Shown: positions 1-64,000 of the stretch, piece by piece
Layout: the number at the start of each line of letters is the position of its first letter
Position numbering within the stretch: position 1 is the stretch's first letter
The notes under the pieces: model-generated
Told to the model about the DNA's origin: nothing
Database searches by the model: none
The model's input: only the letters and a program-made list of their open reading frames with translations
Translations under genes and position numbers: made by a program
Source: Clostridia bacterium
GTDB taxonomy: Bacteria; Bacillota; Peptococcia; DRI-13; SM3-B62
DNA: 64,000 nucleotides
Assembly (NCBI GenBank): GCA_018433675.1
Contig: JAHDQS010000004.1
Coordinates: forward strand, 1 to 64,000
Direction: 5' to 3'

Positions 1-801
1 CAAGCCATGCTTAACGACCTAAAAGTAGGAGTTATGGGGCAGCATGCTTCCAACCTGGGAGGGATCATAGCTCATAGTATTGCTGATCCCCTAGGCATAC
101 CGTCTTTTGTAGTAGACCCGGTTGTAGTCGATGAATTGGAGGAACTGGCAAAATTTTCGGGCATAGCTGAGATACAAAGAAAATCAAAAGATCACCCCTT
201 GAACCAGAAAGCGGTAGCTAGAAGGGCTGCCGTCGAATTAGGCGGAGAGTATAATCAGTTTAATTTCCTGGTAGTCCATATGGGTGGTGGTATATCTGTT
301 GGCGTGCACAAAAAAGGGAAAATAGTTGATGTAAACAACTGTCTGGATGGCGATGGTCCGTTTACACCTGAAAGAGCGGGAAGCGTGCCGATTGGCTCCC
401 TTATTGATCTTTGTTACTCGGGCAAGTATACCAAAGAAGAGGTTTATTACAAAATCGTTGGTGGCGGCGGGATAATGAGCTATTTAGGTACAAATAACTG
501 CCAAGAGGTCGGGGAAAGAATCGGAGCCGGAGATGAAAAAGCACGGTTAATCTATGAGGCCATGGCTTATCAGGTCGCAAAGGAAATAGGTGCCGGAGCC
601 ACTGTCCTCAAAGGGAATGTTGATGGCATCCTTTTGACAGGTGGCTTGGCGAACGATGAACTTTTCGTTGATTGGCTCAAGGAGCGGGTTGGTTTTATTG
701 CGCAAGTTATGGTCTATCCAGGAGAGTTTGAGATGCTAGCAATGACAATGGGAGCATTGCGAGTTTTAAAGAGTGAAGAAGAGGGCAAATTTTATGTGTA
801 A
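1..801 (+). CDS. buk: Butyrate kinase, 5'-truncated by window edge
   Basis: Acetate/butyrate kinase family enzyme that makes butyrate and ATP from butyryl phosphate and ADP in the cytoplasm, normally paired with phosphotransbutyrylase. The visible 266 residues hold typical segments: [13 protein letters not shown] near the start of the second half, [15 protein letters not shown], and the C-terminal [11 protein letters not shown] and [18 protein letters not shown]. The family is usually about 355 residues, and the reading frame is open through base 1, so the ATG at 7 is internal and roughly 90 N-terminal residues lie outside the window. The partner ptb gene would be expected upstream but cannot be seen. 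A branched-chain carboxylate kinase of the same family is the alternative. Confidence 0.93.
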
Positions 802-903
802 AAGACATTTCACGATGAAACAGCAAAAAGCGGTGTTATTGTCAATATGTCCTCGTATACCTATAGGGAATCCTGCGGATATAGTCAAGCCTGTATGGTT
901 TGA

Positions 904-1422
904 TTAATTATCCAAAAGAGTAAATTTCCACGAACAATTACACGTTTCATCTGTCACATCAGGATAACAGCTTATTGCTTCGCATTCAAATCTATTATCA
1001 ATTGTTTTTGCAAAACAAGTATATTCAATAACCCCGACAGATTTACAGGGGTGGAATTCCATCCCTTTTCTTTTTCTTGCATTTTGCGCGCGACAATCCA
1101 ATGTCCTATAGATAAGAACATTATCTTTGATTTTGATTTCATCCTTATTAATATTTGCATACATTCGGAGGGACAAGGCCTGCTTTAGTCCTTCTATTCC
1201 TGCCTGTTCCGGTAAACTCAAGAATTTTTTAAGCCTATTTGCCTCTACTACGGTGAAAATTCGCCATGCGTTTTTATCATGTTCTATTGCTTCATCCATT
1301 CCAAATTTCCGTTCGATAGATTGAAACCAAACACCATCCATAGCTAACCAATTCTTAGAGTAAATGTCTATCAATTCCAGTAATTTGTCTCTCGTTAATT
1401 CTTTAACTATTCTGTTTGTCAT
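904..1422 (-). CDS. DUF6125-like cytosolic protein of unknown function
   Basis: A 172-residue soluble protein with no signal peptide or membrane segment. The N-terminal pattern (LLELIDIYSKNWLAMDGVWF, then an acidic/Trp stretch ending DKNAWRIF) resembles the DUF6125 family, which is distantly related to L-2-amino-thiazoline-4-carboxylate hydrolase-like proteins; that assignment is from memory of the pattern only. The C-terminal half holds several cysteines (DCRAQ, HPCKS, EYTCF, FECEAISCYP, TCNCSW) that could bind metal or a thiol substrate. It stands alone between convergent buk and the divergent chelate operon, with its own upstream intergenic region. Function unknown. Confidence 0.75.
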   Translation of the reverse strand: MTNRIVKELTRDKLLELIDIYSKNWLAMDGVWFQSIERKFGMDEAIEHDKNAWRIFTVVEANRLKKFLSLPEQAGIEGLKQALSLRMYANINKDEIKIKDNVLIYRTLDCRAQNARKRKGMEFHPCKSVGVIEYTCFAKTIDNRFECEAISCYPDVTDETCNCSWKFTLLDN

Positions 1423-1558
1423 AAAATCATTCCTTTAACAGCATATTGCTTTGTATAAACATACTCTGTTATATGTTAGCACTACCCTTTAAATAGTCAA
1501 TATCAATACCCTTATTAATCTTTTAGGGGAGAGTTTTCTTCAGGGGAGAATTTTATTC

Positions 1559-1678
1559 TTGACAAAAGAAGTAACAGGGTGTATTTTAGTATAAAAGTTA
1601 GATTGATAAAACTTTAGAAACAGCATAAAGTGGGGTGAAAAAGCGAAAAATTTATCATAAAAGTTAGGGTCATCTAAC
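1559..1678 (+). promoter_or_regulatory. Candidate promoter and operator region of the nitrogenase-like operon
   Basis: TTGACA at 1559-1564 is followed after 17 bases by TATTTT at 1582-1587, a reasonable sigma-A type promoter facing the 1722 gene. Downstream, the 11-mer ATAAAAGTTAG occurs twice (1591-1601 and 1657-1667), and the second copy runs into a dyad GTTAG-N6-CTAAC at 1663-1678. Repeats in a leader are consistent with a repressor site, for example for metal-responsive control, but I cannot match them to a known Fur or DtxR consensus. Confidence 0.4.
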
Positions 1679-1721
1679 ATATTAAGACGAGAATATTAAT
1701 TTGATAAGAGTTGGTGATTAT

Positions 1722-2030
1722 ATGAGTATTGTTGTTGTGGGCGGGCACGATAGGATGCACGATGAATACAGATCCGTTTGTCATAAGCTGGGTCATCGCG
1801 TAAAAGTATATACCCAGATGCCGGCTCGTTTTGAAAAGGCCATAGGTAAACCTGACGGCATTGTGGTGTTTACCGGTACTGTTTCTCACAAAATGGTGAA
1901 TGTAGCCGTGAAAGAGGCTAAACGAAAGAAGATACCCGTAATGCGCAGCCATAGCAGTAGCGTATCAGCACTGGCAGAGTTGCTGGGAAAGTTTAAAGGA
2001 GAAGGATGCGCCGAATGTTCCAATTATTAA
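1722..2030 (+). CDS. DUF2325 domain protein
   Basis: A 102-residue protein of the DUF2325 family, recognisable by its start MSIVVVGGHDRMHDEY, the middle KPDGIVVFTGTVSHKMVN and the end KKIPVMRSHSSSVSALAELL. The fold is a small Rossmann-like domain of unknown role. An in-frame TTG lies at 1701, but ATG 1722 has the better upstream GGTG and matches the family N-terminus. Two cysteines close to the C-terminus (GCAEC) could bind metal or form a redox pair. It is the first gene of the chelate/nitrogenase-like operon, 18 bases before the first binding lipoprotein, so a regulatory or sensing role there is plausible but unproven. Confidence 0.8.
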   Translation: MSIVVVGGHDRMHDEYRSVCHKLGHRVKVYTQMPARFEKAIGKPDGIVVFTGTVSHKMVNVAVKEAKRKKIPVMRSHSSSVSALAELLGKFKGEGCAECSNY

Positions 2031-2048
2031 AAGAAAAAGGTGATCGAG

Positions 2049-3188
2049 ATGAGAAAAAAAGTAGGATTAATATTGGTCCTGGTAGTTTTTATAGGCACTG
2101 TCTATACGGTCGGGTGCAGCCAAAAACAAGAAATAGCCGACAAGTCCCCAGTGAAAACAACACAAAATACTGTTGTTGATCAGAATGGACGAGAAGTTGT
2201 CATTCCGGAGAAAACAGACAGGCTCGTCATGACGGCCTTGCCTCTTCCCAGCACATATGCCTTGACGGGCGAACCGGTTGAAAAAATCGTGGGAATGCAT
2301 CCGGGGGCAAAGGGAGCTATCGCCAATTCTATCATGGGGAAGATGCACCCCGAACTTTTAAAGGCAGAAACCTCCTTTGTCGAGGGTACGGATTTGAATA
2401 TCGAGCAACTGCTCAAGCTCAAGCCGGACCTTGTTTTTTATTGGGGCGACTATCAAAACCAGCATGAACAGTTAGAAACAGCGGGAGTCCCGGCCATAGG
2501 TGTAAAGACCCAGGGAGAGGGCGATGCTCTATATACTTTGGAAACATGGCTGGAGATATACGGTAAGGTTTTTAGACGGGATGCGGAGATAAAAGAGGTC
2601 ATCAAATACGGACGAGAGGTCCTGAGGGAGATTGAGGATAAGACCGCCGGGATAAAGGACGAAGAGCGGGTCAAAACGCTGGTGCTTTTTCAACATGGGG
2701 AAAAGGAAATAACTGTACCCGGCCAAGGACATTACGGCCAGTTTTGGATTGAAACGACAGGGGGATATAACGTAGCCGAGGACATAAACGTCACAGCCAA
2801 TGTCAATATGGAGCAGATCTACAAATGGGACCCCCAAATAGTTTTTATCAGCAGCTTTACGGACACAATGCCGGAAGACCTTTACCAAAATAAAATCAAG
2901 GGACAGAACTGGAGCAAGGTGGATGCGGTTAAAAATAAAAGGGTCTATAAGATCCCCGTAGGGGTTTACCGCTGGTATCCACCCAGTGGCGATGCGCCCC
3001 TGATGTTAAAATGGGTAGCCCAGCACCAGTACCCTGAAATATTTACATATGACATGGAAAAAGAAGTAAAGGAGTATTATCAAAAGTTTTACAATTACCG
3101 GCTTACTACAGAAGAGACCCAGAGTATTCTTAATACCAAAAAGGAAGCTTCCCAGGGTACCAAGGGCCAATTCGGCGGTCAGAAATAA
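2049..3188 (+). CDS. Metal-chelate ABC transporter substrate-binding lipoprotein 1
   Basis: A FepB/BtuF-type (class III) periplasmic-binding-fold lipoprotein. A signal peptide with hydrophobic core ends in a lipobox (TVGC, Cys near residue 26), then a linker and the domain opening [20 protein letters not shown]. It should capture an iron-siderophore, heme, corrinoid or similar chelate and deliver it to the FecCD-type permease encoded at 7611. ATG 2049 is preferred over GTG 2040 because AAAGGTG sits at the right distance. It is clearly paralogous to the lipoprotein at 6494: both share the stretch IYKW..P then PED-N-QNKIKG, RVYK-P-G-YRW and QYPEIF. Ligand unknown. Confidence 0.9.
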
Positions 3189-3217
3189 AAAATACTTATA
3201 ACAGGAGAAAAAATATT

Positions 3218-3979
3218 ATGAAAAAGATTGCATTCTATGGCAAAGGCGGCATTGGGAAATCGACAACCACCAGTGCGTTGTCGGCGGCTGTTTCCCTCTT
3301 GGGCTATAAAGTCATGCAGATCGGTTGTGACCCCAAAGCCGACTCAACCATTAATCTCACTAACGGACGAACTGTTACCCCAGTCATGAACTATCTTAAG
3401 GAACACGGAAGTTGTTCATCGCTGGAGGAAATCGCCGTAGAAGGATACAACGGCATCGTATGCGTCGAGGCGGGCGGTCCTACCCCTGGGCTTGGCTGCG
3501 CCGGTAGGGGGATTATTGCGGCCTTCAACATCCTTGAGGACCTGCAGGCCTTTGAAGTGTATCAACCGGATTTTGTCTTTTATGACGTGCTAGGCGACGT
3601 GGTGTGCGGCGGGTTTGCTATGCCCATAAGGGAAGGTTATGCCGACGAGGTCATTATCGTGACCTCCGGAGAAAAAATGTCTTTGTTTGCCGCAGGTAAT
3701 ATTAAAAGGGCAATTGATAATTTCGCCGGTCGAAATTATGCCCGCCTGCGCGGTATAATTTTAAACCGGCGCAATATCGACAAGGAGGAAAGTATTGTCC
3801 GTGATTTTGCACAAAAAATCGGTACCGAGATCATCGGCGATATCCCGCGCGATAATAACGTACAGCTATATGAAGAACAAAATAAAACAGTGATCGAGGG
3901 AAACCCTGATCTGAACATCTCCAGAGTTATTATGGAGATAGCCCGGAGTATAGTCGGTGACAAGGAGGCAGAGCAATGA
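3218..3979 (+). CDS. Nitrogenase iron protein-like (NifH/BchL-superfamily) reductase
   Basis: A 253-residue homolog of NifH, the ATP-dependent electron donor of nitrogenase-like enzymes. Visible features: P-loop GKGGIGKST (residues 8-16), switch CDPKADST (37-44), and the two cysteines that in NifH dimers hold a bridging [4Fe-4S] cluster, Cys94 in GLGCAGRG and Cys130 in GDVVCGGF. It should hydrolyse ATP and pass electrons to the D/K-like pair directly downstream. The stop overlaps the D-like start (ATGA at 3976-3979), indicating translational coupling. It is shorter than true NifH (about 290), and no NifB/E/N homologs are near, so it is not a nitrogen-fixation protein; it belongs with the divergent nitrogenase-like (Nfl, group IV-VI) proteins. 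Confidence 0.93.
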
Positions 3980-5289
3980 GTAAAACAAAACCTTTTTGCC
4001 TGTCTGTCTGCGAACTGGGCAGTACCGGCTCTGCCGACCGCCGCAGGGTCATGCCCCCCAATTACCTCCATTATTGCCCTCCCAGCGCCGGGGGTTGGGG
4101 GATTATCCGCGTGGGATTGCTGGTGCCCGAGTCGGTAATGCTTTTTGTATCGCCTGCGGGGTGCGGGCGTCACGGTGCTATCGCCGGCATTCAACTGGGT
4201 TTTAAAAAGCGGCTTTTCTTTTTACATATAAGCGAACTTGACATAGTTACCGGTCAACACCTGGAGAAAGTATTTCAGGCTGTTGCTGAAATATTGGCTG
4301 AGGTCCGGCCACGACCAAAGGCAATGACCATTTGCGCTACGTGCATTGATGACCTTTTAGGGTCCGATTATGACGCAATTGCCAAAGAATTGGAAAGCAA
4401 ACATGGTATTCCGGTGCGCGCCTGCCATATGGATCCTATCACTATGGACGGCAAGACTCCGCCCCCGTTTACAGTGCAACAAGCCGTCTACGATTTCATT
4501 CCCAGGTCGGATGAAAAAGAGCTTGCGGTTAATATCATCGGTAGTTTTGCCCCTTTTGCTCAGGACAGTGAATTTCATGAGATAATGTCTGCCGCCGGTC
4601 TTGAAAAGGTCAGGCACATAGCGGACTGCTCCACATTGGAGGAGTTTTACCGAATGGGCCGGGCAACGCACAACATCCTGGTCAAACCGGGCGGACGACT
4701 GGCGGTGCGCGCGATGGAAAGGAAACTGGGAATCCCTTATTGCTTTGCTCCGGTAGCTTACGGTCTTGACACGATTGACCGAAACTATCGAATGCTGGAA
4801 AAGTTTCTTGATATACAACTGTCCACAGAGGAATACCGTGAGGAAGCGCGGGAAACGGCAGACCATTACCGGCACATGATAGGCTCTCTTACCGTGGCGG
4901 TGGGAGAGACGGCAAACGCAAGTCCCTTTGAGATGGCGCGGGCCCTTATCGGGTACGGTTTTCACGTTCCGTATGTCTTTGCCGATATGACACTCGACAT
5001 TGACCAAGAGCATATCGAATGGCTCAAATGCCATGCTCCTGATATTAAAGTGTTTACAAATGTTCACCCTACGATGGTCGACTTTCTTCAGCAAAAATTA
5101 ACGGTAGATCTGGCTGTAGGTTTTGATGCGGGGTACTTCTGTTCAGGGGCAAAAACACTGCCGCTTTCCCTTGACGAGCAATTGTACGGATACCGGGGCG
5201 TTGCTTCTTTTTTCCGGCAAATGCTTAAGGTGTTGGAAAATCCACAAAACCACCGGGAGCAGATGTATGCTTCGGGCATGGTCATATAA
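3976..5289 (+). CDS. Nitrogenase component 1-like protein, D-like subunit
   Basis: A 437-residue NifD/NifE/BchN-superfamily protein, presumed catalytic partner of the K-like protein. Three cysteines sit where P-cluster ligands are expected: Cys34 (HYCPPS), Cys63 (SPAGCGRHG) and Cys120/123 ([12 protein letters not shown]). By hand alignment, the FeMo-cofactor ligands of NifD are absent: the Cys275 region reads ILVKPGGRL (about 235-242) and the His442 position is a Tyr (about 404, in LYGYRG). This implies a different substrate or cofactor site, as in tetrapyrrole reductases or CfbD-like enzymes. Its AAGGAGG ribosome site lies inside the H-like gene. The gene looks G+C richer than the genes around 38-40 kb. 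Reaction unknown. Confidence 0.9.
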
Positions 5290-5303
5290 GGAGGTTGAGA
5301 TTT

Positions 5304-6497
5304 ATGAAGGGATTGTACAAAGTATTGCCTCCTTTTGCACCCGACTATTCAGGGGTTTGCTCGGTACTGTTCGAATTGGGAGGGCTTGTAATTGTCCATG
5401 ACGCCGGCGGCTGCACCGGGAACGTTACAGGTTATGACGAACCTCGCTGGTATGGTAATTCCAGCGCCACCTTCAGCTCGGAATTACGGGAGATTGAGGC
5501 TGTAGTGGGAGACGATGAAAAATTTCTTGACAGGATTGAAGAGGCGGCCAAAGATTTAAAGAGGGGCTTTATCGCTATTCTCGGCAGTCCGGCGCCCATG
5601 GTGATCGGAACCGATTACCGCGCGCTCGCCGGTGTCATTTCGCAAAGAACAGGGCTTCCTTCTTTGGCTTTTGACACCAACGGGATAAGGTATTACGACG
5701 AAGGTGCGTCCATGGCCTTCCTAGAGCTGGCTAGGCAGTTTGTAAAACCCCCTGCCCTCCGTGAACAGGTCGTTAATATTATTGGGGCTACCCCGCTTGA
5801 CATCGGGAACGAACGTCATATCAAAAAAATCGCTTCATTGCTGCTTGAAGCCGGATGCAAGAAGGTTTCCTGCTGGGGCCTGGGTTCGACGCTGGAAGAT
5901 ATTGAAGAGGCAGGGCGGGCCGGCCTGAATATTGTAGTGTCCCGTTCCGGTCTGGCAGCAGCCCGTTATCTGCAGCGCGAATACAAAATTCCTTATTTGA
6001 CCGGGCTCCCTGTTGGGAAGGCATCCACCTGCCACTTTATTAAAGGTGTCCGTTTTCTATTTGATTACGACTACGATTTAAACGGGCCGTCGAATACGGC
6101 GCATCCGGGAACAAACGATCCTACAGCCCTGGTGATCGGCGAACAGGTGATCAGCAATTCTATCCGCGATTGCCTGCGGATGGATTTTGGGGTTAATAGG
6201 GTGACGGTGGCCTCCTTCTTTGGCCTGGACAAATCTCTGACAGAAAAGGGCGACATTTTCCTCGGGCATGAGAATGACCTTACCATACTGGTCAAGAAAC
6301 ACCATTATGATTTTATTGTGGGGGACCCGCTGTACAAAGAACTGCTGTCGGCAGGTGGACACAGCTTTATTGAAATCCCTCACGTTGCAGTTTCCAGTCG
6401 CTTGTACTGGGATAATGATCTTGACTATATCGGCTATGAAGGTACTGAGTTTTTTAAGCAGGCAATAAAACATAAAGACGAAAGGAAGATATTATGA
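5304..6497 (+). CDS. Nitrogenase component 1-like protein, K-like subunit
   Basis: A 397-residue second component-1-like subunit (NifK/NifN/BchB superfamily), expected to form a heterotetramer with the D-like protein. Start ATG 5304 follows AAGGAGG by 9 bases; the upstream TTG at 5295 has no site. N-terminal cysteines are Cys19 (SGVCS) and Cys37 (AGGCTGN); the third ligand position found in NifK is replaced by GSPAPMVIGTD (about 94-104), with no Cys. Later features are family-like: SCWGLGSTLEDIE and PYLTGLPVG. The 3' end overlaps the next lipoprotein start by ATGA (6494-6497), tying this enzyme to transport. Substrate unknown; a chelate or tetrapyrrole is the context-based guess. Confidence 0.88.
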   Translation: MKGLYKVLPPFAPDYSGVCSVLFELGGLVIVHDAGGCTGNVTGYDEPRWYGNSSATFSSELREIEAVVGDDEKFLDRIEEAAKDLKRGFIAILGSPAPMVIGTDYRALAGVISQRTGLPSLAFDTNGIRYYDEGASMAFLELARQFVKPPALREQVVNIIGATPLDIGNERHIKKIASLLLEAGCKKVSCWGLGSTLEDIEEAGRAGLNIVVSRSGLAAARYLQREYKIPYLTGLPVGKASTCHFIKGVRFLFDYDYDLNGPSNTAHPGTNDPTALVIGEQVISNSIRDCLRMDFGVNRVTVASFFGLDKSLTEKGDIFLGHENDLTILVKKHHYDFIVGDPLYKELLSAGGHSFIEIPHVAVSSRLYWDNDLDYIGYEGTEFFKQAIKHKDERKIL

Positions 6498-7582
6498 GAA
6501 CCAAGATAAAGAAAGTAATTTCGCTTGTGCTAGTATTGGGACTGATGTTGACAGTTCCGACCGGGTGCGGGAATAACACCGCGACGGAGAATACGAAGCA
6601 AACAGACAAGGTCAGGACCGTAACAGACCAAATCGAAAGAGAGGTAACACTGCCCCAACAGATAGATAAGGTGGTTTTAGTGAGTGTGCCGTTTGCCGCT
6701 GCCTATTACGCCGTAGTGGGTTCCATGGAAAAAGTTGTGGGGATACATCCCTTGGCGATGAGTGCGGCAGAGGCTTCGATGCTTTCTGTGATGGCACCGG
6801 AAATAAAGGAGGCTTCCACGGGCTTTACTAAGGGCGATGAAGTAAATATAGAAGAGCTCCTTAAATTAAATCCGGATGTTGTTTTCCAATGGTCCGGTTA
6901 TGAAAAGGAAATGACTAAATTAAGTGATGCGGGGCTAACGGTGATAGGGATGCAGGCGAACGTTGGCGATGAACATAGTATTGAACCGTGGTTTAGGATA
7001 ATCGGGGAAACAATGGGCAAGGAAGAACGGGCTGCCGAATTGATCGATTACCACCGCAAGACCCTGGAGGATATTGCTCTTGAGACAGCCAAAATACCCG
7101 CGGATAAAAAGGTTAACGCTTTAGTCTTGACTAATGCCGAAGAATTGCAAGTTGCCGATTATTGCTGGCCCAATGTAGCCGGTGCTATTGATCTGGCCGA
7201 AGGCTGCACCTGGGGAAAACAAGTAGATATGGAACAGATCTATAAATGGAATCCGGATGTAATATACATAGGGAATTTTTGCGACGACTATCCGGAAGAT
7301 ATTTTACAAAACAAAATAAAGGGGTTGGATTGGAGCCCCATAGAGGCTGTAAAAACAGGCAGGGTCTATAAAGTGCCGTTAGGCGAATACAGATGGGATC
7401 CTCCTTGCGCGGAGTGGTCGCTTATGTTTAAGTGGTGCGCTCAAAAACAGTATCCTGAAATTTTTAATGATTATGACATGAAAGAAGAAATCAGGAAATT
7501 TTATGCCGATATCTTCAACTATAGTATTTCCGATGAACAAATTGAGATGGTATTAACCCCCAAACCTACGGGGACATGGTGA
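6494..7582 (+). CDS. Metal-chelate ABC transporter substrate-binding lipoprotein 2
   Basis: A 362-residue paralog of the lipoprotein at 2049. The signal peptide ends in lipobox TGC (about residue 25), followed by VTDQIEREVTLPQQIDKVVL. The shared C-terminal block (IYKWNPDVIYIGNF, QNKIKG, RVYKVPLGEYRWDPP, QYPEIF) places both in one subfamily. Cysteines in CWPN, EGCTW, NFCDD and PPCAEW are absent or different in paralog 1, so ligand preference may differ. It starts within the K-like stop codon (ATGA) and precedes the permease by 28 bases, so it is the likely main partner of that permease. Confidence 0.9.
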   Translation: MRTKIKKVISLVLVLGLMLTVPTGCGNNTATENTKQTDKVRTVTDQIEREVTLPQQIDKVVLVSVPFAAAYYAVVGSMEKVVGIHPLAMSAAEASMLSVMAPEIKEASTGFTKGDEVNIEELLKLNPDVVFQWSGYEKEMTKLSDAGLTVIGMQANVGDEHSIEPWFRIIGETMGKEERAAELIDYHRKTLEDIALETAKIPADKKVNALVLTNAEELQVADYCWPNVAGAIDLAEGCTWGKQVDMEQIYKWNPDVIYIGNFCDDYPEDILQNKIKGLDWSPIEAVKTGRVYKVPLGEYRWDPPCAEWSLMFKWCAQKQYPEIFNDYDMKEEIRKFYADIFNYSISDEQIEMVLTPKPTGTW

Positions 7583-7610
7583 TCGAAAGGGATTTAAGGA
7601 GGACTCGTGA

Positions 7611-8648
7611 ATGCAGGAAGCTTTGGTTCAAATAAACAAAAAAAAGAATGCAAAAAAGACTGCTGTTGTATTAGTGATTCTGCCGATAATATTTTTCTTT
7701 GTTTCTATTTGTCTGGGCAGATATCTGGTGGCACCCGGGAAGGTCGTTAATATTCTTGCTGCCCAAGTGTTGCCTCTGGACGTAACGTGGTCCAGCATAG
7801 AGGAATCGGTAGTTTCCCAGATCAGGCTTCCCCGCATTATCATGGCGATGCTGGTAGGTGCCGGGCTGTCTGTTTCAGGTGCCGCCTTTCAGGGGTTGTT
7901 CGGGAATCCCTTGGTGAGTCCTCATATACTGGGTGTTTCCGCTGGAGCCGGATTTGGCGCTGCCTTGGGAATATTGATTTCCGGGCAGGCAGTAGTAATT
8001 CAATTTATGGCTATTAGTTTTGGCACACTGGCCGTTGTCATAACCTATCTAGTCAGTCGTATAAAAACAGGGACGCCGCTTTTTATGCTGGTGCTGTCGG
8101 GCATGATTACCCAGGCGTTTTTTACAGCGTTGATCTCACTCATTAAATACGTGGCCGATCCGGAAGAAGTGCTGCCCACTATCGTGTATTGGCTTATGGG
8201 AAGCATCTCAGGCGTTTCGTATGATGATCTCTGGATCGGGGCCCCCATGATCCTGGGCGGAATAATAATCCTGCTTTTGATGAGATGGAGGATCAATGTC
8301 TTATCTTTAAATGAAGAAGAGGCACGTTCGCTGGGGATCGATGTTCAAAAATCGAGATGGATAGTAATCATCGCCACTACCTTAATAACTTCCGCAGCGG
8401 TTTCTTTATGCGGGATAATCGGCTGGGTTGGACTGGTGATTCCGCATATCTGCAGAATGTTGGTAGGTCCTGATCACAGGGCTTTGTTGCCGGCGTGTGT
8501 TTCCATAGGTTCCTTTTATTTGCTGCTTATTGATGATATTGCCAGAACGGCGACGGCTGCGGAGATACCGCTGTCTATACTTACGGCCATTGTCGGAGCG
8601 CCGTTTTTTGCGTATCTGTTAAGAAAAACAGGAGGTAAATGGTCATGA
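7611..8648 (+). CDS. FecCD-family metal-chelate ABC permease
   Basis: A 345-residue integral membrane permease of the BtuC/FecCD family with about ten hydrophobic segments. Diagnostic segments are LPRIIMAMLVGAGLSVSGA, FQGLFGNPLVSPHILGVSAG, the cytoplasmic coupling region SLNEEEARSLGID, and GIIGWVGLVIPHICRMLVGPDHR. It forms a homodimeric channel with the ATPase encoded next and receives cargo from the two lipoproteins. AAGGAGG at 7596-7602 supports the ATG at 7611. Its stop overlaps the ATPase start (ATGA at 8645-8648). Substrate class is iron-siderophore, heme, corrinoid or another chelate. Confidence 0.95.
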   Translation: MQEALVQINKKKNAKKTAVVLVILPIIFFFVSICLGRYLVAPGKVVNILAAQVLPLDVTWSSIEESVVSQIRLPRIIMAMLVGAGLSVSGAAFQGLFGNPLVSPHILGVSAGAGFGAALGILISGQAVVIQFMAISFGTLAVVITYLVSRIKTGTPLFMLVLSGMITQAFFTALISLIKYVADPEEVLPTIVYWLMGSISGVSYDDLWIGAPMILGGIIILLLMRWRINVLSLNEEEARSLGIDVQKSRWIVIIATTLITSAAVSLCGIIGWVGLVIPHICRMLVGPDHRALLPACVSIGSFYLLLIDDIARTATAAEIPLSILTAIVGAPFFAYLLRKTGGKWS

Positions 8649-9430
8649 GACTTGAGGTAAAGAACGGAGAATTTACCTACGGAAAAGAAAAAAACCTTTT
8701 TGAAAAGATCTGCTTTTGGGTTGAAAAAGGCGAGATCATGACAATACTGGGGCCCAACGGGGCCGGGAAAACGACTTTGCTCAAATGCACTACTTCTCTT
8801 CTCAAGTGGGGGAAGGGAACGACCTTGATCAATCACCAACCTCTTAATGAATGGGGTGCAGGCGAGGTGTGGAAAAAGATGGCGTATGTGCCGCAAAGCA
8901 GTAGTAACGTTTTTTCCTACACGGTCCTGGATATGGTCCTGATGGGGAGAGCGCCATACCTGAATCTCTTTTCTGTACCTTCAGAACCCGATGTGGCAAT
9001 AGCAAGAAGTTCTCTTGAAACTGTGGGGATATCTTATCTTGAAGGAAAAAGGTGTTCGGAGATAAGTGGAGGAGAAATGCAGCTTGTCTTGATTGCCAGG
9101 GCCTTAACGTCTGAACCTAATATCCTTATACTTGACGAGCCCGAATCACACCTTGACTTCAAAAATCAGTTATTAATATTGGAAATTCTGAAAAAGATTG
9201 CGAAGAGGAAAGGAATAAGCTGCATCATCAATACCCACTTTCCTGCCCATGCCTTGCAGATATCGGATAAGACGCTGATGCTCGGCAAGGGGAGACAATA
9301 TCTTTTCGGAAAAACAGAAGAAGTAATTACCGAGAATAATCTGCGGGATTTTTTCAGTGTGAATGTAAAAATACTTTCCTTTGAAAACAAGGGAGAAATG
9401 ATGAAGACGGTTGTTCCGTTAGCCGGATAA
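8645..9430 (+). CDS. Metal-chelate ABC transporter ATP-binding protein
   Basis: A 261-residue FepC/BtuD-type ATPase that powers the FecCD permease. Walker A GPNGAGKTT, Q-loop YVPQSSSN, signature ISGGEMQL, Walker B ILILDEPESHLD and a switch histidine in NTHFPAHAL are all present. Of two nearby in-frame ATGs (8639, 8645), 8645 is chosen because it lies 9 bases after GGAGG and forms the common ATGA overlap with the permease stop. The signature reads EMQL rather than the usual QRQ, within the range seen in chelate ATPases. Confidence 0.95.
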   Translation: MRLEVKNGEFTYGKEKNLFEKICFWVEKGEIMTILGPNGAGKTTLLKCTTSLLKWGKGTTLINHQPLNEWGAGEVWKKMAYVPQSSSNVFSYTVLDMVLMGRAPYLNLFSVPSEPDVAIARSSLETVGISYLEGKRCSEISGGEMQLVLIARALTSEPNILILDEPESHLDFKNQLLILEILKKIAKRKGISCIINTHFPAHALQISDKTLMLGKGRQYLFGKTEEVITENNLRDFFSVNVKILSFENKGEMMKTVVPLAG

Positions 9431-9443
9431 GAGGTGGTTGTTA

Positions 9444-10082
9444 GTGGAAAGCAACAGACAATTAAAGGAACGTAATTTTTGGGATGCTTTTGCCAAAAGG
9501 TATGACCCGTTTATGAAGGGTTCACGCAAGTTGTACGAAGGTCTTCTGGAATCGATCGGGCAGGAGGTAGAGCCGGAATTTATTATTCTTGATCTTGCAA
9601 CAGGGACTGGTTTGCTCGCCTTGGAATTGGCACAGAAAGTGAAAAAAGTGGTTGGTATCGACATATCGCCCTGTATGATTGAAATTGCTAAATATAAATC
9701 CCTTCAGCGAAATATCGGAAACACCGAATTCTTTGTGGGAGATGCTTACCAATTGCCTTTCCCCCAAAACACATTTGATGCTGTGCTGATTTGCAATGCA
9801 TTACATGTCATGATTCAACCGGAGTGTGTTCTTGCGGAGGCCTACAGGGTTTTGAAAGAGGATGGCTTGTTGATTGCTCCGACTTTTTGTCATGGGGAAA
9901 GCAAAACCTCCCGTTTATCATCATTTGTGATGGGGCTTTTTGGCTTCAAAGCCTTTCGTAAATGGTCTGCTGCTTCATTAGAAAAATTTATAAATAGTAA
10001 TTATTTTGAAGTAATCAAGAAAGAGAAAACGAAGGGATTGATTCCGCTGTCCTTTTTAGTAGCAAAGAAGGGTCGGGCTTGA
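9444..10082 (+). CDS. Class I SAM-dependent methyltransferase
   Basis: A 212-residue methyltransferase of the Methyltransf_11/UbiE-like type. Motif I is ILDLATGTGLLALELA, followed by the acidic VVGIDIS, the GDAYQLPFP substrate-binding stretch, and VLICNALHVM. GTG 9444 is chosen because GAGGTGG lies 6-7 bases upstream; the alternative TTG 9438 overlaps that site. The stop TGA overlaps the next start (TGATG). Embedded between a chelate importer and two half transporters, it may methylate the imported chelate, a processed product or a metallophore; the substrate is not visible from sequence. Confidence 0.88.
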   Translation: MESNRQLKERNFWDAFAKRYDPFMKGSRKLYEGLLESIGQEVEPEFIILDLATGTGLLALELAQKVKKVVGIDISPCMIEIAKYKSLQRNIGNTEFFVGDAYQLPFPQNTFDAVLICNALHVMIQPECVLAEAYRVLKEDGLLIAPTFCHGESKTSRLSSFVMGLFGFKAFRKWSAASLEKFINSNYFEVIKKEKTKGLIPLSFLVAKKGRA

Positions 10083-11959
10083 TGCAAAGCCCAAGAAAAA
10101 GTGCTAAAGGTGGGTTGAAGGTTATGAATAATACAACAGCAACCGGGAAGAAGACCGGTATTCCACGTTTGTTGGAGATTGCAGGTGAGAAGAAGGGGTT
10201 ATTAATCCTTTCGGGCATACTCTCAGTCATCAGTACCTTACTGATGTTTGTTCCTTTTGTAGCAGTATATTTTATCGTGGAGGAGCTTTTAAAAAATGCG
10301 GTAAATCCGGCTTTGAGCGATATGGTGTATATTCGCCGGTGGAGTTTGTGGGCACTCTATTCATTATTGATTTCATTTTTATTTTTCTTTGGCAGCACAA
10401 TGGCGTCTCATATATCGGCCTTTCGTATCCTTTACGGTTTGAGAATACGATTGGCAAGGCATCTGGCTAAGCTGCCTATGGGTTATCATACACGCCAGTC
10501 TTCAGGTGCCATCAAAAAGACCTTGGAATTGAGCGTGGAAAAAATCGAGGGCTTTATAGCTCACCAGCTGCCGGACCTTGTGGGGGCCGTAGCGTTGCCT
10601 CTTGTCATGCTTGCGGTCATGTTCATTCTCGATTGGCGTATGGCAGTTGCCTGCGCTATACCGATAGTTGCCGCGTATCTATTGCAATCCATTGTTTTCT
10701 ACGGTGGTGAGGGAAAGGAAGCCATGAAGTATTATCATGATGCCTTAGAAAATATGAATGCGGCAGGAGTGGAATATGTTCGCGGCATGCCGGCTGTCAA
10801 GGTTTTTGGGCTCACTGTAAATACCTTTTTGCGTTTTAGCAGGGCCATTAATGATTACAGGGATTGGGCCGTTAAGTATACTAAATACTGCAAGCATCCT
10901 TACATAGTATTTACCACCATTTTAACCTCGCTTCTGTCCTTTATACTTCCTGTGGGAATCTTGCTTATCAGCGGCAGTCCTGAAAACCAGGCCCTTGCCC
11001 TTACTTTGATGCTGTTTCTCGTGCTGGCTCCGGGATTATCTACCCCTATGATGAAGTTGATGTATCTGGGTGGGAATATGAGGATCATCTCCGAGGGAGT
11101 AGAAAGGATGGATGAGATATTTGCGCAAAAACCCCTTGCTGAACCGAAAGTTCCTAAAATCCCCGAAGGTTACCGCATAGAATTTGAGGATGTCAGTTTC
11201 TCTTATGACGACAAGGATGCTGCAACCCGAACAGAGGCTCTAGCCTGTGTATCCTTCACGGCACAAGAGAAACAAATCAGCGCTCTTGTAGGTCCTTCGG
11301 GCAGCGGTAAGTCTACCATTGCCAGTCTGATTCCTCGCTTCTGGGACGTTTCGTCGGGCTACATTCGTATCGGGGGAGTGGATATACGGGAAATGGGAAC
11401 TGAAAATCTGATGGAGCTTGTCTCCTTCGTTTTTCAGGATGTACACCTCTTTTATGACACCATTGAAGAAAACATCCGGATGGGAAATGCAAACGCAACC
11501 CGGGAACAAGTCATTGAGGCGGCCAAAGCAGCCTGCTGTCACGAATTTATTGAAAATTTGCCTTGGGGTTATAGTACAAAGATCGGAGAAGGAGGAACAT
11601 ATCTTTCGGGAGGAGAGGCGCAGCGAGTCGCTATCGCCCGGGCCATTCTCAAGAATTCACCTATCCTGGTGCTTGACGAAGCCACGGCTTTTGCCGATCC
11701 TGAAAACGAAACGAAGATCCAGGAAGGGTTATGTGCCCTCATTAGAGGCAAAACAGTCATTATTATTGCGCATAGGCTTTCCACGATTCGTGAGGCTGAT
11801 CAGATTCTGGTAGTGGATGGTGGGCAAATTGTGGAATCAGGCAAACATGACGAGCTTATAAAAAATAACGGTCTTTACAATCGGATGTGGGAGGCCCATG
11901 TAGATGCCGGAGACTGGTCTCTCTCCAAAGATAAAAAAACCAAGGCGGTGAACGGATAA
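10082..11959 (+). CDS. YbtP/IrtA-like ABC half transporter (TMD-NBD)
   Basis: About 625 residues: an N-terminal six-helix ABC transmembrane domain (about 30-325) and a C-terminal nucleotide-binding domain. Walker A GPSGSGKST, signature LSGGEAQR and Walker B LVLDEATAFADPENE are visible; the FADPENE D-loop is characteristic of the YbtPQ/IrtAB siderophore transporters, which have exporter fold but import ferric siderophores. It should heterodimerise with the next gene product. ATG 10082 overlaps the methyltransferase stop; ATG 10124, behind AAAGGTGGG, is an equally plausible start giving MNNTTATGKKTG. Confidence 0.88.
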   Translation: MQSPRKSAKGGLKVMNNTTATGKKTGIPRLLEIAGEKKGLLILSGILSVISTLLMFVPFVAVYFIVEELLKNAVNPALSDMVYIRRWSLWALYSLLISFLFFFGSTMASHISAFRILYGLRIRLARHLAKLPMGYHTRQSSGAIKKTLELSVEKIEGFIAHQLPDLVGAVALPLVMLAVMFILDWRMAVACAIPIVAAYLLQSIVFYGGEGKEAMKYYHDALENMNAAGVEYVRGMPAVKVFGLTVNTFLRFSRAINDYRDWAVKYTKYCKHPYIVFTTILTSLLSFILPVGILLISGSPENQALALTLMLFLVLAPGLSTPMMKLMYLGGNMRIISEGVERMDEIFAQKPLAEPKVPKIPEGYRIEFEDVSFSYDDKDAATRTEALACVSFTAQEKQISALVGPSGSGKSTIASLIPRFWDVSSGYIRIGGVDIREMGTENLMELVSFVFQDVHLFYDTIEENIRMGNANATREQVIEAAKAACCHEFIENLPWGYSTKIGEGGTYLSGGEAQRVAIARAILKNSPILVLDEATAFADPENETKIQEGLCALIRGKTVIIIAHRLSTIREADQILVVDGGQIVESGKHDELIKNNGLYNRMWEAHVDAGDWSLSKDKKTKAVNG

Positions 11960-13701
11960 TGAAAAAGTTCTTTTACAATATGTCCAGCGGCGATCCTAAA
12001 TCCCTTGTCGTATCATGTTTAGCCTCGTTACTTGATGGTCTTTGCAAAATAGTGCCCGCAGCAATAATCCTAGATGTAATCAATACGATATATATTCCCT
12101 TTGCGAATCCAAATACTCCTTTGAATACCTCAAGGCTATGGTTTTCCTGCGCTCTGCTTATAGGGTGGATGGCGGTACAGTATGCAGCGTCAGGATATGC
12201 TTACAGCAAAACCTTCACCGCGGCTTATGATGCCTCGGCTAGGGGACGTACCGCCCTGGCGGAACATCTGAGGAAGCTTTCTTTGGGGTTCTTCGGCAGC
12301 CGTGACCCGGGTGATCTTACCACGATGATGCTGGGTGATTATGCGACGGTTGAAATGTCTATTTCGCATCACATCCCGCAGTTGGTCAGCGCAGTGGCAT
12401 TACCGCTTATTGCCTTTGTCTCCCTTATATTTATCAATTGGCAAATGGCAGTTGCCATGTTTATTGCCCTTCCTTTTTCGTTACTTGTCGTGTGGCTTTC
12501 CAGAGGGCTCCAGGCAAGGCTCAGCAGTAATCATGTCAAGGCAAAGGTGGACAGCGCCAGCCGTTTGCAGGAGTATCTGCTGGGAATGAGGGAAATCAAG
12601 TCCCATAACCTCAGTGGTGAGCGTTTTAAACGTTTGCAAGACGCTTTTGCGAGGCTAATGAAGGAATCCATCAGAATAGAAGGTATAATCGGTTCGGTCA
12701 TGATCGTAGCTATATCTGTCATGCGTTCCGGGCTTACCCTGATGATTTTTGCGGGGACCTATCTTTTAGTGGGGGGGAAACTCACCATGCCGGTCTTCTT
12801 GGTATTTCTGCTGTTGGGGACCCGTGTATTTGAGCCCTTGACCATGGTGTTTATAAATTATGCTGAATTTAAGTACTCAACTTTCAGCGCTGAACGCATT
12901 ATGCAAATACGTCAGGAAAAACCGCTTCCAGGCGTAAAACAGGCACCGTCAGGAAACAGTATTGAATTTGAGAATGTAACCTTCGCCTATGATAAGAGCG
13001 ATGTGCTAAAAAATGTATCTTTCTCTATCTCGCCCAAGAGCATCACAGCCTTAGTCGGCCCTTCCGGCAGCGGCAAGAGCACAATAACACGCCTGATTGC
13101 TAGGTTCTGGGATGTGCAGAGCGGCAGGGTGCTGATTGATGGCAGGGATATAAAGGAAGTTGATCCGGAAATGCTTTTATCGCGTATCTCTATGGTATTT
13201 CAGGATGTTTACCTTTTCAAGGACACCATTCGCAACAATATCAAAGTCGGCAAGATAAATGCCAGTCAGGAAGAAATTGAATGGGCGGCCAGGCAGGCTT
13301 GCTGCCACGACTTTATCATGAAACTGCCCCAGGGTTATAATACCCCTATCGGTGAAGGGGGTTGCACCCTTTCAGGCGGGGAAAAGCAGCGTATATCCAT
13401 TGCCAGGGCATTGTTAAAGGATGCGCCGATAGTGCTCTTGGATGAAGCCACAGCATCCCTTGATCCGGAAAACGAAATCCAGGTACAGCGTGCAATTAAC
13501 GCCTTGGTCAGCAATAAAACAGTGGTTATCATTGCTCACCGTCTGAAGACCATCAAAGGAGCAGACAAGATTATCGTTTTAGAAGACGGAAAGGTAGTGG
13601 GGCAAGGGACACATGAAGAATTACAAGCCAAACAAGGGCTGTATAATCACCTGTGGACACTGCAACAGCAATCGGCGGGCTGGAGGATGAAAGCTTCATG
13701 A
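11959..13701 (+). CDS. YbtQ/IrtB-like ABC half transporter (TMD-NBD)
   Basis: A 580-residue partner of the preceding half transporter: six-helix membrane domain, then an ATPase domain with GPSGSGKST, YLFKDTIRNN, signature LSGGEKQR and Walker B IVLLDEATASLDPENE. Its start overlaps the upstream stop (TAATG), so the pair is probably made stoichiometrically. Heterodimers of this type import and help release siderophore iron (IrtAB, YbtPQ) or export small molecules. Here it ends the operon that starts with DUF2325, so it may import a chelate, export the demetallated ligand, or act in metallophore recycling. Confidence 0.88.
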   Translation: MKKFFYNMSSGDPKSLVVSCLASLLDGLCKIVPAAIILDVINTIYIPFANPNTPLNTSRLWFSCALLIGWMAVQYAASGYAYSKTFTAAYDASARGRTALAEHLRKLSLGFFGSRDPGDLTTMMLGDYATVEMSISHHIPQLVSAVALPLIAFVSLIFINWQMAVAMFIALPFSLLVVWLSRGLQARLSSNHVKAKVDSASRLQEYLLGMREIKSHNLSGERFKRLQDAFARLMKESIRIEGIIGSVMIVAISVMRSGLTLMIFAGTYLLVGGKLTMPVFLVFLLLGTRVFEPLTMVFINYAEFKYSTFSAERIMQIRQEKPLPGVKQAPSGNSIEFENVTFAYDKSDVLKNVSFSISPKSITALVGPSGSGKSTITRLIARFWDVQSGRVLIDGRDIKEVDPEMLLSRISMVFQDVYLFKDTIRNNIKVGKINASQEEIEWAARQACCHDFIMKLPQGYNTPIGEGGCTLSGGEKQRISIARALLKDAPIVLLDEATASLDPENEIQVQRAINALVSNKTVVIIAHRLKTIKGADKIIVLEDGKVVGQGTHEELQAKQGLYNHLWTLQQQSAGWRMKAS

Positions 13702-13718
13702 ATAAAAAACCGGACAAA

Positions 13719-13744
13719 AGCAACGGCATACTCTTGCCGTTGCT
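13719..13744. terminator. Bidirectional terminator between convergent operons
   Basis: Perfect 10-base-pair inverted repeat AGCAACGGCA / TGCCGTTGCT with a 6-base loop. In the minus direction it is followed by TTTTGTCC and then a run of T, which suits termination of the minus-strand uptake operon; in the plus direction it lies 18 bases after the half-transporter stop. Confidence 0.7.
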
Positions 13745-13774
13745 CTAATGGTGCGCCCGGCAAATGCCGAGTAA

Positions 13775-14533
13775 CTATTGGCAAGTGGAGACATCAAGGC
13801 TTAGTTTCTTTCGTTCCATGAATTGTCTTTCCAATTCATAATCATATTCTTTGTTTATGAATTCACCTATTAAGATAAGTCCATCCTGGACTTTTTCTTT
13901 TTTTAGACGATCTTCAATAGTAAGCAAGTCTCCCTGAACTATCTTTTGTTCCGGCCAGCTTGCCTTTGAAATGACGACAACAGGAGTTTCCGACGGATAA
14001 TGATTTTTAAATGCTTTGCACACACCAGAAATCTTTTCAACAGACATAAAAAGAGCGACACTGGCCTGAAGTGAGGCGATTTTTTCTAAATGGCCCTCTA
14101 TATCCGATGTATCCTTGCAAGTAGTACAGATAGCAGTATTAGAAATACCCAGTCCTGTCATTCCTCTTTTCATGATGGCGGTAGAAGCATTAAATGCACT
14201 AACTCCTGGCACTATTTCATAGTCTATCATTGCTTTTTCCAACCGATCCGACAAGCCTTGAATCATACCATACAAACAAGGGTCCCCCATATTTACAAAG
14301 GCCACGATTTTTCCTTCCCGTACTGCTTCTTTGATCATAACCATTTTTTCTCCATAGGAGAATTTGAAGTTATCGTAGATAATACAACCCTCCTTTATGT
14401 CTTGGAACATTTTATCCGTGAAAAACCGGAAACTCGTGAAAATAATATCGGCATTTTTAATTATTTTTTTTCCTTTAACTGTTATTAACTCGGGATCACC
14501 GGGTCCACCAGCTACGATATATACGTTCTTCAT
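13775..14533 (-). CDS. Tetrapyrrole methylase, CbiF/CobM-like (precorrin-4 C11-methyltransferase family)
   Basis: A 252-residue SAM-dependent tetrapyrrole methylase. The N-terminal VYIVAGGPGDPELITVKG, the NMGDPCLYG loop and the EIVPGVSAFNASTAIM segment are hallmarks of the precorrin/cobalt-precorrin methylases, closest by eye to CbiF/CobM. No other corrin-ring biosynthesis gene is visible in the window, so it is an orphan placed last in a riboswitch-controlled uptake operon. It may serve a cobalamin pathway encoded elsewhere or modify an imported tetrapyrrole. A precorrin methylase of another position is possible; the family is certain, the position specificity is not. Confidence 0.85.
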   Translation of the reverse strand: MKNVYIVAGGPGDPELITVKGKKIIKNADIIFTSFRFFTDKMFQDIKEGCIIYDNFKFSYGEKMVMIKEAVREGKIVAFVNMGDPCLYGMIQGLSDRLEKAMIDYEIVPGVSAFNASTAIMKRGMTGLGISNTAICTTCKDTSDIEGHLEKIASLQASVALFMSVEKISGVCKAFKNHYPSETPVVVISKASWPEQKIVQGDLLTIEDRLKKEKVQDGLILIGEFINKEYDYELERQFMERKKLSLDVSTCQ

Positions 14534-14549
14534 TTATAAAACTCCTTTC

Positions 14550-15335
14550 TTACATTAAAGTGTCGGTTTTTTGCAGCGAACGTACGGGAGAAACTACCGG
14601 AATTCCTTTGTTATCATAAATTACATTAGCTTCTACCCCGTAAACATTTCTGAGCATTTCCTCCGTGACAATATCTTTTGGACTACCGCTGGCATAAACA
14701 GAGCCATTACAATCCAAAATGGTAAGCTGCTCCGCATGCCGGCAAGACAGATTAAGATCATGCATAACGATGATAAACTTGATATCTTTATCTGCAATGA
14801 TTTGATGTATTACATCAAAAAGTTCTAACTGTTTCTGCATATCAAGGCTATTTGTAGGTTCATCCATAAGAATTACTTTTGGATCTCTTACCAAAGTTTG
14901 GGCAATTGAAACAAGTTTTTTTTGCCCCCCCGAAATTTCCCCGGCGAATCTTTCTGCAAGTGGTTCTATATGAAGTCCTTTCAACGCACCATATACTTTT
15001 TCAAGATCCCTGTTCGTTACATGCCAACTTAAAGAAGAAATCCTTCCCAACAAAGCAACCTCAAAAACTGTCAGATAAGTAGCCGGCATTTCTTCTTGGG
15101 GCAGATATGCCATAATATTTCTTCTCTCATCCTTTGACAGAGACGAAAGGTCGTCACCTTCCCAACAAATGGTCCCTTGTGCTTTCAATAATCCAAAAAG
15201 GCACTTCAGAAGGGTTGATTTACCGGCAGCGTTGGGACCTATGACTACATTCAAATTTTTCTTAAATTCAATTGAAAGGTTTTCGAAGACAGGAACAGTA
15301 CCATATCTAAAAGTTAGAGAATCAATACTAATCAC
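14550..15335 (-). CDS. Chelate/corrinoid ABC transporter ATP-binding protein
   Basis: A 261-residue BtuD/FepC-type ATPase. Walker A GPNAAGKST, Q-loop YLPQEEMPA, signature ISGGQKKL, Walker B VILMDEPTNSLD and the switch His in VMHDLNLS are present. Its start overlaps the permease stop by 4 bases. With the permease and lipoprotein it makes a complete importer; the upstream cobalamin riboswitch points to cobalamin, cobinamide or a corrinoid precursor as substrate. Confidence 0.94.
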   Translation of the reverse strand: MISIDSLTFRYGTVPVFENLSIEFKKNLNVVIGPNAAGKSTLLKCLFGLLKAQGTICWEGDDLSSLSKDERRNIMAYLPQEEMPATYLTVFEVALLGRISSLSWHVTNRDLEKVYGALKGLHIEPLAERFAGEISGGQKKLVSIAQTLVRDPKVILMDEPTNSLDMQKQLELFDVIHQIIADKDIKFIIVMHDLNLSCRHAEQLTILDCNGSVYASGSPKDIVTEEMLRNVYGVEANVIYDNKGIPVVSPVRSLQKTDTLM

Positions 15336-16378
15336 ATGTAACTCCTCTTCCGTTGTAAAATCAGGGCAGCAAAGAATGGAATACCAATTATTGAAGTAAT
15401 AAGACCTATGGGTAGAATAGTACCCGGCACAAGAATTTTACATAAAATGGAGGCCAAAGAAAGGATTAAAGCACCGATAAGAGCCGATAGAGGAAGAAAG
15501 TAGCGCTGATCCTCTCCGCTGATCATTCTGGCAAGATGGGGGGCAACCAATCCTACAAAACCAATAGTGCCGGCAAAGCTTACCGTTGTTGCGGCAAGTA
15601 AAGCAACAAAGAAGATTGTGTTTCTTCGAACCTGATTTACATCAATGCCCAGGCTTAAGGCATTGGTGTCACTTAAAGACATTGCTGTAAGTTTCCAGGC
15701 CTTTCTCGCAAAGATAATGAAACATAGAACTGTGACAAATACTGTTACCGCTAATTTTTCCCAACTCATCTTTGTTAGGCTTCCAAACGACCAAAAAACA
15801 AAAGACTGCAAGTCAACTTCATTGGCTACGTATTTTATCAGAGTAGTTAATGAACCGAAAAGAAAATTCAACGCTATTCCAAACAGTATAATAATGCCGC
15901 GATCAGCTCCGGATTTTTTCGAAAAAGCAATAATTACTCCTGCCGCGAGCATTGTAAATAATAATGAGTTTGCAATAAGCATATAATTACCGATACCCGG
16001 AATGACACTGAATCTAAGAACTATCGCCAGTGCAGCCCCAAAGGAAGCTGCACTGGATAGTCCTAAGGTATAAGCGCTGGCCATCGGATTTCTTAGAATG
16101 GTTTGCATTTCACAACCAGCCATGCCCAAAGCAGCACCAATAAAAACAGCCGAAAGAGCAACCGGCATACGGATATCCCAAACAACTAAAATACTGGTAT
16201 CATCTGCTTGTCTTATAATAGCCGCGACTGTTTGACCTAAAGTTAGTCCTGCACTGCCTACAAAAATATTAATGACAAGACTAAATAGTATGACAAAAAT
16301 CAAAACTGTTATAATGGTTATTTTTTTTTGCACAATGTTTATATAGATTTCACGTCCTGCCTGTACAGTTTTGTCCAT
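15332..16378 (-). CDS. FecCD/BtuC-family permease
   Basis: A 348-residue multi-span permease with about ten hydrophobic helices. Family segments include MPVALSAVFIGAALGMAGCEM, LRNPMASAYTLGLSSAASFG, SLSDTNALSLGIDVNQ and GFVGLVAPHLARMISGEDQR. It abuts the lipoprotein stop directly and overlaps the ATPase start. It is only distantly similar to the permease at 7611, so the two transporters are separate systems rather than a recent duplication. Confidence 0.94.
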   Translation of the reverse strand: MDKTVQAGREIYINIVQKKITIITVLIFVILFSLVINIFVGSAGLTLGQTVAAIIRQADDTSILVVWDIRMPVALSAVFIGAALGMAGCEMQTILRNPMASAYTLGLSSAASFGAALAIVLRFSVIPGIGNYMLIANSLLFTMLAAGVIIAFSKKSGADRGIIILFGIALNFLFGSLTTLIKYVANEVDLQSFVFWSFGSLTKMSWEKLAVTVFVTVLCFIIFARKAWKLTAMSLSDTNALSLGIDVNQVRRNTIFFVALLAATTVSFAGTIGFVGLVAPHLARMISGEDQRYFLPLSALIGALILSLASILCKILVPGTILPIGLITSIIGIPFFAALILQRKRSYM

Positions 16379-17494
16379 TTAAAAGTCCTCTCTCTGAACA
16401 AACCATACTCCCTCATCATAATCAAGAAGCATATAACGATCAAAGTATTCTTTTAGTATTTTAGGAGGGTTTGTATCTGCAAATTCTTCGGGATAAAAGA
16501 GCTTGGCTAAAAACAAAGAGGGATAAAAAGTCATTTGATTTCTCTCATATCCATGAGGTAGCTCGTAATAATTGTTTTCACTTACAGCTTTGAGCTTGTC
16601 CCAACCAACACGCTTTGCATATTCATCAAGAACAGCGGTTCCTTTATAAATATCCTCTCCAAAACCGAGGGCTCCTGCGATAATTATAAAATCCGGATTG
16701 CTTGTTATTAAGTATTCGGGGTCTATTTGAGCGCTGCTACCGCCGGTATTCGCAGCAATATTAATACCACCGGCATATTCAATAATATCGGACCAAGATC
16801 CTGAAGCCCAGGTTGAGTCATATTTATCGGCCGATCCGGATCCTTTTTCCATATAAACTGTTGGCTTATCTGTTCTTTCAGAAAGATTCTTGCTATTTAT
16901 TAATTCAAATTGAGTATTGATGAAACTGTTTAATTCCAGAGCCCTATCTTCTTTCCCGAAAACTTTTCCAAGCAATTCAATACCGATTTGAGGTGTTTCC
17001 ATGGGTCTAGCTGCAAGATTTAAGATAATTGAAGGGATTCCTGCCTTCTCTAATGTGCCTATCATTTCGGAGATTTTTTCCGGAGTTGTCGAATTGATTA
17101 TGAATACATCAGGTTTCAAGGCAATAATAGCTTCGACGTCAAAAGGCCCTCCGCCACCGCCTCCGATATTGGGCAATGATTTTAAATGAGGATATTCTCC
17201 GGAATATTTATCTGCATACAAGGATTTCATAAATTCTGAAGTCTTATTGTTCCCTACCGCGACCGTTTTTCCTAAAGTATCTTCTCCTACAACTGAAAAA
17301 ACAACCTCCGCACATCCCCATTGATCAAAAACAATTTTTTCAATCGTTCCTTCGATGGTGACCTCCCTTCCGGTCATATCGGTTACTGTTATCGCGGATT
17401 CGTTGTCATTTGAATTCACAGCAGCCTGTTTTGAACAACCAACAGCAACAAATGTTGTAAGCACGAGCAATAATACTAGAATGCTTTTTCTCAT
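16379..17494 (-). CDS. Chelate/corrinoid-binding lipoprotein (BtuF/FepB family)
   Basis: A 371-residue class III binding lipoprotein with signal peptide and lipobox VGC (about residue 20), then ITVTDMTGREVTIEGTIEKIVF. A glycine-rich GGGGGGP stretch follows the domain start. ALKPDVFIIN and TSNPDFIIIAGALGFGEDIY are typical of this fold. First gene of the riboswitch operon, about 240 bases downstream of the aptamer. It differs strongly from the two lipoproteins at 2049 and 6494. Confidence 0.9.
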   Translation of the reverse strand: MRKSILVLLLVLTTFVAVGCSKQAAVNSNDNESAITVTDMTGREVTIEGTIEKIVFDQWGCAEVVFSVVGEDTLGKTVAVGNNKTSEFMKSLYADKYSGEYPHLKSLPNIGGGGGGPFDVEAIIALKPDVFIINSTTPEKISEMIGTLEKAGIPSIILNLAARPMETPQIGIELLGKVFGKEDRALELNSFINTQFELINSKNLSERTDKPTVYMEKGSGSADKYDSTWASGSWSDIIEYAGGINIAANTGGSSAQIDPEYLITSNPDFIIIAGALGFGEDIYKGTAVLDEYAKRVGWDKLKAVSENNYYELPHGYERNQMTFYPSLFLAKLFYPEEFADTNPPKILKEYFDRYMLLDYDEGVWFVQREDF

Positions 17495-17621
17495 TTTTTT
17501 CGACCTTCTTTCAGCAAATTAAATTAACAAGACAAAAACGACTATGTTTTAATATCTCCTCCCTTCCAAGGGTGACTTTTGGCAACCCGGCGAACCTGTT
17601 GACCCATGTTGGAAATTGTTC

Positions 17622-17660
17622 AAAAAAAATCTCCCAGCATAAAAATGCTAAGAGATTTTC
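17622..17660 (-). terminator. Riboswitch expression-platform terminator
   Basis: On the minus strand a 15-base-pair stem (two G-U pairs, arms 17645-17659 and 17626-17640) with a TTTT loop is followed by an uninterrupted run of U. It lies between the cobalamin aptamer and the first transporter gene, exactly where transcription attenuation would act. Confidence 0.88.
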
Positions 17661-17735
17661 CCATTCTGAAATCATCTTGACTCACAAATGAATGTGGACT
17701 GTAAAAAAACAATATTTCCCCTTGCTTTTTTTACA

Positions 17736-17894
17736 ATAACCTAAGGCAGGTCTCCTGGCTCACAGGTCATCCTCATCTCAACCTTCCCAGATATGCTCCA
17801 GTGGTCTTTGAGATTCGTCTCTGTTCACAGTGGTGGGTCCGCGTCGGCACGTCCGAACTTTCCTATTCTCCTCAAGCGAGGCACCTTAAATTAT
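17736..17894 (-). promoter_or_regulatory. Cobalamin riboswitch
   Basis: On the minus strand the conserved blocks appear in order: GGTGCC, GAATAGGAAAG, GACCCACCACTGT and the B12 box GAGCCAGGAGACCTGCC at the 3' end. The closing helix P1 can be drawn as ATAATTTAAGG (17894-17884) with CCTTAGGTTAT (17746-17736), eleven pairs including two G-U. Followed by an intrinsic terminator, it should switch the downstream uptake operon off when cobalamin is abundant. Confidence 0.95.
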
Positions 17895-18009
17895 CTATAT
17901 TCTTTTAACAACTGTATAACATAACCATATTGTTGGTGTCAAGTAAACTTGGGCAGTGGTGTGTTTGGGCAGGGGAGGTTCCTGACTTCTTTCCTTATCA
18001 ATTGAAAAC

Positions 18010-18504
18010 TCAGTATTTGATAAACTTGGAACCGGGAGTACCGCAAATGCTGCATTTGTCTGGAACATACTTCTCGATATTGCCACAAACAGGGCAGAGA
18101 TAATAAAAAATCTCTTCGGTTTGATCAAGATTATCCAATGCTTCTTTATATAGTTTAGCATGGACTTCTTCGGCTTTCATGGCGAATGTAAATGAAGTTA
18201 TTGCGGCTTTGTTACCTTCTGCTTCAGCCTCTTTAAGGAATTCAGGGTACATATTTTGATATTCGTGTGTTTCACCCTCGACAGCATCCTGCAGATTTTC
18301 AATGGTTGTTCCGATTTTTCCTGAGACCTGGAAATGCTTAAGGGCATGTATGGTCTCGGCATCAGAAGCTGCTTTAAAAAGCTTAGCAGCATTGGTTTTT
18401 CCATCCGTTTCAGCTTTTTTTGCATAAGCGAGATATTTTCTATTGGCCAGGGATTCTCCGGCAAATGCTTCCATGAGGTTTTTCAAAGTTTTTTGTTCAT
18501 CCAT
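18010..18504 (-). CDS. Rubrerythrin
   Basis: A 164-residue non-heme diiron peroxidase that detoxifies hydrogen peroxide in anaerobes. The N-terminal four-helix ferritin-like domain carries the iron ligands (FAGESLANRKYLAYA, DAETIHALKH, EGETHEYQNMYPEF, AEEVHAKLY); the C-terminus is a rubredoxin-type Fe(Cys)4 domain (LCPVCGNI and KCSICGTPGSKF). It is 4 bases downstream of the PerR-like gene and probably co-transcribed and peroxide-induced with it. Confidence 0.96.
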   Translation of the reverse strand: MDEQKTLKNLMEAFAGESLANRKYLAYAKKAETDGKTNAAKLFKAASDAETIHALKHFQVSGKIGTTIENLQDAVEGETHEYQNMYPEFLKEAEAEGNKAAITSFTFAMKAEEVHAKLYKEALDNLDQTEEIFYYLCPVCGNIEKYVPDKCSICGTPGSKFIKY

Positions 18505-18508
18505 AGAT

Positions 18509-18958
18509 TCATTCCTCCGTTTTTAATTTGGTTTTATCTATATTAGAAAGGCAGCTAGGGCAGATGCCTTTAAAATATACATCCTTATAATTGATCTTAA
18601 AGCTTTTCAATTCTTCTATGGGGGATGAGTCAAGGTCTATCCCAAAATCATAGATTTTACCGCAGGACTCGCACTTGAAATGTCCGTGGTTCTTAGTGGT
18701 AATGTCATACCGGGTTTCATTGTCTTCGATATTAATAACCCTCACAAGACCGATTTTTACCAATAAGTTCAAGGTATTATAAACTGTTGTTTTTGACAAA
18801 GTCGGAGATTCTTCATGCAAAGCGATATATATTTGTTCTACCGTAGGATGGGAAAAATCTTTTGTAAGGTATTCCAAGACTTTAAGCCTATGGTGCGATA
18901 GGCGAATTCCTTTGCTTTTCAACAGGTTTAATAAGCTTTCAAAGGTGGGGTTCATCAT
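18509..18958 (-). CDS. perR: PerR-like Fur-family peroxide regulator
   Basis: A 149-residue Fur-superfamily repressor. N-terminal winged helix (KGIRLSHHRLKVLEYL, TLSKTTVYNTLNLLVKIGLV), then the metal-sensing dimer domain with NHGHFKCESCGKIYDF and a second CPSC motif near residue 135, giving the structural Cys4 zinc site. Its operon with rubrerythrin and a PerR-box dyad upstream argue for PerR rather than Fur. It is likely autoregulated and controls the divergent ferritin-like gene. Confidence 0.9.
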   Translation of the reverse strand: MMNPTFESLLNLLKSKGIRLSHHRLKVLEYLTKDFSHPTVEQIYIALHEESPTLSKTTVYNTLNLLVKIGLVRVINIEDNETRYDITTKNHGHFKCESCGKIYDFGIDLDSSPIEELKSFKINYKDVYFKGICPSCLSNIDKTKLKTEE

Positions 18959-19028
18959 ATCTCACTTCCAATATATAAAAAAATTTTGGATAGATTGCTA
19001 TTATGACAAAAAAGTAATGAATGCCATA

Positions 19029-19057
19029 TTGTAATAATTACAATTATATTATATAAT
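19029..19057 (+). promoter_or_regulatory. PerR box overlapping the promoter of the ferritin-like gene
   Basis: TTGTAATAATTACAA at 19029-19043 is a perfect 7-1-7 inverted repeat close to the PerR consensus TTATAATNATTATAA. Its left half also serves as a -35 element (TTGTAA 19029-19034), 17 bases from a perfect TATAAT at 19052-19057 reading into the 19111 gene. One site could control both the perR-rubrerythrin operon and the divergent gene. Confidence 0.85.
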
Positions 19058-19110
19058 TAATTTAAAGCATAGTCAATCGAAAAAATTAAGTTACAAGGAG
19101 GTCAATTAAG

Positions 19111-19419
19111 ATGCCTGATTTTGGACAACCCTTTTCCGGGCTTGCAAAAGGTCGTAAGCTCACCGAACAGGAATTGATTAGAGCAATTAGGTTTATGATT
19201 GCAGCTGAATATGAAGCTATCCAGTTGTACATGCAGCTTGCAGAATCCACAGATAATGAATTGGCAATTGAAGTATTAAAGGACATTGCCGATGAAGAAC
19301 GGGTTCATGCCGGAGAATTCTTGAGATTGCTTAAAGAACTGGATCCGAATGAAGAAAAGTTTTATGTGGAAGGTGCTGAAGAAGTAGAAGAAGAGATTGA
19401 AAGATTAAGAGGGAAATAA
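19111..19419 (+). CDS. Ferritin-like (Flp/EncFtn-type) diiron protein
   Basis: A 102-residue helical protein of the short ferritin-like family seen as encapsulin cargo or as stand-alone iron/oxygen-defence proteins. The helix pair ELIRAIRFMIAAEYEAIQLY and LKDIADEERVHAGEFLRLLKEL supplies Glu/His ligands; such proteins form the four-helix site by dimerising. The acidic tail EEVEEEIERLRGK does not look like an encapsulin-targeting peptide, and no shell gene is nearby. Preceded by AAGGAGG and a PerR-box promoter, so peroxide-regulated iron handling is the probable role. Confidence 0.82.
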   Translation: MPDFGQPFSGLAKGRKLTEQELIRAIRFMIAAEYEAIQLYMQLAESTDNELAIEVLKDIADEERVHAGEFLRLLKELDPNEEKFYVEGAEEVEEEIERLRGK

Positions 19420-19721
19420 ATATTCGTTTACTATCCGAAGGGCGTGTCGCAAAACGTTTATTTTAAAACGTAAGGCGACGCGTCCTTTAACCGTAGACTA
19501 TGATTTTTAAGAGACTTTAAGGTGACCTCGTGATTCTCCCCGGACGGGAGTGCGCTAAATGCAATTTGCTATAATCAATCTTTTTGATATACATTTGGTC
19601 AACGTATAATCTGGTTGTGAAGTATTTATTTTCATCAATTATATTTTACAGCGAAAGATGGCTTCTGGTATCTATCAGTTGCCGCCTTTTGTTCTTTTAA
19701 CAGTGGGCAGACAGAACGTTG
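19420..19721. other. Intergenic region with a terminator-like hairpin
   Basis: No gene is visible. At 19440-19485 the arms GGGCGTGTCGC and GCGACGCGTCC pair over 11 positions with two G-U pairs and are followed by TTTAA, a likely terminator of the ferritin-like gene. The remainder is A+T-rich, with no open frame or conserved motif I can recognise. Confidence 0.6.
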
Positions 19722-21788
19722 TTAAGGTTGATAAGAAAGAATATTGTGCAGGACGATTTCTCCCTTATGTGTTATAACTGTTCCCTGTTTAGTTTTTCCT
19801 ATTGAAATAAGACCGTAGCCTTTCAAGTGCTTAAAGATTGTTCTGATTTTTTGAGCGCTGATATTTAGATCACAATCTGCTGCCAGCATAACGAGCTTTG
19901 ATCTGCCAATTTTTTCGGTCGAATATTTGTTATTTCTTACGATTTCAAGTATAAATTGAAGTTCTTTTTTAGTTATATAGTTTAAAAGTTTTTCCGCTAT
20001 TGTTTCTATTTCGTCCTCGTTAGCCTCGTTTTTATAACAGTAATTTGTAATATCAGCCGGTAAGTCGTCTGATGTAATTGTATTGTCTTTTGCGACAGAG
20101 GTACTGTATTCAACCATATTTTTAAGTTCTCTAATGTTGCCGGGCCAGTGATAATTCAGTAAACATCCTAAGGCATCGGCTGACAACGTCTTTCTAACGC
20201 TATTCTTTTTCATAAACTCTTCAATTAGTTTGGGGATACAATCCCTTCTTTCTTTTAAGGAGGGGATGTGAAGAGGAAAGATATTTAAACGGTAATATAG
20301 GTCTTCGCGGAAACGTCCTTTGTTGATCAGTTCTTTTAAATCTTTATTTGTAGCCGCTATAACTCTTATATTTATAGGTATAATCTGTGTATCGCCCACA
20401 CGCATTATCTCTTTTTCTTCCAGCACCCGTAATAGACGTGCCTGGATTTTCAAAGAAGCGTCACCTATTTCGTCAAGAAAAATCGTGCCGTTGTTTGCTA
20501 ATTCAAAGAGACCGACTTTCCCCTTTTTTGTCGCACCTGTGAATGCGCCTTCAACATAACCGAACAATTCGCTTTCAACCAGGTCGTCAGGAATTGATGC
20601 AAAGTTTACAGCTACATAAGGGCCTGTTTTTCTCTTGGAGGCATTGTGAATACTGCTGGAGAAAAGCTCCTTGCCGGTTCCGCTTTCGCCGGTGATAAGA
20701 ACGGAGGAGTCGGACTGGGATATTAATCTTGCTTTTTTAATTAGTGTCTTGATATTTTTGCTTTCGGCAATAATGTCGTTGCTGGTATATTTTGCAATAT
20801 GGCCTTTGTGTTTTTTATATAAAAGTCTTCTTAAATCCTGCCCCATTTTATATATATCTTCTGTTTCCTGAAAAGTAACTAGGCCTTTTCTTGAATAACT
20901 GTTAAAAGGTATATATGTGATAAAAAATTGTTTTCCGTTTATTTCGATTATATTGCTAAGGTTATCATTATCGACATTATCTGGCAATGAAAAGCTGTTG
21001 CCAAATACGGTCTTGATTTTCTTCCCAATTATTTCTGTACTCCTAATTCCTAATAGTGTTTCTGCGGCAGGGTTGACTTCAACTGTAGTCAAGTTGTCGT
21101 CAATAGAGATTATGGCCTCTTTAATATTATCAAAAATAGTCTGATAATTCGACTTTAGCACCTCAGCTCTGTTATATTCCTCACTTAATTTTTTGAATGT
21201 ATGCAACAGTGACATTGTATATTTGAACGTGTAGTCGGTAAGATATTTGAGGTTGATATTTAAAGAGGTAAGGATTTCCAAAAGGCTGGTAACGGATAGT
21301 TGGCGAAAGCCGATATCTATTTTATTAACTATATGGGGAGGGCTGAACTGAATTAGTCCCGGGCTTATTGCAGTATCAATTGCGGAAGTATCTAACTCGC
21401 AGTTTGGCCAATACGGATGATACTTTATGTGGTTAATTTTCATTTCCTTTAAAGAAGAAATAGTTTCGAGAGCTGCTTTTTTGGTCATGTTTATAACAAT
21501 CACGTCTTTATCCTTCTCGATGAGAAACAGTTTGTCTAGATTATTAGGAAGGCTTAACTCTTTTTTTGGCAAAATAACCTTTGAGTTTTTATATGCTTTT
21601 AGAGCGTTTGCATAGGAACTGTCACCTAAGGCAATAACAAGGGAAGCGTTTTTATCCCAATCTATGTCTTTAAAAAAAGCGTAACCTTTTACAATAATCG
21701 TGTTTCCGAAAATTTGAGTCAATGTTTTGACTATATCGGACCCCATTTGTTCATGCATGGAAACAACATGTATAATTTTAGTTTTCAC
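19722..21788 (-). CDS. Sigma-54-dependent activator with PrpR_N-like and PAS domains
   Basis: A 688-residue enhancer-binding protein. Residues about 1-190 resemble the propionate-activator type sensor (PrpR_N), about 215-320 are a PAS domain (YQTIFDNIKEAIISIDD ... AAETLLGIRSTEIIG), and about 345-580 the AAA+ core with Walker A GESGTGKE, the sigma-54 contact motif GAFTGA, and Walker B GTIFLDEIG. The C-terminus is not a plain Fis helix-turn-helix but a winged-helix-like stretch (IGRSKLVMLAADCDLNISAQKIRTIF). It is divergent from the lyase operon, whose leader carries a sigma-54 promoter, so it very likely activates that operon in response to a small organic acid. Confidence 0.92.
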   Translation of the reverse strand: MKTKIIHVVSMHEQMGSDIVKTLTQIFGNTIIVKGYAFFKDIDWDKNASLVIALGDSSYANALKAYKNSKVILPKKELSLPNNLDKLFLIEKDKDVIVINMTKKAALETISSLKEMKINHIKYHPYWPNCELDTSAIDTAISPGLIQFSPPHIVNKIDIGFRQLSVTSLLEILTSLNINLKYLTDYTFKYTMSLLHTFKKLSEEYNRAEVLKSNYQTIFDNIKEAIISIDDNLTTVEVNPAAETLLGIRSTEIIGKKIKTVFGNSFSLPDNVDNDNLSNIIEINGKQFFITYIPFNSYSRKGLVTFQETEDIYKMGQDLRRLLYKKHKGHIAKYTSNDIIAESKNIKTLIKKARLISQSDSSVLITGESGTGKELFSSSIHNASKRKTGPYVAVNFASIPDDLVESELFGYVEGAFTGATKKGKVGLFELANNGTIFLDEIGDASLKIQARLLRVLEEKEIMRVGDTQIIPINIRVIAATNKDLKELINKGRFREDLYYRLNIFPLHIPSLKERRDCIPKLIEEFMKKNSVRKTLSADALGCLLNYHWPGNIRELKNMVEYSTSVAKDNTITSDDLPADITNYCYKNEANEDEIETIAEKLLNYITKKELQFILEIVRNNKYSTEKIGRSKLVMLAADCDLNISAQKIRTIFKHLKGYGLISIGKTKQGTVITHKGEIVLHNILSYQP

Positions 21789-22076
21789 ACTTTACACCAC
21801 GCAATTTTTTAATCAATTATAACATATAGTGAGATTCGTAACAATGATGTTTTGCCGATTGTGAGCAATTGGGTTGAATATGGTTTGGTAATTATCATTG
21901 TACGTATTGTTAAATAGTGCAGAGGGCAGAAGCGTGCGTGATGTTTCGCATTGTATATGGAGCAATATGGTTAGGCTGCAAGGTATAAATGCAGCCTAAT
22001 CGCTTATGGCGGAATTATTGAGCTTATTACCTGGAATACGTGTGATATCAAAGCTTAAAACGTTTTAAATATACTC
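21789..22076. other. Regulatory intergenic region upstream of the sigma-54 promoter
   Basis: Contains no gene. A perfect 10-base-pair hairpin TTAGGCTGCA/TGCAGCCTAA with 9-base loop lies at 21971-21999, and a perfect 14-base palindrome TTAAAACGTTTTAA at 22055-22068, nine bases before the -24 element. Either dyad could be an activator binding site; the hairpin could also act as a terminator or barrier. Confidence 0.5.
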
Positions 22077-22092
22077 TGGCATGAATATTGCA
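22077..22092 (+). promoter_or_regulatory. Sigma-54 (-24/-12) promoter
   Basis: TGGCATG-N4-TTGCA matches the consensus TGGCACG-N4-TTGCW with one mismatch; the invariant GG (22078-22079) and GC (22090-22091) are 12 bases apart as required. It reads toward the lyase gene at 22248 and is matched by the sigma-54 activator encoded divergently. Confidence 0.87.
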
Positions 22093-22247
22093 AATCTTTA
22101 TTGGTGATTGAATTAATTCATTCGCAAGTAATTATAAGGAGGTGAAACCAGCTAAATAAGTTGATTTTACAGGAATAGTGGAAAAGAAATAATAGTTTTC
22201 TCGACATCCTCCAATTGTTTGAGATAATAGAAAAGGAGTGTTCTCTG

Positions 22248-23603
22248 TTGCCTTCTACTTATATTGATTCTGAAATATTTAAAAACAATTTTAGCACTGA
22301 AGAATACCGGAAAATATTCAATGAAAAAAGTGTTATTCAGTCATGGTTGGACGTTGAAGCCGCATTGGCTATCGCTGAAGCTGAATTGGGGGTTATTCCA
22401 AAAGAGGCAGCCGAGGAGATTAAACGTATTGCGGTGGCAGACAATTATGACAGTAAACTTATCCGTGAGGATATGGCAAAATTGAAGCATACGATTATGC
22501 CCATCGTCAAGGCCATGAAATCAAAATGCAAAGGAGAGGCAGGTGAATACGTACATTGGGGGGCCACCACGCAGGATATTACCGATACCGGCATTATATT
22601 GCAGGTTAAGCAGGCGTATGATTTGCTGGAGCGTGATACAAATGAACTGCTGGCTGCCTTGATAGAAAAGGCGGAAGAGCATAAGAGCACTGTTATGTGT
22701 GGACGAACCCACGGTCAGCAAGCGCTTCCGATAACGTTCGGGTATAAGGTTAGTGTCTGGATTATGGAACTTTGCCGTCATAAGCAACGATTATTGCAGG
22801 CAAAACCGCGGATTCTTACCGGTTTGCTGTCTGGTGCAGTAGGTACACTTGCAGCTTTTGGTCCGCAAGGACGGGATGTCCAACACAGGGCACTGGAAAT
22901 ATTAGAATTAAATGCCCCTGTGATTACATGGCATACCTCGAGGGACAGTGTTACTGAGTTCGTTTATATTTTAACATTGATTTCAGCGACATGCGCAAAA
23001 ATCGCAAAGGAGACTTACAACCTTTCGCGTACTGAAATCGGTGAGCTTGAAGAACCCTTTACGGAAGGTAAGATTGGTAGCAGTACTATGCCGCACAAAA
23101 GGAATCCTAGCGGTTGCGAGAGGATTTTAGGTCTTGAAAAATTTATCCGGGGTTGTGCCGGTGTTATGGCTGAGAGCATGACCTATCCGGATCATGAACG
23201 AGCAATGCGCATCGCCGAATGGCCTTCTTTGAGCGAAGCTTGTATGATGACTGGATCGGTACTCTTTGCAACCAAAAACCTCGTAAAAGGAATGACTGTC
23301 CGTGAAGAGAGAATGAAGAAGAATTTAAATATATTAAACGGGTTGTTGCTGACTGAACGGGTTATGTTTGTTGTGGCGGATAAGATAGGTCGTCAAAGCG
23401 CACATGATATTGTTTATAAAATAAGCATGAAATCATTTGAACAGGATATTCCTTTCATTGAAGCCTTAATGGCAGACGAATATATTGCCACGCATATAAC
23501 CAGGGCTGAGTTGGAGGCAGCGCTTGATCCCCAAACTTATACAGGTCTTGCTGAGGAACTGGTAGAAGATGTGTTGAATTATGTAAAGACAGCTAAACTA
23601 TAA
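22248..23603 (+). CDS. Fumarase/aspartase-superfamily lyase (adenylosuccinate lyase-like)
   Basis: A 451-residue enzyme of the superfamily that splits C-N or C-O bonds with release of fumarate, or cycloisomerises muconates. The signature GSSTMPHKRNP is intact, as are HWGATTQDITDT and CGRTHGQQALP. Start TTG 22248, 9 bases after AAGGAG, matches the usual family N-terminus; the longer frame from 22215 lacks a ribosome site. Context (sigma-54 control, tricarboxylate-type transporter, MmgE/PrpD proteins, fumarases) argues for a catabolic lyase rather than purine synthesis. Candidate substrates are aminodicarboxylates such as iminodisuccinate-like compounds; this is inference. Confidence 0.85.
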   Translation: MPSTYIDSEIFKNNFSTEEYRKIFNEKSVIQSWLDVEAALAIAEAELGVIPKEAAEEIKRIAVADNYDSKLIREDMAKLKHTIMPIVKAMKSKCKGEAGEYVHWGATTQDITDTGIILQVKQAYDLLERDTNELLAALIEKAEEHKSTVMCGRTHGQQALPITFGYKVSVWIMELCRHKQRLLQAKPRILTGLLSGAVGTLAAFGPQGRDVQHRALEILELNAPVITWHTSRDSVTEFVYILTLISATCAKIAKETYNLSRTEIGELEEPFTEGKIGSSTMPHKRNPSGCERILGLEKFIRGCAGVMAESMTYPDHERAMRIAEWPSLSEACMMTGSVLFATKNLVKGMTVREERMKKNLNILNGLLLTERVMFVVADKIGRQSAHDIVYKISMKSFEQDIPFIEALMADEYIATHITRAELEAALDPQTYTGLAEELVEDVLNYVKTAKL

Positions 23604-23661
23604 GGAGAGCAAGAAAGAAGGTTGTACCCAAAAAATCATTGAAATGGAGGGGAATTAGAAG

Positions 23662-24681
23662 ATGTTTAAGAAAAACCGTATCAGTTTTATCGCTGCTTTG
23701 TTCTTGGTCGTGTTAATTGTTTTGGGAGCAGTTGGTTGCAGCGGAGAGACCAGCACAAAAGATTCAGAGATAGCGGAAGATCAGGAATGGAAACCAGCGG
23801 GAGACATGAAGATCATTGTTCCGTATTCCAGTGGAGCCTCAAATGATACCATTTCCCGGCTTATGGCAAAGCATCTTTCGGATGAATTTGGGGTGGCTGT
23901 TGTCGTAGAAAATGTCACAGGAGCCGGCAATTTACTGGGAATCCAGACAGCACTGCGCGCGAAAAATGATGGTTTAACGATCTTGAATGTCAGTACTCCG
24001 GGGGTAGAACTTAACACGTTCCAGCAGGGAGAAATTAATATGAGCACTGATTTCAGCATGTTGGCGGGTGTGCAGTCCGATCCGCAAACCTGGCTTGTTG
24101 CGCCCGATAGCAGATTTGACACATTTGAACAACTGCTCGAAGCGGCTAAAGCATCTCCGGGGGAAATCACGGCCGGGCAGACTGGTCCATGGAGTGCAGC
24201 ATATCTTCACCTGATGAAGCTGCGGAGAGACTTGGGTGTTGAGATAACCTTTGTGCCATTTGATGGTGGTTCCGAAGCTTTGGCAGCCGTACTGGGCGGA
24301 CATATCGATGCCCAGATTGCGACAGTAGGAAGAAATTACCCGAAGCATCAGGAAGGCGAAATCAAGTTACTTGTGCAGGCAAATAAGGGAAAACATGAGG
24401 CTGCTCCCACAATTCCCACCATTGAAGAAGTTACGGGAGTGGCAAACTATGACAATGTCATCCGCGGTTTTGCAATAAGAAGTGATGTTCCCGACAATAT
24501 CAAGCAGGCTTTGATTGATGCAATGGAAAAAATCACAAAGAACGAAGATTATATCGCTGAGTTTCAGAAATCTCTGGGAAATACCAATACATTTATACAC
24601 GGTTCGGAATTTGACAGAATAGTTAAAGGGAATCTTAAAGACATTGATGATTTCTTTGGAGACATAATTAAAAATAAATAA
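23662..24681 (+). CDS. Tripartite tricarboxylate transporter binding lipoprotein (TctC family)
   Basis: A 339-residue extracytoplasmic receptor of the TctC/BugT type. Signal peptide with lipobox VGC (about residue 26), then MKIIVPYSSGASNDTISRLMA, typical of Bug proteins, followed by NVTGAGNLLGIQTALRAKNDG and VPFDGGSEALAAVLGGHID. Such receptors bind di- or tricarboxylates or related acids with high affinity and hand them to the TctAB membrane complex, both encoded downstream. Confidence 0.93.
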   Translation: MFKKNRISFIAALFLVVLIVLGAVGCSGETSTKDSEIAEDQEWKPAGDMKIIVPYSSGASNDTISRLMAKHLSDEFGVAVVVENVTGAGNLLGIQTALRAKNDGLTILNVSTPGVELNTFQQGEINMSTDFSMLAGVQSDPQTWLVAPDSRFDTFEQLLEAAKASPGEITAGQTGPWSAAYLHLMKLRRDLGVEITFVPFDGGSEALAAVLGGHIDAQIATVGRNYPKHQEGEIKLLVQANKGKHEAAPTIPTIEEVTGVANYDNVIRGFAIRSDVPDNIKQALIDAMEKITKNEDYIAEFQKSLGNTNTFIHGSEFDRIVKGNLKDIDDFFGDIIKNK

Positions 24682-24686
24682 GATAG

Positions 24687-24744
24687 AGAGGCAAAGGGTG
24701 GCCTTGTGGATCAGGGCACATGAGATGGGCCGGTCTTTGCCTCT
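24687..24744 (+). promoter_or_regulatory. Intercistronic hairpin between tctC-like and tctB-like genes
   Basis: Perfect 10-base arms AGAGGCAAAG (24687-24696) and CTTTGCCTCT (24735-24744) enclose a 38-base loop that can itself pair through GGCC segments. There is no strong U run. The usual role of such a structure is to stabilise the upstream message or partly terminate, so that the binding protein is made in excess over membrane subunits. Confidence 0.6.
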
Positions 24745-24774
24745 TCCTGACAATATTCTAAACAGGGGGAATAA

Positions 24775-25203
24775 ATGTTGGCACTCGTACAAATGATTGA
24801 GTCTGTCATAATATTTCTTGTTTGCGTTGCAGCGTGGCTTTCTTCTGGGAGTTACCCGGATGCTGCGGCAATGGTGCCCAGGTTGGTGTCGGCTGTTGCG
24901 GCTTTCTTGTCAGTGATGATGTTTTTTTCCAGTCTCAAAAAGTATAGGGCGGGAAACGATAAACCGGCAGCACTCATCAACGAAAAAGTTATAAAATATT
25001 TTTTCATTATAGTTATATATCTGGCTGGGATTAAGCTAGTGGGATTTTATGTTTCAACAACGATATATCTCATTGGTGCAAGCCTTTACTTGAAAGCTAA
25101 AAAGAGAAATATCGCGATAGCAACTGTGTCTTTTATCCTGTTTTGTTTTGTGTTTTTCTATCTGATCTTGGGGCTAAAAATGCCTGCAGGGTATCTTTTC
25201 TAG
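24775..25203 (+). CDS. Tripartite tricarboxylate transporter small membrane subunit (TctB family)
   Basis: A 142-residue membrane protein with four predicted hydrophobic segments (about 8-24, 34-50, 74-100, 115-140) as in TctB. The ATG at 24775 follows AGGGGGA. The family is poorly conserved in sequence; position between the receptor and the large TctA subunit and topology make the assignment. Confidence 0.85.
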   Translation: MLALVQMIESVIIFLVCVAAWLSSGSYPDAAAMVPRLVSAVAAFLSVMMFFSSLKKYRAGNDKPAALINEKVIKYFFIIVIYLAGIKLVGFYVSTTIYLIGASLYLKAKKRNIAIATVSFILFCFVFFYLILGLKMPAGYLF

Positions 25204-25268
25204 GTAATAATTTGTTGTTGCTCAAAAGGGCATTTTGTCCGTCCCAATAAAGTATGAGGTGATTAGCA

Positions 25269-26744
25269 ATGAATATTGAAGGAATGTTAGGTGGACTCGA
25301 GTATCTGTTACAGGTTCAGAACTTGCTGCTTCTATTGGTCGGTGTAATTATTGGTACAATTGTGGGTGCTCTTCCCGGAATGGGAGCAAGCCTGCCAGTT
25401 GCTTTACTTCTGCCGGTTACGTATACGATGAGAATGGATACGGCGCTAATGTTTTTAATGTCTATTTTCTGTGGCTCTATGTACGGTGGTTCCATTGCAG
25501 CAATGCTGTTTAATGTGCCCGGCACCGGCTCTTCCGCTGCTACCGCCCTTGACGGGTATCCACTGGCAGAAAAAGGCCGAGCCGGGGATGCTCTGACGGC
25601 TGCGGTTATAGCATCATTTGTAGGTACCTGCGTAGGAACATTTGCACTCTTGTTTTTTGCTCCGCCGCTAGCAAAAGCCGCTCTTTCGTTCGGTCCTCCG
25701 GAGTATTGTGTGCTCGGATTATTCGGTCTTACTATTATAGCGACTCTCGCCGGTAAAAATGTCGTCCAGGGAGCTATAGCCGGGTGTTTGGGAATGCTTG
25801 CCTCTTGCATCGGTATGGATAGTATAACAGGAACGAGCCGGTTTGCGTTTGATCAGATTTATCTCTATGACGGAATCAATCTGGTATGGATGGTTGTCGG
25901 GCTCTTTGGTGTTTCCCAAAGCTTTAAACTGATCCAAAAACTTGACGGGTACGGGGAAGCAATCGAAATCCAGGATTACAGCATTAAAGATTCGATTAGA
26001 CTCGTATGCAAGGACTGGAAGAATATGATCAGATCAGGTATTGTCGGTACCGTCATCGGAGCTATCCCTGGCACTGGTGGTTCGGTTGCTAACTGGGTAA
26101 GCTACGACTTGGCCAAGCGATTCTCAAAAAACTCGAAGGAATTTGGGAAAGGAGCCGTGTCAGGCGTTATTGCCAGCGAGGCGGCAAACAATGGAGTTGT
26201 TGGCGGCGCGCTTATTCCTACACTTACTTTAGGAATTCCAGGCAGTGAAGTGACTGCTATATTACTTGGCGGTATGCTGATTGCCGGTATTGATCCCGGG
26301 CCAAATCTCTTTATCAAGCAGGGAGATTACATGTATTCTCTGACCTTCAGCCTTTTCTTGAGCGGTACGTTGTTTTTGTTCCTTGGTCTTTTCGGGGCGA
26401 AGTACTTTGCCAAAGTGTTGAAAATACCGAATGCTATCTTTGCTCCGATGATTATATGTCTGGCAGCGATAGGTGCTTACAGTGTTAAACAGCAGTTTTA
26501 CGGGATAGTTATTATGTTCGTAATCGGCGTCCTGGCATATTTTCTGAAGAATACCGGATTCCCGCTTCCACCCATGCTGATCGGCCTGATTCTGGGGCCA
26601 ATTGTTGAAAGTAATTTGAACCGTTCACTGATTATATCTCGCGGCAGTTGGAGTATCTTTGTCACAAGACCTATTTGCATAGCGTTTTTGTTTCTTGCCG
26701 TTGCCTCTATAGGATGGGCCGTTTATCAGGCTAGAACCAGCTAA
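25269..26744 (+). CDS. Tripartite tricarboxylate transporter large permease (TctA family)
   Basis: A 491-residue permease with about 11-12 membrane segments. Characteristic motifs are GALPGMGASLPVALLLPVT near residue 35, GSMYGGSIAAMLFNVPGTGSSAATALDGYPLA, and GAIPGTGGSVANWVSYDLAK in the second half. It carries substrate using the ion gradient. Only one gene of each Tct subunit is present, making a complete transporter for the pathway substrate. Confidence 0.96.
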   Translation: MNIEGMLGGLEYLLQVQNLLLLLVGVIIGTIVGALPGMGASLPVALLLPVTYTMRMDTALMFLMSIFCGSMYGGSIAAMLFNVPGTGSSAATALDGYPLAEKGRAGDALTAAVIASFVGTCVGTFALLFFAPPLAKAALSFGPPEYCVLGLFGLTIIATLAGKNVVQGAIAGCLGMLASCIGMDSITGTSRFAFDQIYLYDGINLVWMVVGLFGVSQSFKLIQKLDGYGEAIEIQDYSIKDSIRLVCKDWKNMIRSGIVGTVIGAIPGTGGSVANWVSYDLAKRFSKNSKEFGKGAVSGVIASEAANNGVVGGALIPTLTLGIPGSEVTAILLGGMLIAGIDPGPNLFIKQGDYMYSLTFSLFLSGTLFLFLGLFGAKYFAKVLKIPNAIFAPMIICLAAIGAYSVKQQFYGIVIMFVIGVLAYFLKNTGFPLPPMLIGLILGPIVESNLNRSLIISRGSWSIFVTRPICIAFLFLAVASIGWAVYQARTS

Positions 26745-26769
26745 GGATAACACCTAAAGGAGAAAGCAT

Positions 26770-28158
26770 ATGGATCTTATCGAAAAAATTGCGGATTATG
26801 TATTGGAAACTGACACCAATGCTATTCCAAATGATGACTTAAGAATAGCAAAAATGTTTTTATTGGACTCAGTTGGCGTAGGCTTTGCCGGTTCTACCGC
26901 GATGGGTGTTAACAGCATGGTTGAGCAGTTGTCGGAATGGGGTGGAAAAGAAGAGGCTCGGCTGCTTGTGTTTCCTAATCGATTGCCGGCACCTTGGGCT
27001 GCGTACGCAAATGCATTAATGATGCATGCACGGGACTTTGACGACGTGCATGATGTGGCTGGGATCCATGCAAATGCACCGGTATTGGGCACTCTTTTGG
27101 CTGCTTCAGAATTGTCGGGTAGAGAAGTTGCGGGCAAGGATTTTCTCAGTGCGCAAATAATCGGTATTGATCTTGCCGCGCGGCTTGCAATGTCTGTTCC
27201 GCACCGCAAAAGCGGTTGGCACGCATCCTCAGTGTTTGGGATTATGGGGGCGGTGGCGGCAGGAGGGCGGCTTTTAGGGCTGACCAGGGACGAGTTGGTC
27301 AACGCATTTGGCATCGCTTACAGTCAGATGTCCGGCAACCGTCAATGCATGTTAGACGATGCCCTGACTAAAAGGATGCAGCCGGCGTTTGCCGCACAAA
27401 ACGCAGTTATATCATTACTTTATGCCAAAAGGGGAATTCAAGGTGCGAAAAATATTATTGAGGGGAAATATGGGGTAGGTTTCACATATTTTAATCAAGC
27501 CTTAGATAAAGAATGTTTATTGCATGAACTGGGTAACTATTTTGAAATCAGGCGACTGGCCATTAAACCATATCCCTGCTGCAGAGGTTGTCATGCTGCG
27601 ATTGACGCCGCTCTTGAGCTGCGAGAAAAAGAGGAATGGATAGGCAAAAAAATTGAATCTGTCAGGATTCTGACCAGTCTGAGGACAAAGGTGCAGATTG
27701 GGGAGCCGACTAATCCCCATGGAATGACACAAGTTGGCGCCCAGTTTAGCATTCCTTATACTGTGGCCACCGCCTGGCTGAAAGGCAAGGTGGGACTTGA
27801 TGATTTCATGGGTTCAGCCCTAAGCGACCAGCAGATACTCGAGTTAGCCGGAAAGGTTGAGGTAGACGTAGATCCTGACCTGCCGGATCCTATGATGGGG
27901 ATTCCTCAAACCATTGAATTCAAAGCGGTCGATGGGCAGAAGAGAGTCATGGTGGTAAGCAGTCGCTCAGGCTGTCCGGAAAAACCGTTGTCAAACCATA
28001 GAATTAAGGCGAAGTTCGAAAACTGTTTAAAATTTTCTCAGGAACATGTCAGCGAAGACCACAGCTCGGAAATTCTAAATAGTATCATGAATATTGAAAA
28101 TTCAAGAGATGTTAATAAAGATATTCATGTAATTTATGGGAGAAGGACTGTGGAATAA
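26770..28158 (+). CDS. MmgE/PrpD family protein 1
   Basis: A 462-residue MmgE/PrpD protein. The family includes 2-methylcitrate dehydratase, cis-aconitate decarboxylase and iminodisuccinate epimerase. Recognisable stretches are MFLLDSVGVGFAGS, MMHARDFDDVHDVAGIHANAPVLGTLLAASELSG, KSGWHASSVFGIMGAVAAGGRLLGL and IKPYPCCRGCHAAIDAALEL. AAAGGAG precedes the ATG. With a second, diverged copy next door it probably epimerises, dehydrates or decarboxylates the imported acid ahead of the lyase and fumarases; the exact reaction cannot be read from sequence. Confidence 0.9.
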   Translation: MDLIEKIADYVLETDTNAIPNDDLRIAKMFLLDSVGVGFAGSTAMGVNSMVEQLSEWGGKEEARLLVFPNRLPAPWAAYANALMMHARDFDDVHDVAGIHANAPVLGTLLAASELSGREVAGKDFLSAQIIGIDLAARLAMSVPHRKSGWHASSVFGIMGAVAAGGRLLGLTRDELVNAFGIAYSQMSGNRQCMLDDALTKRMQPAFAAQNAVISLLYAKRGIQGAKNIIEGKYGVGFTYFNQALDKECLLHELGNYFEIRRLAIKPYPCCRGCHAAIDAALELREKEEWIGKKIESVRILTSLRTKVQIGEPTNPHGMTQVGAQFSIPYTVATAWLKGKVGLDDFMGSALSDQQILELAGKVEVDVDPDLPDPMMGIPQTIEFKAVDGQKRVMVVSSRSGCPEKPLSNHRIKAKFENCLKFSQEHVSEDHSSEILNSIMNIENSRDVNKDIHVIYGRRTVE

Positions 28159-28298
28159 ATGCGGGAGATCACTCGGCAAGGTACTAATTATTAGGAATGA
28201 CAAAAGTGTTAACGACATATTACTTGACACCAACGGATATCAACATTTGTGGAGAAATAGGCGGAACAATCGATCAATACCATTTGGAGATGAGGGCG

Positions 28299-29663
28299 AT
28301 GAACGAAACTTCTTTAACGATGAAATGTGCCGATTTTATTAATAACCTGGACTATCGGAGGCTACCTTCTGAAGCAATCGAAATGGCGAAGGACTGTTTT
28401 ATTGATTTTTTGGGGTGTGTGATTTCAGGCAGTGTCACACCGGAGGCGAAGATTATTCTCGATTTTGCAGCCGGTAATCCCGGTTTATCCGAAGCTACCG
28501 TTTTAGGAGTATGGAGGAAAGACTCCCTGTTGAATGCCGCTATGGCCAATGCCTTTAACTGTCACATACACGAAATGGACGATGTGCATAAGGCCTCAGT
28601 GCAGCATCCCGGTGCACCAGTCATAAGCAGTGCTTTGGCTGTAGGCGAAGCTTACGGCAAAAGTGGTAAAGAGCTGATAGAAGCAATAGTCGCGGGCTAC
28701 GATGTAGTGTTGCGTGTCGGAGAAGCAGTGATGCCGTCACATTACAGTTTCTGGCATACCACCGGAACATGCGGGACATTCGGAGCTACGGCAAGTGCTG
28801 GGAAACTTATGGGGCTGACTCCTGATGAACTTACGAATGCGTTAGGTAATGCTGGGTCACAGGCCACCGGGCTGTGGCAATTTATTGAAGACAATGCTAT
28901 GACCAAATACCTCCATTGCGGTAAAGCTGCATATAATGGGGCTTTAGCGGCGATTTTGGCCCGGAGAGGACTGACCGGGGCAAAAAGGATACTGGAAGGT
29001 GAACAGGGTTTTGTCAAGGCAACCAGCACTGAAACAAATCCTGCAGAAAAATTCAGCAGCTTGGGGTCAAAATACAAAATATTAGAAACTAGTTTCAAGC
29101 CCTTTGCCTCCTGTCGGCACACTCATCCCACGATTAGCGCGATTTTAAACCTAAGAAAGAAATATAACCTCAGTACGGCAGAAGTTTCGAAGGTTAAGAT
29201 TAAAACGTATCAAACGGCAACAGAGATTGCCAGGAATAACAAATACTACCCGGATTCACGCGCCGCAAAGTTCAGTCTTGTTTACTGCGCCGCTGCAGCA
29301 TTATATTTCGGAGCACTGCCGTTGCAAGCCTTTACGCCGGAAGCGTTGCAGAATGAAAAAATCCTGAGGGTAGCAAAAAATACTGTTATTAATGTTGACG
29401 AGGAAATAAACCGGGCTTTTCCGGGAAAATGGATGACCCGAGTCGAGCTGCACACAAAAGATCGGTGTTTTACGGAAACAGTGGAATATCCATTGGGAGA
29501 TCCGGAAAATCCGATGACAGAAAGAAATATTTATGATAAGTTCATGGATTTGGTGATGCCCGTAATAGGGAAAGAAAAGGCCGATTCCATCTATCAGAAG
29601 TGCCGGGAATTAGAACAGACAAGTGATATAGCAAAGTTTTTTATGGAGGTCATTCAGCAATAA
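28299..29663 (+). CDS. MmgE/PrpD family protein 2
   Basis: A 454-residue second MmgE/PrpD member (LDYRRLPSEAIEMAKDCFIDFLGC, NCHIHEMDDVHKASVQHPGAPVISSALAVGEAYG, HYSFWHTTGTCGTFGATASAGKLMGL, FKPFASCRHTHPTISAIL). The frame is open from 28197, but ATG 28299 matches the family N-terminus and has GGAG about 10 bases upstream; the extra 34 residues of the longer form look non-conserved. Divergence from copy 1 suggests a different reaction or specificity, or a heteromer. Confidence 0.88.
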   Translation: MNETSLTMKCADFINNLDYRRLPSEAIEMAKDCFIDFLGCVISGSVTPEAKIILDFAAGNPGLSEATVLGVWRKDSLLNAAMANAFNCHIHEMDDVHKASVQHPGAPVISSALAVGEAYGKSGKELIEAIVAGYDVVLRVGEAVMPSHYSFWHTTGTCGTFGATASAGKLMGLTPDELTNALGNAGSQATGLWQFIEDNAMTKYLHCGKAAYNGALAAILARRGLTGAKRILEGEQGFVKATSTETNPAEKFSSLGSKYKILETSFKPFASCRHTHPTISAILNLRKKYNLSTAEVSKVKIKTYQTATEIARNNKYYPDSRAAKFSLVYCAAAALYFGALPLQAFTPEALQNEKILRVAKNTVINVDEEINRAFPGKWMTRVELHTKDRCFTETVEYPLGDPENPMTERNIYDKFMDLVMPVIGKEKADSIYQKCRELEQTSDIAKFFMEVIQQ

Positions 29664-29787
29664 ACCCGTTTGGATTTTTCAAAGATGCCCAAAGGAGCTA
29701 TAAAAAACCGTTCTGATACCAGCAAGCGGTCAATTGTTGAAGGTAAAGCAAATCATTTTTTCTAGACAAAGGGAGTGAAACGTCGCA

Positions 29788-30669
29788 ATGTTTAATGAAA
29801 AAAAGCTTTATGATGACGTGTCTGAACTGGTATTCCGGTCAGTGACCGGGATATCCGCAGATGTAAAAATGTTGATGGAAAAAGCATTGAAAAAGGAGAC
29901 TAATCCGACAGCTGTTAGCATGATCAAAGCCATGCTGGAAAACGTAGAAATGGCAAAAGAGGAGACCAAGCCTGTCTGTCAGTCGCCGGGATATCCCACC
30001 GTTTATATTACTTGTGGCGAAAAGTCGCTTTTCAGTGACATCAAAGAGATGTTTAAAAAAGCAATCTGCGAAGGGACGGAAAGAGGTCTGTTGCGGCCAA
30101 GCATGGTGCATCCGTTAACGAGGGAAAATTCAGGGAACAATTCGGGAGAAGGTGTTCCCAATTTTGAAATAGATTGTGTTCCAGGCCAGGAATACCTGGA
30201 AATGATCATAAGTTTCAAAGGATGCGGGGCAGAATTGGGGAACGCCATGCAAATTATGACGACGGCAAAACTAGGGAAAGACCTGGTAGGTTTAAAGAAA
30301 TTTATTTTGGAGACTGTGATCAATGCTGGAGGGAAGCCGTGTCCGCCCTTTGCAGTGGGGGTGGGGATTGGAGGACAAATGGATGTAGCTTGTAAGCTGA
30401 GCAGGAAAGCGGTCAGCACACGGCGCTGGGATGATAAAAACCCCAATCCGCTATACGGTGCGTTAGAAGAAGAGCTATTGGAGAAAATCAATGAGTTAGG
30501 TCTTGGAGCTGCAGGAACAGGCGGGGATACTGTTGCACTGGCGGTAAAAATAAACGGAGTAGCGACACATACAGCCATTGCCCCTGTTGCTATCAACTTT
30601 CACTGTTGGGTAGCCCGTAGGGCAGGCATTAGGCTTTATCCGGACGGTAAAAAAGAGATCATATTCTAG
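29788..30669 (+). CDS. Class I fumarate hydratase/tartrate dehydratase alpha subunit
   Basis: A 293-residue alpha subunit of a two-subunit [4Fe-4S] hydro-lyase (TtdA/FumA N-terminal domain). Cluster-ligand candidates are the Cys of KPVCQSPGYP (usually CQDTG), the Cys of PCPPFAVGVGIGG and the Cys of NFHCWVARRAG. The change of CQDTGTP to CQSPGYP and SFKGCGAEL in place of the usual KGGGSE are unusual and could signal altered substrate range. It precedes the beta subunit by 14 bases. Reversible fumarate/malate hydration is the default assignment. Confidence 0.88.
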   Translation: MFNEKKLYDDVSELVFRSVTGISADVKMLMEKALKKETNPTAVSMIKAMLENVEMAKEETKPVCQSPGYPTVYITCGEKSLFSDIKEMFKKAICEGTERGLLRPSMVHPLTRENSGNNSGEGVPNFEIDCVPGQEYLEMIISFKGCGAELGNAMQIMTTAKLGKDLVGLKKFILETVINAGGKPCPPFAVGVGIGGQMDVACKLSRKAVSTRRWDDKNPNPLYGALEEELLEKINELGLGAAGTGGDTVALAVKINGVATHTAIAPVAINFHCWVARRAGIRLYPDGKKEIIF

Positions 30670-30683
30670 GAGGTTACAGTAAA

Positions 30684-31271
30684 ATGAGTGAGAAAATACT
30701 GTCGGTCCCGTTAAAAGAAGAAGATATCAGAGAATTGAAGGCAGGGGACGTAGTATACCTGAAAGGTTCTATTTATACTTCCAGGGATATGGGTCATCTG
30801 AACATCAAAGACAAGCTGGAGAAGGGTGAAGAACTTCCTGAGAGTTTCCAGGGTTCTGCCATCTTCCATGCCGGCCCCGTGGTATTAAAAAAAGGGGATG
30901 CTTGGGAGCTGGTTGTGATAGGGCCGACTACCAGCATCAGAATGGAACCTTATGCTGAAATGGTAGGAAAACTGGGAGTAAAAGCTATCGTTGGCAAAGG
31001 AGGAATGGCAGAAGAAACCCTTACAGCATGCGGTAAGTACGGGTATGTTTATTTACAGGCGGCTCCCGGGTGTGCAGTCAAACTGGCCAGAGGGATTGAG
31101 AAAATAGAAGATGTTCATTGGTTGGAACTGGGAATCCCCGAAGCAATGTGGGACTTAAAGGCTAAAAAGTTTGGGCCTCTTGTTGTTGGAATGGATACAC
31201 ACGATAACAGCATTTACAAAGAACTAAAGGAAAAAGCTCTGGATAAAATTACTGACTGGTACAAATCGTAA
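30684..31271 (+). CDS. Class I fumarate hydratase/tartrate dehydratase beta subunit
   Basis: A 195-residue beta subunit (TtdB/FumA C-terminal domain). Typical stretches are LKAGDVVYLKGSIYTSRDMGH, FHAGPVVLK, IGPTTSIRMEPYAE and VGKGGMAEETLTACGKYGYVYLQAAPGCAVKLARGI. Needs the alpha subunit for activity. AGGAGG precedes the ATG. Confidence 0.93.
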   Translation: MSEKILSVPLKEEDIRELKAGDVVYLKGSIYTSRDMGHLNIKDKLEKGEELPESFQGSAIFHAGPVVLKKGDAWELVVIGPTTSIRMEPYAEMVGKLGVKAIVGKGGMAEETLTACGKYGYVYLQAAPGCAVKLARGIEKIEDVHWLELGIPEAMWDLKAKKFGPLVVGMDTHDNSIYKELKEKALDKITDWYKS

Positions 31272-31313
31272 AAACTGTTGTAAAAATGTTTATAAATAAA
31301 GGAGGAAAACATA

Positions 31314-32699
31314 ATGGAATACAGGATTGAAAAAGATACCATGGGTGAAATAAAAGTTCCTGCGGATAAACTGTGGGCGGCTCAGACCCAAAGGAGTTTT
31401 GAAAACTTTAAAATAGGGACGGAAAAAATGCCGATTGAGATCATTCGCGCTTTCGCCATTTTAAAAAAAGCGGCAGCTTTGGCTAATAACAAACTGGGAC
31501 AAATGGACAAAGAAAAGTCCGAAGCGATAACGAAAGTCTGCGATGAAATACTAGACGGAAAACTAGATGGCAACTTTCCGTTGGCGGTCTGGCAAACAGG
31601 GAGCGGTACACAATCCAATATGAACCTGAACGAAGTCATTGCTAATCGTGCTAACCAAATCTTGGACGAGAAAAAGATCCACCCCAATGATCATGTCAAT
31701 AAAGCTCAGAGTTCCAACGATACCTTTCCCACAGCTATGCACATCGCGGCCGTGATAGAATTGGAAGACAAGTTGTTGCCGGCGATTGGTGCTTTGAAGA
31801 AGACCTTTGCACAGAAGATAGATGATTACAACAACATCATCAAAACCGGACGTACTCACCTGCAAGACGCAACACCGTTAACACTTGGGCAGGAGATCAG
31901 CGGCTGGCATAAGATGCTCGAAAAATCCGAGAATATGATCAAGGACAGCCTGGAACATCTGAGGGAGCTGGCCTTAGGAGGTACAGCCGTAGGGACTGGA
32001 CTTAACACCCATCCAGAATTTGGCGTCAAGGTGGCTACAGAGATTAGTGTGCTTACGGGTAAAAAATTCGTAACTGCGCAAAACAAATTTCATTCCTTAA
32101 CCAGCAAAGACGAACTTGTTTTTGCCCATGGCGCCTTAAAAGCCTTGGCAGCAGACCTAATGAAAATCGCCAATGACGTAAGATGGTTGGCTAGCGGTCC
32201 GCGTTGCGGTATAGGAGAACTTAGTATACCCGAAAACGAGCCGGGTAGTTCTATTATGCCGGGTAAAGTAAATCCCACCCAGTGTGAAGCCCTCACCATG
32301 GTGGTATGTCAAATAATGGGCAACGATGTTGCCGTCGGCCTGGCAGCTAGCCAGGGTAATTTCCAGCTCAATGTCTTCATGCCGGTCTGCATCTATAATT
32401 TCCTGCAATCGGTTAGGCTACTTGTTGATGCCATCAACTCTTTCAACAATAACTGCGCTGTAGGTATTAAGCCTAACAGGGAGAAAATCCAATACTTCCT
32501 GGAAAATTCTTTGATGCTGGTTACAGCATTGAATCCTTATATCGGCTACGATAACGCTGCCAAAATTGCAAAGACAGCTCATGCTGAAGGGGCAACATTA
32601 AAAGAAACGGCACAGAAACTCAATATCCTCACGGAAGAAGAATTCGACAAATACGTCAGACCTGAAAACATGGTAGGGCCAAAGGAGGCAAAAAAATGA
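31314..32699 (+). CDS. fumC: Class II fumarate hydratase
   Basis: A 461-residue iron-independent homotetrameric fumarase. The catalytic loop [38 protein letters not shown] and [21 protein letters not shown] are diagnostic and distinguish it from aspartase. It interconverts fumarate and malate. Placement next to an oxygen-sensitive class I enzyme of the same reaction is noteworthy. It overlaps the malic enzyme start by ATGA. Confidence 0.96.
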
Positions 32700-33925
32700 A
32701 CTACAACGAAATGGCCGTAAAGATGCATAAAGAGCTGAAAGGAAAACTAGAAGTAAAAAGCAAAGTGCCCGCACAAAACAAGGATGACCTTTCGGTGGCC
32801 TATACGCCGGGAGTAGCCGAACCTTGCCGGTTGATCGACAAGGACAAAAACGCTGTTTGGGATTACACCATCAAGTCCAACTATATTGCTGTCGTATCAG
32901 ATGGAACAGCAGTGCTCGGTTTGGGGGATATTGGTCCTGAGGCAGCCATGCCCGTAATGGAAGGAAAATGTGTGCTCTTCAAAGAGTTCGGTGGAGTGGA
33001 TGCCATACCTCTTTGCGTTGATACAAAAGATATGGACGAGATCGTTAAACTTGTCGTTCAACTAGCTCCGTCCTTTGGAGGAATTAATCTTGAAGACATC
33101 AGCGGACCGAGATGTTTTGAAATAGAAAGGAAGCTTAAAGCAAAACTTGATATTCCCATTTTCCATGACGACCAGCACGGGACGGCAGTAGTAGTATTAA
33201 GCGGGTTGATCAACGCACTTAAACTGGTTAAAAAGCAATTTTCGGAAATAGAAGTGGTTGTAAGTGGTGCAGGTGCTGCCGGAATCAGCACGACGAGACT
33301 TTTAAATGTCTTTGGAGTTAAAAACGTTATTCTCTGTGACAAAAACGGAGCTATCTACGAAGGGCGTCAAGTCGGTATGAACTCTGAGAAAGAGATATTA
33401 GCCAGGGAAACCAACAAAAACAAAGAGAAAGGTACACTGGCCGATATTATTAGAGGTAAGGATGTTTTCATCGGCGTGTCGGCTCCGGGGCTGTTGACCA
33501 AAGAAATGGTGAAATCCATGAATAAGGACGCGGTTGTATTTGCCATGGCTAACCCCACGCCGGAAATATTCCCCAATGAAGCCAAGGAAGCAGGAGCAAG
33601 GATAGTGGGGACAGGTCGTTCAGATTACGCCAATCAAGTCAATAACGTGTTGGCTTTCCCGGGCATCTTCAGGGGCGCGCTTGATGTGATGGCCAAGGAT
33701 ATCAATGAGGAGATGAAAAAAGCCGCAGCCTATGCTCTGGCGGGAATAATCACAACGGAAGAACTTAACGATGAGTATGTAATACCCAAGGCTTTCGATT
33801 TAAGAGTCGGACCGAGGGTAGCTGCTGCCGTGGCCGAAGCCGCCGTGAAATCGGGAGTAGCTCGTAAAAATACAACCTGTGAAGAAGAATTGGAACTAGC
33901 CATGAAGATTATGAAACAGAATTAA
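32696..33925 (+). CDS. Malic enzyme (NAD(P)-dependent, decarboxylating)
   Basis: A 409-residue short bacterial malic enzyme converting malate to pyruvate and CO2 with reduction of NAD(P). Segments [45 protein letters not shown] and the Rossmann [15 protein letters not shown] are present. It completes a line from fumarate through malate to pyruvate. The coenzyme preference is not evident. The ATG overlaps the fumC stop, and a strong hairpin follows 32 bases after its stop. Confidence 0.95.
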
Positions 33926-33957
33926 GTATCAGATTCTGGAAAAAAGTAACACATAAC

Positions 33958-34010
33958 GACTCAATGACACAAAGAGCAGCCACTCAGATGGTTCTTTGTG
34001 TCATTGAGTC
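33958..34010. terminator. Strong terminator-like hairpin after malic enzyme
   Basis: An 18-base perfect inverted repeat, GACTCAATGACACAAAGA (33958-33975) with its complement at 33993-34010, separated by 17 bases that can pair further. Only a short weak T run follows, so it may be a bidirectional or Rho-assisted terminator closing the sigma-54 operon. Confidence 0.75.
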
Positions 34011-34037
34011 TTAAAAATATCTAACAGGGATTGTCCA

Positions 34038-34253
34038 TTGCAAGAACCCAAAAGAGAACAGCTGGCAGGCTTTGCAAGGAAAAAGTGGAATTCGGAATCA
34101 AACTTGACATCAGCATTTGAATTATTACAAGTTATCGTTGCGGAAAACAATGAAAGCCGGTTTAAAGGAAAAGTAGGTTGGTACTGTGCCTTTGTTAATC
34201 CAAGGACAGAGAGTTGTGAGCTGACGCTTATTAACATTATGTCATTATTTTAG
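34038..34253 (+). CDS. Doubtful small ORF, 71 residues
   Basis: A TTG-started frame in the 449-base gap between the malic enzyme and the first SPOCS-like gene. It has no convincing ribosome site, no recognisable family and a competing antisense frame of similar length. Residues are mixed polar and hydrophobic with no signal peptide. The rest of the gap holds the hairpin at 33958-34010 and the AAGGAGG leader of the next gene. Probably not a gene. Confidence 0.2.
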   Translation: MQEPKREQLAGFARKKWNSESNLTSAFELLQVIVAENNESRFKGKVGWYCAFVNPRTESCELTLINIMSLF

Positions 34254-34374
34254 ATATATTTTTGACGGGGTTTGTCACCAAAATTGGACATCTTGAATAA
34301 CATGTACAAAGATGAGAAGCATTCTGCTTTTGCTTTTCGTTAACTTATTACCCAGTTCAAGGAGGAAAGAGAAA

Positions 34375-35241
34375 ATGAGTTGGTCTAAAGATAGAATGAT
34401 TGTACCGCAGGACAGAGCTATGGACTTCTTTAAAAAAAACAGAGCGATCCTGCGTCGCGATAGCGTTGATGTCTCTGGCGGAGAAATTACAGATTGCGTT
34501 AACAATCCGGTTGAGATTGACCCTTTATTAACCGGGGCTGTGGTAAGGGTTCCGGCAGTGCTGGCTGAATTTACCGTGCAGTTTAATGTTAGTGCAACCA
34601 TAGATTTACCCGAGCCTGTTACAGAAATAAAAAGCATTGGAAAGCGCTTGAAAATTACCCAATGCCTGCTGCTACAAGATACTAACATGCTGTTTATCGA
34701 AGGTTTTGTGCGGAAAAATTTCCAATACGCAACAAGAAAATATTCCACTTCAGAGGGTGTTTGCGGTGACATTAGGCATTGCAGTGTAGATGTTCCGTTT
34801 AAATGCACTACAGCCGTAACCTTTAACGGACTTGACCCGCTCTTGCCTGTTTTTGGCAGCACAAATGAGTTTGAATATCTTGGCGAATTTGATCTTAAAG
34901 GGCCTCAGTTTGCCAACAAGGATCGCCTGCAAACCGGGGACTTTACCGAGCGCAACCAGATTAATACTGAATTCTTCAATGAACTTCCTTTCTGTCAAAT
35001 TATTAGCAGCAGAATCGTTGAGTTTGATGAATTCTTAAATCCCATATTCCTAGCCCAAGATAATGCAGCTGATGATAAGAAGGGGAAATTTTACTTTGGC
35101 AAGGAATCCGATGTTCCTTTTGAAGAGATTGAGTTCAAAAGCATTCAGGAAAAAATGGTCATATTCCTTACCATGAAGGTTTTGCAAAACCGCCAGGTTG
35201 CAATCCCGCCCTTATTACCGGCCTTTGATTGCTCGAAATAG
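34375..35241 (+). CDS. SPOCS/DUF3794-like (CsxC-type) spore-surface protein 1
   Basis: A 288-residue protein. The order VRVPAVLAEFTVQFNVSATI, LPEPVTEIKSIGKRLKITQC, LFIEGFVRKNFQYAT and a later VDVPFKCTT is the pattern of clostridial spore coat/exosporium proteins in the DUF3794/SPOCS and CsxC group. No signal peptide, as expected for a protein assembled on the forespore from the mother-cell cytoplasm. ATG 34375 follows AAGGAGG; the 21 hydrophobic residues of the longer frame are excluded. Clear paralog of the next gene. Family by pattern recognition; role inferred. Confidence 0.75.
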   Translation: MSWSKDRMIVPQDRAMDFFKKNRAILRRDSVDVSGGEITDCVNNPVEIDPLLTGAVVRVPAVLAEFTVQFNVSATIDLPEPVTEIKSIGKRLKITQCLLLQDTNMLFIEGFVRKNFQYATRKYSTSEGVCGDIRHCSVDVPFKCTTAVTFNGLDPLLPVFGSTNEFEYLGEFDLKGPQFANKDRLQTGDFTERNQINTEFFNELPFCQIISSRIVEFDEFLNPIFLAQDNAADDKKGKFYFGKESDVPFEEIEFKSIQEKMVIFLTMKVLQNRQVAIPPLLPAFDCSK

Positions 35242-35270
35242 TAGCTAATATCTAATATCAGTGACTGTAG

Positions 35271-35291
35271 CGGGGGCAAATACTGCCCCCG
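35271..35291. terminator. G+C-rich hairpin between the SPOCS-like paralogs
   Basis: Perfect arms CGGGGGCA and TGCCCCCG around a 5-base loop, 29 bases after the first gene. No T tract follows, so it is either a weak terminator or an mRNA-stabilising stem. Confidence 0.5.
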
Positions 35292-35376
35292 GGGTTCACC
35301 AAATAATGAAAAGTGGAATAAGATATATGAGGACAAATGGGTAGGTTGCTCGTTGTTTGGTAAAGGAGAGGCCAAA

Positions 35377-36207
35377 ATGACCCTTCACTATAACAAATTG
35401 TTTCAGCAGATAAATGAAAAACCTCTTCCCTATGGTATGCTGCTATTTCCAAACAGACGGTACGGTGTGGTACAGGACGCGCAATCTTTTTCTGCAGGGG
35501 TTAAAACACGGAGGAACATGCAAGACACTTGGAATACAAAGAACATAGTCACTGAACCGACAAGCCCCAAAGTAACGAGTGAGGCTATTATTACCTGCGC
35601 TAATTCACCGGCAAAGATAAACGCTATAGCAGCAGGAGTTGTGGCGCAAATACCCATTATACTTGCCGAGTTAACGGTATATATTAATCTCAGTTCCTTT
35701 ATTGACCTTCCCGAATGGGCTAAGGAGATTAAAGATACTAAAAAGAGAGTGGTGGTTACCCAATGTTTGCTATTACAGGATACCGACACACTCTTCATTA
35801 AAGGATTTGTTAAGGAAAATATTAGGTATATTAAGCAAAGTCATTTATATCTAACAGGAGAGATGCGCGATATTACTGTGGAAGTCCCTTTTAAATGTAC
35901 CACAGTGGTAAAATATAACGGGACTAACCCTGTACCTGTTGTTTCCAACAGCTCTGTAGAATTTGAATACCGGAAAGAAGATCGGAGTTCCGACGCTTTA
36001 CGTGAGATCAACCGAATTAGTACCGCCTTTTACAATGAAAGACCTTTTTGTGAACTTACAGGTAGTAAGATAGTGGAGGTTGATGAGTTTTCCGCTAAAC
36101 AAGGTATAATCAAAAATATTGAAGAAAAAATGGTTATTCACCTAACCCTGAAAATACTGCAATACTGTAAAATTGTAATACCGGCACCGGACACAAAAGT
36201 AAAATAA
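35377..36207 (+). CDS. SPOCS/DUF3794-like (CsxC-type) spore-surface protein 2
   Basis: A 276-residue paralog of the preceding gene with the same core (VVAQIPIILAELTVYINLSSFI, LPEWAKEIKDTKKRVVVTQCLLLQD, LFIKGFVKENIRYI, VEVPFKCTTVVKYNG, FYNERPFCELTGSKIVEVDEF) but a different N-terminus and no acidic insertion near the C-terminus. ATG 35377 follows AAAGGAGAG. It is expected under mother-cell sporulation control, though I saw no diagnostic promoter. Confidence 0.75.
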   Translation: MTLHYNKLFQQINEKPLPYGMLLFPNRRYGVVQDAQSFSAGVKTRRNMQDTWNTKNIVTEPTSPKVTSEAIITCANSPAKINAIAAGVVAQIPIILAELTVYINLSSFIDLPEWAKEIKDTKKRVVVTQCLLLQDTDTLFIKGFVKENIRYIKQSHLYLTGEMRDITVEVPFKCTTVVKYNGTNPVPVVSNSSVEFEYRKEDRSSDALREINRISTAFYNERPFCELTGSKIVEVDEFSAKQGIIKNIEEKMVIHLTLKILQYCKIVIPAPDTKVK

Positions 36208-36302
36208 ACAGTAATTCTAGTATAATATTAACGATACTTGTTGCATTATCGTCAAAAAAATGTAATTCTATTAATATATCTTATTAAAGGGGTGCGGTCG
36301 TA

Positions 36303-37706
36303 TTGGGCGGCTTTTATGGAGTAGTATCAAAGAAAGATTGCGTAATGGACGTATATTTTGGCACTGATTATCATTCACACTTAGGGACAAGCAGGGGTGG
36401 AATGGCAATCTGGAACGGTAAGAGCTTTAACAGGGCAATACACAACATTGAAAACACTCAGTTCAGGGCAAAGTTCGAATCCGAACTTCCTAAGATAAAA
36501 GGCAATATGGGGATCGGATGCATAAGCGACACAGAACCACAGCCCCTAACGGTGCGTTCACACCTTGGTCAGTATACCATAAGTACGGTAGGGCGAATTA
36601 ACAATTTGGCTCAAATAACCGAGCAGGCTTTTGCTAAACATCAGAATATTCATCTCTTGGAAATAAACAAGGGGCTTATCAATCCCACCGAACTGGTCTC
36701 CGTGATTATAGACCAGGAGGATTCTTTTAAGGACGGCTTATTGAAAGCTCAGGAGTTGATTGAGGGGTCTTGTTCGATTCTGCTTTTGACTCCACAGGGT
36801 ATTTATGCTTCCAGAGACAGATATGGCAGGACGCCCTTAATAATTGGCAAGAAAAAAGACTCATATTGTGTTTCTCTTGAGTCCTGTGCTTTTGCTAACC
36901 TTGGATTTAAGTATGACTATGAACTTGGTCCTGGCGAGATCGTTTTGCTGACATCAGAAGGTATTGAAAAAATCGCACCGCCTCGAGATAATATGAGGAT
37001 ATGTGCTTTTTTATGGGTGTATTACGGTTATCCGTCCTCCACATATGAAGGCATGAATGTTGAAATAATGCGTAACAGAAACGGTGCTGCAATGGCCAGA
37101 AACGACAACGTGGACATTGATGTTGTATCAGGTATACCTGACTCAGGTGTAGGACATGCCATTGGTTATTCAAATGAATCCAGGATACCCTATGGACGTC
37201 CCTTTATCAAATATACTCCTACTTGGGCCAGGAGCTTTATGCCGCAGAATCAGAGTATCAGGAACCTTGTGGCCAGAATGAAACTGATGCCAATACCTGA
37301 TCTTGTTTCCGGCAAACGCCTGCTCTTTTGCGATGATTCAATCGTTCGCGGTACACAGTTGAGGGAATCCGTGGACCTCTTATACAAATGCAATGCCCGT
37401 GAAGTTCATATCCGTTCGGCTTGCCCTCCTATCATACATGGATGTAAATACTTGAATTTTTCAGCTTCCCGTTCGGAAATGGAACTGGCCGCAAGGAACG
37501 CCATTATCGAGCTTGAAGGAAAAGAGCCGGAGTCTTTGGATGAATATTGCGACCCGGCCAACGAAAAATACACTCAAATGGTGAAGCAAATCAGCAGCAA
37601 ATTTAGTTTTTCATCGTTGAAATTCCAAAACATCCATGACATGGTCGAGGCAATCGGTATTGGCAGTGATAAAGTCTGCACATACTGTTGGAATGGCAAA
37701 GGATAG
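36303..37706 (+). CDS. PurF-like amidophosphoribosyltransferase homolog lacking the N-terminal catalytic Cys
   Basis: A 467-residue homolog of glutamine PRPP amidotransferase, the first purine-synthesis enzyme. The PRPP loop is intact (LLFCDDSIVRGTQ), as are Fe-S-type cysteines (RICAFLWVYY, SACPPIIHGC, CTYCWNG at the end) and the N-terminal Ntn-hydrolase fold (HSHLGTSRGG, GNMGIGC). But the protein begins MGGFYG where active enzymes begin MCG, so the glutaminase nucleophile is missing. TTG 36303 has AAAGGGGTG at 8 bases and no alternative start exposes a Cys. It may use free ammonia or be a regulatory or repurposed paralog. It stands alone, away from purine genes. Confidence 0.88.
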   Translation: MGGFYGVVSKKDCVMDVYFGTDYHSHLGTSRGGMAIWNGKSFNRAIHNIENTQFRAKFESELPKIKGNMGIGCISDTEPQPLTVRSHLGQYTISTVGRINNLAQITEQAFAKHQNIHLLEINKGLINPTELVSVIIDQEDSFKDGLLKAQELIEGSCSILLLTPQGIYASRDRYGRTPLIIGKKKDSYCVSLESCAFANLGFKYDYELGPGEIVLLTSEGIEKIAPPRDNMRICAFLWVYYGYPSSTYEGMNVEIMRNRNGAAMARNDNVDIDVVSGIPDSGVGHAIGYSNESRIPYGRPFIKYTPTWARSFMPQNQSIRNLVARMKLMPIPDLVSGKRLLFCDDSIVRGTQLRESVDLLYKCNAREVHIRSACPPIIHGCKYLNFSASRSEMELAARNAIIELEGKEPESLDEYCDPANEKYTQMVKQISSKFSFSSLKFQNIHDMVEAIGIGSDKVCTYCWNGKG

Positions 37707-37719
37707 TTGCGCTGATTGT

Positions 37720-38466
37720 TCAAATTTCGGAGAATACATCTTTTACGGCTATTGCCAAGTCCTTAAAAGCAGTTGATTTGATCGTATCTCCCTCCTTGAG
37801 GATAACTACGCTTTCGATATCTCTTTCCTGAGAAAAGGAGTATTGATGAATACTTTTATTCTCCGAGTTTACGATCCAGTATTCCAAAACACCGCTTTTC
37901 ATGTATAGATTCAATTTTATAACCATATCCTTACCCTTAGTCGATGGGGACAAGACTTCGACAGCAAGTGCAGGTGTGCCTTCATACCTGCCGTTTTTGT
38001 TGACCTTGTCAGTATCGCAAACAACAATGATATCCGGCTGGACAATATTAGGGTCTTCTTCAAACTTAGTGGCAAAACCAAACAGTCTTACATCCAGGGG
38101 AGCTGTTAACGAGCGACAGGGCTTTTCCCGAAAATAGTTGTTAAAGTGCCAGGCAATTTCATTCACTACGACCTGATGGTTAAAACTGGGGGAAGCCAAC
38201 AGGTAGACCTCACCGTCGATGAGTTCATATCTTTGATCGGAAGAATCGACTAGAGTCTGGTATTCTTCATAACTGATCCTCTTTGTGGACTTGTATTTTA
38301 ATGATTCCTCATGGATAAGAAAATAATCGGGTTCGTTATAGCGAACGAGTTTAGCCACGCTTTTTCCGTTTTTCGTTATAATAATATCTTCCTTCTCCGC
38401 TAGGGCAAGATATTTCCCAAAAGCATTCTGCAAATCCGTGGTGTTAATACGCACATTATCACCCAC
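37720..38466 (-). CDS. Phd/YefM antitoxin domain fused to Uma2-family nuclease
   Basis: A 248-residue fusion. Residues 1-50 (VRINTTDLQNAFGKYLALAEKEDIIITKNGKSVAKLV) are a Phd/YefM antitoxin-type DNA-binding domain; residues about 65-245 are a Uma2/DUF820 PD-(D/E)XK endonuclease-like domain (YELIDGEVYLLASPSFNHQ, PNIVQPDIIVVC, TPALAVEVLSPSTKGKDMVIKLNLYMKSGVLEYWIVN). Cognate small antitoxin or toxin genes are not present. The promoter region carries phased TAGCTA repeats suggesting autorepression by the Phd part. The fusion may be a self-neutralised toxin or an autoregulated nuclease; function unproven. Confidence 0.85.
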   Translation of the reverse strand: MGDNVRINTTDLQNAFGKYLALAEKEDIIITKNGKSVAKLVRYNEPDYFLIHEESLKYKSTKRISYEEYQTLVDSSDQRYELIDGEVYLLASPSFNHQVVVNEIAWHFNNYFREKPCRSLTAPLDVRLFGFATKFEEDPNIVQPDIIVVCDTDKVNKNGRYEGTPALAVEVLSPSTKGKDMVIKLNLYMKSGVLEYWIVNSENKSIHQYSFSQERDIESVVILKEGDTIKSTAFKDLAIAVKDVFSEI

Positions 38467-38477
38467 TCCCTTTATAT

Positions 38478-38526
38478 TAGCTATAATTATAGAATAAAAT
38501 AGCTAAAATGTCAATAAACATAGCTA
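38478..38526 (-). promoter_or_regulatory. Promoter with three helically phased TAGCTA operator repeats
   Basis: On the minus strand TTGACA (38514-38509) and a perfect TATAAT (38491-38486) are 17 bases apart. The palindromic hexamer TAGCTA occurs three times, at 38478-38483, 38500-38505 and 38521-38526, start-to-start spacing 22 and 21 bases, i.e. two helical turns, bracketing the -10 and -35. This fits cooperative binding by the Phd domain of the downstream product. Confidence 0.82.
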
Positions 38527-38627
38527 AAAAACCGCTGCTATCATTCTTCCATTTAGTAGGCTGTCGGTGCCAAAATATTTGTACGAAAATAATTCGTCAA
38601 GTATAATTAGCATATGGGGTGATTTAA

Positions 38628-40145
38628 ATGACATTTCACGAAAAGCTGGACTTTTTAATGAATGTTACCAAAACTACTAATAGTTCGCTGGCATTGTACA
38701 CCTCTCTGGACCCTTCACATATCAGCAGATTGAGAAGGGGGGAAAGAAATGTTGTTAAGGATGCGGATTACGTAAAAAAGATGGCTGTATTTTTTAACAG
38801 ACAGTGTATAGAAGAGTACCAAAAAAAAGCCTTGCAGGAGGTTTTACCAAAGCCTGCAGCGCAGAATGATTCTGAAAACATAACAGAGCGGATTTATCAT
38901 TGGCTTTTTGATAGTGACTTAAAAGGAAGTAGTTCTATTAACTGTTTTTTAGAGGGTTTATCAAATGTGCAGTTGAAAAAGACACAATATAATAGAGATC
39001 CAATTTCATTAATGGACTCAGGTGCAATGCAACAGGACTTATCTTTATACTATGGGTTGGAAGGCAAGAGGGAAGCGGTACTTAGATTCTTATCTCTCAT
39101 TACTGAGGCCAAGAGACCTGAAACGCTGCTTTTATACAGCGACGAGCCTATGGATTGGCTAACAGCGGATCAGTTCTTTTTAGCAAAATGGTCAGATATG
39201 CTATCCCGAGTTATCGAGCAAGGCTATAGGATAAAGATCATTCACACTGTAAGCCGCAATTTAGATGAAATGCTGGAGGCTATGTCAAAATGGATGCCGC
39301 TTTATATGACAGGCGCCATAGAACCTTATTATTATCCCAAAAAACGGGACGGTATTTTCAAGAGGACTTTGTTTATTGCACCAAAGACAGCAGCATTGAC
39401 ATCCAGTTCGCTTGAAATAATGGCAGATAAGGCGGTTAATATATTGTTAAAAGATTTGAAGGCTGTAGATGCATTAGCAGTAGAATTCAATAGTTATTTA
39501 AATCTATGCAAGCCTCTCATGCATATCTTTACTGATAAAGATATGCATAAATATTTAAGTGTTTTGGAGCAGTTTGAAAAAGGGCCCGCTGATACAATTA
39601 TTAAATCCTCTAACCTATCGTTGGCAACAATGCCTACTTCAGTTGCTAAGGCTATGCTTGAAAGGTCAAAGGTTCCCCGGAAAAAGGAACTTATGGAGTT
39701 TTTATTACAAAGAAAAGGAGCATTTGAAAAAAGTTTACTAAGCAACTGCGTTTGCGAAATTATTAAGCTTCCGACCATTAAAAGTATAAAAGAAGGACAA
39801 ATCGAAGTAGGTTTTTCAGAAACGCAAGAGTTTTCAGGGTTATTCTATCATCCTGGAGAATATAGGTTGCATCTTGAAAATATTATTCAGTTTTTATTGA
39901 AATACGACAACTACCAAGTCAGTATTAGTAAAGACATGAAGGATGACGGCTACAGGCTTTATGTGAAGGAAGACTTGGGTGCTATTGTTGTTAAAACAAC
40001 CAATCCGCAGATAGTTTTTGCCATAAATGAGAGCAACATGGTTGCGGCCTTTTGGGATTATCTAAGAATTGTGTTTGATGAGAATAAACCGAATAGAAAT
40101 GATGTTATTAGAATGCTTCGGCAATATGTTGATGAACTGAAATAA
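38628..40145 (+). CDS. Large HTH protein of unknown function
   Basis: A 505-residue protein. Residues about 1-60 look like a Cro/CI-type helix-turn-helix (SLALYTSLDPSHISRLRRGERN). The remaining 440 residues match no domain I know; they are soluble, mixed alpha/beta, with a basic stretch ERSKVPRKKELMEFLLQRKG. It has no membrane segment or catalytic motif that I can recognise. It precedes the patatin-like gene by 36 bases on the same strand and may be co-transcribed with it. Probably a transcription factor with a large sensor domain, but this is inference. Confidence 0.8.
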   Translation: MTFHEKLDFLMNVTKTTNSSLALYTSLDPSHISRLRRGERNVVKDADYVKKMAVFFNRQCIEEYQKKALQEVLPKPAAQNDSENITERIYHWLFDSDLKGSSSINCFLEGLSNVQLKKTQYNRDPISLMDSGAMQQDLSLYYGLEGKREAVLRFLSLITEAKRPETLLLYSDEPMDWLTADQFFLAKWSDMLSRVIEQGYRIKIIHTVSRNLDEMLEAMSKWMPLYMTGAIEPYYYPKKRDGIFKRTLFIAPKTAALTSSSLEIMADKAVNILLKDLKAVDALAVEFNSYLNLCKPLMHIFTDKDMHKYLSVLEQFEKGPADTIIKSSNLSLATMPTSVAKAMLERSKVPRKKELMEFLLQRKGAFEKSLLSNCVCEIIKLPTIKSIKEGQIEVGFSETQEFSGLFYHPGEYRLHLENIIQFLLKYDNYQVSISKDMKDDGYRLYVKEDLGAIVVKTTNPQIVFAINESNMVAAFWDYLRIVFDENKPNRNDVIRMLRQYVDELK

Positions 40146-40181
40146 AAATAACGTATTGCTCAATGAGGAGATAAGGTACCG

Positions 40182-41057
40182 ATGGAAATAATCAATAATA
40201 TAAAAGATTCCGCTTTGATTTTTGAGGGGGGCGGGATGCGTGCCAGTTATACCGCAGGAATCCTAAACAATTTGCTGGAAAACGAAATATACTTTGATTA
40301 TGTGGCAGGCATTTCTGCGGGTGCAAGTCACAGCATCAATTATTTATCCAGGGATATCCCAAGGGCCAAACGCTCTTTTGTTGATTTAGTTCTGGATTCC
40401 AAGTTTGGCGGGTGGAGATCCTTTTTTAAAGGTGAAGGATATTTTCGTTCCCAATATATTTACGAAGAAACATCATATCCGGGGGCTGCCTTGCCCTTGG
40501 ATTTTCAAGCATTTATGGCAAATCCCGCCCAATTGCGCATCGGCGCTCTGGAGAGGGATACTGGGAAACCGGTATATTTCACAAAGGCTGACATCAATAG
40601 CATGCAGGACTTAATGAAAATCGTGCGAGCCTCATCATCGATGCCTATCTTTATGCCGCCGACTAGTTTTAAGGGAAAGGTTTACGTAGACGGCGGTCTT
40701 GGCGGCGGGATTGCCCTTGATATTGCCAAAAAGGACGGAATGCAGAAATTCTTTGTCATACTAACTCGCGAAAAAGGTTATAGGAAAAGTCCGGTCAAAT
40801 TCGGAGGGTTCATCAAAGCTTACTACCGCAAGCATCCTCTTGTAGTAGAAGCCATGTTTAATCGTCATGTTATATACAATCGCACGCTAGAGGAACTTGA
40901 AGAACTGGAAAGAGAGGGCAAGGCCTTCCTTGTCTATCCCGATGTTATGCCGGTCTCAAACAAAGAAACCAATTTCAAAAAACTATCCGCATGCTACGAA
41001 TTAGGTTACGCCCAAGGCAAGCGTGACTTGCCACGCTGGCAAGAGTTTTTAGAGTAA
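40182..41057 (+). CDS. Patatin-like phospholipase (YjjU/RssA type)
   Basis: A 291-residue serine hydrolase. Oxyanion motif FEGGGMRASYTAGIL, nucleophile elbow GISAGA (Ser45) and catalytic Asp in YVDGGLGGG form the patatin Ser-Asp dyad. Close by eye to the YjjU family. Likely cytoplasmic lipid acyl hydrolase. Its stop codon region merges with a 28-base repeat shared with 48453-48480. Confidence 0.9.
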   Translation: MEIINNIKDSALIFEGGGMRASYTAGILNNLLENEIYFDYVAGISAGASHSINYLSRDIPRAKRSFVDLVLDSKFGGWRSFFKGEGYFRSQYIYEETSYPGAALPLDFQAFMANPAQLRIGALERDTGKPVYFTKADINSMQDLMKIVRASSSMPIFMPPTSFKGKVYVDGGLGGGIALDIAKKDGMQKFFVILTREKGYRKSPVKFGGFIKAYYRKHPLVVEAMFNRHVIYNRTLEELEELEREGKAFLVYPDVMPVSNKETNFKKLSACYELGYAQGKRDLPRWQEFLE

Positions 41058-41083
41058 ACATGGGGTCAGGCTTGAAAAATTCC
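41056..41083 (+). repeat. 28-base dispersed repeat, copy 1
   Basis: Identical over 28 bases to 48453-48480; the core is GGGGTCAGGCTTGAAAAATT. It begins at the patatin stop codon and lies in non-coding DNA here. Sequences with GGGGTCAGGC cores are typical of REP-like elements mobilised by REP-associated transposases, so this is probably a relic. Confidence 0.75.
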
Positions 41084-41115
41084 TTTATTATGGCTATTAA
41101 TTTTTAGTAATTAGA

Positions 41116-41180
41116 TTGACAGGATAAGAAGGTGATGCTACAATGTGAATGAATAATAAAATATTCATTCACATTGTAGC
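41116..41180 (+). promoter_or_regulatory. TetR-gene promoter with 19-bp palindromic operator
   Basis: TTGACA (41116-41121) is 17 bases from TACAAT (41139-41144). A perfect 19-base inverted repeat with 6-base spacer (arms 41137-41155 and 41162-41180, core TGTGAATGAATA) covers the -10 and start site, so bound repressor would block transcription of the gene at 41198. A second copy of the core lies at 41809-41846. Confidence 0.9.
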
Positions 41181-41197
41181 ATACGGGGGTAATTCAA

Positions 41198-41779
41198 TTG
41201 AGCGATAAAAGAGCCGATATCTTTAATTCCGGGAAAGAGTTATTTAGTGCGAAAGGATTTAAAGACACAAATGTTTCCGATATTACCAAAATGGCCGGCA
41301 TAGGGGTAGGTACCTTCTATAATTACTATTCCTCGAAAGAACAGCTTTTTATAGAAATATATATGAAGGAAAACGAGGAGCTTAAAAAAGGCTTCGCAGC
41401 GGTCGACTTTAAAAATGATCCGGTAAAAGCAACGATGGAGATGTTGGCTCTGAACTTTGAAGGCATGAATTCTAATCCGATATTAAAGGAATGGTACAAC
41501 AGGGATGTTTTCAGCAAGCTGGAAAAAGAGTTTGATAAACAAGGCGGCATCAAGAGTATTGAAGATCAACAAAATGATGATATGCTGGCGTTGATTAAAA
41601 TGTGGAAGACCGACGGCAAAATGAGGACTGATATTGATGATGATGTAATACTTGCTATTTTTAAGTCTATACCTTATATCGATCTTCATAAAGAGGAAAT
41701 AGGACTGCAGTATTTTCCCCAAATCATGCTCATTATTTCCGAATTCGTCATGAAGGGATTAACAGATTGCCGGGAGTAA
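41198..41779 (+). CDS. TetR/AcrR-family repressor
   Basis: A 193-residue TetR regulator with N-terminal helix-turn-helix (FKDTNVSDITKMAGIGVGTFYNYYSSKEQLF) and a variable ligand domain. TTG start 41198 lies 8 bases after GGGGG. The matching dyads upstream and downstream of the gene imply that it represses itself and the redox cluster beginning at 41895. The inducer is unknown; a lipophilic or flavin-reduced compound would suit the cluster. Confidence 0.93.
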   Translation: MSDKRADIFNSGKELFSAKGFKDTNVSDITKMAGIGVGTFYNYYSSKEQLFIEIYMKENEELKKGFAAVDFKNDPVKATMEMLALNFEGMNSNPILKEWYNRDVFSKLEKEFDKQGGIKSIEDQQNDDMLALIKMWKTDGKMRTDIDDDVILAIFKSIPYIDLHKEEIGLQYFPQIMLIISEFVMKGLTDCRE

Positions 41780-41808
41780 AATGAAGGCGGAGGACTTATT
41801 TTTTTAAA

Positions 41809-41846
41809 CTTATGTGAATGAATATATAAATATTCATTCACATAAG
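41809..41846 (+). promoter_or_regulatory. Second TetR operator, upstream of the redox cluster
   Basis: A perfect 16-base inverted repeat with 6-base spacer (arms 41809-41824 and 41831-41846) shares the core TGTGAATGAATA-N6-TATTCATTCACA with the site at 41137-41180. It sits 49 bases before the apbE-like start codon. A clear -35/-10 pair could not be fixed here. Confidence 0.88.
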
Positions 41847-41894
41847 GGAAAGAGCGCCAAGCATGGCGCGTAAGGCAGGAAAGGAGGGGTGCAA

Positions 41895-42863
41895 GTGGGG
41901 AGATTAAGAGATGCCAAGTCAACAAACCACGGTATGAACACAGTAATGACGCACAGGGCCTTTGGCAGGTACGCCGAGGAAGCTCTTAAAGCAGTGGGCA
42001 GTGAAGCTGTTCGGCTGGAAGAACTGCTGAGCCGTTTTATTATTGGAAGCGAGGTTAACAGGGTCAATAGTTCCGCAGGTATCAAATGCGAAATAGTGAG
42101 CGGTGATACATATGAGGTGCTCTCCCGGTCCGCTGAGTATTCAAGATACAGTCAGGGACTTTTCGATGTTACTGTTGGCCCACTGGTGACTTTGTGGGGC
42201 GAAGGCAAGGAAACACAAAAGGCTCCGGAGGAATCAAGAATACGGCAGGTCCTTTCTTTGGTGGATTATAACGATCTAATATTAGATCCCGGCAAAAAGA
42301 CTGCCGGATTGAGGAGGAAAGGACAGTCCATTGATCTGGGAGGCATAGGGAAAGGATTTGCCGCCGATAAGTTTTTGCATGTTTTTAAAGAATACGGCAT
42401 CCCATCAGCCTTTACGAATATCGGAGGGAATGTGGTGGCTTTAGGAACGAAGCCTGACGGCTCTCCATGGCGTGTGGGTATTCAACATCCCAGAAGGGAA
42501 AATGCTCTTATTGGTCTTGTTTCTGTGGTTGATAAGGCAGTAGTTACATCCGGTGATTATCAGCGCTACTTTTTTGGCAGCAACGGCAAAAGGTATCATC
42601 ACATCCTGGATCCGACTACAGGATATCCGGTAAATGCAGGACTGGTAAGCGTGACTGCCGTTGCAGCCAATTCCATGGCTGCTGATGCATTGTCCACCAT
42701 ATTGTTCGTCGCCGGGCTGGATAAAGGCCTTAAATTTTTAAAACGGTTTCCGGGAGTTGAAGCAATATTTGTAGACACAAGCCTGAAGGTCCATATTACG
42801 GACGGTTTGCAAGAATGCTTTCGGGCTGCCGAAGACATAAGCTTTACTATTATTAATAAATAG
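41895..42863 (+). CDS. apbE: FAD:protein FMN transferase (ApbE family)
   Basis: A 322-residue flavin transferase that attaches FMN covalently to Thr/Ser of target proteins. Motifs present: SEVNRVN, GLFDVTVGPLVTLW, the nucleotide/Mg site SIDLGGIGKGFAADK, TNIGGNVVALG, AVVTSGDYQRYF, HHILDPTTGYPV and MAADALSTILFVAG. GTG 41895 is 7 bases after AAGGAGG; a GTG at 41889 and an ATG at 41934 are alternatives. No lipobox is seen, so it appears cytoplasmic or uses the shorter form. Its obvious target is the FMN-binding protein encoded next. Confidence 0.93.
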   Translation: MGRLRDAKSTNHGMNTVMTHRAFGRYAEEALKAVGSEAVRLEELLSRFIIGSEVNRVNSSAGIKCEIVSGDTYEVLSRSAEYSRYSQGLFDVTVGPLVTLWGEGKETQKAPEESRIRQVLSLVDYNDLILDPGKKTAGLRRKGQSIDLGGIGKGFAADKFLHVFKEYGIPSAFTNIGGNVVALGTKPDGSPWRVGIQHPRRENALIGLVSVVDKAVVTSGDYQRYFFGSNGKRYHHILDPTTGYPVNAGLVSVTAVAANSMAADALSTILFVAGLDKGLKFLKRFPGVEAIFVDTSLKVHITDGLQECFRAAEDISFTIINK

Positions 42864-42878
42864 AAGGGAAGGATCAAA

Positions 42879-43307
42879 ATGAAAAGGAAGGGGAAAGGCA
42901 GAATGTTGTTAATTGTTTTGGCAGTACTGGTGTTTCTTGTTGTGATTACCTTGGGAGGAGGGTTGCTCTATACCGCGGGAGAACACCGGGAAGCCAAAAA
43001 TCTTCCTATTGCTATTGTGGATTTCAAAAAACTTCGAGACGGCACTTATATCGGAGAATATGAAGGCGGGATGTATAAATGGAGGGCTAATAAAGTTCAG
43101 GTTACTGTATCCTCAGGTCGGGTAACCGATATTAAACAAATGAATTCAACAGACCCAGGCGGCGAGAATACGGATCAAGATTCGCTTTATGATAGAGTAA
43201 TCGAAGCCCAGTCGCTGCAGGTAGATACCATAAGTGGTGCAACCCTTACCTCCAAAGCCTATCTGAAGTCGGTGGAAGACGCGCTGCTCAAAGCACAGGC
43301 TGAGTGA
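42879..43307 (+). CDS. Membrane-anchored FMN-binding domain protein
   Basis: A 142-residue protein with one N-terminal membrane anchor (about 9-32) and an extracytoplasmic FMN-binding domain. The flavinylation motif DTISGATLTS is intact; Thr122 is the expected covalent FMN site. It is the presumed ApbE substrate, carrying electrons at the outer membrane face, comparable to RnfG/NqrC or extracellular electron-transfer proteins. Followed by two flavoenzymes, so it may be their electron donor or acceptor. Confidence 0.9.
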   Translation: MKRKGKGRMLLIVLAVLVFLVVITLGGGLLYTAGEHREAKNLPIAIVDFKKLRDGTYIGEYEGGMYKWRANKVQVTVSSGRVTDIKQMNSTDPGGENTDQDSLYDRVIEAQSLQVDTISGATLTSKAYLKSVEDALLKAQAE

Positions 43308-43345
43308 GCAGGAGAAAAATATTTACCTATGAGGAGAATCGGAAA

Positions 43346-44845
43346 ATGAAAAAAGTAATAATAATCGGTGCGGGAATCGGTGGGCTTATTGCCGGCAATC
43401 TTCTGGCAAAGAAGGGACATAAGGTAACCATCTTTGAAGCCCACAGCATGCCGGGCGGCTATACCGCCGGGTTTTACAGGAAGGGATACTATTTTGAGAG
43501 CGGCACGGTTTCTTTCGAGGCTTCGGCCTCGGTGTTTAAGGCAATGAAGGATATCGGGGTGTTGGAGAAAATCAACTTTGTACAGCAGAAAATACGTCTG
43601 GTTTCGGAGGATTTTGACGGGATTCCTGAGAATTATGACGGTTATAAAAAAATGGTCTACGCCGCGTTTCCGTCTGAAAAAGGAAAGCTGGATAAGATTT
43701 TTGCGGATCTGGATAAAATAGCCGACTCGATAGGGGGGATGAACACACCAATGCCCTTTCTTTACAAGGGTCCTGCAAAGTTAAAAGCAATACTTCCCAG
43801 CATTTTCGGCTTACCAAAATTAATGAAAATTTCTAAGCAGTATGATAATATAACGTCATCAGAGTTTGTCGCAAGATATTTTGAGAAGGACTCCAAGCTC
43901 TACAATCTGTTCAATGAATTCGGCTATACGGATATGTCGGCGATGATGGTTGGTAGTGGCTTGGCGGGCTTATTTACAGAATTATGGACGGTGAAAGACG
44001 GGATGCAGTCATGGGCTGATATTCTTGCGGAAAACTTCAGAAAATTGGGCGGCGATTTACACCTTAATTCGTATGTTGACAGGATAATAACAAAAAACGG
44101 GGTTGCGATTGGGGTCTTATCTAAAGACACCGTTTATGACGCCGATTACGTTATTTCTGCCGGAGACTATAAAAAAACCCTTCTGAAGCTTTTAGATGAC
44201 AAGAGCCTTATCCCAAAGACACTCTTAAACACTATCAACCGGGCTGTGGTTTCGGAAGGTTATTTCACGGTATACCTAGGGCTGGATAAGTCAAACGATG
44301 AGCTAGGCAAATCTATGAAAGTTCCCCATGTCTTTGCTTTCAACAATAAACCCGGCTGTGATATTTATAATTCCGAGGACAGTGAATATTTCAGCAAAGC
44401 ATTCGCCGAAATATATTCACCCTCATTGGTAAATCCCAGCCATGCACCTTTGGGAAAATCCTCAATAATGCTTCAAACCAAGGCTCCTTATCGCTGGATG
44501 AACAATTGGGGCGGTGGAGACAGCAAGATATACAGACAATTAAAGGGAAAAGCAATGGAGGCAATGATAGAGAATGCATCCGGGCTGATTCCCGGTTTGA
44601 AAGAATGTATCGAATACAAGGATGCCGCTACTCCGCTGACTTATGAAAGATTCACCCATAATACGGCTGGTGCAAGCTCAGCCTGGAGCTGGAACCCTCA
44701 AAAGAGGTTTTATCAAGATGATATGAGCGTTCATATCGAAACGCCGGTGAAAAATCTTTACATCGGTTCTTGTTGGGCTATGCAGATAGGTGGCGTCCCC
44801 GGTGCCCTAGCAGCAGCTTATCAGTGCGCCCATAAGATTAAGTGA
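43346..44845 (+). CDS. CrtI/CrtO-like FAD-dependent oxidoreductase
   Basis: A 499-residue phytoene-desaturase/isomerase-type amine-oxidase superfamily protein. N-terminal dinucleotide fold VIIIGAGIGGLIAGNLLAKKGHKVTIFEAHSMPGG and C-terminal NLYIGSCWAMQIGGVPGALAAAYQ bind FAD. ATG 43346 lies after GAGGAG; the first 14 residues of the longer frame are excluded. No carotenoid synthase is nearby, so a hydrophobic substrate other than phytoene, such as a polyprenyl, sterol-like or polyketide lipid, is possible. Reaction unknown. Confidence 0.87.
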   Translation: MKKVIIIGAGIGGLIAGNLLAKKGHKVTIFEAHSMPGGYTAGFYRKGYYFESGTVSFEASASVFKAMKDIGVLEKINFVQQKIRLVSEDFDGIPENYDGYKKMVYAAFPSEKGKLDKIFADLDKIADSIGGMNTPMPFLYKGPAKLKAILPSIFGLPKLMKISKQYDNITSSEFVARYFEKDSKLYNLFNEFGYTDMSAMMVGSGLAGLFTELWTVKDGMQSWADILAENFRKLGGDLHLNSYVDRIITKNGVAIGVLSKDTVYDADYVISAGDYKKTLLKLLDDKSLIPKTLLNTINRAVVSEGYFTVYLGLDKSNDELGKSMKVPHVFAFNNKPGCDIYNSEDSEYFSKAFAEIYSPSLVNPSHAPLGKSSIMLQTKAPYRWMNNWGGGDSKIYRQLKGKAMEAMIENASGLIPGLKECIEYKDAATPLTYERFTHNTAGASSAWSWNPQKRFYQDDMSVHIETPVKNLYIGSCWAMQIGGVPGALAAAYQCAHKIK

Positions 44846-44928
44846 CAACAAAGCAACGGTGAAGTAACAACTCATTTGTAATAGTGTGATAGGATGAAGA
44901 ATGATTAAAAAAACAAAGGAGTTTATAT

Positions 44929-46119
44929 ATGGCAGACTTGAAAAATAAGATTGCCCTAGTCAAAGCTCTGCTGTCAAACAAGCAGATTATCAGGGCAAAA
45001 CCTTCGATCAACTGGTTTTTAGCTAAATATATGGGAAAATTCAATTTGATAAATGTAGGCGGGCAGCTCATAATTCATTCGCATCTGCCCCCAATCAACA
45101 GTAAGGCATTTACCCGTTTCATAAATGAGCATCTGTTGGCAAGGACAAAAGGGCCGTCCCACGCTCAAATCAGCCTGACTAATGTCTGTCCCCAGAATTG
45201 CGGCTATTGCTACAACAAGAATAGAAAAGGAGAACTTCTGAACACGTCTGAAATCAAGCGGCTCATACAGGAGTTGAAGAAAATGGGAGTTTGCTGGTTG
45301 GGACTTACCGGTGGAGAGCCCCTTATGAACAAAGATATTGTTGAGATTGTAAAAAGTGTTGGTGACGACTGCGCGGTAAAAATCTTTACAACAGGTGCAA
45401 ACCTATCGGAACAGTTGGCAATGGAACTAAAAAAAGCCGGGCTTTTGTACGTATCAATCAGCCTGGACCATTGGGAGAAAGAAGAACATGACAGGAACAG
45501 GGGTTATGCCGGGGCTTTCCAGACAGCCCTTCGGGCAATCGAGATATTTAAAAGTATTGGAGTACATGTAAGTGTATCGGCGGTCATATCCAGAAGGATG
45601 CTACAAGAAAATCAGGTGCAGGAATTGCTGGATTTCCTGATTAGTCTTGGTATCCATGAAGCCTGGCTGAGTGAAACCAAGCCGACTGTAGAAGCATTTT
45701 GGCATAAGGAAGCGGTTATTACCGAAAATGAACGCTTAAGTCTGGTCAGTTTGCAGGATAAATACAACAAAGAAAGAAAAATAACAGTAAATTATCTTGG
45801 GCATTTTGAGGGGAAAGAGCACTTTGGCTGTAACGCAGGAAACAAAATGGTTTATATAGACGCATTCGGAGAGGTAAGTCCCTGTGTGTTTACGCCCCTG
45901 ACCTTTGGAAATATGCGGGATAAGCCGGTACAGGCCATTTTTTCGGAGATGAAGGAGTATTTTCCGTCGGAGGGAAATTGCTTTATTAATCAAAACTATG
46001 AGTTGTTGAAAAAGCATTACAAGGGGCAGTCTCCTTTAAACAAAGAAGATACGGATGAGATGATGAAGGAAGTCCGGTTCAGCCTACCATCCGAATTTTC
46101 ACGGTTATACTACAAGTGA
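44929..46119 (+). CDS. Radical SAM protein with C-terminal SPASM-like region
   Basis: A 396-residue radical SAM enzyme. The [4Fe-4S]-SAM motif CPQNCGYC uses Cys87, Cys91 and Cys94; the GE-like LTGGEPLMNKDIVEI follows. C-terminal FGCNAGNKMVYIDAFGEVSPC with later cysteine (GNCFINQN) resembles a SPASM/twitch auxiliary cluster region. Such enzymes modify peptides or small molecules. No precursor peptide is visible beside it, so a cofactor or lipid-modifying role within this redox cluster is equally possible. Confidence 0.9.
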   Translation: MADLKNKIALVKALLSNKQIIRAKPSINWFLAKYMGKFNLINVGGQLIIHSHLPPINSKAFTRFINEHLLARTKGPSHAQISLTNVCPQNCGYCYNKNRKGELLNTSEIKRLIQELKKMGVCWLGLTGGEPLMNKDIVEIVKSVGDDCAVKIFTTGANLSEQLAMELKKAGLLYVSISLDHWEKEEHDRNRGYAGAFQTALRAIEIFKSIGVHVSVSAVISRRMLQENQVQELLDFLISLGIHEAWLSETKPTVEAFWHKEAVITENERLSLVSLQDKYNKERKITVNYLGHFEGKEHFGCNAGNKMVYIDAFGEVSPCVFTPLTFGNMRDKPVQAIFSEMKEYFPSEGNCFINQNYELLKKHYKGQSPLNKEDTDEMMKEVRFSLPSEFSRLYYK

Positions 46120-46186
46120 CAGCACGGAGATGAGGCAGATAGTGATACAAATGATTGTCACAGAATAGAGTTTGGGAGGTATGTGT

Positions 46187-46606
46187 GTGAGTCTAGGCGT
46201 GAGACGGTATAAGCTGTTTAGCCTCGCTGCGGCGGTAATATTTGCCTTTGTAGGTTTAGTATTTTTATTTGCCCCAGATGCGGTTCTGGTTCTATTCAAC
46301 AAGATTTCGGCTTATTTCGGATTGCCCGAAGCCCCTTTACAGGGCGCCGGTTTTTATTTGATACTTGCTTCGGCTTATATGTATCTTGTCGCTTTGCTTG
46401 CCCACCTGATGTATCGTTACCCGGGGCACAGGATTTATCCCTTTTTATTGGCTCAAGGCAAACTGGCATCTTCATTAATTTCGATCTATTTGTTTTTAAG
46501 GCACCAGCCGTATTTAATCTATCTGGTCAACTTTGTTATTGACGGCTTTATAGGTGTTGCGGCCTTGTACCTCATGAAAATGAAAAAAACAGATTGGACG
46601 GCTTGA
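46187..46606 (+). CDS. Small four-helix membrane protein
   Basis: A 139-residue integral membrane protein with four hydrophobic stretches (LFSLAAAVIFAFVGLVFLFA, FYLILASAYMYLVALLAHLMY, AQGKLASSLISIYLFL, YLIYLVNFVIDGFIGVAALYL). GTG 46187 is preferred, 8 bases after GGGAGG; ATG 46181 is too close to that site. I do not recognise the family. In the TetR cluster it might anchor or exchange electrons with the soluble redox proteins. Confidence 0.75.
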   Translation: MSLGVRRYKLFSLAAAVIFAFVGLVFLFAPDAVLVLFNKISAYFGLPEAPLQGAGFYLILASAYMYLVALLAHLMYRYPGHRIYPFLLAQGKLASSLISIYLFLRHQPYLIYLVNFVIDGFIGVAALYLMKMKKTDWTA

Positions 46607-46638
46607 GGTTTTTCAGCAAGCAGAACAGGAGAGTGATT

Positions 46639-47178
46639 ATGCTTCTGAAAGTAATGCAGTTTTATATCCCTGGGTTTATTAAGAAAAAGAAACTATATGA
46701 ATTATTTCGCTTGACTGCCGATGCCTTCCAAAAAGAGCCGCCTCAAATGGAGGGGTTTTCTTTTGCCGAGGGTTTGACGAAGTATGCTTTGTTCACAAAA
46801 GAACAGGCCGAAATCTATTTGCAGAGCGGGCGCTCTTTGGATGAAGTTAAACAAAGGTTGTATCAATACTCTTATATTTTTGGACAAAGCTTAAAAAAAA
46901 GCCTTCATATCGTAAGTTGGGAAGAAGCGATTACTGCGCTTAAAGTTATCTATAAACTCATAGGGATAGATTTTCAATATGATAGGCAAGGGGAATTCAT
47001 TATCAAACAGTGTTTTTTTAGCAAATATTACTCTAAAGAAGTATGCATGCTTATTTCTTCACTGGATGAAGGATTGGCAGCAGGCCTTTCCAGTGGTAAC
47101 AGACTGTGTTTTAAACAGAGGATTACTGAAGGTAGCGGCAGTTGCAAAGGATATTTTAGTGGGGAGGGGTTGAAATGA
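46639..47178 (+). CDS. Unknown Cys-containing cytosolic protein
   Basis: A 179-residue soluble protein of unknown family. ATG 46639 follows AGGAGAG; the longer frame from 46594 overlaps the upstream gene. The C-terminal third has four spaced cysteines (QCFFSKYY, EVCMLISSLDEGLAAG, RLCFKQRI, GSCKGYF), a pattern reminiscent of small V4R-like or metal-binding domains, but I cannot confirm this. It overlaps the GMC oxidoreductase start by 4 bases, so the two products may work together. Confidence 0.75.
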   Translation: MLLKVMQFYIPGFIKKKKLYELFRLTADAFQKEPPQMEGFSFAEGLTKYALFTKEQAEIYLQSGRSLDEVKQRLYQYSYIFGQSLKKSLHIVSWEEAITALKVIYKLIGIDFQYDRQGEFIIKQCFFSKYYSKEVCMLISSLDEGLAAGLSSGNRLCFKQRITEGSGSCKGYFSGEGLK

Positions 47179-48488
47179 AGAAGGTGATAGTGGTTGGTAG
47201 CGGTGCTGGTGGAGCAGCTGCCGCGCTGACGCTAGCGGATAAATTTAAGGTGACCGTACTGGAGGCCGGCGGAGATTTTAAACCATTTTCCTACAATTTG
47301 CATGTCCTGGAAAAACTGAAAAGGACCGGACTCTTTTTTGATGAGAGGGCAATTCAGTTGCTGTTCCCGGCAATGAAAGTACAAAAAACGGCAGACAGGA
47401 TGGTTATGGTAAGTGGGAGGGGCCTGGGTGGAACTACCACACTCTCTTGCGGAAATGCCTTGCGTATGGACTTAAGGCTAGAAGAACTGGGAATTGTACT
47501 GGACGATGAATTCGAAGAACTATATAATGAAGTCCCTATTACAGACGATCATCAAAATGTTTGGCGGGATAGTACAAAGAGGTTATTTGAAGTGTGCGCC
47601 GAGATGGATCTGGAACCTCGGTCTTTACCGAAGTTTGGAGAATATAAGCGTTGTGTCAACTGCGGGAGGTGTGTTCTGGGGTGTCGATATGGTGTTAAAT
47701 GGGATAGCCGACGAATGCTCAAGGCTGCGGAGAATGCAGGGGCGGAAATTATTACGGGATGTAAGGTCAAACAGGCGGTTATTGAAAGTGGAGTGGTTAA
47801 GGGGGTACAGGCGCAAAAAGGCCTTAATTCCGTATTCTATCCGGCTGATTTAGTCATACTGGCGGCAGGAAGCTTTGCGACACCTGTGATTCTCCAGAAT
47901 TCGGGTATTGAGTGCGAAAACAGTTTGTTTGTTGATCCGGTTCTTTGCGTGGCTGCCGAAGGGAAGGGAAGTCTTTTAAACAAACAGCTTTCCATGCCCT
48001 TTGCCGTGCAGAAGGAGCATTATATCATATCCCCGTATTTTGACTTTCTGAGTTTTTTCTTTAATAAAAGCTGGCGATATGCCGCTTCAGATACAGTGTC
48101 ACTGATGATTAAGCTTGCAGACACAAGTACTGGAAGTGTTGACAACAAAAACATCAAAAAGTCACTTGCCGCTGTTGATAAAGAAAGATTGCGGGAGGGA
48201 GTAGAACTTTGCCAAGAGATACTCAGCAGATACGGTATAAAAAAAGACGATATATTCCTAGGAACGATAAATGCCGGGCATCCCGGCGGAATGCTGCCTC
48301 TCACCAAGCAGGAAGCGAATACCTTTCACAATCCTAGGCTTCCTGAGAACCTCTATGTTGCTGATGCGACGCTCCTACCCGGTTCTTTGGGGAACCCGCC
48401 CATCCTTACTATAATGGCCATAGCTAAAAGAATCGGTAAAATTATTAAGAGAAAACATGGGGTCAGGCTTGAAAAATTCCCTAATTAA
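47175..48488 (+). CDS. GMC-family FAD oxidoreductase with ferredoxin-type Cys motif
   Basis: A 437-residue glucose-methanol-choline family flavoprotein. Rossmann motif VVGSGAGGAAAALTLAD, GRGLGGTTTLSCGNALR (FAD phosphate loop) and the C-terminal LYVADATLLPGSLGNPPILTIMAIA are present. An insert at Cys160-Cys163-Cys166-Cys170 (CVNCGRCVLGC) has the CxxCxxCxxxC spacing of a [4Fe-4S] cluster, giving a flavin-to-FeS electron path. The last residues (KHGVRLEKFPN) are encoded by the dispersed repeat at 48453. Substrate unknown; reversible alcohol/alkene oxidation of a hydrophobic compound is plausible. Confidence 0.88.
   Translation: MKKVIVVGSGAGGAAAALTLADKFKVTVLEAGGDFKPFSYNLHVLEKLKRTGLFFDERAIQLLFPAMKVQKTADRMVMVSGRGLGGTTTLSCGNALRMDLRLEELGIVLDDEFEELYNEVPITDDHQNVWRDSTKRLFEVCAEMDLEPRSLPKFGEYKRCVNCGRCVLGCRYGVKWDSRRMLKAAENAGAEIITGCKVKQAVIESGVVKGVQAQKGLNSVFYPADLVILAAGSFATPVILQNSGIECENSLFVDPVLCVAAEGKGSLLNKQLSMPFAVQKEHYIISPYFDFLSFFFNKSWRYAASDTVSLMIKLADTSTGSVDNKNIKKSLAAVDKERLREGVELCQEILSRYGIKKDDIFLGTINAGHPGGMLPLTKQEANTFHNPRLPENLYVADATLLPGSLGNPPILTIMAIAKRIGKIIKRKHGVRLEKFPN
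48453..48480 (+). repeat. 28-base dispersed repeat, copy 2, inside the 3' end of a CDS
   Basis: Identical to 41056-41083. This copy supplies the last codons of the GMC oxidoreductase, so the repeat has replaced or extended the original C-terminus. The two copies bracket the TetR-controlled cluster almost exactly (41056 to 48480) in direct orientation. Confidence 0.78.
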
Positions 48489-48571
48489 TTCGTCTGTTAT
48501 ATTTCTTGCGATTTGAAAAAAAATATAATATAGTGGAATAAACTTACAAAACCGAGAGGTAGAGATGCAAT

Positions 48572-50368
48572 ATGAAAAGTTTGATTAAAGCAATCATCAA
48601 TTTGGTTAAGGGACTATCAACAGCTGTTTTACGCTTCCCATTGACTGTGCTATGCTTAATCCTCAGTACGGCTTTGACCTATTACATGATTTCTCTGCAT
48701 GAAACTCCTGCTCTAATTATCGAGAAATTGATGTTTGTCTTTTTGTTGGGTTCTTTTTTGGGAGTAACCGCTCAGTTTGCCTGCGAACGTTTTCTGCGGC
48801 TTGCCAAACTGCGTTGGGGTGTGTACGTTGCAGCTGTATTACTCACGCTAGGTTATTATTTTATCATTTCCCCTGTTCCGGCTATAGATTACGGAGTAGG
48901 AGCCAGAACTGCGGTAGCGGTATTTGCGTTATTTTGCGCTTTCATCTGGCTGCCGTCCGGTAGGGGCGGATTTGATTTTAACAGCGTGGCCTTGATACAT
49001 TTCAAATCGGCTTTTATATCAATCCTATATGCGGGAGTGCTTTCGGCCGGACTAGCATCGATTATTGGGGCTGTCGACATCCTGCTTATTGATGTCCACA
49101 ATGATGCGTACAGCTATATGATGGCTACAGTATGGATTCTTTTCGCGACTACGTATTACTTGTCTCTTTTACCACGCTTCAATTCGGAAACAGAAACAGA
49201 TATATCTTATGCCCGGGAAGCAGGTCATTGTCCCCGCTTTTTGGAAATACTGATTTCTTATATATCCGTGCCTTTGGTTACAGGGTTTACGTTGGTGCTG
49301 TTTGCCTACTTCATCAAGATCGTGATTGTGACAGAGTGGCCATCCGGTCAACTCGGACCGATGATTTTAGCTTATTCCGCTGCCGGACTTATTATTTATA
49401 TTCTTGCCAGTCGATTGGAAAACCGTTTTGCCGTACTTTATCAACGCATCTACCCGAAGGTGCTGATTCCGGTTGTAATCATGCAGCTGGTTTCAGTGTA
49501 CATACGATTGAATGCCTATGGTGTTACGGAGTCCCGTTACTATGTCGCCATGTTCGGTATCTTTTCTATTGTTATCGGTATTATCTTATCCTTTAAGCCG
49601 GTCAAAAAGAATGGGCTCATTGCTCTTTTGGCCGCGGCTTTTGCCATAATTTCCGTTCTGCCGCCTGTGGATGCCTTTACAGTTTCGAGGGCCAGTCAGA
49701 TAAACAGATTGGAAAATATGCTTCAAGCAGAGGGCATATTAGCTAACGGAGAAATCAGCCCCAAGAAGGATGTGGATGTGGCTTTGCGGCAGGAGACCAC
49801 CAGTATCCTGAATTATTTGGCAAGACGCAAATACATTCAAGATGTTGCGTGGCTACCGGCAGATTTTAAGACCAGCGAAGATATGCAGGAGGTTCTCGGT
49901 TTTGAACCGGCTTATAGATACGGCGGGGGAGAACAGGAGAGAAGTTATGCTAATGTGGATATGCAGAAACCTTTGGAAATTATGGGTTATGATATTTTGC
50001 TACGAGCCGAGGCTTATCGGGGGAAGGTAACAGAAGAAATAACAACCTATGATTTCGAGGTGGAAGGGATTCCATATCAACTCCGAATTAAGCCCTTATC
50101 AGCGTATGATGCTCAAGTATCACTCCAAAACGCAGCGGGGAAGGAATTAGTAAATACCAGTTTGTACGATTTTGCCTCCTCGACAATTGATGCAAATAAT
50201 CGTTTTAGAAATGATGTGGATGTTGAGGAAATGACCTTAGATGTTGAGGATAATAGCTGCAAGCTTCGTATCATTTTCCAGAATTACAGCATTACTTATG
50301 GTACCGATGCAGACAAAAGTGCCGACTACAATATGTTTATTCTGGTAGATGTTCCGCCCCGCAGGTAA
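48572..50368 (+). CDS. DUF4153 membrane protein
   Basis: A 598-residue protein with about ten N-terminal membrane helices (to about residue 370) and an extracytoplasmic or cytoplasmic C-terminal part rich in beta-type polar sequence. The N-terminal membrane part matches the DUF4153 family, often annotated as uncharacterised integral membrane protein. No catalytic motif is visible. It appears to be a single-gene unit ending in the hairpin at 50413. Confidence 0.8.
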   Translation: MKSLIKAIINLVKGLSTAVLRFPLTVLCLILSTALTYYMISLHETPALIIEKLMFVFLLGSFLGVTAQFACERFLRLAKLRWGVYVAAVLLTLGYYFIISPVPAIDYGVGARTAVAVFALFCAFIWLPSGRGGFDFNSVALIHFKSAFISILYAGVLSAGLASIIGAVDILLIDVHNDAYSYMMATVWILFATTYYLSLLPRFNSETETDISYAREAGHCPRFLEILISYISVPLVTGFTLVLFAYFIKIVIVTEWPSGQLGPMILAYSAAGLIIYILASRLENRFAVLYQRIYPKVLIPVVIMQLVSVYIRLNAYGVTESRYYVAMFGIFSIVIGIILSFKPVKKNGLIALLAAAFAIISVLPPVDAFTVSRASQINRLENMLQAEGILANGEISPKKDVDVALRQETTSILNYLARRKYIQDVAWLPADFKTSEDMQEVLGFEPAYRYGGGEQERSYANVDMQKPLEIMGYDILLRAEAYRGKVTEEITTYDFEVEGIPYQLRIKPLSAYDAQVSLQNAAGKELVNTSLYDFASSTIDANNRFRNDVDVEEMTLDVEDNSCKLRIIFQNYSITYGTDADKSADYNMFILVDVPPRR

Positions 50369-50412
50369 TCTTAAGGAAGTTTTGTTTAAAACAATGGAAA
50401 TGTGCAGAAGAT

Positions 50413-50457
50413 AGAACCGCCCTATAACCGTTAAGGTTGTACGGAGCGGTTCTTTTA
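50413..50457 (+). terminator. Intrinsic terminator after the DUF4153 gene
   Basis: AGAACCGC (50413-50420) pairs with GCGGTTCT (50446-50453), with further pairing inside the 25-base loop, and is followed by TTTATAT. The rest of 50458-50663 is A+T-rich and holds no gene I can support. Confidence 0.75.
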
Positions 50458-50663
50458 TATTCCGGTGAAATACTAATAATTCGGCGCAAAATATATATTG
50501 TCGTTATCATATTAAAACTTTGTTTCGCATCTATATTTAAGGGCTGAATATAAGAAGTGAAAATATGGACTGATATAAGTTTAAGATATCCTGCTTTTGA
50601 GATAATAAACAATAGATTGGGATGGCTACAACCATAAAAGACCACCATAAAGGATGTGACTTA

Positions 50664-51737
50664 GTGCGAAAAGAAGGTACATCTACACTAAAGGTTGCCG
50701 CGACATATATAGGCACTATAGTTGGAGCGGGATTTGCAACAGGGCAAGAGGTATTACAGTTTTTCACGAAATTTGGTGCAATGGGATTGGCAGGTTTAAT
50801 CCTTACAATGCTGATGTTCATTGTCTTTGGCTATATAATTATGGATTTAGGAAAACAGCTTAATGCCCGGTCACATTTGGAGATAATCAAGTACTCCGCA
50901 GGAAAGGTCCTGGGAACAATAATAGATATTATTATAACTTTTTTTCTGTTCGGTGGTTTGGCGGCAATGATAGCCGGAACCGGGGCAATATTTGTACAAC
51001 AGTTTAATTTGCCGGACATATTAGGTAACATAATTATGTGCATATTAACAGCTATAACTGTATTAACAGGTATAAAGGGGGTTATTAACTCCATCAGCTT
51101 TGTAGTACCTTTTTTATTAGTATCGATAATTGGTGTTAGTATTGTCTCAATTATTAATACACCACCTGACATATCTGCAACCGGTCAGGTGGTGGGTGAA
51201 AGCGGATTGATAACGAATTGGTTTTTAGCGGCAGTTCTTTATGTATCTTATAATACGATCATATCTGTAGCCGTATTAGGGCCGCTCGGCAGAAAAGCTC
51301 AAAACAGAAAAGCAATTAGGAATGGCGCAATTCTAGGTGGTTTAGGATTAGGGATAGGGTCTATTATGATCTATCTGGCTTTATCCGCTAATATTTCAGA
51401 GATTGCAAGGCTGGAGGTTCCCATGATTCACATTGCAGGAGAGATTTCGTTTGTTATACAAATAATTTATGCTATTGTATTAATTGCCGAAGTCTACACA
51501 ACAGCAGTGGCTTCCCTTTATGGCTTTGTAGCTAGAATCGTTGATATAGAAAGACCGTCGGCAAAAGGAAGAGTATTGGTTGTTGGTTCAAGCGTAGCGG
51601 CATTATTAGCCAGTCAGTTTGGATTCTCTAATTTGGTTAAATATCTTTACCCATTAGTAGGATATGGGGGGATAGCGCTTTTAGTAAGCTTAATTTATGT
51701 TAAAATTAGGCATAGCGTTTCAAGGAAAATGTATTGA
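50664..51737 (+). CDS. YkvI-family membrane transporter-like protein
   Basis: A 357-residue integral membrane protein with about ten helices; the start TLKVAATYIGTIVGAGFATGQEVLQFFTKFG is characteristic of the YkvI family, which belongs to the APC-type amino-acid transporter superfamily. GTG 50664 has AAAGGA about 9 bases upstream and gives a normal-length N-terminus; ATG 50622 would add 14 polar residues. Substrate unknown. The last gene before convergent degV, with only 12 bases between stops. Confidence 0.85.
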   Translation: MRKEGTSTLKVAATYIGTIVGAGFATGQEVLQFFTKFGAMGLAGLILTMLMFIVFGYIIMDLGKQLNARSHLEIIKYSAGKVLGTIIDIIITFFLFGGLAAMIAGTGAIFVQQFNLPDILGNIIMCILTAITVLTGIKGVINSISFVVPFLLVSIIGVSIVSIINTPPDISATGQVVGESGLITNWFLAAVLYVSYNTIISVAVLGPLGRKAQNRKAIRNGAILGGLGLGIGSIMIYLALSANISEIARLEVPMIHIAGEISFVIQIIYAIVLIAEVYTTAVASLYGFVARIVDIERPSAKGRVLVVGSSVAALLASQFGFSNLVKYLYPLVGYGGIALLVSLIYVKIRHSVSRKMY

Positions 51738-51749
51738 GGATTGTATTAT

Positions 51750-52592
51750 TTAAATATAAGCCACCAGTATGCCGCCTTCGCCTGAATAAGTGCCTATTGA
51801 AGCGCCGATAGTCGAGATAATAATATGTTTGAAATTATATTTTTCTTCAACCAATGCTTTATATTCCAAGGCTTTTGCGTAACAATTGGCGTGGGCTATT
51901 GCCAAGATCCTATCCTCAATATTTGCAGCGTTTTCTCCAATAATCTCCACAAGCCTTTTAAAAGCCCTGTTGGAACCTCTAATTTTTTCTGCCAAGGTTA
52001 CCATGCCGTTGCCGTCCGATTTCATAATTAACCGTATTGAAAGAAGTGTTGCTATCTGTCCTTTTGCCTTTCCTATCCTTCCACCCTTGATAATGTTTTC
52101 AAGGGTATCAAGCAAGAAGAACACTTGTGCTTTTTTGGCGCACGCTCTGAGCTGCTTTGCCAATTCATCGATACACATTCCTTTGAAAGCCATCTCCGCC
52201 GCCTTGAGGACTTGAAGTCCTTCGCCGACGGAAGCACTCAAAGAATCTATAATGTGAATTTTTTTGTGTTTGTCGGTTTTCCCATATATTTCTTTGGCAA
52301 TTAATGCACTGTTATATGTGCCGCTTAAGCCGGAGGATATTGTTATCACCAGGACATCATCTTGCGTGTTTTCAAATTCCCTGATAAATTGTTGAGGGGA
52401 TGGACTGGACGTTTGAGGTAATTTCTCATGTTCTCTCATCATGTGATAGAATTCCTCATTTGCTAATTCAATTCCATCCAGAAAAGTCTTGTTGCCAAAC
52501 CGGATTTCAAGGGGTACAACTCCTATATTATACGTTTCTACAATTTCCTGCGGAAGGTCTGAACAACTGTCGGTAATAATTTTTATTCCCAT
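51750..52592 (-). CDS. DegV family fatty-acid-binding protein
   Basis: A 280-residue DegV protein. IITDSCSDLPQEIVETYNIGVVPL at the N-terminus, PQTSSPSP and ITISSGLSGTYNSA match the two-domain fold that binds a fatty acid; some members feed the fatty-acid kinase FakA. No fakA homolog is visible here. GGAGGT precedes the ATG. A hallmark family of Bacillota. Confidence 0.95.
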   Translation of the reverse strand: MGIKIITDSCSDLPQEIVETYNIGVVPLEIRFGNKTFLDGIELANEEFYHMMREHEKLPQTSSPSPQQFIREFENTQDDVLVITISSGLSGTYNSALIAKEIYGKTDKHKKIHIIDSLSASVGEGLQVLKAAEMAFKGMCIDELAKQLRACAKKAQVFFLLDTLENIIKGGRIGKAKGQIATLLSIRLIMKSDGNGMVTLAEKIRGSNRAFKRLVEIIGENAANIEDRILAIAHANCYAKALEYKALVEEKYNFKHIIISTIGASIGTYSGEGGILVAYI

Positions 52593-52735
52593 TAATTATA
52601 CCTCCCCTACGCGTCAAGATATGAATAACAGTCTTCTTAGTAAATTTTATCATATAGAAATAATGCATACAATTTCCAAGGGGTATTTGTATTCAAGTTC
52701 CAAAGAGAAATATTTATAAAAGGATAGCGATTATT

Positions 52736-53539
52736 ATGAGTAAAATGGAAATAATAAAAAAGTATGCCCAAGAGGAAGAAACAAGATTGCTGCTGGCGCG
52801 TGTTTTGGACAAGCTGGAGGAGTCGGAGCAGAAAAACATTGCAAAGAGCACCAAGTTTTTAAATGAGGCTCAGCGGGCGTTGGTGGAAAAAGTTATTGCG
52901 AATATAGGTAATCCGCGGTGTTCCTTTTTCGGAGGCTATGAAGGCGCAAGCCGCACCGTATTGACCTTCCTGCCGGATTACCTGGAGCCGGAACAAGTCA
53001 AAGAAACAGAAACGGATAATAACCCTCTTGCTTTTATCAGGGCGGAGTATAAGTCGGAAAAAGCATTATCACATCGTGATTTCCTGGGCAGCTTGATGGG
53101 TGTCGGAATTCAGCGGGAAACTGTAGGGGATATTCTGGTGGGGGAAGGAAGCTGCGACATCGTCGTGTTAAAAGAGATACTTCCTTATTTGCTGAACAAT
53201 TTTGCGGCGGTGGGACGGGTGAGGGTTGAGACAACCGTTATTACTGCGGAAAAGCTAAGAATTCCTGAAGAAAAGTTTATCCTGGTGAAAGATACGGTGG
53301 CTTCTTTGCGCTTGGATAATGTAGTAGCGGCGGGTTTTAGGATCAGCCGGGAAAAAGCCTCCGAGCACATAAAAGCTGGTCGGGTAATGCTTAATCATCT
53401 GGGATATTCAAAGGCAGACAGACTTATCCCGGAAGGAGACGTGATTACCTTAAGGGGGATGGGAAAGATTAAGCTAGAAGAGGTTGGGCACCGTACAAGA
53501 AAAGGACGTATAGCCATTTCTATAAAAAAATATATGTAA
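52736..53539 (+). CDS. ylmH: YlmH-like RNA-binding protein (S4 domain)
   Basis: A 267-residue protein. The N-terminal two-thirds match the YlmH/Sll1252 domain (FLNEAQRALVEKVIANI, CSFFGGYEGASRTVLTFLPDYLE, SHRDFLGSLMGVGIQRETVGDILVG), and the C-terminal S4 RNA-binding domain begins near SLRLDNVVAAGFRISREKASEHIKAGRVMLNH. YlmH homologs act on stalled ribosome complexes or cell-division control. Not beside the usual division-cluster genes here. Confidence 0.92.
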   Translation: MSKMEIIKKYAQEEETRLLLARVLDKLEESEQKNIAKSTKFLNEAQRALVEKVIANIGNPRCSFFGGYEGASRTVLTFLPDYLEPEQVKETETDNNPLAFIRAEYKSEKALSHRDFLGSLMGVGIQRETVGDILVGEGSCDIVVLKEILPYLLNNFAAVGRVRVETTVITAEKLRIPEEKFILVKDTVASLRLDNVVAAGFRISREKASEHIKAGRVMLNHLGYSKADRLIPEGDVITLRGMGKIKLEEVGHRTRKGRIAISIKKYM

Positions 53540-53694
53540 AAATGGATAGGGTAGTTGGCATTTGTTTAAGGCAATTGATTAATAGGTGAAAACGTTGTAA
53601 ACCAGCAGAACATTAGCTATACTGGTATTAATAAGCTAATAAATGCCAAATAATGAATAGTTCAAATCGTATTTTGAACATTGAGGAGGAATAT

Positions 53695-54459
53695 ATGGAA
53701 AACGACAAGAGGATTGCGGTTTTAATCGATGCTGATAATGTTTCGGATAAATATATTAAGTACATATTTGATGAGATTTTAAACCATGGGGTACCCACCT
53801 ACAAGCGAATTTACGGGGATTGGACCACGCCTCAAATGGCATCATGGAAAAGAGTACTGCTCGATCACTCTATTACCCCAATTCAGCAATACAGTTATAC
53901 AACAGGTAAAAATGCAACAGATTCGGCCTTGATAATTGATGCAATGGATATTCTTTATTCCGATAATGTAGACGGATTCTGTATTGTTTCCAGTGATAGT
54001 GATTTTACGAAGCTTGGTGCCCGTCTGAGAGAGGCCGGCATGTACGTAATCGGTATGGGTGAAAAGAAAACGCCCAAACCATTCATTGCCTCTTGTGAAA
54101 AGTTTAAATACCTCGAAGTCTTAGCGGCTGCCCCTGTGGAATCATATGAAGGCACAGAAAAGATGGAAAAGCAAGAGATTCCCAAAGAGGGTATGGCCAG
54201 CAAAAATGAACTAATAGAGGCTATCAAGACGATCGTGACTGAGAGCTCCGATGAAGACGGCTGGGCGTTCTTGGGAGAAGTCGGAAAAAGGCTGAATAAG
54301 CGTTATCCTGATTTTGACACGAGGAACTATGGCCACTCAAAGTTGACTCCTCTTATTTCCTCATTAAAAGAATTTGAAATCCAGCAGCGGAAAACCAGTA
54401 ATCGGCATATCATCCATTACTTTATAAAAAACAAAGTCAAGAATAAAGGTCAGAAATAA
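53695..54459 (+). CDS. NYN-domain nuclease with C-terminal LOTUS (OST-HTH) domain
   Basis: A 254-residue two-domain protein. Residues about 5-135 are a NYN/PIN-like nuclease (AVLIDADNVS with Asp12/Asp14, NATDSALIIDAMDIL with Asp76, IVSSDSDFTKLGARLREAG with Asp101/Asp103), whose acidic residues bind metal for RNA cleavage. Residues about 165-240 are an OST-HTH/LOTUS winged helix (ELIEAIKTIV ... WAFLGEVGKRLNKRYPDFDTRNYGHSKLTPLI) that binds RNA. ATG 53695 follows GAGGAGG. It lies 83 bases before the AAA/SLOG gene on the same strand, an association of interest for defence or RNA control. Confidence 0.9.
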   Translation: MENDKRIAVLIDADNVSDKYIKYIFDEILNHGVPTYKRIYGDWTTPQMASWKRVLLDHSITPIQQYSYTTGKNATDSALIIDAMDILYSDNVDGFCIVSSDSDFTKLGARLREAGMYVIGMGEKKTPKPFIASCEKFKYLEVLAAAPVESYEGTEKMEKQEIPKEGMASKNELIEAIKTIVTESSDEDGWAFLGEVGKRLNKRYPDFDTRNYGHSKLTPLISSLKEFEIQQRKTSNRHIIHYFIKNKVKNKGQK

Positions 54460-54542
54460 AGTGGTGTGGAGCAATTGCTAAAAATAAAAAAGGAAATGTA
54501 TGATGCGAATATTTGACGTTTGCGTTATATGAGGTGGCAACT

Positions 54543-57308
54543 ATGAAATATCTCATACAAATGTGCGGTGATCCTACCGTAGATTGGATTAGAATTCATG
54601 ACAAAGATATCATTGTTAGAGGCGGCGTGTACTATTGGAAAAAACAGAAGGAAGATTCCAAAGTTAGGCTGAGTTCCAAGCCGGGTGGTTCAGCTATGGT
54701 CTTGCAGTTCCTAAAGGAAATGATTTCTTCTGAAAAAGCGGTCGTTGAAGGTGCGATGCTTGATGAAGAGTTGCTCAACCGTCCCAAAGAAAATCAAGTG
54801 ACAACTTCATGGACGGATTGGAAAAAGTTTCCCAATCCGGGGTTTGGCCACCAATCATTTCGCCTGGAAAAATGGCATGAATTTGAGCCCGGCTGTTGGG
54901 ACTATTCTTCTGCCCAACTTAAAGGGCAGCCTGATCTGTTAGTCATTCAGGATAGCGGGCTTGGCTTTCGTGACTGTCGAGAAGGATGGCCGAAGGTTCT
55001 GGTAAATGGGGTTAAAAAGAAAAAGCCTCGTGATATTATCATAAAACTGGGACAATATAATGAGGGCAAGGCAAATCCACTACTTGACAGGATAGTGAAG
55101 TTGGGGTTGGCAGAAAAAACAACCATCGTAACTGCGTTAAGTGACTTGCGGTCTTGTTCGGTGAAAATCGGGATATCTTTATCATGGGAAAGGATTTTGG
55201 AGGAAGTGGTGGCAGCTGTTTTTAACAGGGCTTGTCCGTTTCTCGATTCCACAGGCGAAGGATTAAAGTATAAACAAATCATAGTTACTATTGGAGCAAG
55301 CGGCATTATTCTAATTAAGGGAAAAAAAAGCACGCTAATATTTGATCGTAGCGGTCAGGAAGGCGATTTTGCCGCTCGTTTCCCTGGACAAATGGTGGGA
55401 TATCATACCTGTATCTTAGGGGCTTTAGCTGCCTCCTGGGTTGAGAATCCAGAAAAAATGGACTGGGTCAAAGCCAGCTATTTTGGGTTGAAACTGGCAC
55501 GTCTACTTCATATTAAAGGTTATAAAGCAGTTAAAAAAGGTCAATACAACTATCTGCAGTTTCCTAATAAAGAACTGGCGTCCGCTTTCCAAAAAATGAA
55601 ACACGCAACAAAAACAAAAATAGATGAAATAGAAAAGCAAATAAGCGACCTCGGTGTTTTTACTATAAATAATGAGACATTAAAAATTGGTGCCGGCAGG
55701 GATTATTGGACTATTTTAGAAGAGAACTTACTAAGAAACGAGAATTATCGGGATTCTTTCCATGACACCCAAAGAGCTGTGAATGAATGTGCCAAGAATA
55801 TTGTAACCAGAGGCCCTTTATTGGCCTTACCGGATGTGCCGGTGGAAGTTTTCGGCGATTGGACAAGTGCCGATCGACAGGAGATAGAGGGAGTTCGCAA
55901 CGTAAATAATGCGATGAAGGATTATTGCAAACTAAAAAATCCAGATAAACCTCTCTCTGTGGCTGTGTTTGGACCTCCCGGGGCGGGCAAGTCCTTTGTT
56001 GTTAAGGAGATAGCCAAAGGACTTGGAATAAAAGATGAGGCTCAACTTACCTTTAATCTTTCTCAATTTGAATCTCCCGATGAACTGCGAGCCGCATTTA
56101 GCGAAATACGGGATCTCAATTTAAAGGGAATCATGCCCTTAGTATTTTGGGATGAGTTTGATAATCCATGTGAAGGTCGTAATTTGGGATGGCTGCGATA
56201 TTTTTTGGCGCCTATGCAGGATGGAGAATACACCGATCGTGGAGTATCAAGGCCCTTGGGAGGCGGCATCCATGTTTTCGCAGGTGCAACCAGACATTCT
56301 TTTGAAGAATTTCAAAAGGGCGATAACGAGGAGGATCGGGCAGTCAAGAAACCTGATTTTACAAGTCGTTTGCGGGCGTATATTAATATTCGGGGAATCA
56401 ACGGTAACCCCAATACAGTTGAAGACAGGTTGTATATGATTCGTCGGGCGTTTGCCTTAAGGCAGTATTTGAAGACAAATGCACCGCAGATTTGCTTAAA
56501 CGATGAATTTACTATTGAGGACGGGGTGCTTGATGCATTTCTGCGGGTGACTAAATATACTCATGGCGCACGTTCTATGGAAAATCTAATCAAAATGAGC
56601 AGTTTGGCTGATAAACGGAAATTCGAGTTATCAAGTCTGCCCCCCGATAATATTATTAAGATGCACGTAAACGTCGATGAGTTCAATTCCTTGACTTGCA
56701 CGGGACATCGTCAAATGTTAAGGATCGGCGTTGCCGGCCATAACAATCTTGCGTCTGAGCAAATGGAAAGATTGGAGGGTGCAATTGATGAAGTAATCAG
56801 TTTTGTAGAAAAACAGTTCGCTGATTATCGCCTTACGGCTTTCTCCACTCTGGCACCAGGCGCGGAGCGTATGTTAATACGTCGTCTGTTAAGACGAGAT
56901 GGAACCGGCCTTATTGCCGTTTTGCCGGTTGCTCGAAACGAATATGTCAATCAGTTTGGCCCCACCGACGATTATGAAATCGACAGCACGGGAGCCGAAT
57001 TGCGACAAGAGTTTAAGTACTTGTTATCTCAAAGAGCTGTAGAAATAATTGAAACGTCTCCTTCCCCGACAAAAAAGGTGGCTTATCTGAAGGCTGGACA
57101 CTTTATCGTAGAAAACAGTGATATATTGATAGTTCTTTGGGATGGCAATGAAGATCAAAGTAGCTCGCTAACCGCCAGAATCGTGGTTAAGGCAAACGAA
57201 ATCAATAAACCTATTTGTCATATTTTAGCTAGTAATAATAAGAATAAGACATTAAGTAAAAACCAAGAGATAATGTGGGGGAAAATAGAATACAAAAACA
57301 TGGATTAA
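54543..57308 (+). CDS. Ribokinase-like / AAA+ ATPase / SLOG three-part protein
   Basis: A 921-residue cytosolic protein. About 1-330: a PfkB/ribokinase-like domain (IVTIGASGIILIKG near 247; VGYHTCILGALAASW near 285 replaces the catalytic GAGD, so it is probably inactive and used as a sensor). About 440-720: AAA+ module with Walker A GPPGAGKS (477-484) and Walker B LVFWDEFD (near 535). About 727-900: a SLOG (DprA/LOG-like) nucleotide-sensing domain (LRIGVAGHNN, TLAPGAERMLIRRLL, NSDILIVLWDGNEDQ). ATG 54543 follows GAGGTGG. SLOG plus AAA+ is typical of nucleotide-signal conflict systems; a defence or stress role is inferred, not shown. Confidence 0.75.
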   Translation: MKYLIQMCGDPTVDWIRIHDKDIIVRGGVYYWKKQKEDSKVRLSSKPGGSAMVLQFLKEMISSEKAVVEGAMLDEELLNRPKENQVTTSWTDWKKFPNPGFGHQSFRLEKWHEFEPGCWDYSSAQLKGQPDLLVIQDSGLGFRDCREGWPKVLVNGVKKKKPRDIIIKLGQYNEGKANPLLDRIVKLGLAEKTTIVTALSDLRSCSVKIGISLSWERILEEVVAAVFNRACPFLDSTGEGLKYKQIIVTIGASGIILIKGKKSTLIFDRSGQEGDFAARFPGQMVGYHTCILGALAASWVENPEKMDWVKASYFGLKLARLLHIKGYKAVKKGQYNYLQFPNKELASAFQKMKHATKTKIDEIEKQISDLGVFTINNETLKIGAGRDYWTILEENLLRNENYRDSFHDTQRAVNECAKNIVTRGPLLALPDVPVEVFGDWTSADRQEIEGVRNVNNAMKDYCKLKNPDKPLSVAVFGPPGAGKSFVVKEIAKGLGIKDEAQLTFNLSQFESPDELRAAFSEIRDLNLKGIMPLVFWDEFDNPCEGRNLGWLRYFLAPMQDGEYTDRGVSRPLGGGIHVFAGATRHSFEEFQKGDNEEDRAVKKPDFTSRLRAYINIRGINGNPNTVEDRLYMIRRAFALRQYLKTNAPQICLNDEFTIEDGVLDAFLRVTKYTHGARSMENLIKMSSLADKRKFELSSLPPDNIIKMHVNVDEFNSLTCTGHRQMLRIGVAGHNNLASEQMERLEGAIDEVISFVEKQFADYRLTAFSTLAPGAERMLIRRLLRRDGTGLIAVLPVARNEYVNQFGPTDDYEIDSTGAELRQEFKYLLSQRAVEIIETSPSPTKKVAYLKAGHFIVENSDILIVLWDGNEDQSSSLTARIVVKANEINKPICHILASNNKNKTLSKNQEIMWGKIEYKNMD

Positions 57309-57316
57309 CCTGGAAA

Positions 57317-57331
57317 CCAGGGGACGGTTCC
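57317..57331 (+). repeat. REP-like relic (GGGGACGGTTCC type)
   Basis: CCAGGGGACGGTTCC resembles the repeat cores linked to REP-associated tyrosine transposases. A complementary relative, differing by one inserted base, lies at 61175-61188. No transposase gene is in the window. Confidence 0.45.
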
Positions 57332-57372
57332 GGTGGTGAGGATGATAGAATAATAATATGTTAGTTTAACTG

Positions 57373-57428
57373 TTGACTTTGCGTTCTATTTGACTATAAT
57401 TACATATATAGTCAAATAGAACGCAAAG
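57373..57428 (+). promoter_or_regulatory. Promoter with 22-bp palindromic TetR operator
   Basis: TTGACT (57373-57378) and a perfect TATAAT (57395-57400) are 16 bases apart. A perfect 22-base inverted repeat (arms 57377-57398 and 57407-57428, 8-base spacer) covers the -10 and +1, ending 10 bases before the TetR gene. It should be the autorepression site of that gene. Confidence 0.92.
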
Positions 57429-57438
57429 AAGTGATATT

Positions 57439-58041
57439 ATGCCTAAAACCTTTACCGATTATGAACGAGAATATATCAAGAAGCGGCTGATGGAGGAAGC
57501 TGAGGCGTGTCTTGCGCAGTACGGGGTTCGCAAAACAACGGTAGACGAACTCGTGAAAAGGGTCAGCATTCCCAAAGGAACATTTTATCTTTTCTATAAA
57601 TCTAAGGAGCTGCTATTCTTTGATGTGTTCTGTGCTTACCATGACAAAATACAAACAGAGATTATAAAGCAGGTAGATGACATGGTTGGGGAAATCACAG
57701 AGGAAAAAGTTACGGCTTTGATTTTTACGCTCTGTAAAAAAGTTGAATACTCTTTCTTGTATCGGTTGATGATAAACGGTGAATTGGATCTGCTAACGAG
57801 AAAGCTTCCTGCAGAGGTTGCCCAGGCTCATATCGAAAAGGATGATTCCAGTATGGAACTACTGTTGTCTATGATGCCGGGTGTGAATACAGAGAAAATC
57901 AAGCCCATCAGCGCCGCTTTCAGGGCTGTCTGCCTTTCCATGCTACATCGGCGCGAGATTGGGGAAGATGTATTTGACGAAGCTTTAAGGATGATGATTC
58001 GTGGTATTGTTATTCAGATGTTTGAGGAGGAATCCTTGTGA
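57439..58041 (+). CDS. TetR-family regulator of an ABC exporter
   Basis: A 200-residue TetR protein with helix-turn-helix RKTTVDELVKRVSIPKGTFYLFYKSKELLFFDVF. Its 3' end overlaps the ATPase gene (GTGA), so repressor and transporter are one transcriptional unit under the 22-base palindrome. A drug, lipid or peptide-like inducer exported by the transporter is the usual arrangement. Confidence 0.94.
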   Translation: MPKTFTDYEREYIKKRLMEEAEACLAQYGVRKTTVDELVKRVSIPKGTFYLFYKSKELLFFDVFCAYHDKIQTEIIKQVDDMVGEITEEKVTALIFTLCKKVEYSFLYRLMINGELDLLTRKLPAEVAQAHIEKDDSSMELLLSMMPGVNTEKIKPISAAFRAVCLSMLHRREIGEDVFDEALRMMIRGIVIQMFEEESL

Positions 58042-58883
58042 TTAGCGTAAAGAATTTGCAATTCAGCTACACCCGGCAACCATTTATCGAAAATATGAGT
58101 TTTGAAGTTAAAGACGGTGAAATCTTTGGGTTTTTGGGTCCTTCCGGCGCCGGTAAAAGTACGCTGCAAAAAATCCTGACGGGTCTTTTAAGAAACTATA
58201 CAGGAAGCGTCATTGTGAGTGATACTGAGGTTAAGCGTCATGATAACAGTTTCTATGAAAATATTGGTGTAGACTTTGAATTTCCCAGCTTGTATGAAAA
58301 ACTGACTGCCCGGGAGAACCTGAGATTTTTTTCATCTCTTTACAGAAAACAGACGGATATTGATTACTTACTTGAAAGAGTCGGTTTGCTTCATGAAGCA
58401 AATAAAAGGGTAGCGGAGTATTCCAAAGGGATGAAATCAAGGATAAATTTCATCAAAGCCCTGCTCCATGATCCCATACTACTGTTTTTGGATGAGCCAA
58501 CATCGGGGTTGGATCCTTCTAATGCCGGGCGGATAAAAGAAATGATTTTGCAGGAAAAAGCGAAAGGGAAAACCATCATTTTGACCACCCATAACATGTA
58601 CGATGCAACCGAACTTTGTGATCGTGTAGCCTTCATTGTGGACGGTGAACTGCGAGCCCTTGATATCCCGCGAAAACTAATCATGTCAAGAGGTGCTTCA
58701 AAGGTCAGGTATACCTATTCTCAAAATGGACGGGAAGAAGGAGCGGAGATACCACTAAACCAAACCGGAGAGGATAGTTTATTGCAAAGTCTTCTGCGAG
58801 AAAACCGGCTTTTATCCATCCATAGCAGTGAACCAACCCTTAACGATATTTTTGTAGAAATCACAGGGAGGCGCCTGCAATGA
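58038..58883 (+). CDS. ABC-2-type exporter ATPase
   Basis: A 281-residue ATP-binding subunit with Walker A GPSGAGKST, signature YSKGMKSR, Walker B ILLFLDEPTSGLDPSN and H-loop TTHNMYD. A C-terminal extension (about 215-281) is characteristic of DrrA-type exporters for drugs or lipids. GTG start overlaps the TetR stop. The two membrane subunits follow with ATGA overlaps. Substrate unknown. Confidence 0.93.
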   Translation: MISVKNLQFSYTRQPFIENMSFEVKDGEIFGFLGPSGAGKSTLQKILTGLLRNYTGSVIVSDTEVKRHDNSFYENIGVDFEFPSLYEKLTARENLRFFSSLYRKQTDIDYLLERVGLLHEANKRVAEYSKGMKSRINFIKALLHDPILLFLDEPTSGLDPSNAGRIKEMILQEKAKGKTIILTTHNMYDATELCDRVAFIVDGELRALDIPRKLIMSRGASKVRYTYSQNGREEGAEIPLNQTGEDSLLQSLLRENRLLSIHSSEPTLNDIFVEITGRRLQ

Positions 58884-59563
58884 AGGTAAAACCACTGTTG
58901 ATTCAAGATATTAAATTTCAATACAAATACGGGTTTTACTTTCTTTATTTGGTTTTTTCCGTATTCTACATCACCTTGCTATATGCCTTGCCAGTTGCGT
59001 GGAGGGAAAAGGCGGCAATTTTGATGATTTTTTCTGATCCCGCTGCTATGGGGCTTTTCTTTATGGGGGCAATTGTCCTTTTCGAAAAAGGCGAGCGGGT
59101 ATTGGACAGTATTGCCGTATCTCCCGCCAAACCTTATGAATACATGTTATCAAAGCTGGTTTCAATTGGAGTCATTTCCACTGTTGTTGCATTGGTGATT
59201 GGGTTTTCCGGCGGTGTGATCGCCAATCATTTCTACTTTATTGCAGGTGTTTTTCTTTGCTCCTGTCTGTTTTCGTCTGTGGGGATTATCTTGGCTGCCA
59301 AAATCACCACACTGAATCAATTCATTCTCGCAACTATTCCTGCTCAGGTGTTGATTAATATTCCCGCCATTGCCTATTTATTCGGCTGGAAGCCGTTCCC
59401 TTTGCTGCTTCATCCGGGCGTTTGCATGATTGAGCTTTGCGAGAACGGGACTAACGCTTTGCCCGCAATAATCATACTAATTTTGTGGGTTATTTTGGTT
59501 GCAGTACTTGCAGAAAAGGCAGTTGCAAAAATGCTTCGGTCGGTGGGAGGGTTCAAACTATGA
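58880..59563 (+). CDS. ABC exporter membrane subunit 1
   Basis: A 227-residue protein with six hydrophobic segments, starting YKYGFYFLYLVFSVFYITLLYALPV and ending LPAIIILILWVILVAVLAEKAV. The GLFFMGAIVLFEKGERVLDSIAVSPAKPYEYMLSKL loop is typical of ABC-2 permeases, resembling fluoroquinolone-export-type membrane proteins. Overlaps both neighbours, which suggests fixed stoichiometry with subunit 2. Confidence 0.85.
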   Translation: MKVKPLLIQDIKFQYKYGFYFLYLVFSVFYITLLYALPVAWREKAAILMIFSDPAAMGLFFMGAIVLFEKGERVLDSIAVSPAKPYEYMLSKLVSIGVISTVVALVIGFSGGVIANHFYFIAGVFLCSCLFSSVGIILAAKITTLNQFILATIPAQVLINIPAIAYLFGWKPFPLLLHPGVCMIELCENGTNALPAIIILILWVILVAVLAEKAVAKMLRSVGGFKL

Positions 59564-60276
59564 AACCACTTTTGCGCTCTTTTGGAATATTTATGTACCA
59601 AATCAGCAGGGATAATATGCTGTGGGCTGTGTGCATCGCGCCTTTGCTTGCCGCTGCCTTTTTCCGTTGGGGGATTCCTCATATTGAAATATTGTTGTGT
59701 GAGCATTTTCAACAACAGGCTGTTCTCTCTGAGTACTATCTTCTCTTTGACCTGTTTTTAAGCCTTATCACACCATATCTGTTTTGTTTTGCCGCTGCTA
59801 TGGTTATGCTGACAGAGTACGATGAGAATGTAACGGGTTATATGGCGGTCACACCCATCGGAAAAAGGGGCTATGTTTTGTCAAGACTGCTACTTCCGGC
59901 GGTGATTTCCTTTTTTGCATCTATGCTTCTCATGCACTTCTTCACACTGACTGTCTGGACGTTATGGATGACAACGATAACCTGTTTGCTGACAAGTCTT
60001 TTAAATGTTGCCATTGCGCTTTTGGTGTTTTCGTTTTCTCACAATAGAGTAGAGGGTATGGCTGTAGCAAAGCTGGCCGGATTGGTTATGTTAGGGCTTC
60101 CTGTACCTTTCTTTCTCTCATCGGGTGTACAGTATTTATTCTCGCCCCTTCCATCCTTTTGGATTGCAAAATTCTGTGTAAAACGAGACGCCATACTTCT
60201 GTTGCCGGCAATACTGTCTTCGCTTCTGTGGGTATGGTTGCTGTATCGGAAGTTTGAACAAAAGCTTGTCCGATAA
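59560..60276 (+). CDS. ABC exporter membrane subunit 2
   Basis: A 238-residue membrane protein with about six helices and the ABC-2-type loop LTEYDENVTGYMAVTPIGKRGYVLSRLLLPA. ATG 59560 overlaps the previous stop (ATGA); a TTG-started longer frame from 59485 would add residues encoded over the upstream gene and is rejected. Forms the heterodimeric channel with subunit 1. The last gene of the exporter operon; the collar-like genes begin 69 bases later. Confidence 0.86.
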   Translation: MKPLLRSFGIFMYQISRDNMLWAVCIAPLLAAAFFRWGIPHIEILLCEHFQQQAVLSEYYLLFDLFLSLITPYLFCFAAAMVMLTEYDENVTGYMAVTPIGKRGYVLSRLLLPAVISFFASMLLMHFFTLTVWTLWMTTITCLLTSLLNVAIALLVFSFSHNRVEGMAVAKLAGLVMLGLPVPFFLSSGVQYLFSPLPSFWIAKFCVKRDAILLLPAILSSLLWVWLLYRKFEQKLVR

Positions 60277-60344
60277 AAAGCAGAGATGTATAATGAAGCA
60301 TCAATATATTGAAAAATATAAAAAAAACAGAAAGGAGAAATGTA

Positions 60345-60605
60345 ATGGAACCGCTATTAGGACAAATAGAATTATTTCATGAAGGTGCGGCACCCCGTCA
60401 GTGGGCGCCTTGCGACGGACGAGAGCTTTTAATAACTGAAAACCATGCTCTTTTTTCGCTACTGGGAACAAGATTCGGCGGAAACGGAACTACTACTTTT
60501 GCTTTGCCGGATTTGCGTGATAGTGCGATCGAGACGAACATTCAATATTACATAGCCCTGCATGGTGAATATCCGAATAGAAATTTCTTTGGATTCAGAA
60601 GGTAA
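60345..60605 (+). CDS. Phage tail-collar domain mini-protein 1
   Basis: An 86-residue protein consisting of one tail-collar (MdpB/tail-fibre collar) fold: LGQIELFHEGAAPRQWAPCDGRELLITENHALFSLLGTRFGG and TTFALPDLRD. Such domains cap phage tail fibres, but stand-alone bacterial MdpB-type copies of unknown role exist. ATG 60345 is preceded by AAAGGAG. First of three tandem paralogs. No other phage gene is close. Confidence 0.85.
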   Translation: MEPLLGQIELFHEGAAPRQWAPCDGRELLITENHALFSLLGTRFGGNGTTTFALPDLRDSAIETNIQYYIALHGEYPNRNFFGFRR

Positions 60606-60637
60606 GAACAATATTTATAGGAAAGGTAGGTATATTT

Positions 60638-60883
60638 ATGGAGCCATATTATGGGCAGATAAAACTTTTTCCTTACGACTTTGAGCCGGAAGGCTGGGCT
60701 CTTTGCAACGGTCAGCTATTGCAGATTGAGTATAATACCGCATTGTTTGTGATGATTGGAACTAAATTTGGCGGTGATGGGACAAAAAACTTTGCTTTAC
60801 CGGATTTGCGTGAAGCGGAGCCCAGAGGCAGTCAGTGTCATTACTACATTGCACTTAACGGTCAATGGCCAACAAGAGATTAG
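60638..60883 (+). CDS. Phage tail-collar domain mini-protein 2
   Basis: An 81-residue paralog: YGQIKLFPYDFEPEGWALCNGQLLQIEYNTALFVMIGTKFGG, GTKNFALPDLRE, then HYYIALNGQWP. Shares the order W-A-(L)-C-(N/D)-G-(Q/R), GT-(K/R)-FGG and FALPDLR with its neighbours. Second of the tandem; 32 bases after copy 1. Confidence 0.86.
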   Translation: MEPYYGQIKLFPYDFEPEGWALCNGQLLQIEYNTALFVMIGTKFGGDGTKNFALPDLREAEPRGSQCHYYIALNGQWPTRD

Positions 60884-60916
60884 CTCTGAATAGAAATATT
60901 TTAGGAGGGGATACGA

Positions 60917-61165
60917 ATGGAAGGTGTTTTTTTAGGACAAATTGGATTATTTCCCTACGGATTTGAACCAACGGGGTGGGCACTGTGTGATGGCAGGTGC
61001 TTGGCTATCAAAGATCATTCTAAATTACATTCTCTAATTGGCACCAAACATGGCGGCGACGGTACAATATGTTTTGCCCTTCCCAACCTTATGGGGAGAG
61101 AACCTATACCAAATACAAACTACTATATAGCTCTAAAAGGAGAATCCCCGACGGAAGAGGAGTAG
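60917..61165 (+). CDS. Phage tail-collar domain mini-protein 3
   Basis: An 82-residue paralog: LGQIGLFPYGFEPTGWALCDGRCLAIKDHSKLHSLIGTKHGG, GTICFALPNLMG and NYYIALKGESP. AGGAGGGG precedes the ATG at 60917. Third of the tandem and closest to copy 2. A hairpin at 61164-61187 follows its stop. Confidence 0.86.
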   Translation: MEGVFLGQIGLFPYGFEPTGWALCDGRCLAIKDHSKLHSLIGTKHGGDGTICFALPNLMGREPIPNTNYYIALKGESPTEEE

Positions 61166-61187
61166 GGAACCGAGAACCGTTCCCCTG
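61164..61187 (+). terminator. Hairpin after the collar genes, overlapping a REP-like relic
   Basis: AGGGAAC pairs with GTTCCCCT around an 8-base loop directly after the third collar gene. The right arm is complementary to the GGGGACGGTTCC-type relic at 57317, so this may be a terminator or a remnant of a small repeat. Confidence 0.45.
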
Positions 61188-61207
61188 TCAACCCTACACC
61201 GGTGTAC

Positions 61208-61255
61208 TTGACAAAACTAAGAGAGTGAATTATTATATTGAATGAACGTTCAATC
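61208..61255 (+). promoter_or_regulatory. Promoter and operator of the 61275 TetR gene
   Basis: TTGACA (61208-61213) is 17 bases from TATTAT (61231-61236), so transcription should begin near 61243. A dyad ATTGAATGAACGTTCAAT (61238-61255, central TGAACGTTCA perfect) covers the start site, a typical TetR operator. Confidence 0.8.
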
Positions 61256-61274
61256 AAAAGGGGCTGTCCGGAAA

Positions 61275-61874
61275 GTGAGAAACGAAAAACAGAATGAAAT
61301 AATACGAGAAGAACGAAAAAAGCAGATACTGACTGAAGCGGTCAATCAGTTTGCTCACAAAGGTCTTTTTGCAACGAAAATTAAAGACATCGCCGAAGCT
61401 GCAGGTATCGCCCAGGGATTAATATATCATTACTTCAAATCCAAAGAGGACATTTATGTAGAAATAATAAAAGATGCTCTGGATAAACTGAATGAAGCAG
61501 TATACATGCTACAGGAAATACAGCTGCGACCTCACGAAAAAATCAAAACGGCTATTGAAGAATTGTTAAAAACGATTGATAGCAGCGATAATTTCACACA
61601 AACCTGTCGCTTAATTGCCCAAGCTACCAATTCTACTGCCGTACCGGAAAAAGTAAAGGAGTTGATTGCAGAAAAGCAAGATACCCCCTATCAGGAGATT
61701 GCTAAGATTATGGCTGCCGGACAGAAGGAAGGTACTATCATTAAAGCTGATCCCTCTGAATTAGCAGTCTTATTCTGGACATCGATAAACGGCTTGGCGA
61801 TTTACAAGGCAACTCGTCAAGGAGCGGTCTCAATACCGGATGCCAGGTTGTTAACGAAGCTGTTTTTAATCTGA
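61275..61874 (+). CDS. TetR/AcrR-family repressor
   Basis: A 199-residue TetR protein with helix-turn-helix FATKIKDIAEAAGIAQGLIYHYFKSKEDIY. The frame is open to an ATG at 61242, but that codon lies at the predicted transcription start and inside the operator; GTG 61275, with AAAAGGGG about 11 bases upstream, is therefore preferred. It precedes the DUF2087 gene by 17 bases and probably controls the esterase operon downstream. Confidence 0.85.
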   Translation: MRNEKQNEIIREERKKQILTEAVNQFAHKGLFATKIKDIAEAAGIAQGLIYHYFKSKEDIYVEIIKDALDKLNEAVYMLQEIQLRPHEKIKTAIEELLKTIDSSDNFTQTCRLIAQATNSTAVPEKVKELIAEKQDTPYQEIAKIMAAGQKEGTIIKADPSELAVLFWTSINGLAIYKATRQGAVSIPDARLLTKLFLI

Positions 61875-61891
61875 TACAAAGGAGAATAACG

Positions 61892-62167
61892 ATGGAAAAA
61901 AAGATTAAATATTTCCTGGATAAGGATGAGAAAGTAAAACAGTTGCCGGCGAAAAAAGGCAGGAGAGAAGAAGTGTTTCGCTATTTGTGCAGCAAGTTTG
62001 AAGATGGAGTTTATTACACAGAAAAGGAAGTAAATCAGATTCTGGCAAAATGGAATACCATTGGAGATTACTTTATCTTGCGGCGCGGTCTTGTTGACAG
62101 CAAAATGCTATTAAGGACCCCGGACGGAAGTCAATATTGGAAAAATAAAGACCGAGAAGATACTTAA
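61892..62167 (+). CDS. DUF2087 domain protein
   Basis: A 91-residue small protein with the DUF2087 pattern: KKGRREEVFRYLCSKFEDGVYYTEKEVNQIL, then a short loop GDYFILRRGLVDSKMLLRTPDGSQYW. In other proteins this domain is attached to ArsR or GNAT domains and may act as a winged-helix nucleic-acid-binding module. Here it stands alone, probably co-transcribed with the preceding TetR gene. Confidence 0.82.
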   Translation: MEKKIKYFLDKDEKVKQLPAKKGRREEVFRYLCSKFEDGVYYTEKEVNQILAKWNTIGDYFILRRGLVDSKMLLRTPDGSQYWKNKDREDT

Positions 62168-62248
62168 GCTGAAAACAACTACGAATACTAAATATTAAAG
62201 GGAATGTGTTCAGAATTATTCATTTAGAAACAAGAAGAGGAGAAAGTT

Positions 62249-63169
62249 ATGCAAAGTTTAAGGAGTCGCTTGATTATTGGACTTATAAGGAATCGCCATC
62301 TTTTCAAACTGAGATTGAAACCGGAAGTAATTGATGAGGGCTTTTCTGTTGAAGAATTTCGCAAGGAGGTTGATGAGGCCTCGAGAAAAGCAAAAATGCC
62401 TCAAGACGTAAAAGTTGAGCCGACCGCAGTTGAGAATATGTATGCCCAATGGCTTATCCCTAAGGGGGCACCGGAGGGAAAGGTCATTTTATACATTCAC
62501 GGTGGCGGATTTATTTCAGGTTCTTGCTTAACCCACCGCGGGCATGTCGCAAAGTTTGTGCTTGGCAGTCAAAGAAAGGCTTTATTGTTCGATTATAGGC
62601 TTGCCCCAGAACATCCTTATCCTGCTGCAGTAGAAGATTGTGTGACAGCATACCGCTGGTTGTTACAGGAAGGATATTTACCATCGGATATAATCATATG
62701 CGGTGAATCTGCGGGAGGCACACTGACTTTGGCCACGCTTATAGCTTTAAGGGATCAGGAGATTCCCTTACCAAGCGGTGGTGTATCTATTTCACCGGTC
62801 ACTGATCTCACTTGCACTGCGGATTCATTTGTGACAAACTTTAAGAAAGACATTGCTCCGCTTAATTCATGGTCGGTTTGGACTCAATATTATATTGCAG
62901 ATAATGATCCGGCCTTACCGTGGTTATCGCCACAAAAGGCCGAACTCAGCGGGTTACCGCCGATTTTACTGTGTGTCGGGAGCTATGAAATCCATTTGGA
63001 TGATACGGTTAACTTTGCCAAAAAGGCTGAGGCACAGGGGACGGAAATAAAGTTGATGGTCTGGGAAGGGATGGTTCACGCCTTTCCGATTCTATCGCCT
63101 CTTTTCCCTGAAGCAAAGAAAGCTATGATGGATATCTGCACATTTATACGGCAAAGGCTTGATAGCTAA
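62249..63169 (+). CDS. Alpha/beta hydrolase, hormone-sensitive-lipase/acetyl-esterase family
   Basis: A 306-residue esterase. Oxyanion motif YIHGGGFISGS, nucleophile elbow GESAGG, and a C-terminal His in MVHAFPIL are visible, with the acid likely the Asp in LDDTVNFAKKAEAQG. Typical for hydrolysis of short-chain esters or of acylated drugs. AGAGGAG precedes the ATG. No secretion signal, so cytosolic. Confidence 0.92.
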   Translation: MQSLRSRLIIGLIRNRHLFKLRLKPEVIDEGFSVEEFRKEVDEASRKAKMPQDVKVEPTAVENMYAQWLIPKGAPEGKVILYIHGGGFISGSCLTHRGHVAKFVLGSQRKALLFDYRLAPEHPYPAAVEDCVTAYRWLLQEGYLPSDIIICGESAGGTLTLATLIALRDQEIPLPSGGVSISPVTDLTCTADSFVTNFKKDIAPLNSWSVWTQYYIADNDPALPWLSPQKAELSGLPPILLCVGSYEIHLDDTVNFAKKAEAQGTEIKLMVWEGMVHAFPILSPLFPEAKKAMMDICTFIRQRLDS

Positions 63170-63325
63170 ATAATTTTTCGGGAAAAGTATTAGACAGGTG
63201 ATGTAATTATTTGATATAAATGAGTTAGTGGAATTTAAAGGTAAAGGCAGACGAGTTGTTATTATTTGATTTTATACTTTTCATAAAATAATACAGTTGT
63301 GAAAATTACTTAGCGGAGGTGTATG

Positions 63326-64000
63326 ATGGAGGTGTGTAATACGGCTGCGCCATGTGCGATTGAAACTAAAGGACTGACGAAATTGTATAAAAAAAGAACT
63401 GCCGTTAACAGTCTAAACCTTTCAATCAAACAAGGCGAACTTTTTTCGCTGCTCGGTCAAAACGGAGCGGGCAAGACTACAACAATTAAGATGCTTTGCT
63501 GTCTTTTATCACCCACAAGTGGGGATGCAAAGATTATGGGGCGCAGTATTCTTGAAAATGCCGCCGAAATTAAGCAAATTATCAACGTATCACCGCAGGA
63601 GACGGCGATTGCGCCGAATTTAACGGCGAAGGAAAATCTTGAGCTTGTTGCTGAAATTTACGGAAGTACGAGAGATAAGGCTAAGGAAAAAGCAAATGAA
63701 ATGTTATCTCTTTTTAAGATTTCAGACCGTTCAAATGATAAGGCAAAAACATTTTCAGGGGGTTTGCAACGGCGCTTAAGTATTGCTATGGCCCTGATTA
63801 CAGATCCTGAAATTTTATTTCTTGATGAGCCAACGCTTGGACTTGACCCGCAGGCAAGGCACGAACTTTGGAATCAAATTAAACAACTCAAAGGCAGGAA
63901 AACCATTGTTTTGACTACACACTATCTTGAAGAAGCCGATGAACTAGCCGATCGCATCGGTATCTTAAAAAACGGTGATCTGGTAGCTTGTGGTACTTCA
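63326..64000 (+). CDS. ABC-2-type transporter ATPase, 3'-truncated by window edge
   Basis: About 225 visible residues of an ATP-binding subunit: Walker A GQNGAGKTT, Q-loop VSPQETAIAPNLTAKENL, signature FSGGLQRR, Walker B ILFLDEPTLGLDPQA and TTHYLEEADELADR. The reading frame continues past base 64000. Of two adjacent ATGs (63323, 63326), the second is 6 bases from GGAGG. Likely followed by ABC-2 permeases outside the window. It begins 157 bases after the esterase stop; the gap holds no other gene. Confidence 0.92.
   Translation, partial: MEVCNTAAPCAIETKGLTKLYKKRTAVNSLNLSIKQGELFSLLGQNGAGKTTTIKMLCCLLSPTSGDAKIMGRSILENAAEIKQIINVSPQETAIAPNLTAKENLELVAEIYGSTRDKAKEKANEMLSLFKISDRSNDKAKTFSGGLQRRLSIAMALITDPEILFLDEPTLGLDPQARHELWNQIKQLKGRKTIVLTTHYLEEADELADRIGILKNGDLVACGTS

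Follow-up and report, generated by a model that had tools for sequence, protein, structure and literature searches.

A window of 64,000 nucleotides (the whole stretch of DNA analysed here) from a Clostridia bacterium (contig JAHDQS010000004.1) raises the question of what a NifH-type gene (H) and two genes for nitrogenase component-1-like subunits (D and K) do inside an operon that otherwise encodes ABC transporters. To our knowledge, much of the nitrogenase superfamily has lacked an assigned function ever since it was discovered. The co-location of nitrogenase-like genes with ABC transporter genes was published in 2012 with no function given, e.g., for M. labreanum, and it was suggested that metal transport is coupled to cofactor assembly (Dos Santos et al. 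2012, PMC3464626). The first-pass annotation of the locus, which held that nitrogenase-like genes are not normally built into uptake operons, was therefore overstated on this point. In the open-access literature, no paper was found that ties nitrogenase-like genes to siderophores, DtxR or riboswitches.

Gene content and conservation of the operon

The operon runs in the order DUF2325-SBP-H-D-K-SBP-FecCD-ATPase-methyltransferase-two half-transporters, where SBP is a substrate-binding lipoprotein, and all of the named genes are intact (Table 1). The set of Peripla_BP_2 SBP, FecCD permease and ABC ATPase required for a Class II (FecCD/BtuCD-type) importer is complete. Pfam searches bore out the earlier description of an H/D/K trio set between two lipoproteins and ahead of the permease, ATPase, methyltransferase and half-transporters, and structure comparison bore out the YbtPQ-like character of the last two; the DUF2325 gene and the palindrome preceding it had been missed. 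Coupling of H, D and K through ATGA overlaps had also been claimed, which holds for H–D (and is found for K–SBP2) but not for D–K, where the D stop at 5289 is followed by a GGAGG ribosome site and the likely K start, ATG 5304, the listed open reading frame opening at TTG 5295. The operon genes are under purifying selection, with dN/dS values of 0.08-0.17 against the congener G012.

Table 1. Features of the operon and its leader, in window positions.
Feature	Position	Strand	Remarks
Sigma-70-like promoter TTGACA-17-TATTTT	1559..1587	+	Upstream of operon; region kept in congener L062
Palindrome GTTAGGGTCATCTAAC	1663..1678		Candidate operator of DtxR-type iron regulator
DUF2325 protein	1701..2030	+	First operon gene; Pfam PF10087, E 1.1e-31
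SBP1, class-III substrate-binding lipoprotein	2040..3188	+	PF01497 (Peripla_BP_2), E 1.4e-26
H, NifH-type ATP-dependent Fe protein	3218..3979	+	PF00142 (Fer4_NifH), E 5.7e-87
D, component-1-like subunit	3976..5289	+	PF00148 (Oxidored_nitro), E 1.7e-37
K, component-1-like subunit	5304..6497	+	PF00148 (Oxidored_nitro), E 6.6e-30; start from ribosome site
SBP2, second class-III substrate-binding lipoprotein	6494..7582	+	PF01497 (Peripla_BP_2), E 7.4e-19
FecCD-type permease	7611..8648	+	PF01032, E 2.5e-89
Importer ABC ATPase	8639..9430	+	PF00005, E 6.1e-27
Class I SAM-dependent methyltransferase	9438..10082	+	Methyltransf_25/11 (Pfam)
ABC half-transporter, YbtP-like	10079..11959	+	YbtP 6p6i_A, 368.6 bits; best half-size solved structure
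ABC half-transporter, YbtQ-like	11959..13701	+	YbtQ 6p6i_B, 321 bits; best half-size solved structure

The nearest solved structures of H are nitrogenase Fe proteins, and its sequence holds a Walker A motif and two cluster cysteines (DVVCGGFA was read in the sequence). Those nearest to SBP1 are 4ovk and HI_1472. The final two genes resemble YbtPQ and IrtAB in encoding heterodimeric exporter-fold half-transporters, whereas the operon holds neither a siderophore synthase nor an IrtA-type reductase domain; H/D/K would be the reductase.

The linkage of the trio to importer genes, for which a neighbourhood survey had been proposed, is conserved over many genera and into a second phylum: a same-strand FecCD gene accompanies H-D-K at 33 of the 42 related non-HypDEF loci and also on plasmid pTS1 of Treponema saccharophilum (Spirochaetota). 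Relatives were taken from whole-genome searches, a one-protein scan of genome contigs having found only a 91% relative. One SBP family occurs throughout (35 sequences, with many invariant residues), and no histidine is conserved across these 35 proteins. The H-D-K genes of G059 (locus L065) stand without FecCD, and within this survey the methyltransferase occupies its operon position only in the genus of the window.

Family placement and cluster ligands of D and K

The Pfam domains of the trio are those of the characterised families (nitrogenase, DPOR, COR, CfbCD and Mar/Isr), as would be expected if it were a diverged branch of one of them, and H scores 320 bits against the NifH model. However, in trees whose references were Nif and Bch sequences, D and K fall outside NifDKEN and BchNBYZ, in a clade (clade A) with support of 1.0 for D and 0.996 for K. 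Both also score below every curated nitrogenase, DPOR, COR and CfbD model cut-off. The top curated model of D is NifE, far under its cut-off, and that of K is BchB (49.3 of 490 bits); the BchN model gave 33.6 of 420 bits, while the CfbD model TIGR03282 does not match D and gives K 16.4 of 268.4 bits. CfbCD and DPOR were ruled out as the family by the curated models and the tree. Of the two outcomes that the first-pass annotation named as refuting it, placement inside a characterised group and loss of the transport linkage in relatives, neither was seen with these references and loci.

The ligands point the same way. No Cys or His stands at the columns of D aligned with the FeMoco ligands alphaCys275 and alphaHis442, and the set of six P-cluster cysteines is incomplete, with equivalents only of alphaC88, alphaC154 and betaC95, plus C34 near alphaC62. 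The alphaC88 and alphaC154 equivalents, C63 and C123 of D, are invariant in 29 aligned D sequences, and C34 is confined to the D subclade of the window. C40 of K (numbered from TTG 5295) lies at the column of betaC95 and BchB Asp36 and is kept in most clade-A members. As read from the alignments, this cysteine pattern fits one DPOR-like [4Fe–4S] cluster and no large metallocluster. An AlphaFold2 model of D built from two sequences (pLDDT 37) was discarded.

DPOR (BchLNB) resembles the window trio in having an H protein and two component-1-like subunits. Its single [4Fe–4S] cluster, to which N contributes three cysteines and B the fourth ligand, is of the kind predicted for the window trio, where the candidate ligands are C63, C123 and possibly C34 of D and C40 of K. 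DPOR differs in BchB Asp36, where K has Cys, in belonging to a separate clade, and in lying among pigment genes rather than transport genes. CfbCD joins an ATP-driven NifH-like donor to a [4Fe–4S]-only acceptor in an anaerobe, as predicted for the window trio, but CfbD is a homodimer without a K, which the window has. Isethionate reductase (IsrHDK) and methylthio-alkane reductase (MarHDK) are Group IV H/D/K trios like that of the window; the Isr locus carries importer genes needed for growth on its substrate, Mar contains an Fe8S9C cluster in addition to a P-cluster, and a radical SAM protein serves as partner in each (PMC11423573, PMC12552129). In the aligned ligand columns, the window trio lacks their cluster ligands, including the cofactor cysteine (alphaC275) by which the Mar/Nfl group is recognised, and no MarB/NifB/IsrB-like radical SAM gene was found among the open reading frames and Pfam matches of the operon. 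Membership of any characterised family is thus very improbable. A matching cysteine pattern has been published for the uncharacterised Group IV pairs Dhaf_1539/1540 and Mlab_1040/1039, which share alphaC88 and alphaC154 (D) and betaC95 (K) and also lack the FeMoco ligands; that work reported a tree, ligands and neighbourhoods, without a function, a regulon, SBP conservation or a division among Fe, B12 and Mo (PMC3464626).

Regulation of the operon and its relatives

The palindrome of the leader follows the consensus GTTAG-N6-CTAAC, which in the window genome (G000) and three others (G012, G013 and G228) stands ahead of dtxR-feoA-feoB or feoB. Some of these genomes also have it before YbtPQ-like pairs and DUF2325 genes (Pfam identities), including another DUF2325 gene in G013. 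The window genome holds 7 such sites, vs. 1 for a reversed control pattern. The 500-nt leaders of 54 clade-A loci hold 17 sites, vs. about 0.6 expected from dinucleotide shuffles. Within these loci, the leader is enriched 37-fold relative to the remaining sequence (Fisher p 2e-18); the leader sites are spread over 11 loci in 11 genomes and seven families. Because the palindrome is common to dtxR-feoAB, feoB and YbtPQ-like genes, the window operon most likely belongs to a DtxR-type iron regulon, an assignment that is well supported, and by this association the site at 1663 is predicted to be under DtxR control. An iron-regulon palindrome on a nitrogenase-like/importer operon is new here. Of the eight loci in the window D subclade, three (L065, L066 and L117) have no such palindrome in the leader. 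Searches for Fur and NikR boxes revealed no recurring arrangement at window-type loci, the matches being weak and scattered, with as many as 3 mismatches. Good Fur-like matches were seen at the clade-B locus L128.

Sister subclades are connected to other regulators. A cobalamin riboswitch precedes 4/4 operons of a B12 subclade (K support 0.976), and Moco riboswitches and/or MoeA accompany a Mo subclade (support 0.984 for D and 0.956 for K). Cobalamin riboswitch calls are Rfam matches only, since several of these escaped a pattern search for B12 boxes. Among the related operons preceded by a cobalamin riboswitch is another H/D/K set of the window genome. Control of the window operon itself by such an element was rejected, as the riboswitch nearby lies upstream of a convergent operon. 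Some clade-A trios sit with HydE and HydF (TIGR03956 and TIGR03918, above cut-off), with HypF-HypD-HypE or with MoeA. The absence of HydG from the window genome prompted the question whether the trio serves H-cluster maturation, an idea that was dropped because 17 of 24 importer-type genomes encode HydG, among them G013, whose D is 75% identical.

Tentatively, and with somewhat less than even confidence, clade A as a whole may be a family of importer-coupled, nitrogenase-like chelate reductases, an ATP-driven enzyme type adapted to chelates of Fe (DtxR-type palindrome), to corrinoids (cobalamin riboswitches) and to chelates of Mo/W (Moco riboswitches and MoeA), of which a branch with HydE/HydF or HypFDE was recruited to metallocofactor assembly and may replace HydG.

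A proposed reductase for imported chelates and its alternatives

The tools used support the gene identities, the linkage over several genera, the clade, the pattern of ligands and the palindrome common with dtxR-feoAB; control by DtxR itself, the nature of the chelate, its reduction and a D/K heterotetramer are inferred. The reading we favour, with middling confidence, is that H/D/K is a low-potential reductase, driven by ATP and coupled to an importer, which acts on the metal chelates taken up, the metal being iron in the window operon. The operon would be an iron-starvation module, in which the two lipoproteins, FecCD permease and ATPase take up an iron chelate, while the YbtPQ-like pair may carry a related one into or out of the cell. 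H would hand low-potential electrons in an ATP-driven manner to a D/K heterotetramer with one DPOR-type [4Fe–4S] cluster, and D/K would bind the imported chelate in the cell and reduce it. The electrons would probably go to the metal (Fe(III) to Fe(II)), so that the iron comes free, and a possible task of the methyltransferase is to recycle or mark what remains of the ligand. Tight Fe(III) chelates call for electrons of low potential, which NifH-type donors deliver and NAD(P)H cannot.

Chelate reduction fits best because the operon carries the iron-regulon palindrome, and ATP-driven reduction of an imported chelate with metal release, as first suggested, agrees with this element. The tetrapyrrole that had been offered as an example is not supported for this operon, the B12 riboswitch being that of the convergent operon. 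Several points tell against the chelate-reductase model. Anaerobes normally obtain Fe(II) through Feo, and the ATP spent by such a reductase seems hard to justify for any but a very stable chelate. HI_1472, to which SBP1 is most closely related among characterised proteins, is a molybdate/tungstate binder. In addition, a simple uptake role does not account for the clade-A trios with HypFDE or HydE/HydF, and the subclade leaders without the palindrome and G059 without FecCD also count against the model.

A cofactor scaffold or maturase, in which NifEN-like D/K with H build or reduce a metallocofactor for another enzyme from imported metal, is unlikely but is the main rival. The clade-A relatives embedded with HydE/HydF, HypF-HypD-HypE or MoeA, the NifE model at the top of the list for D, and the coupling of transport to cofactor assembly proposed by Dos Santos et al. 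(PMC3464626) all favour it. However, neither a maturase gene nor a recognisable client enzyme is found in the window operon, where the trio is accompanied by the two SBPs, the importer and the half-transporters, all behind an iron-regulon palindrome; the presence of HydG in most importer-type genomes also argues against a scaffold. Reduction of the macrocycle of an imported heme or corrinoid, e.g., opening of heme for metal release, is less probable still, even though the characterised [4Fe–4S]-only relatives (DPOR, COR, CfbCD) act on tetrapyrroles, BchB is the top curated model of K and related operons stand behind cobalamin riboswitches. The window operon has the iron palindrome instead of such a riboswitch and contains no porphyrin gene, and an IsdE-like axial His is not seen in the 35 SBPs, as no histidine is conserved among them. 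Iron release thus fits this operon better than tetrapyrrole chemistry. It could also be supposed that H/D/K is an iron-sparing or stress enzyme that catalyses an unrelated reduction at low iron, with the transport genes as co-regulated passengers, since regulation alone gives no function. This is quite improbable, given that importer linkage is kept over many genera and a second phylum and that the module has been rewired to B12 and Moco regulators; passengers would hardly be carried along through such changes.

With the window clade tied to an iron regulon and its sister subclades to B12 and Moco control, candidate substrates can be named for each. If importer-coupled chelate reduction is correct, nitrogenase-type ATP-driven electron delivery would be a general anaerobic route to open chelates that resist ordinary reductants, giving this machinery a role beyond N2, pigment, F430 and C–S chemistry and giving anaerobes an enzyme for the release of iron from siderophores or heme.

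Gene layout, clade and cluster ligands

The H, D and K genes and their neighbours lie where the first-pass annotation had placed them, and all are intact; dN/dS ranges from 0.08 to 0.17 for all tested operon genes relative to the congener G012. ATGA coupling had been described throughout the trio. An overlap does join H to D, and another joins K to SBP2, the second substrate-binding lipoprotein, but the D and K reading frames are separate: a GGAGG site lies 3′ of the D stop, and the likely start of K is the ATG at 5304. The first gene of the operon encodes DUF2325 and is preceded by a TTGACA-17-TATTTT promoter match. DUF2325 genes recur elsewhere, beside either an H/D/K operon or the iron-regulon palindrome. 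Among the surveyed loci, a methyltransferase at the present operon position is limited to the window's genus; methylation genes recur near other H/D/K-importer operons, where the enzyme families differ.

H is nearest in sequence to nitrogenase Fe proteins and scores under the cut-offs of the curated NifH and CfbC models (320/394 and 319/402 bits, respectively). D and K fall far under the cut-off of every curated model tested, e.g., NifE for D (62/505 bits) and BchB for K (49/490 bits), and the CfbD model gave no match to D and 16/268 bits for K. A FastTree phylogeny was built from 178 component-1-like proteins, including named NifD, NifK, NifE, NifN, BchN, BchB, BchY and BchZ references from plasmid records. 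The window D and K both fall in its clade A (49 D members at support 1.0; 54 K members at support 0.996), inside which no Nif or Bch reference is found for either protein. The named references of the tree being Nif and Bch, it is by curated models, subunit make-up and ligands that the CfbD, MarD and IsrD groups would be set apart. At some HypFDE-type loci D and K are apparently fused into one protein of 790-870 aa, and at some importer-type loci D is shortened to ~250-270 aa (together L076-L078, L085-L087 and L089).

Alignment to the Nif/Bch references places D C63 and C123 at αC88 and αC154, and K C40 at βC95, the position of Asp36 in BchB; a further cysteine, D C34 near αC62, is limited to the window's subclade. 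The same alignment gives no equivalents of αC275, αH442, βC70 or βC153 in D/K. As read from the alignment, this pattern fits a single bridging [4Fe–4S] cluster and speaks against FeMoco and against a normal P-cluster. Dos Santos et al. 2012 (PMC3464626) reported the same ligand pattern in Dhaf_1539/1540 and Mlab_1040/1039. The authors also described nitrogenase-like genes co-located with ABC transporters and proposed that metal transport is coupled to cofactor assembly; thus, the clade is not new.

Features of the window operon and of related loci
Feature	Locus	Position	Content
H	window	3218-3979	Fer4_NifH
D	window	3976-5289	Oxidored_nitro
K	window	5304-6497	Oxidored_nitro
Two lipoproteins	window		Peripla_BP_2
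Downstream genes	window		FecCD, ABC ATPase, methyltransferase, two half-transporters
Palindrome	window	1663-1678	GTTAG-N6-CTAAC
DUF2325 genes	window; L164; L105	1701-2030; 4148-4438; 4744	
Convergent operon	window (-)	13775-17903	SBP, FecCD, ATPase, CbiF-like tetrapyrrole methylase
Cobalamin riboswitch of convergent operon	window	17728-17903	
O-methyltransferases beside H/D/K-importer operons	L063; L090	4822-5856; 5926-8616	Methyltransf_2, 344 aa; L090 also DUF4198 protein
Palindromes, G000 contig C34	L157; L158	3932, 15290; 1320, 5534	
Mo-type H/D/K-importer operons	L079; L080; L118; L120	3569-13632; 7553-15490; 8449-15386; 2925-11417	
Second G000 set, contig C44	L091	7228-13934	SBP-FecCD-ATPase-D-K-H, clade B
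Treponema saccharophilum plasmid	L171	8220-14516	clade A
Sporomusa termitida plasmid	L174	981-8305	clade B
Trios with HypF-HypD-HypE and/or HydE + HydF, often two per locus	L073-L078, L108-L110, L113, L115, L116; L082, L083, L112, L114		clade A

Importer linkage and a probable iron-regulon palindrome

Linkage was surveyed by whole-genome searches and 80 fetched neighbourhoods. A same-strand FecCD gene lies within 6 kb of H-D-K at 33 of the 42 clade-A loci without HypD, and contig ends or other trios account for some of the remaining nine. The commonest order, H-D-K-SBP-FecCD-ATPase, also occurs on a plasmid of Treponema saccharophilum, a member of another phylum (Spirochaetota). The more distant clade B, with three Cys in D and zero in K, is linked to FecCD importers too, e.g., on a Sporomusa termitida plasmid. 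Since it is plasmid-borne in both species, the module probably moves between phyla. The clade-A SBPs form one family (n = 35; invariant D47, E122, P129, E258, W263, F273, W291, K304, P306 and others). The best solved relatives of SBP1, the first lipoprotein, are HI_1472 and 4ovk (a periplasmic binding protein, ligand unstated); BtuF and IsdE score well under both, and as substrate clues these relatives offer mixed hints. YbtPQ-like half-transporters adjoin other clade-A D genes as well, including one in genome G436 near a FeoB-like gene.

The new evidence of this analysis is regulatory, namely a palindrome first spotted by eye when leaders were compared between orthologous operons. A genome-wide search of four genomes, with neighbourhoods read and checked by Pfam, gave 7 sites vs. 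1 in the reversed control for the window genome (G000), 11 vs. 2 for G013, 4 vs. 3 for G228 and 3 vs. 2 for G012. Downstream of these sites lie dtxR-feoA-feoB, feoB, YbtPQ-like pairs and another DUF2325 gene, as well as genes that neighbour a class-III SBP and a binding protein of the oligopeptide/nickel type. When 500-nt leaders were scanned with at most one mismatch, 54 clade-A loci yielded 17 sites against ~0.6 expected from dinucleotide shuffles, and none was found in the leaders of 12 HypDEF-type loci or 27 other loci. Clade-A leaders are enriched 37-fold relative to the remaining sequence of their loci (Fisher p 2e-18, a guide only, the loci being partly related), and the palindrome-bearing leaders belong to 11 loci in seven families. 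The sharing of the palindrome with dtxR-feoA-feoB and the other genes, together with its leader enrichment, suggests that the window operon most likely belongs to a DtxR-type iron regulon, with DtxR itself the putative binder by association.

Contig C34 of G000 carries four palindromes within 22 kb, with a YbtPQ-like pair, a class-III SBP and an importer of the oligopeptide/nickel type beside them; this region is probably an iron-acquisition island.

Cobalamin-, molybdenum- and hydrogenase-linked relatives

In one group of the K tree (L084, L089, L137 and L138; support 0.976), H is preceded at all four loci by a cobalamin riboswitch identified with Rfam, at a gap of 832 bp in L084. L079, L118 and L120 cluster together in the D tree (0.984) as well as in the K tree (0.956); Moco riboswitches occur at L079, L120 and L080, a locus similar to L079, and MoeA-like genes lie within the operons of L079, L080 and L118. 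The second H/D/K set of G000 has a cobalamin riboswitch directly upstream, and its K scores 149 bits against BchB. The simplest reading of these arrangements is that H/D/K acts on the cargo of its importer, and that a change of substrate went along with a change of regulator. The convergent operon of the window, whose CbiF-like methylase scores 180/260 bits against TIGR01465, probably serves corrinoid uptake separately from the H/D/K operon.

Clade-A trios linked to HydE/HydF or HypFDE served to select 23 genomes, near relatives included. HydA of [FeFe]-hydrogenase passes its curated cut-off in all of them and HydG in none (best 222/312 bits); the genomes are partly related, and the count is not a probability. 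For comparison, HydG is found in 100 of 147 genomes from their class and in 17 of 24 importer-type genomes. Such trios may replace HydG in H-cluster assembly. Acetogens without an identified hydG are discussed in PMC9431212, in passages that do not offer replacement by such trios as the explanation. HydA is present in G000, and neither G000 nor G012 has a HydG match above 55 bits.

Proposed function

Given the observed genes, clade, ligand pattern, linkage and shared palindrome, we put at about even the chance that the trio is an importer-coupled reductase freeing iron from an imported chelate. D/K would assemble as a DPOR-like heterotetramer, into which H, using ATP, would push very-low-potential electrons; the substrate would be the imported iron chelate, and its metal-centred reduction would liberate the iron. 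NAD(P)H can be too weak a reductant for tightly held Fe(III), for Co(II) corrinoids and for Mo/W complexes in the oxidised state, which makes iron-chelate reduction by this route chemically plausible. The first-pass annotation had proposed chelate reduction for either metal release or tetrapyrrole modification, and this proposal finds partial support here; the iron-regulon palindrome leads us to prefer iron release, and modification is less favoured. That D/K is a tetrapyrrole ring reductase seems quite improbable. The main rival is a NifEN-like scaffold supplied by the importer, which we consider unlikely overall but give some weight because other clade-A members sit beside HydE, HydF, HypFDE or MoeA. 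The H/D/K clade was known before; its function is now directly testable.
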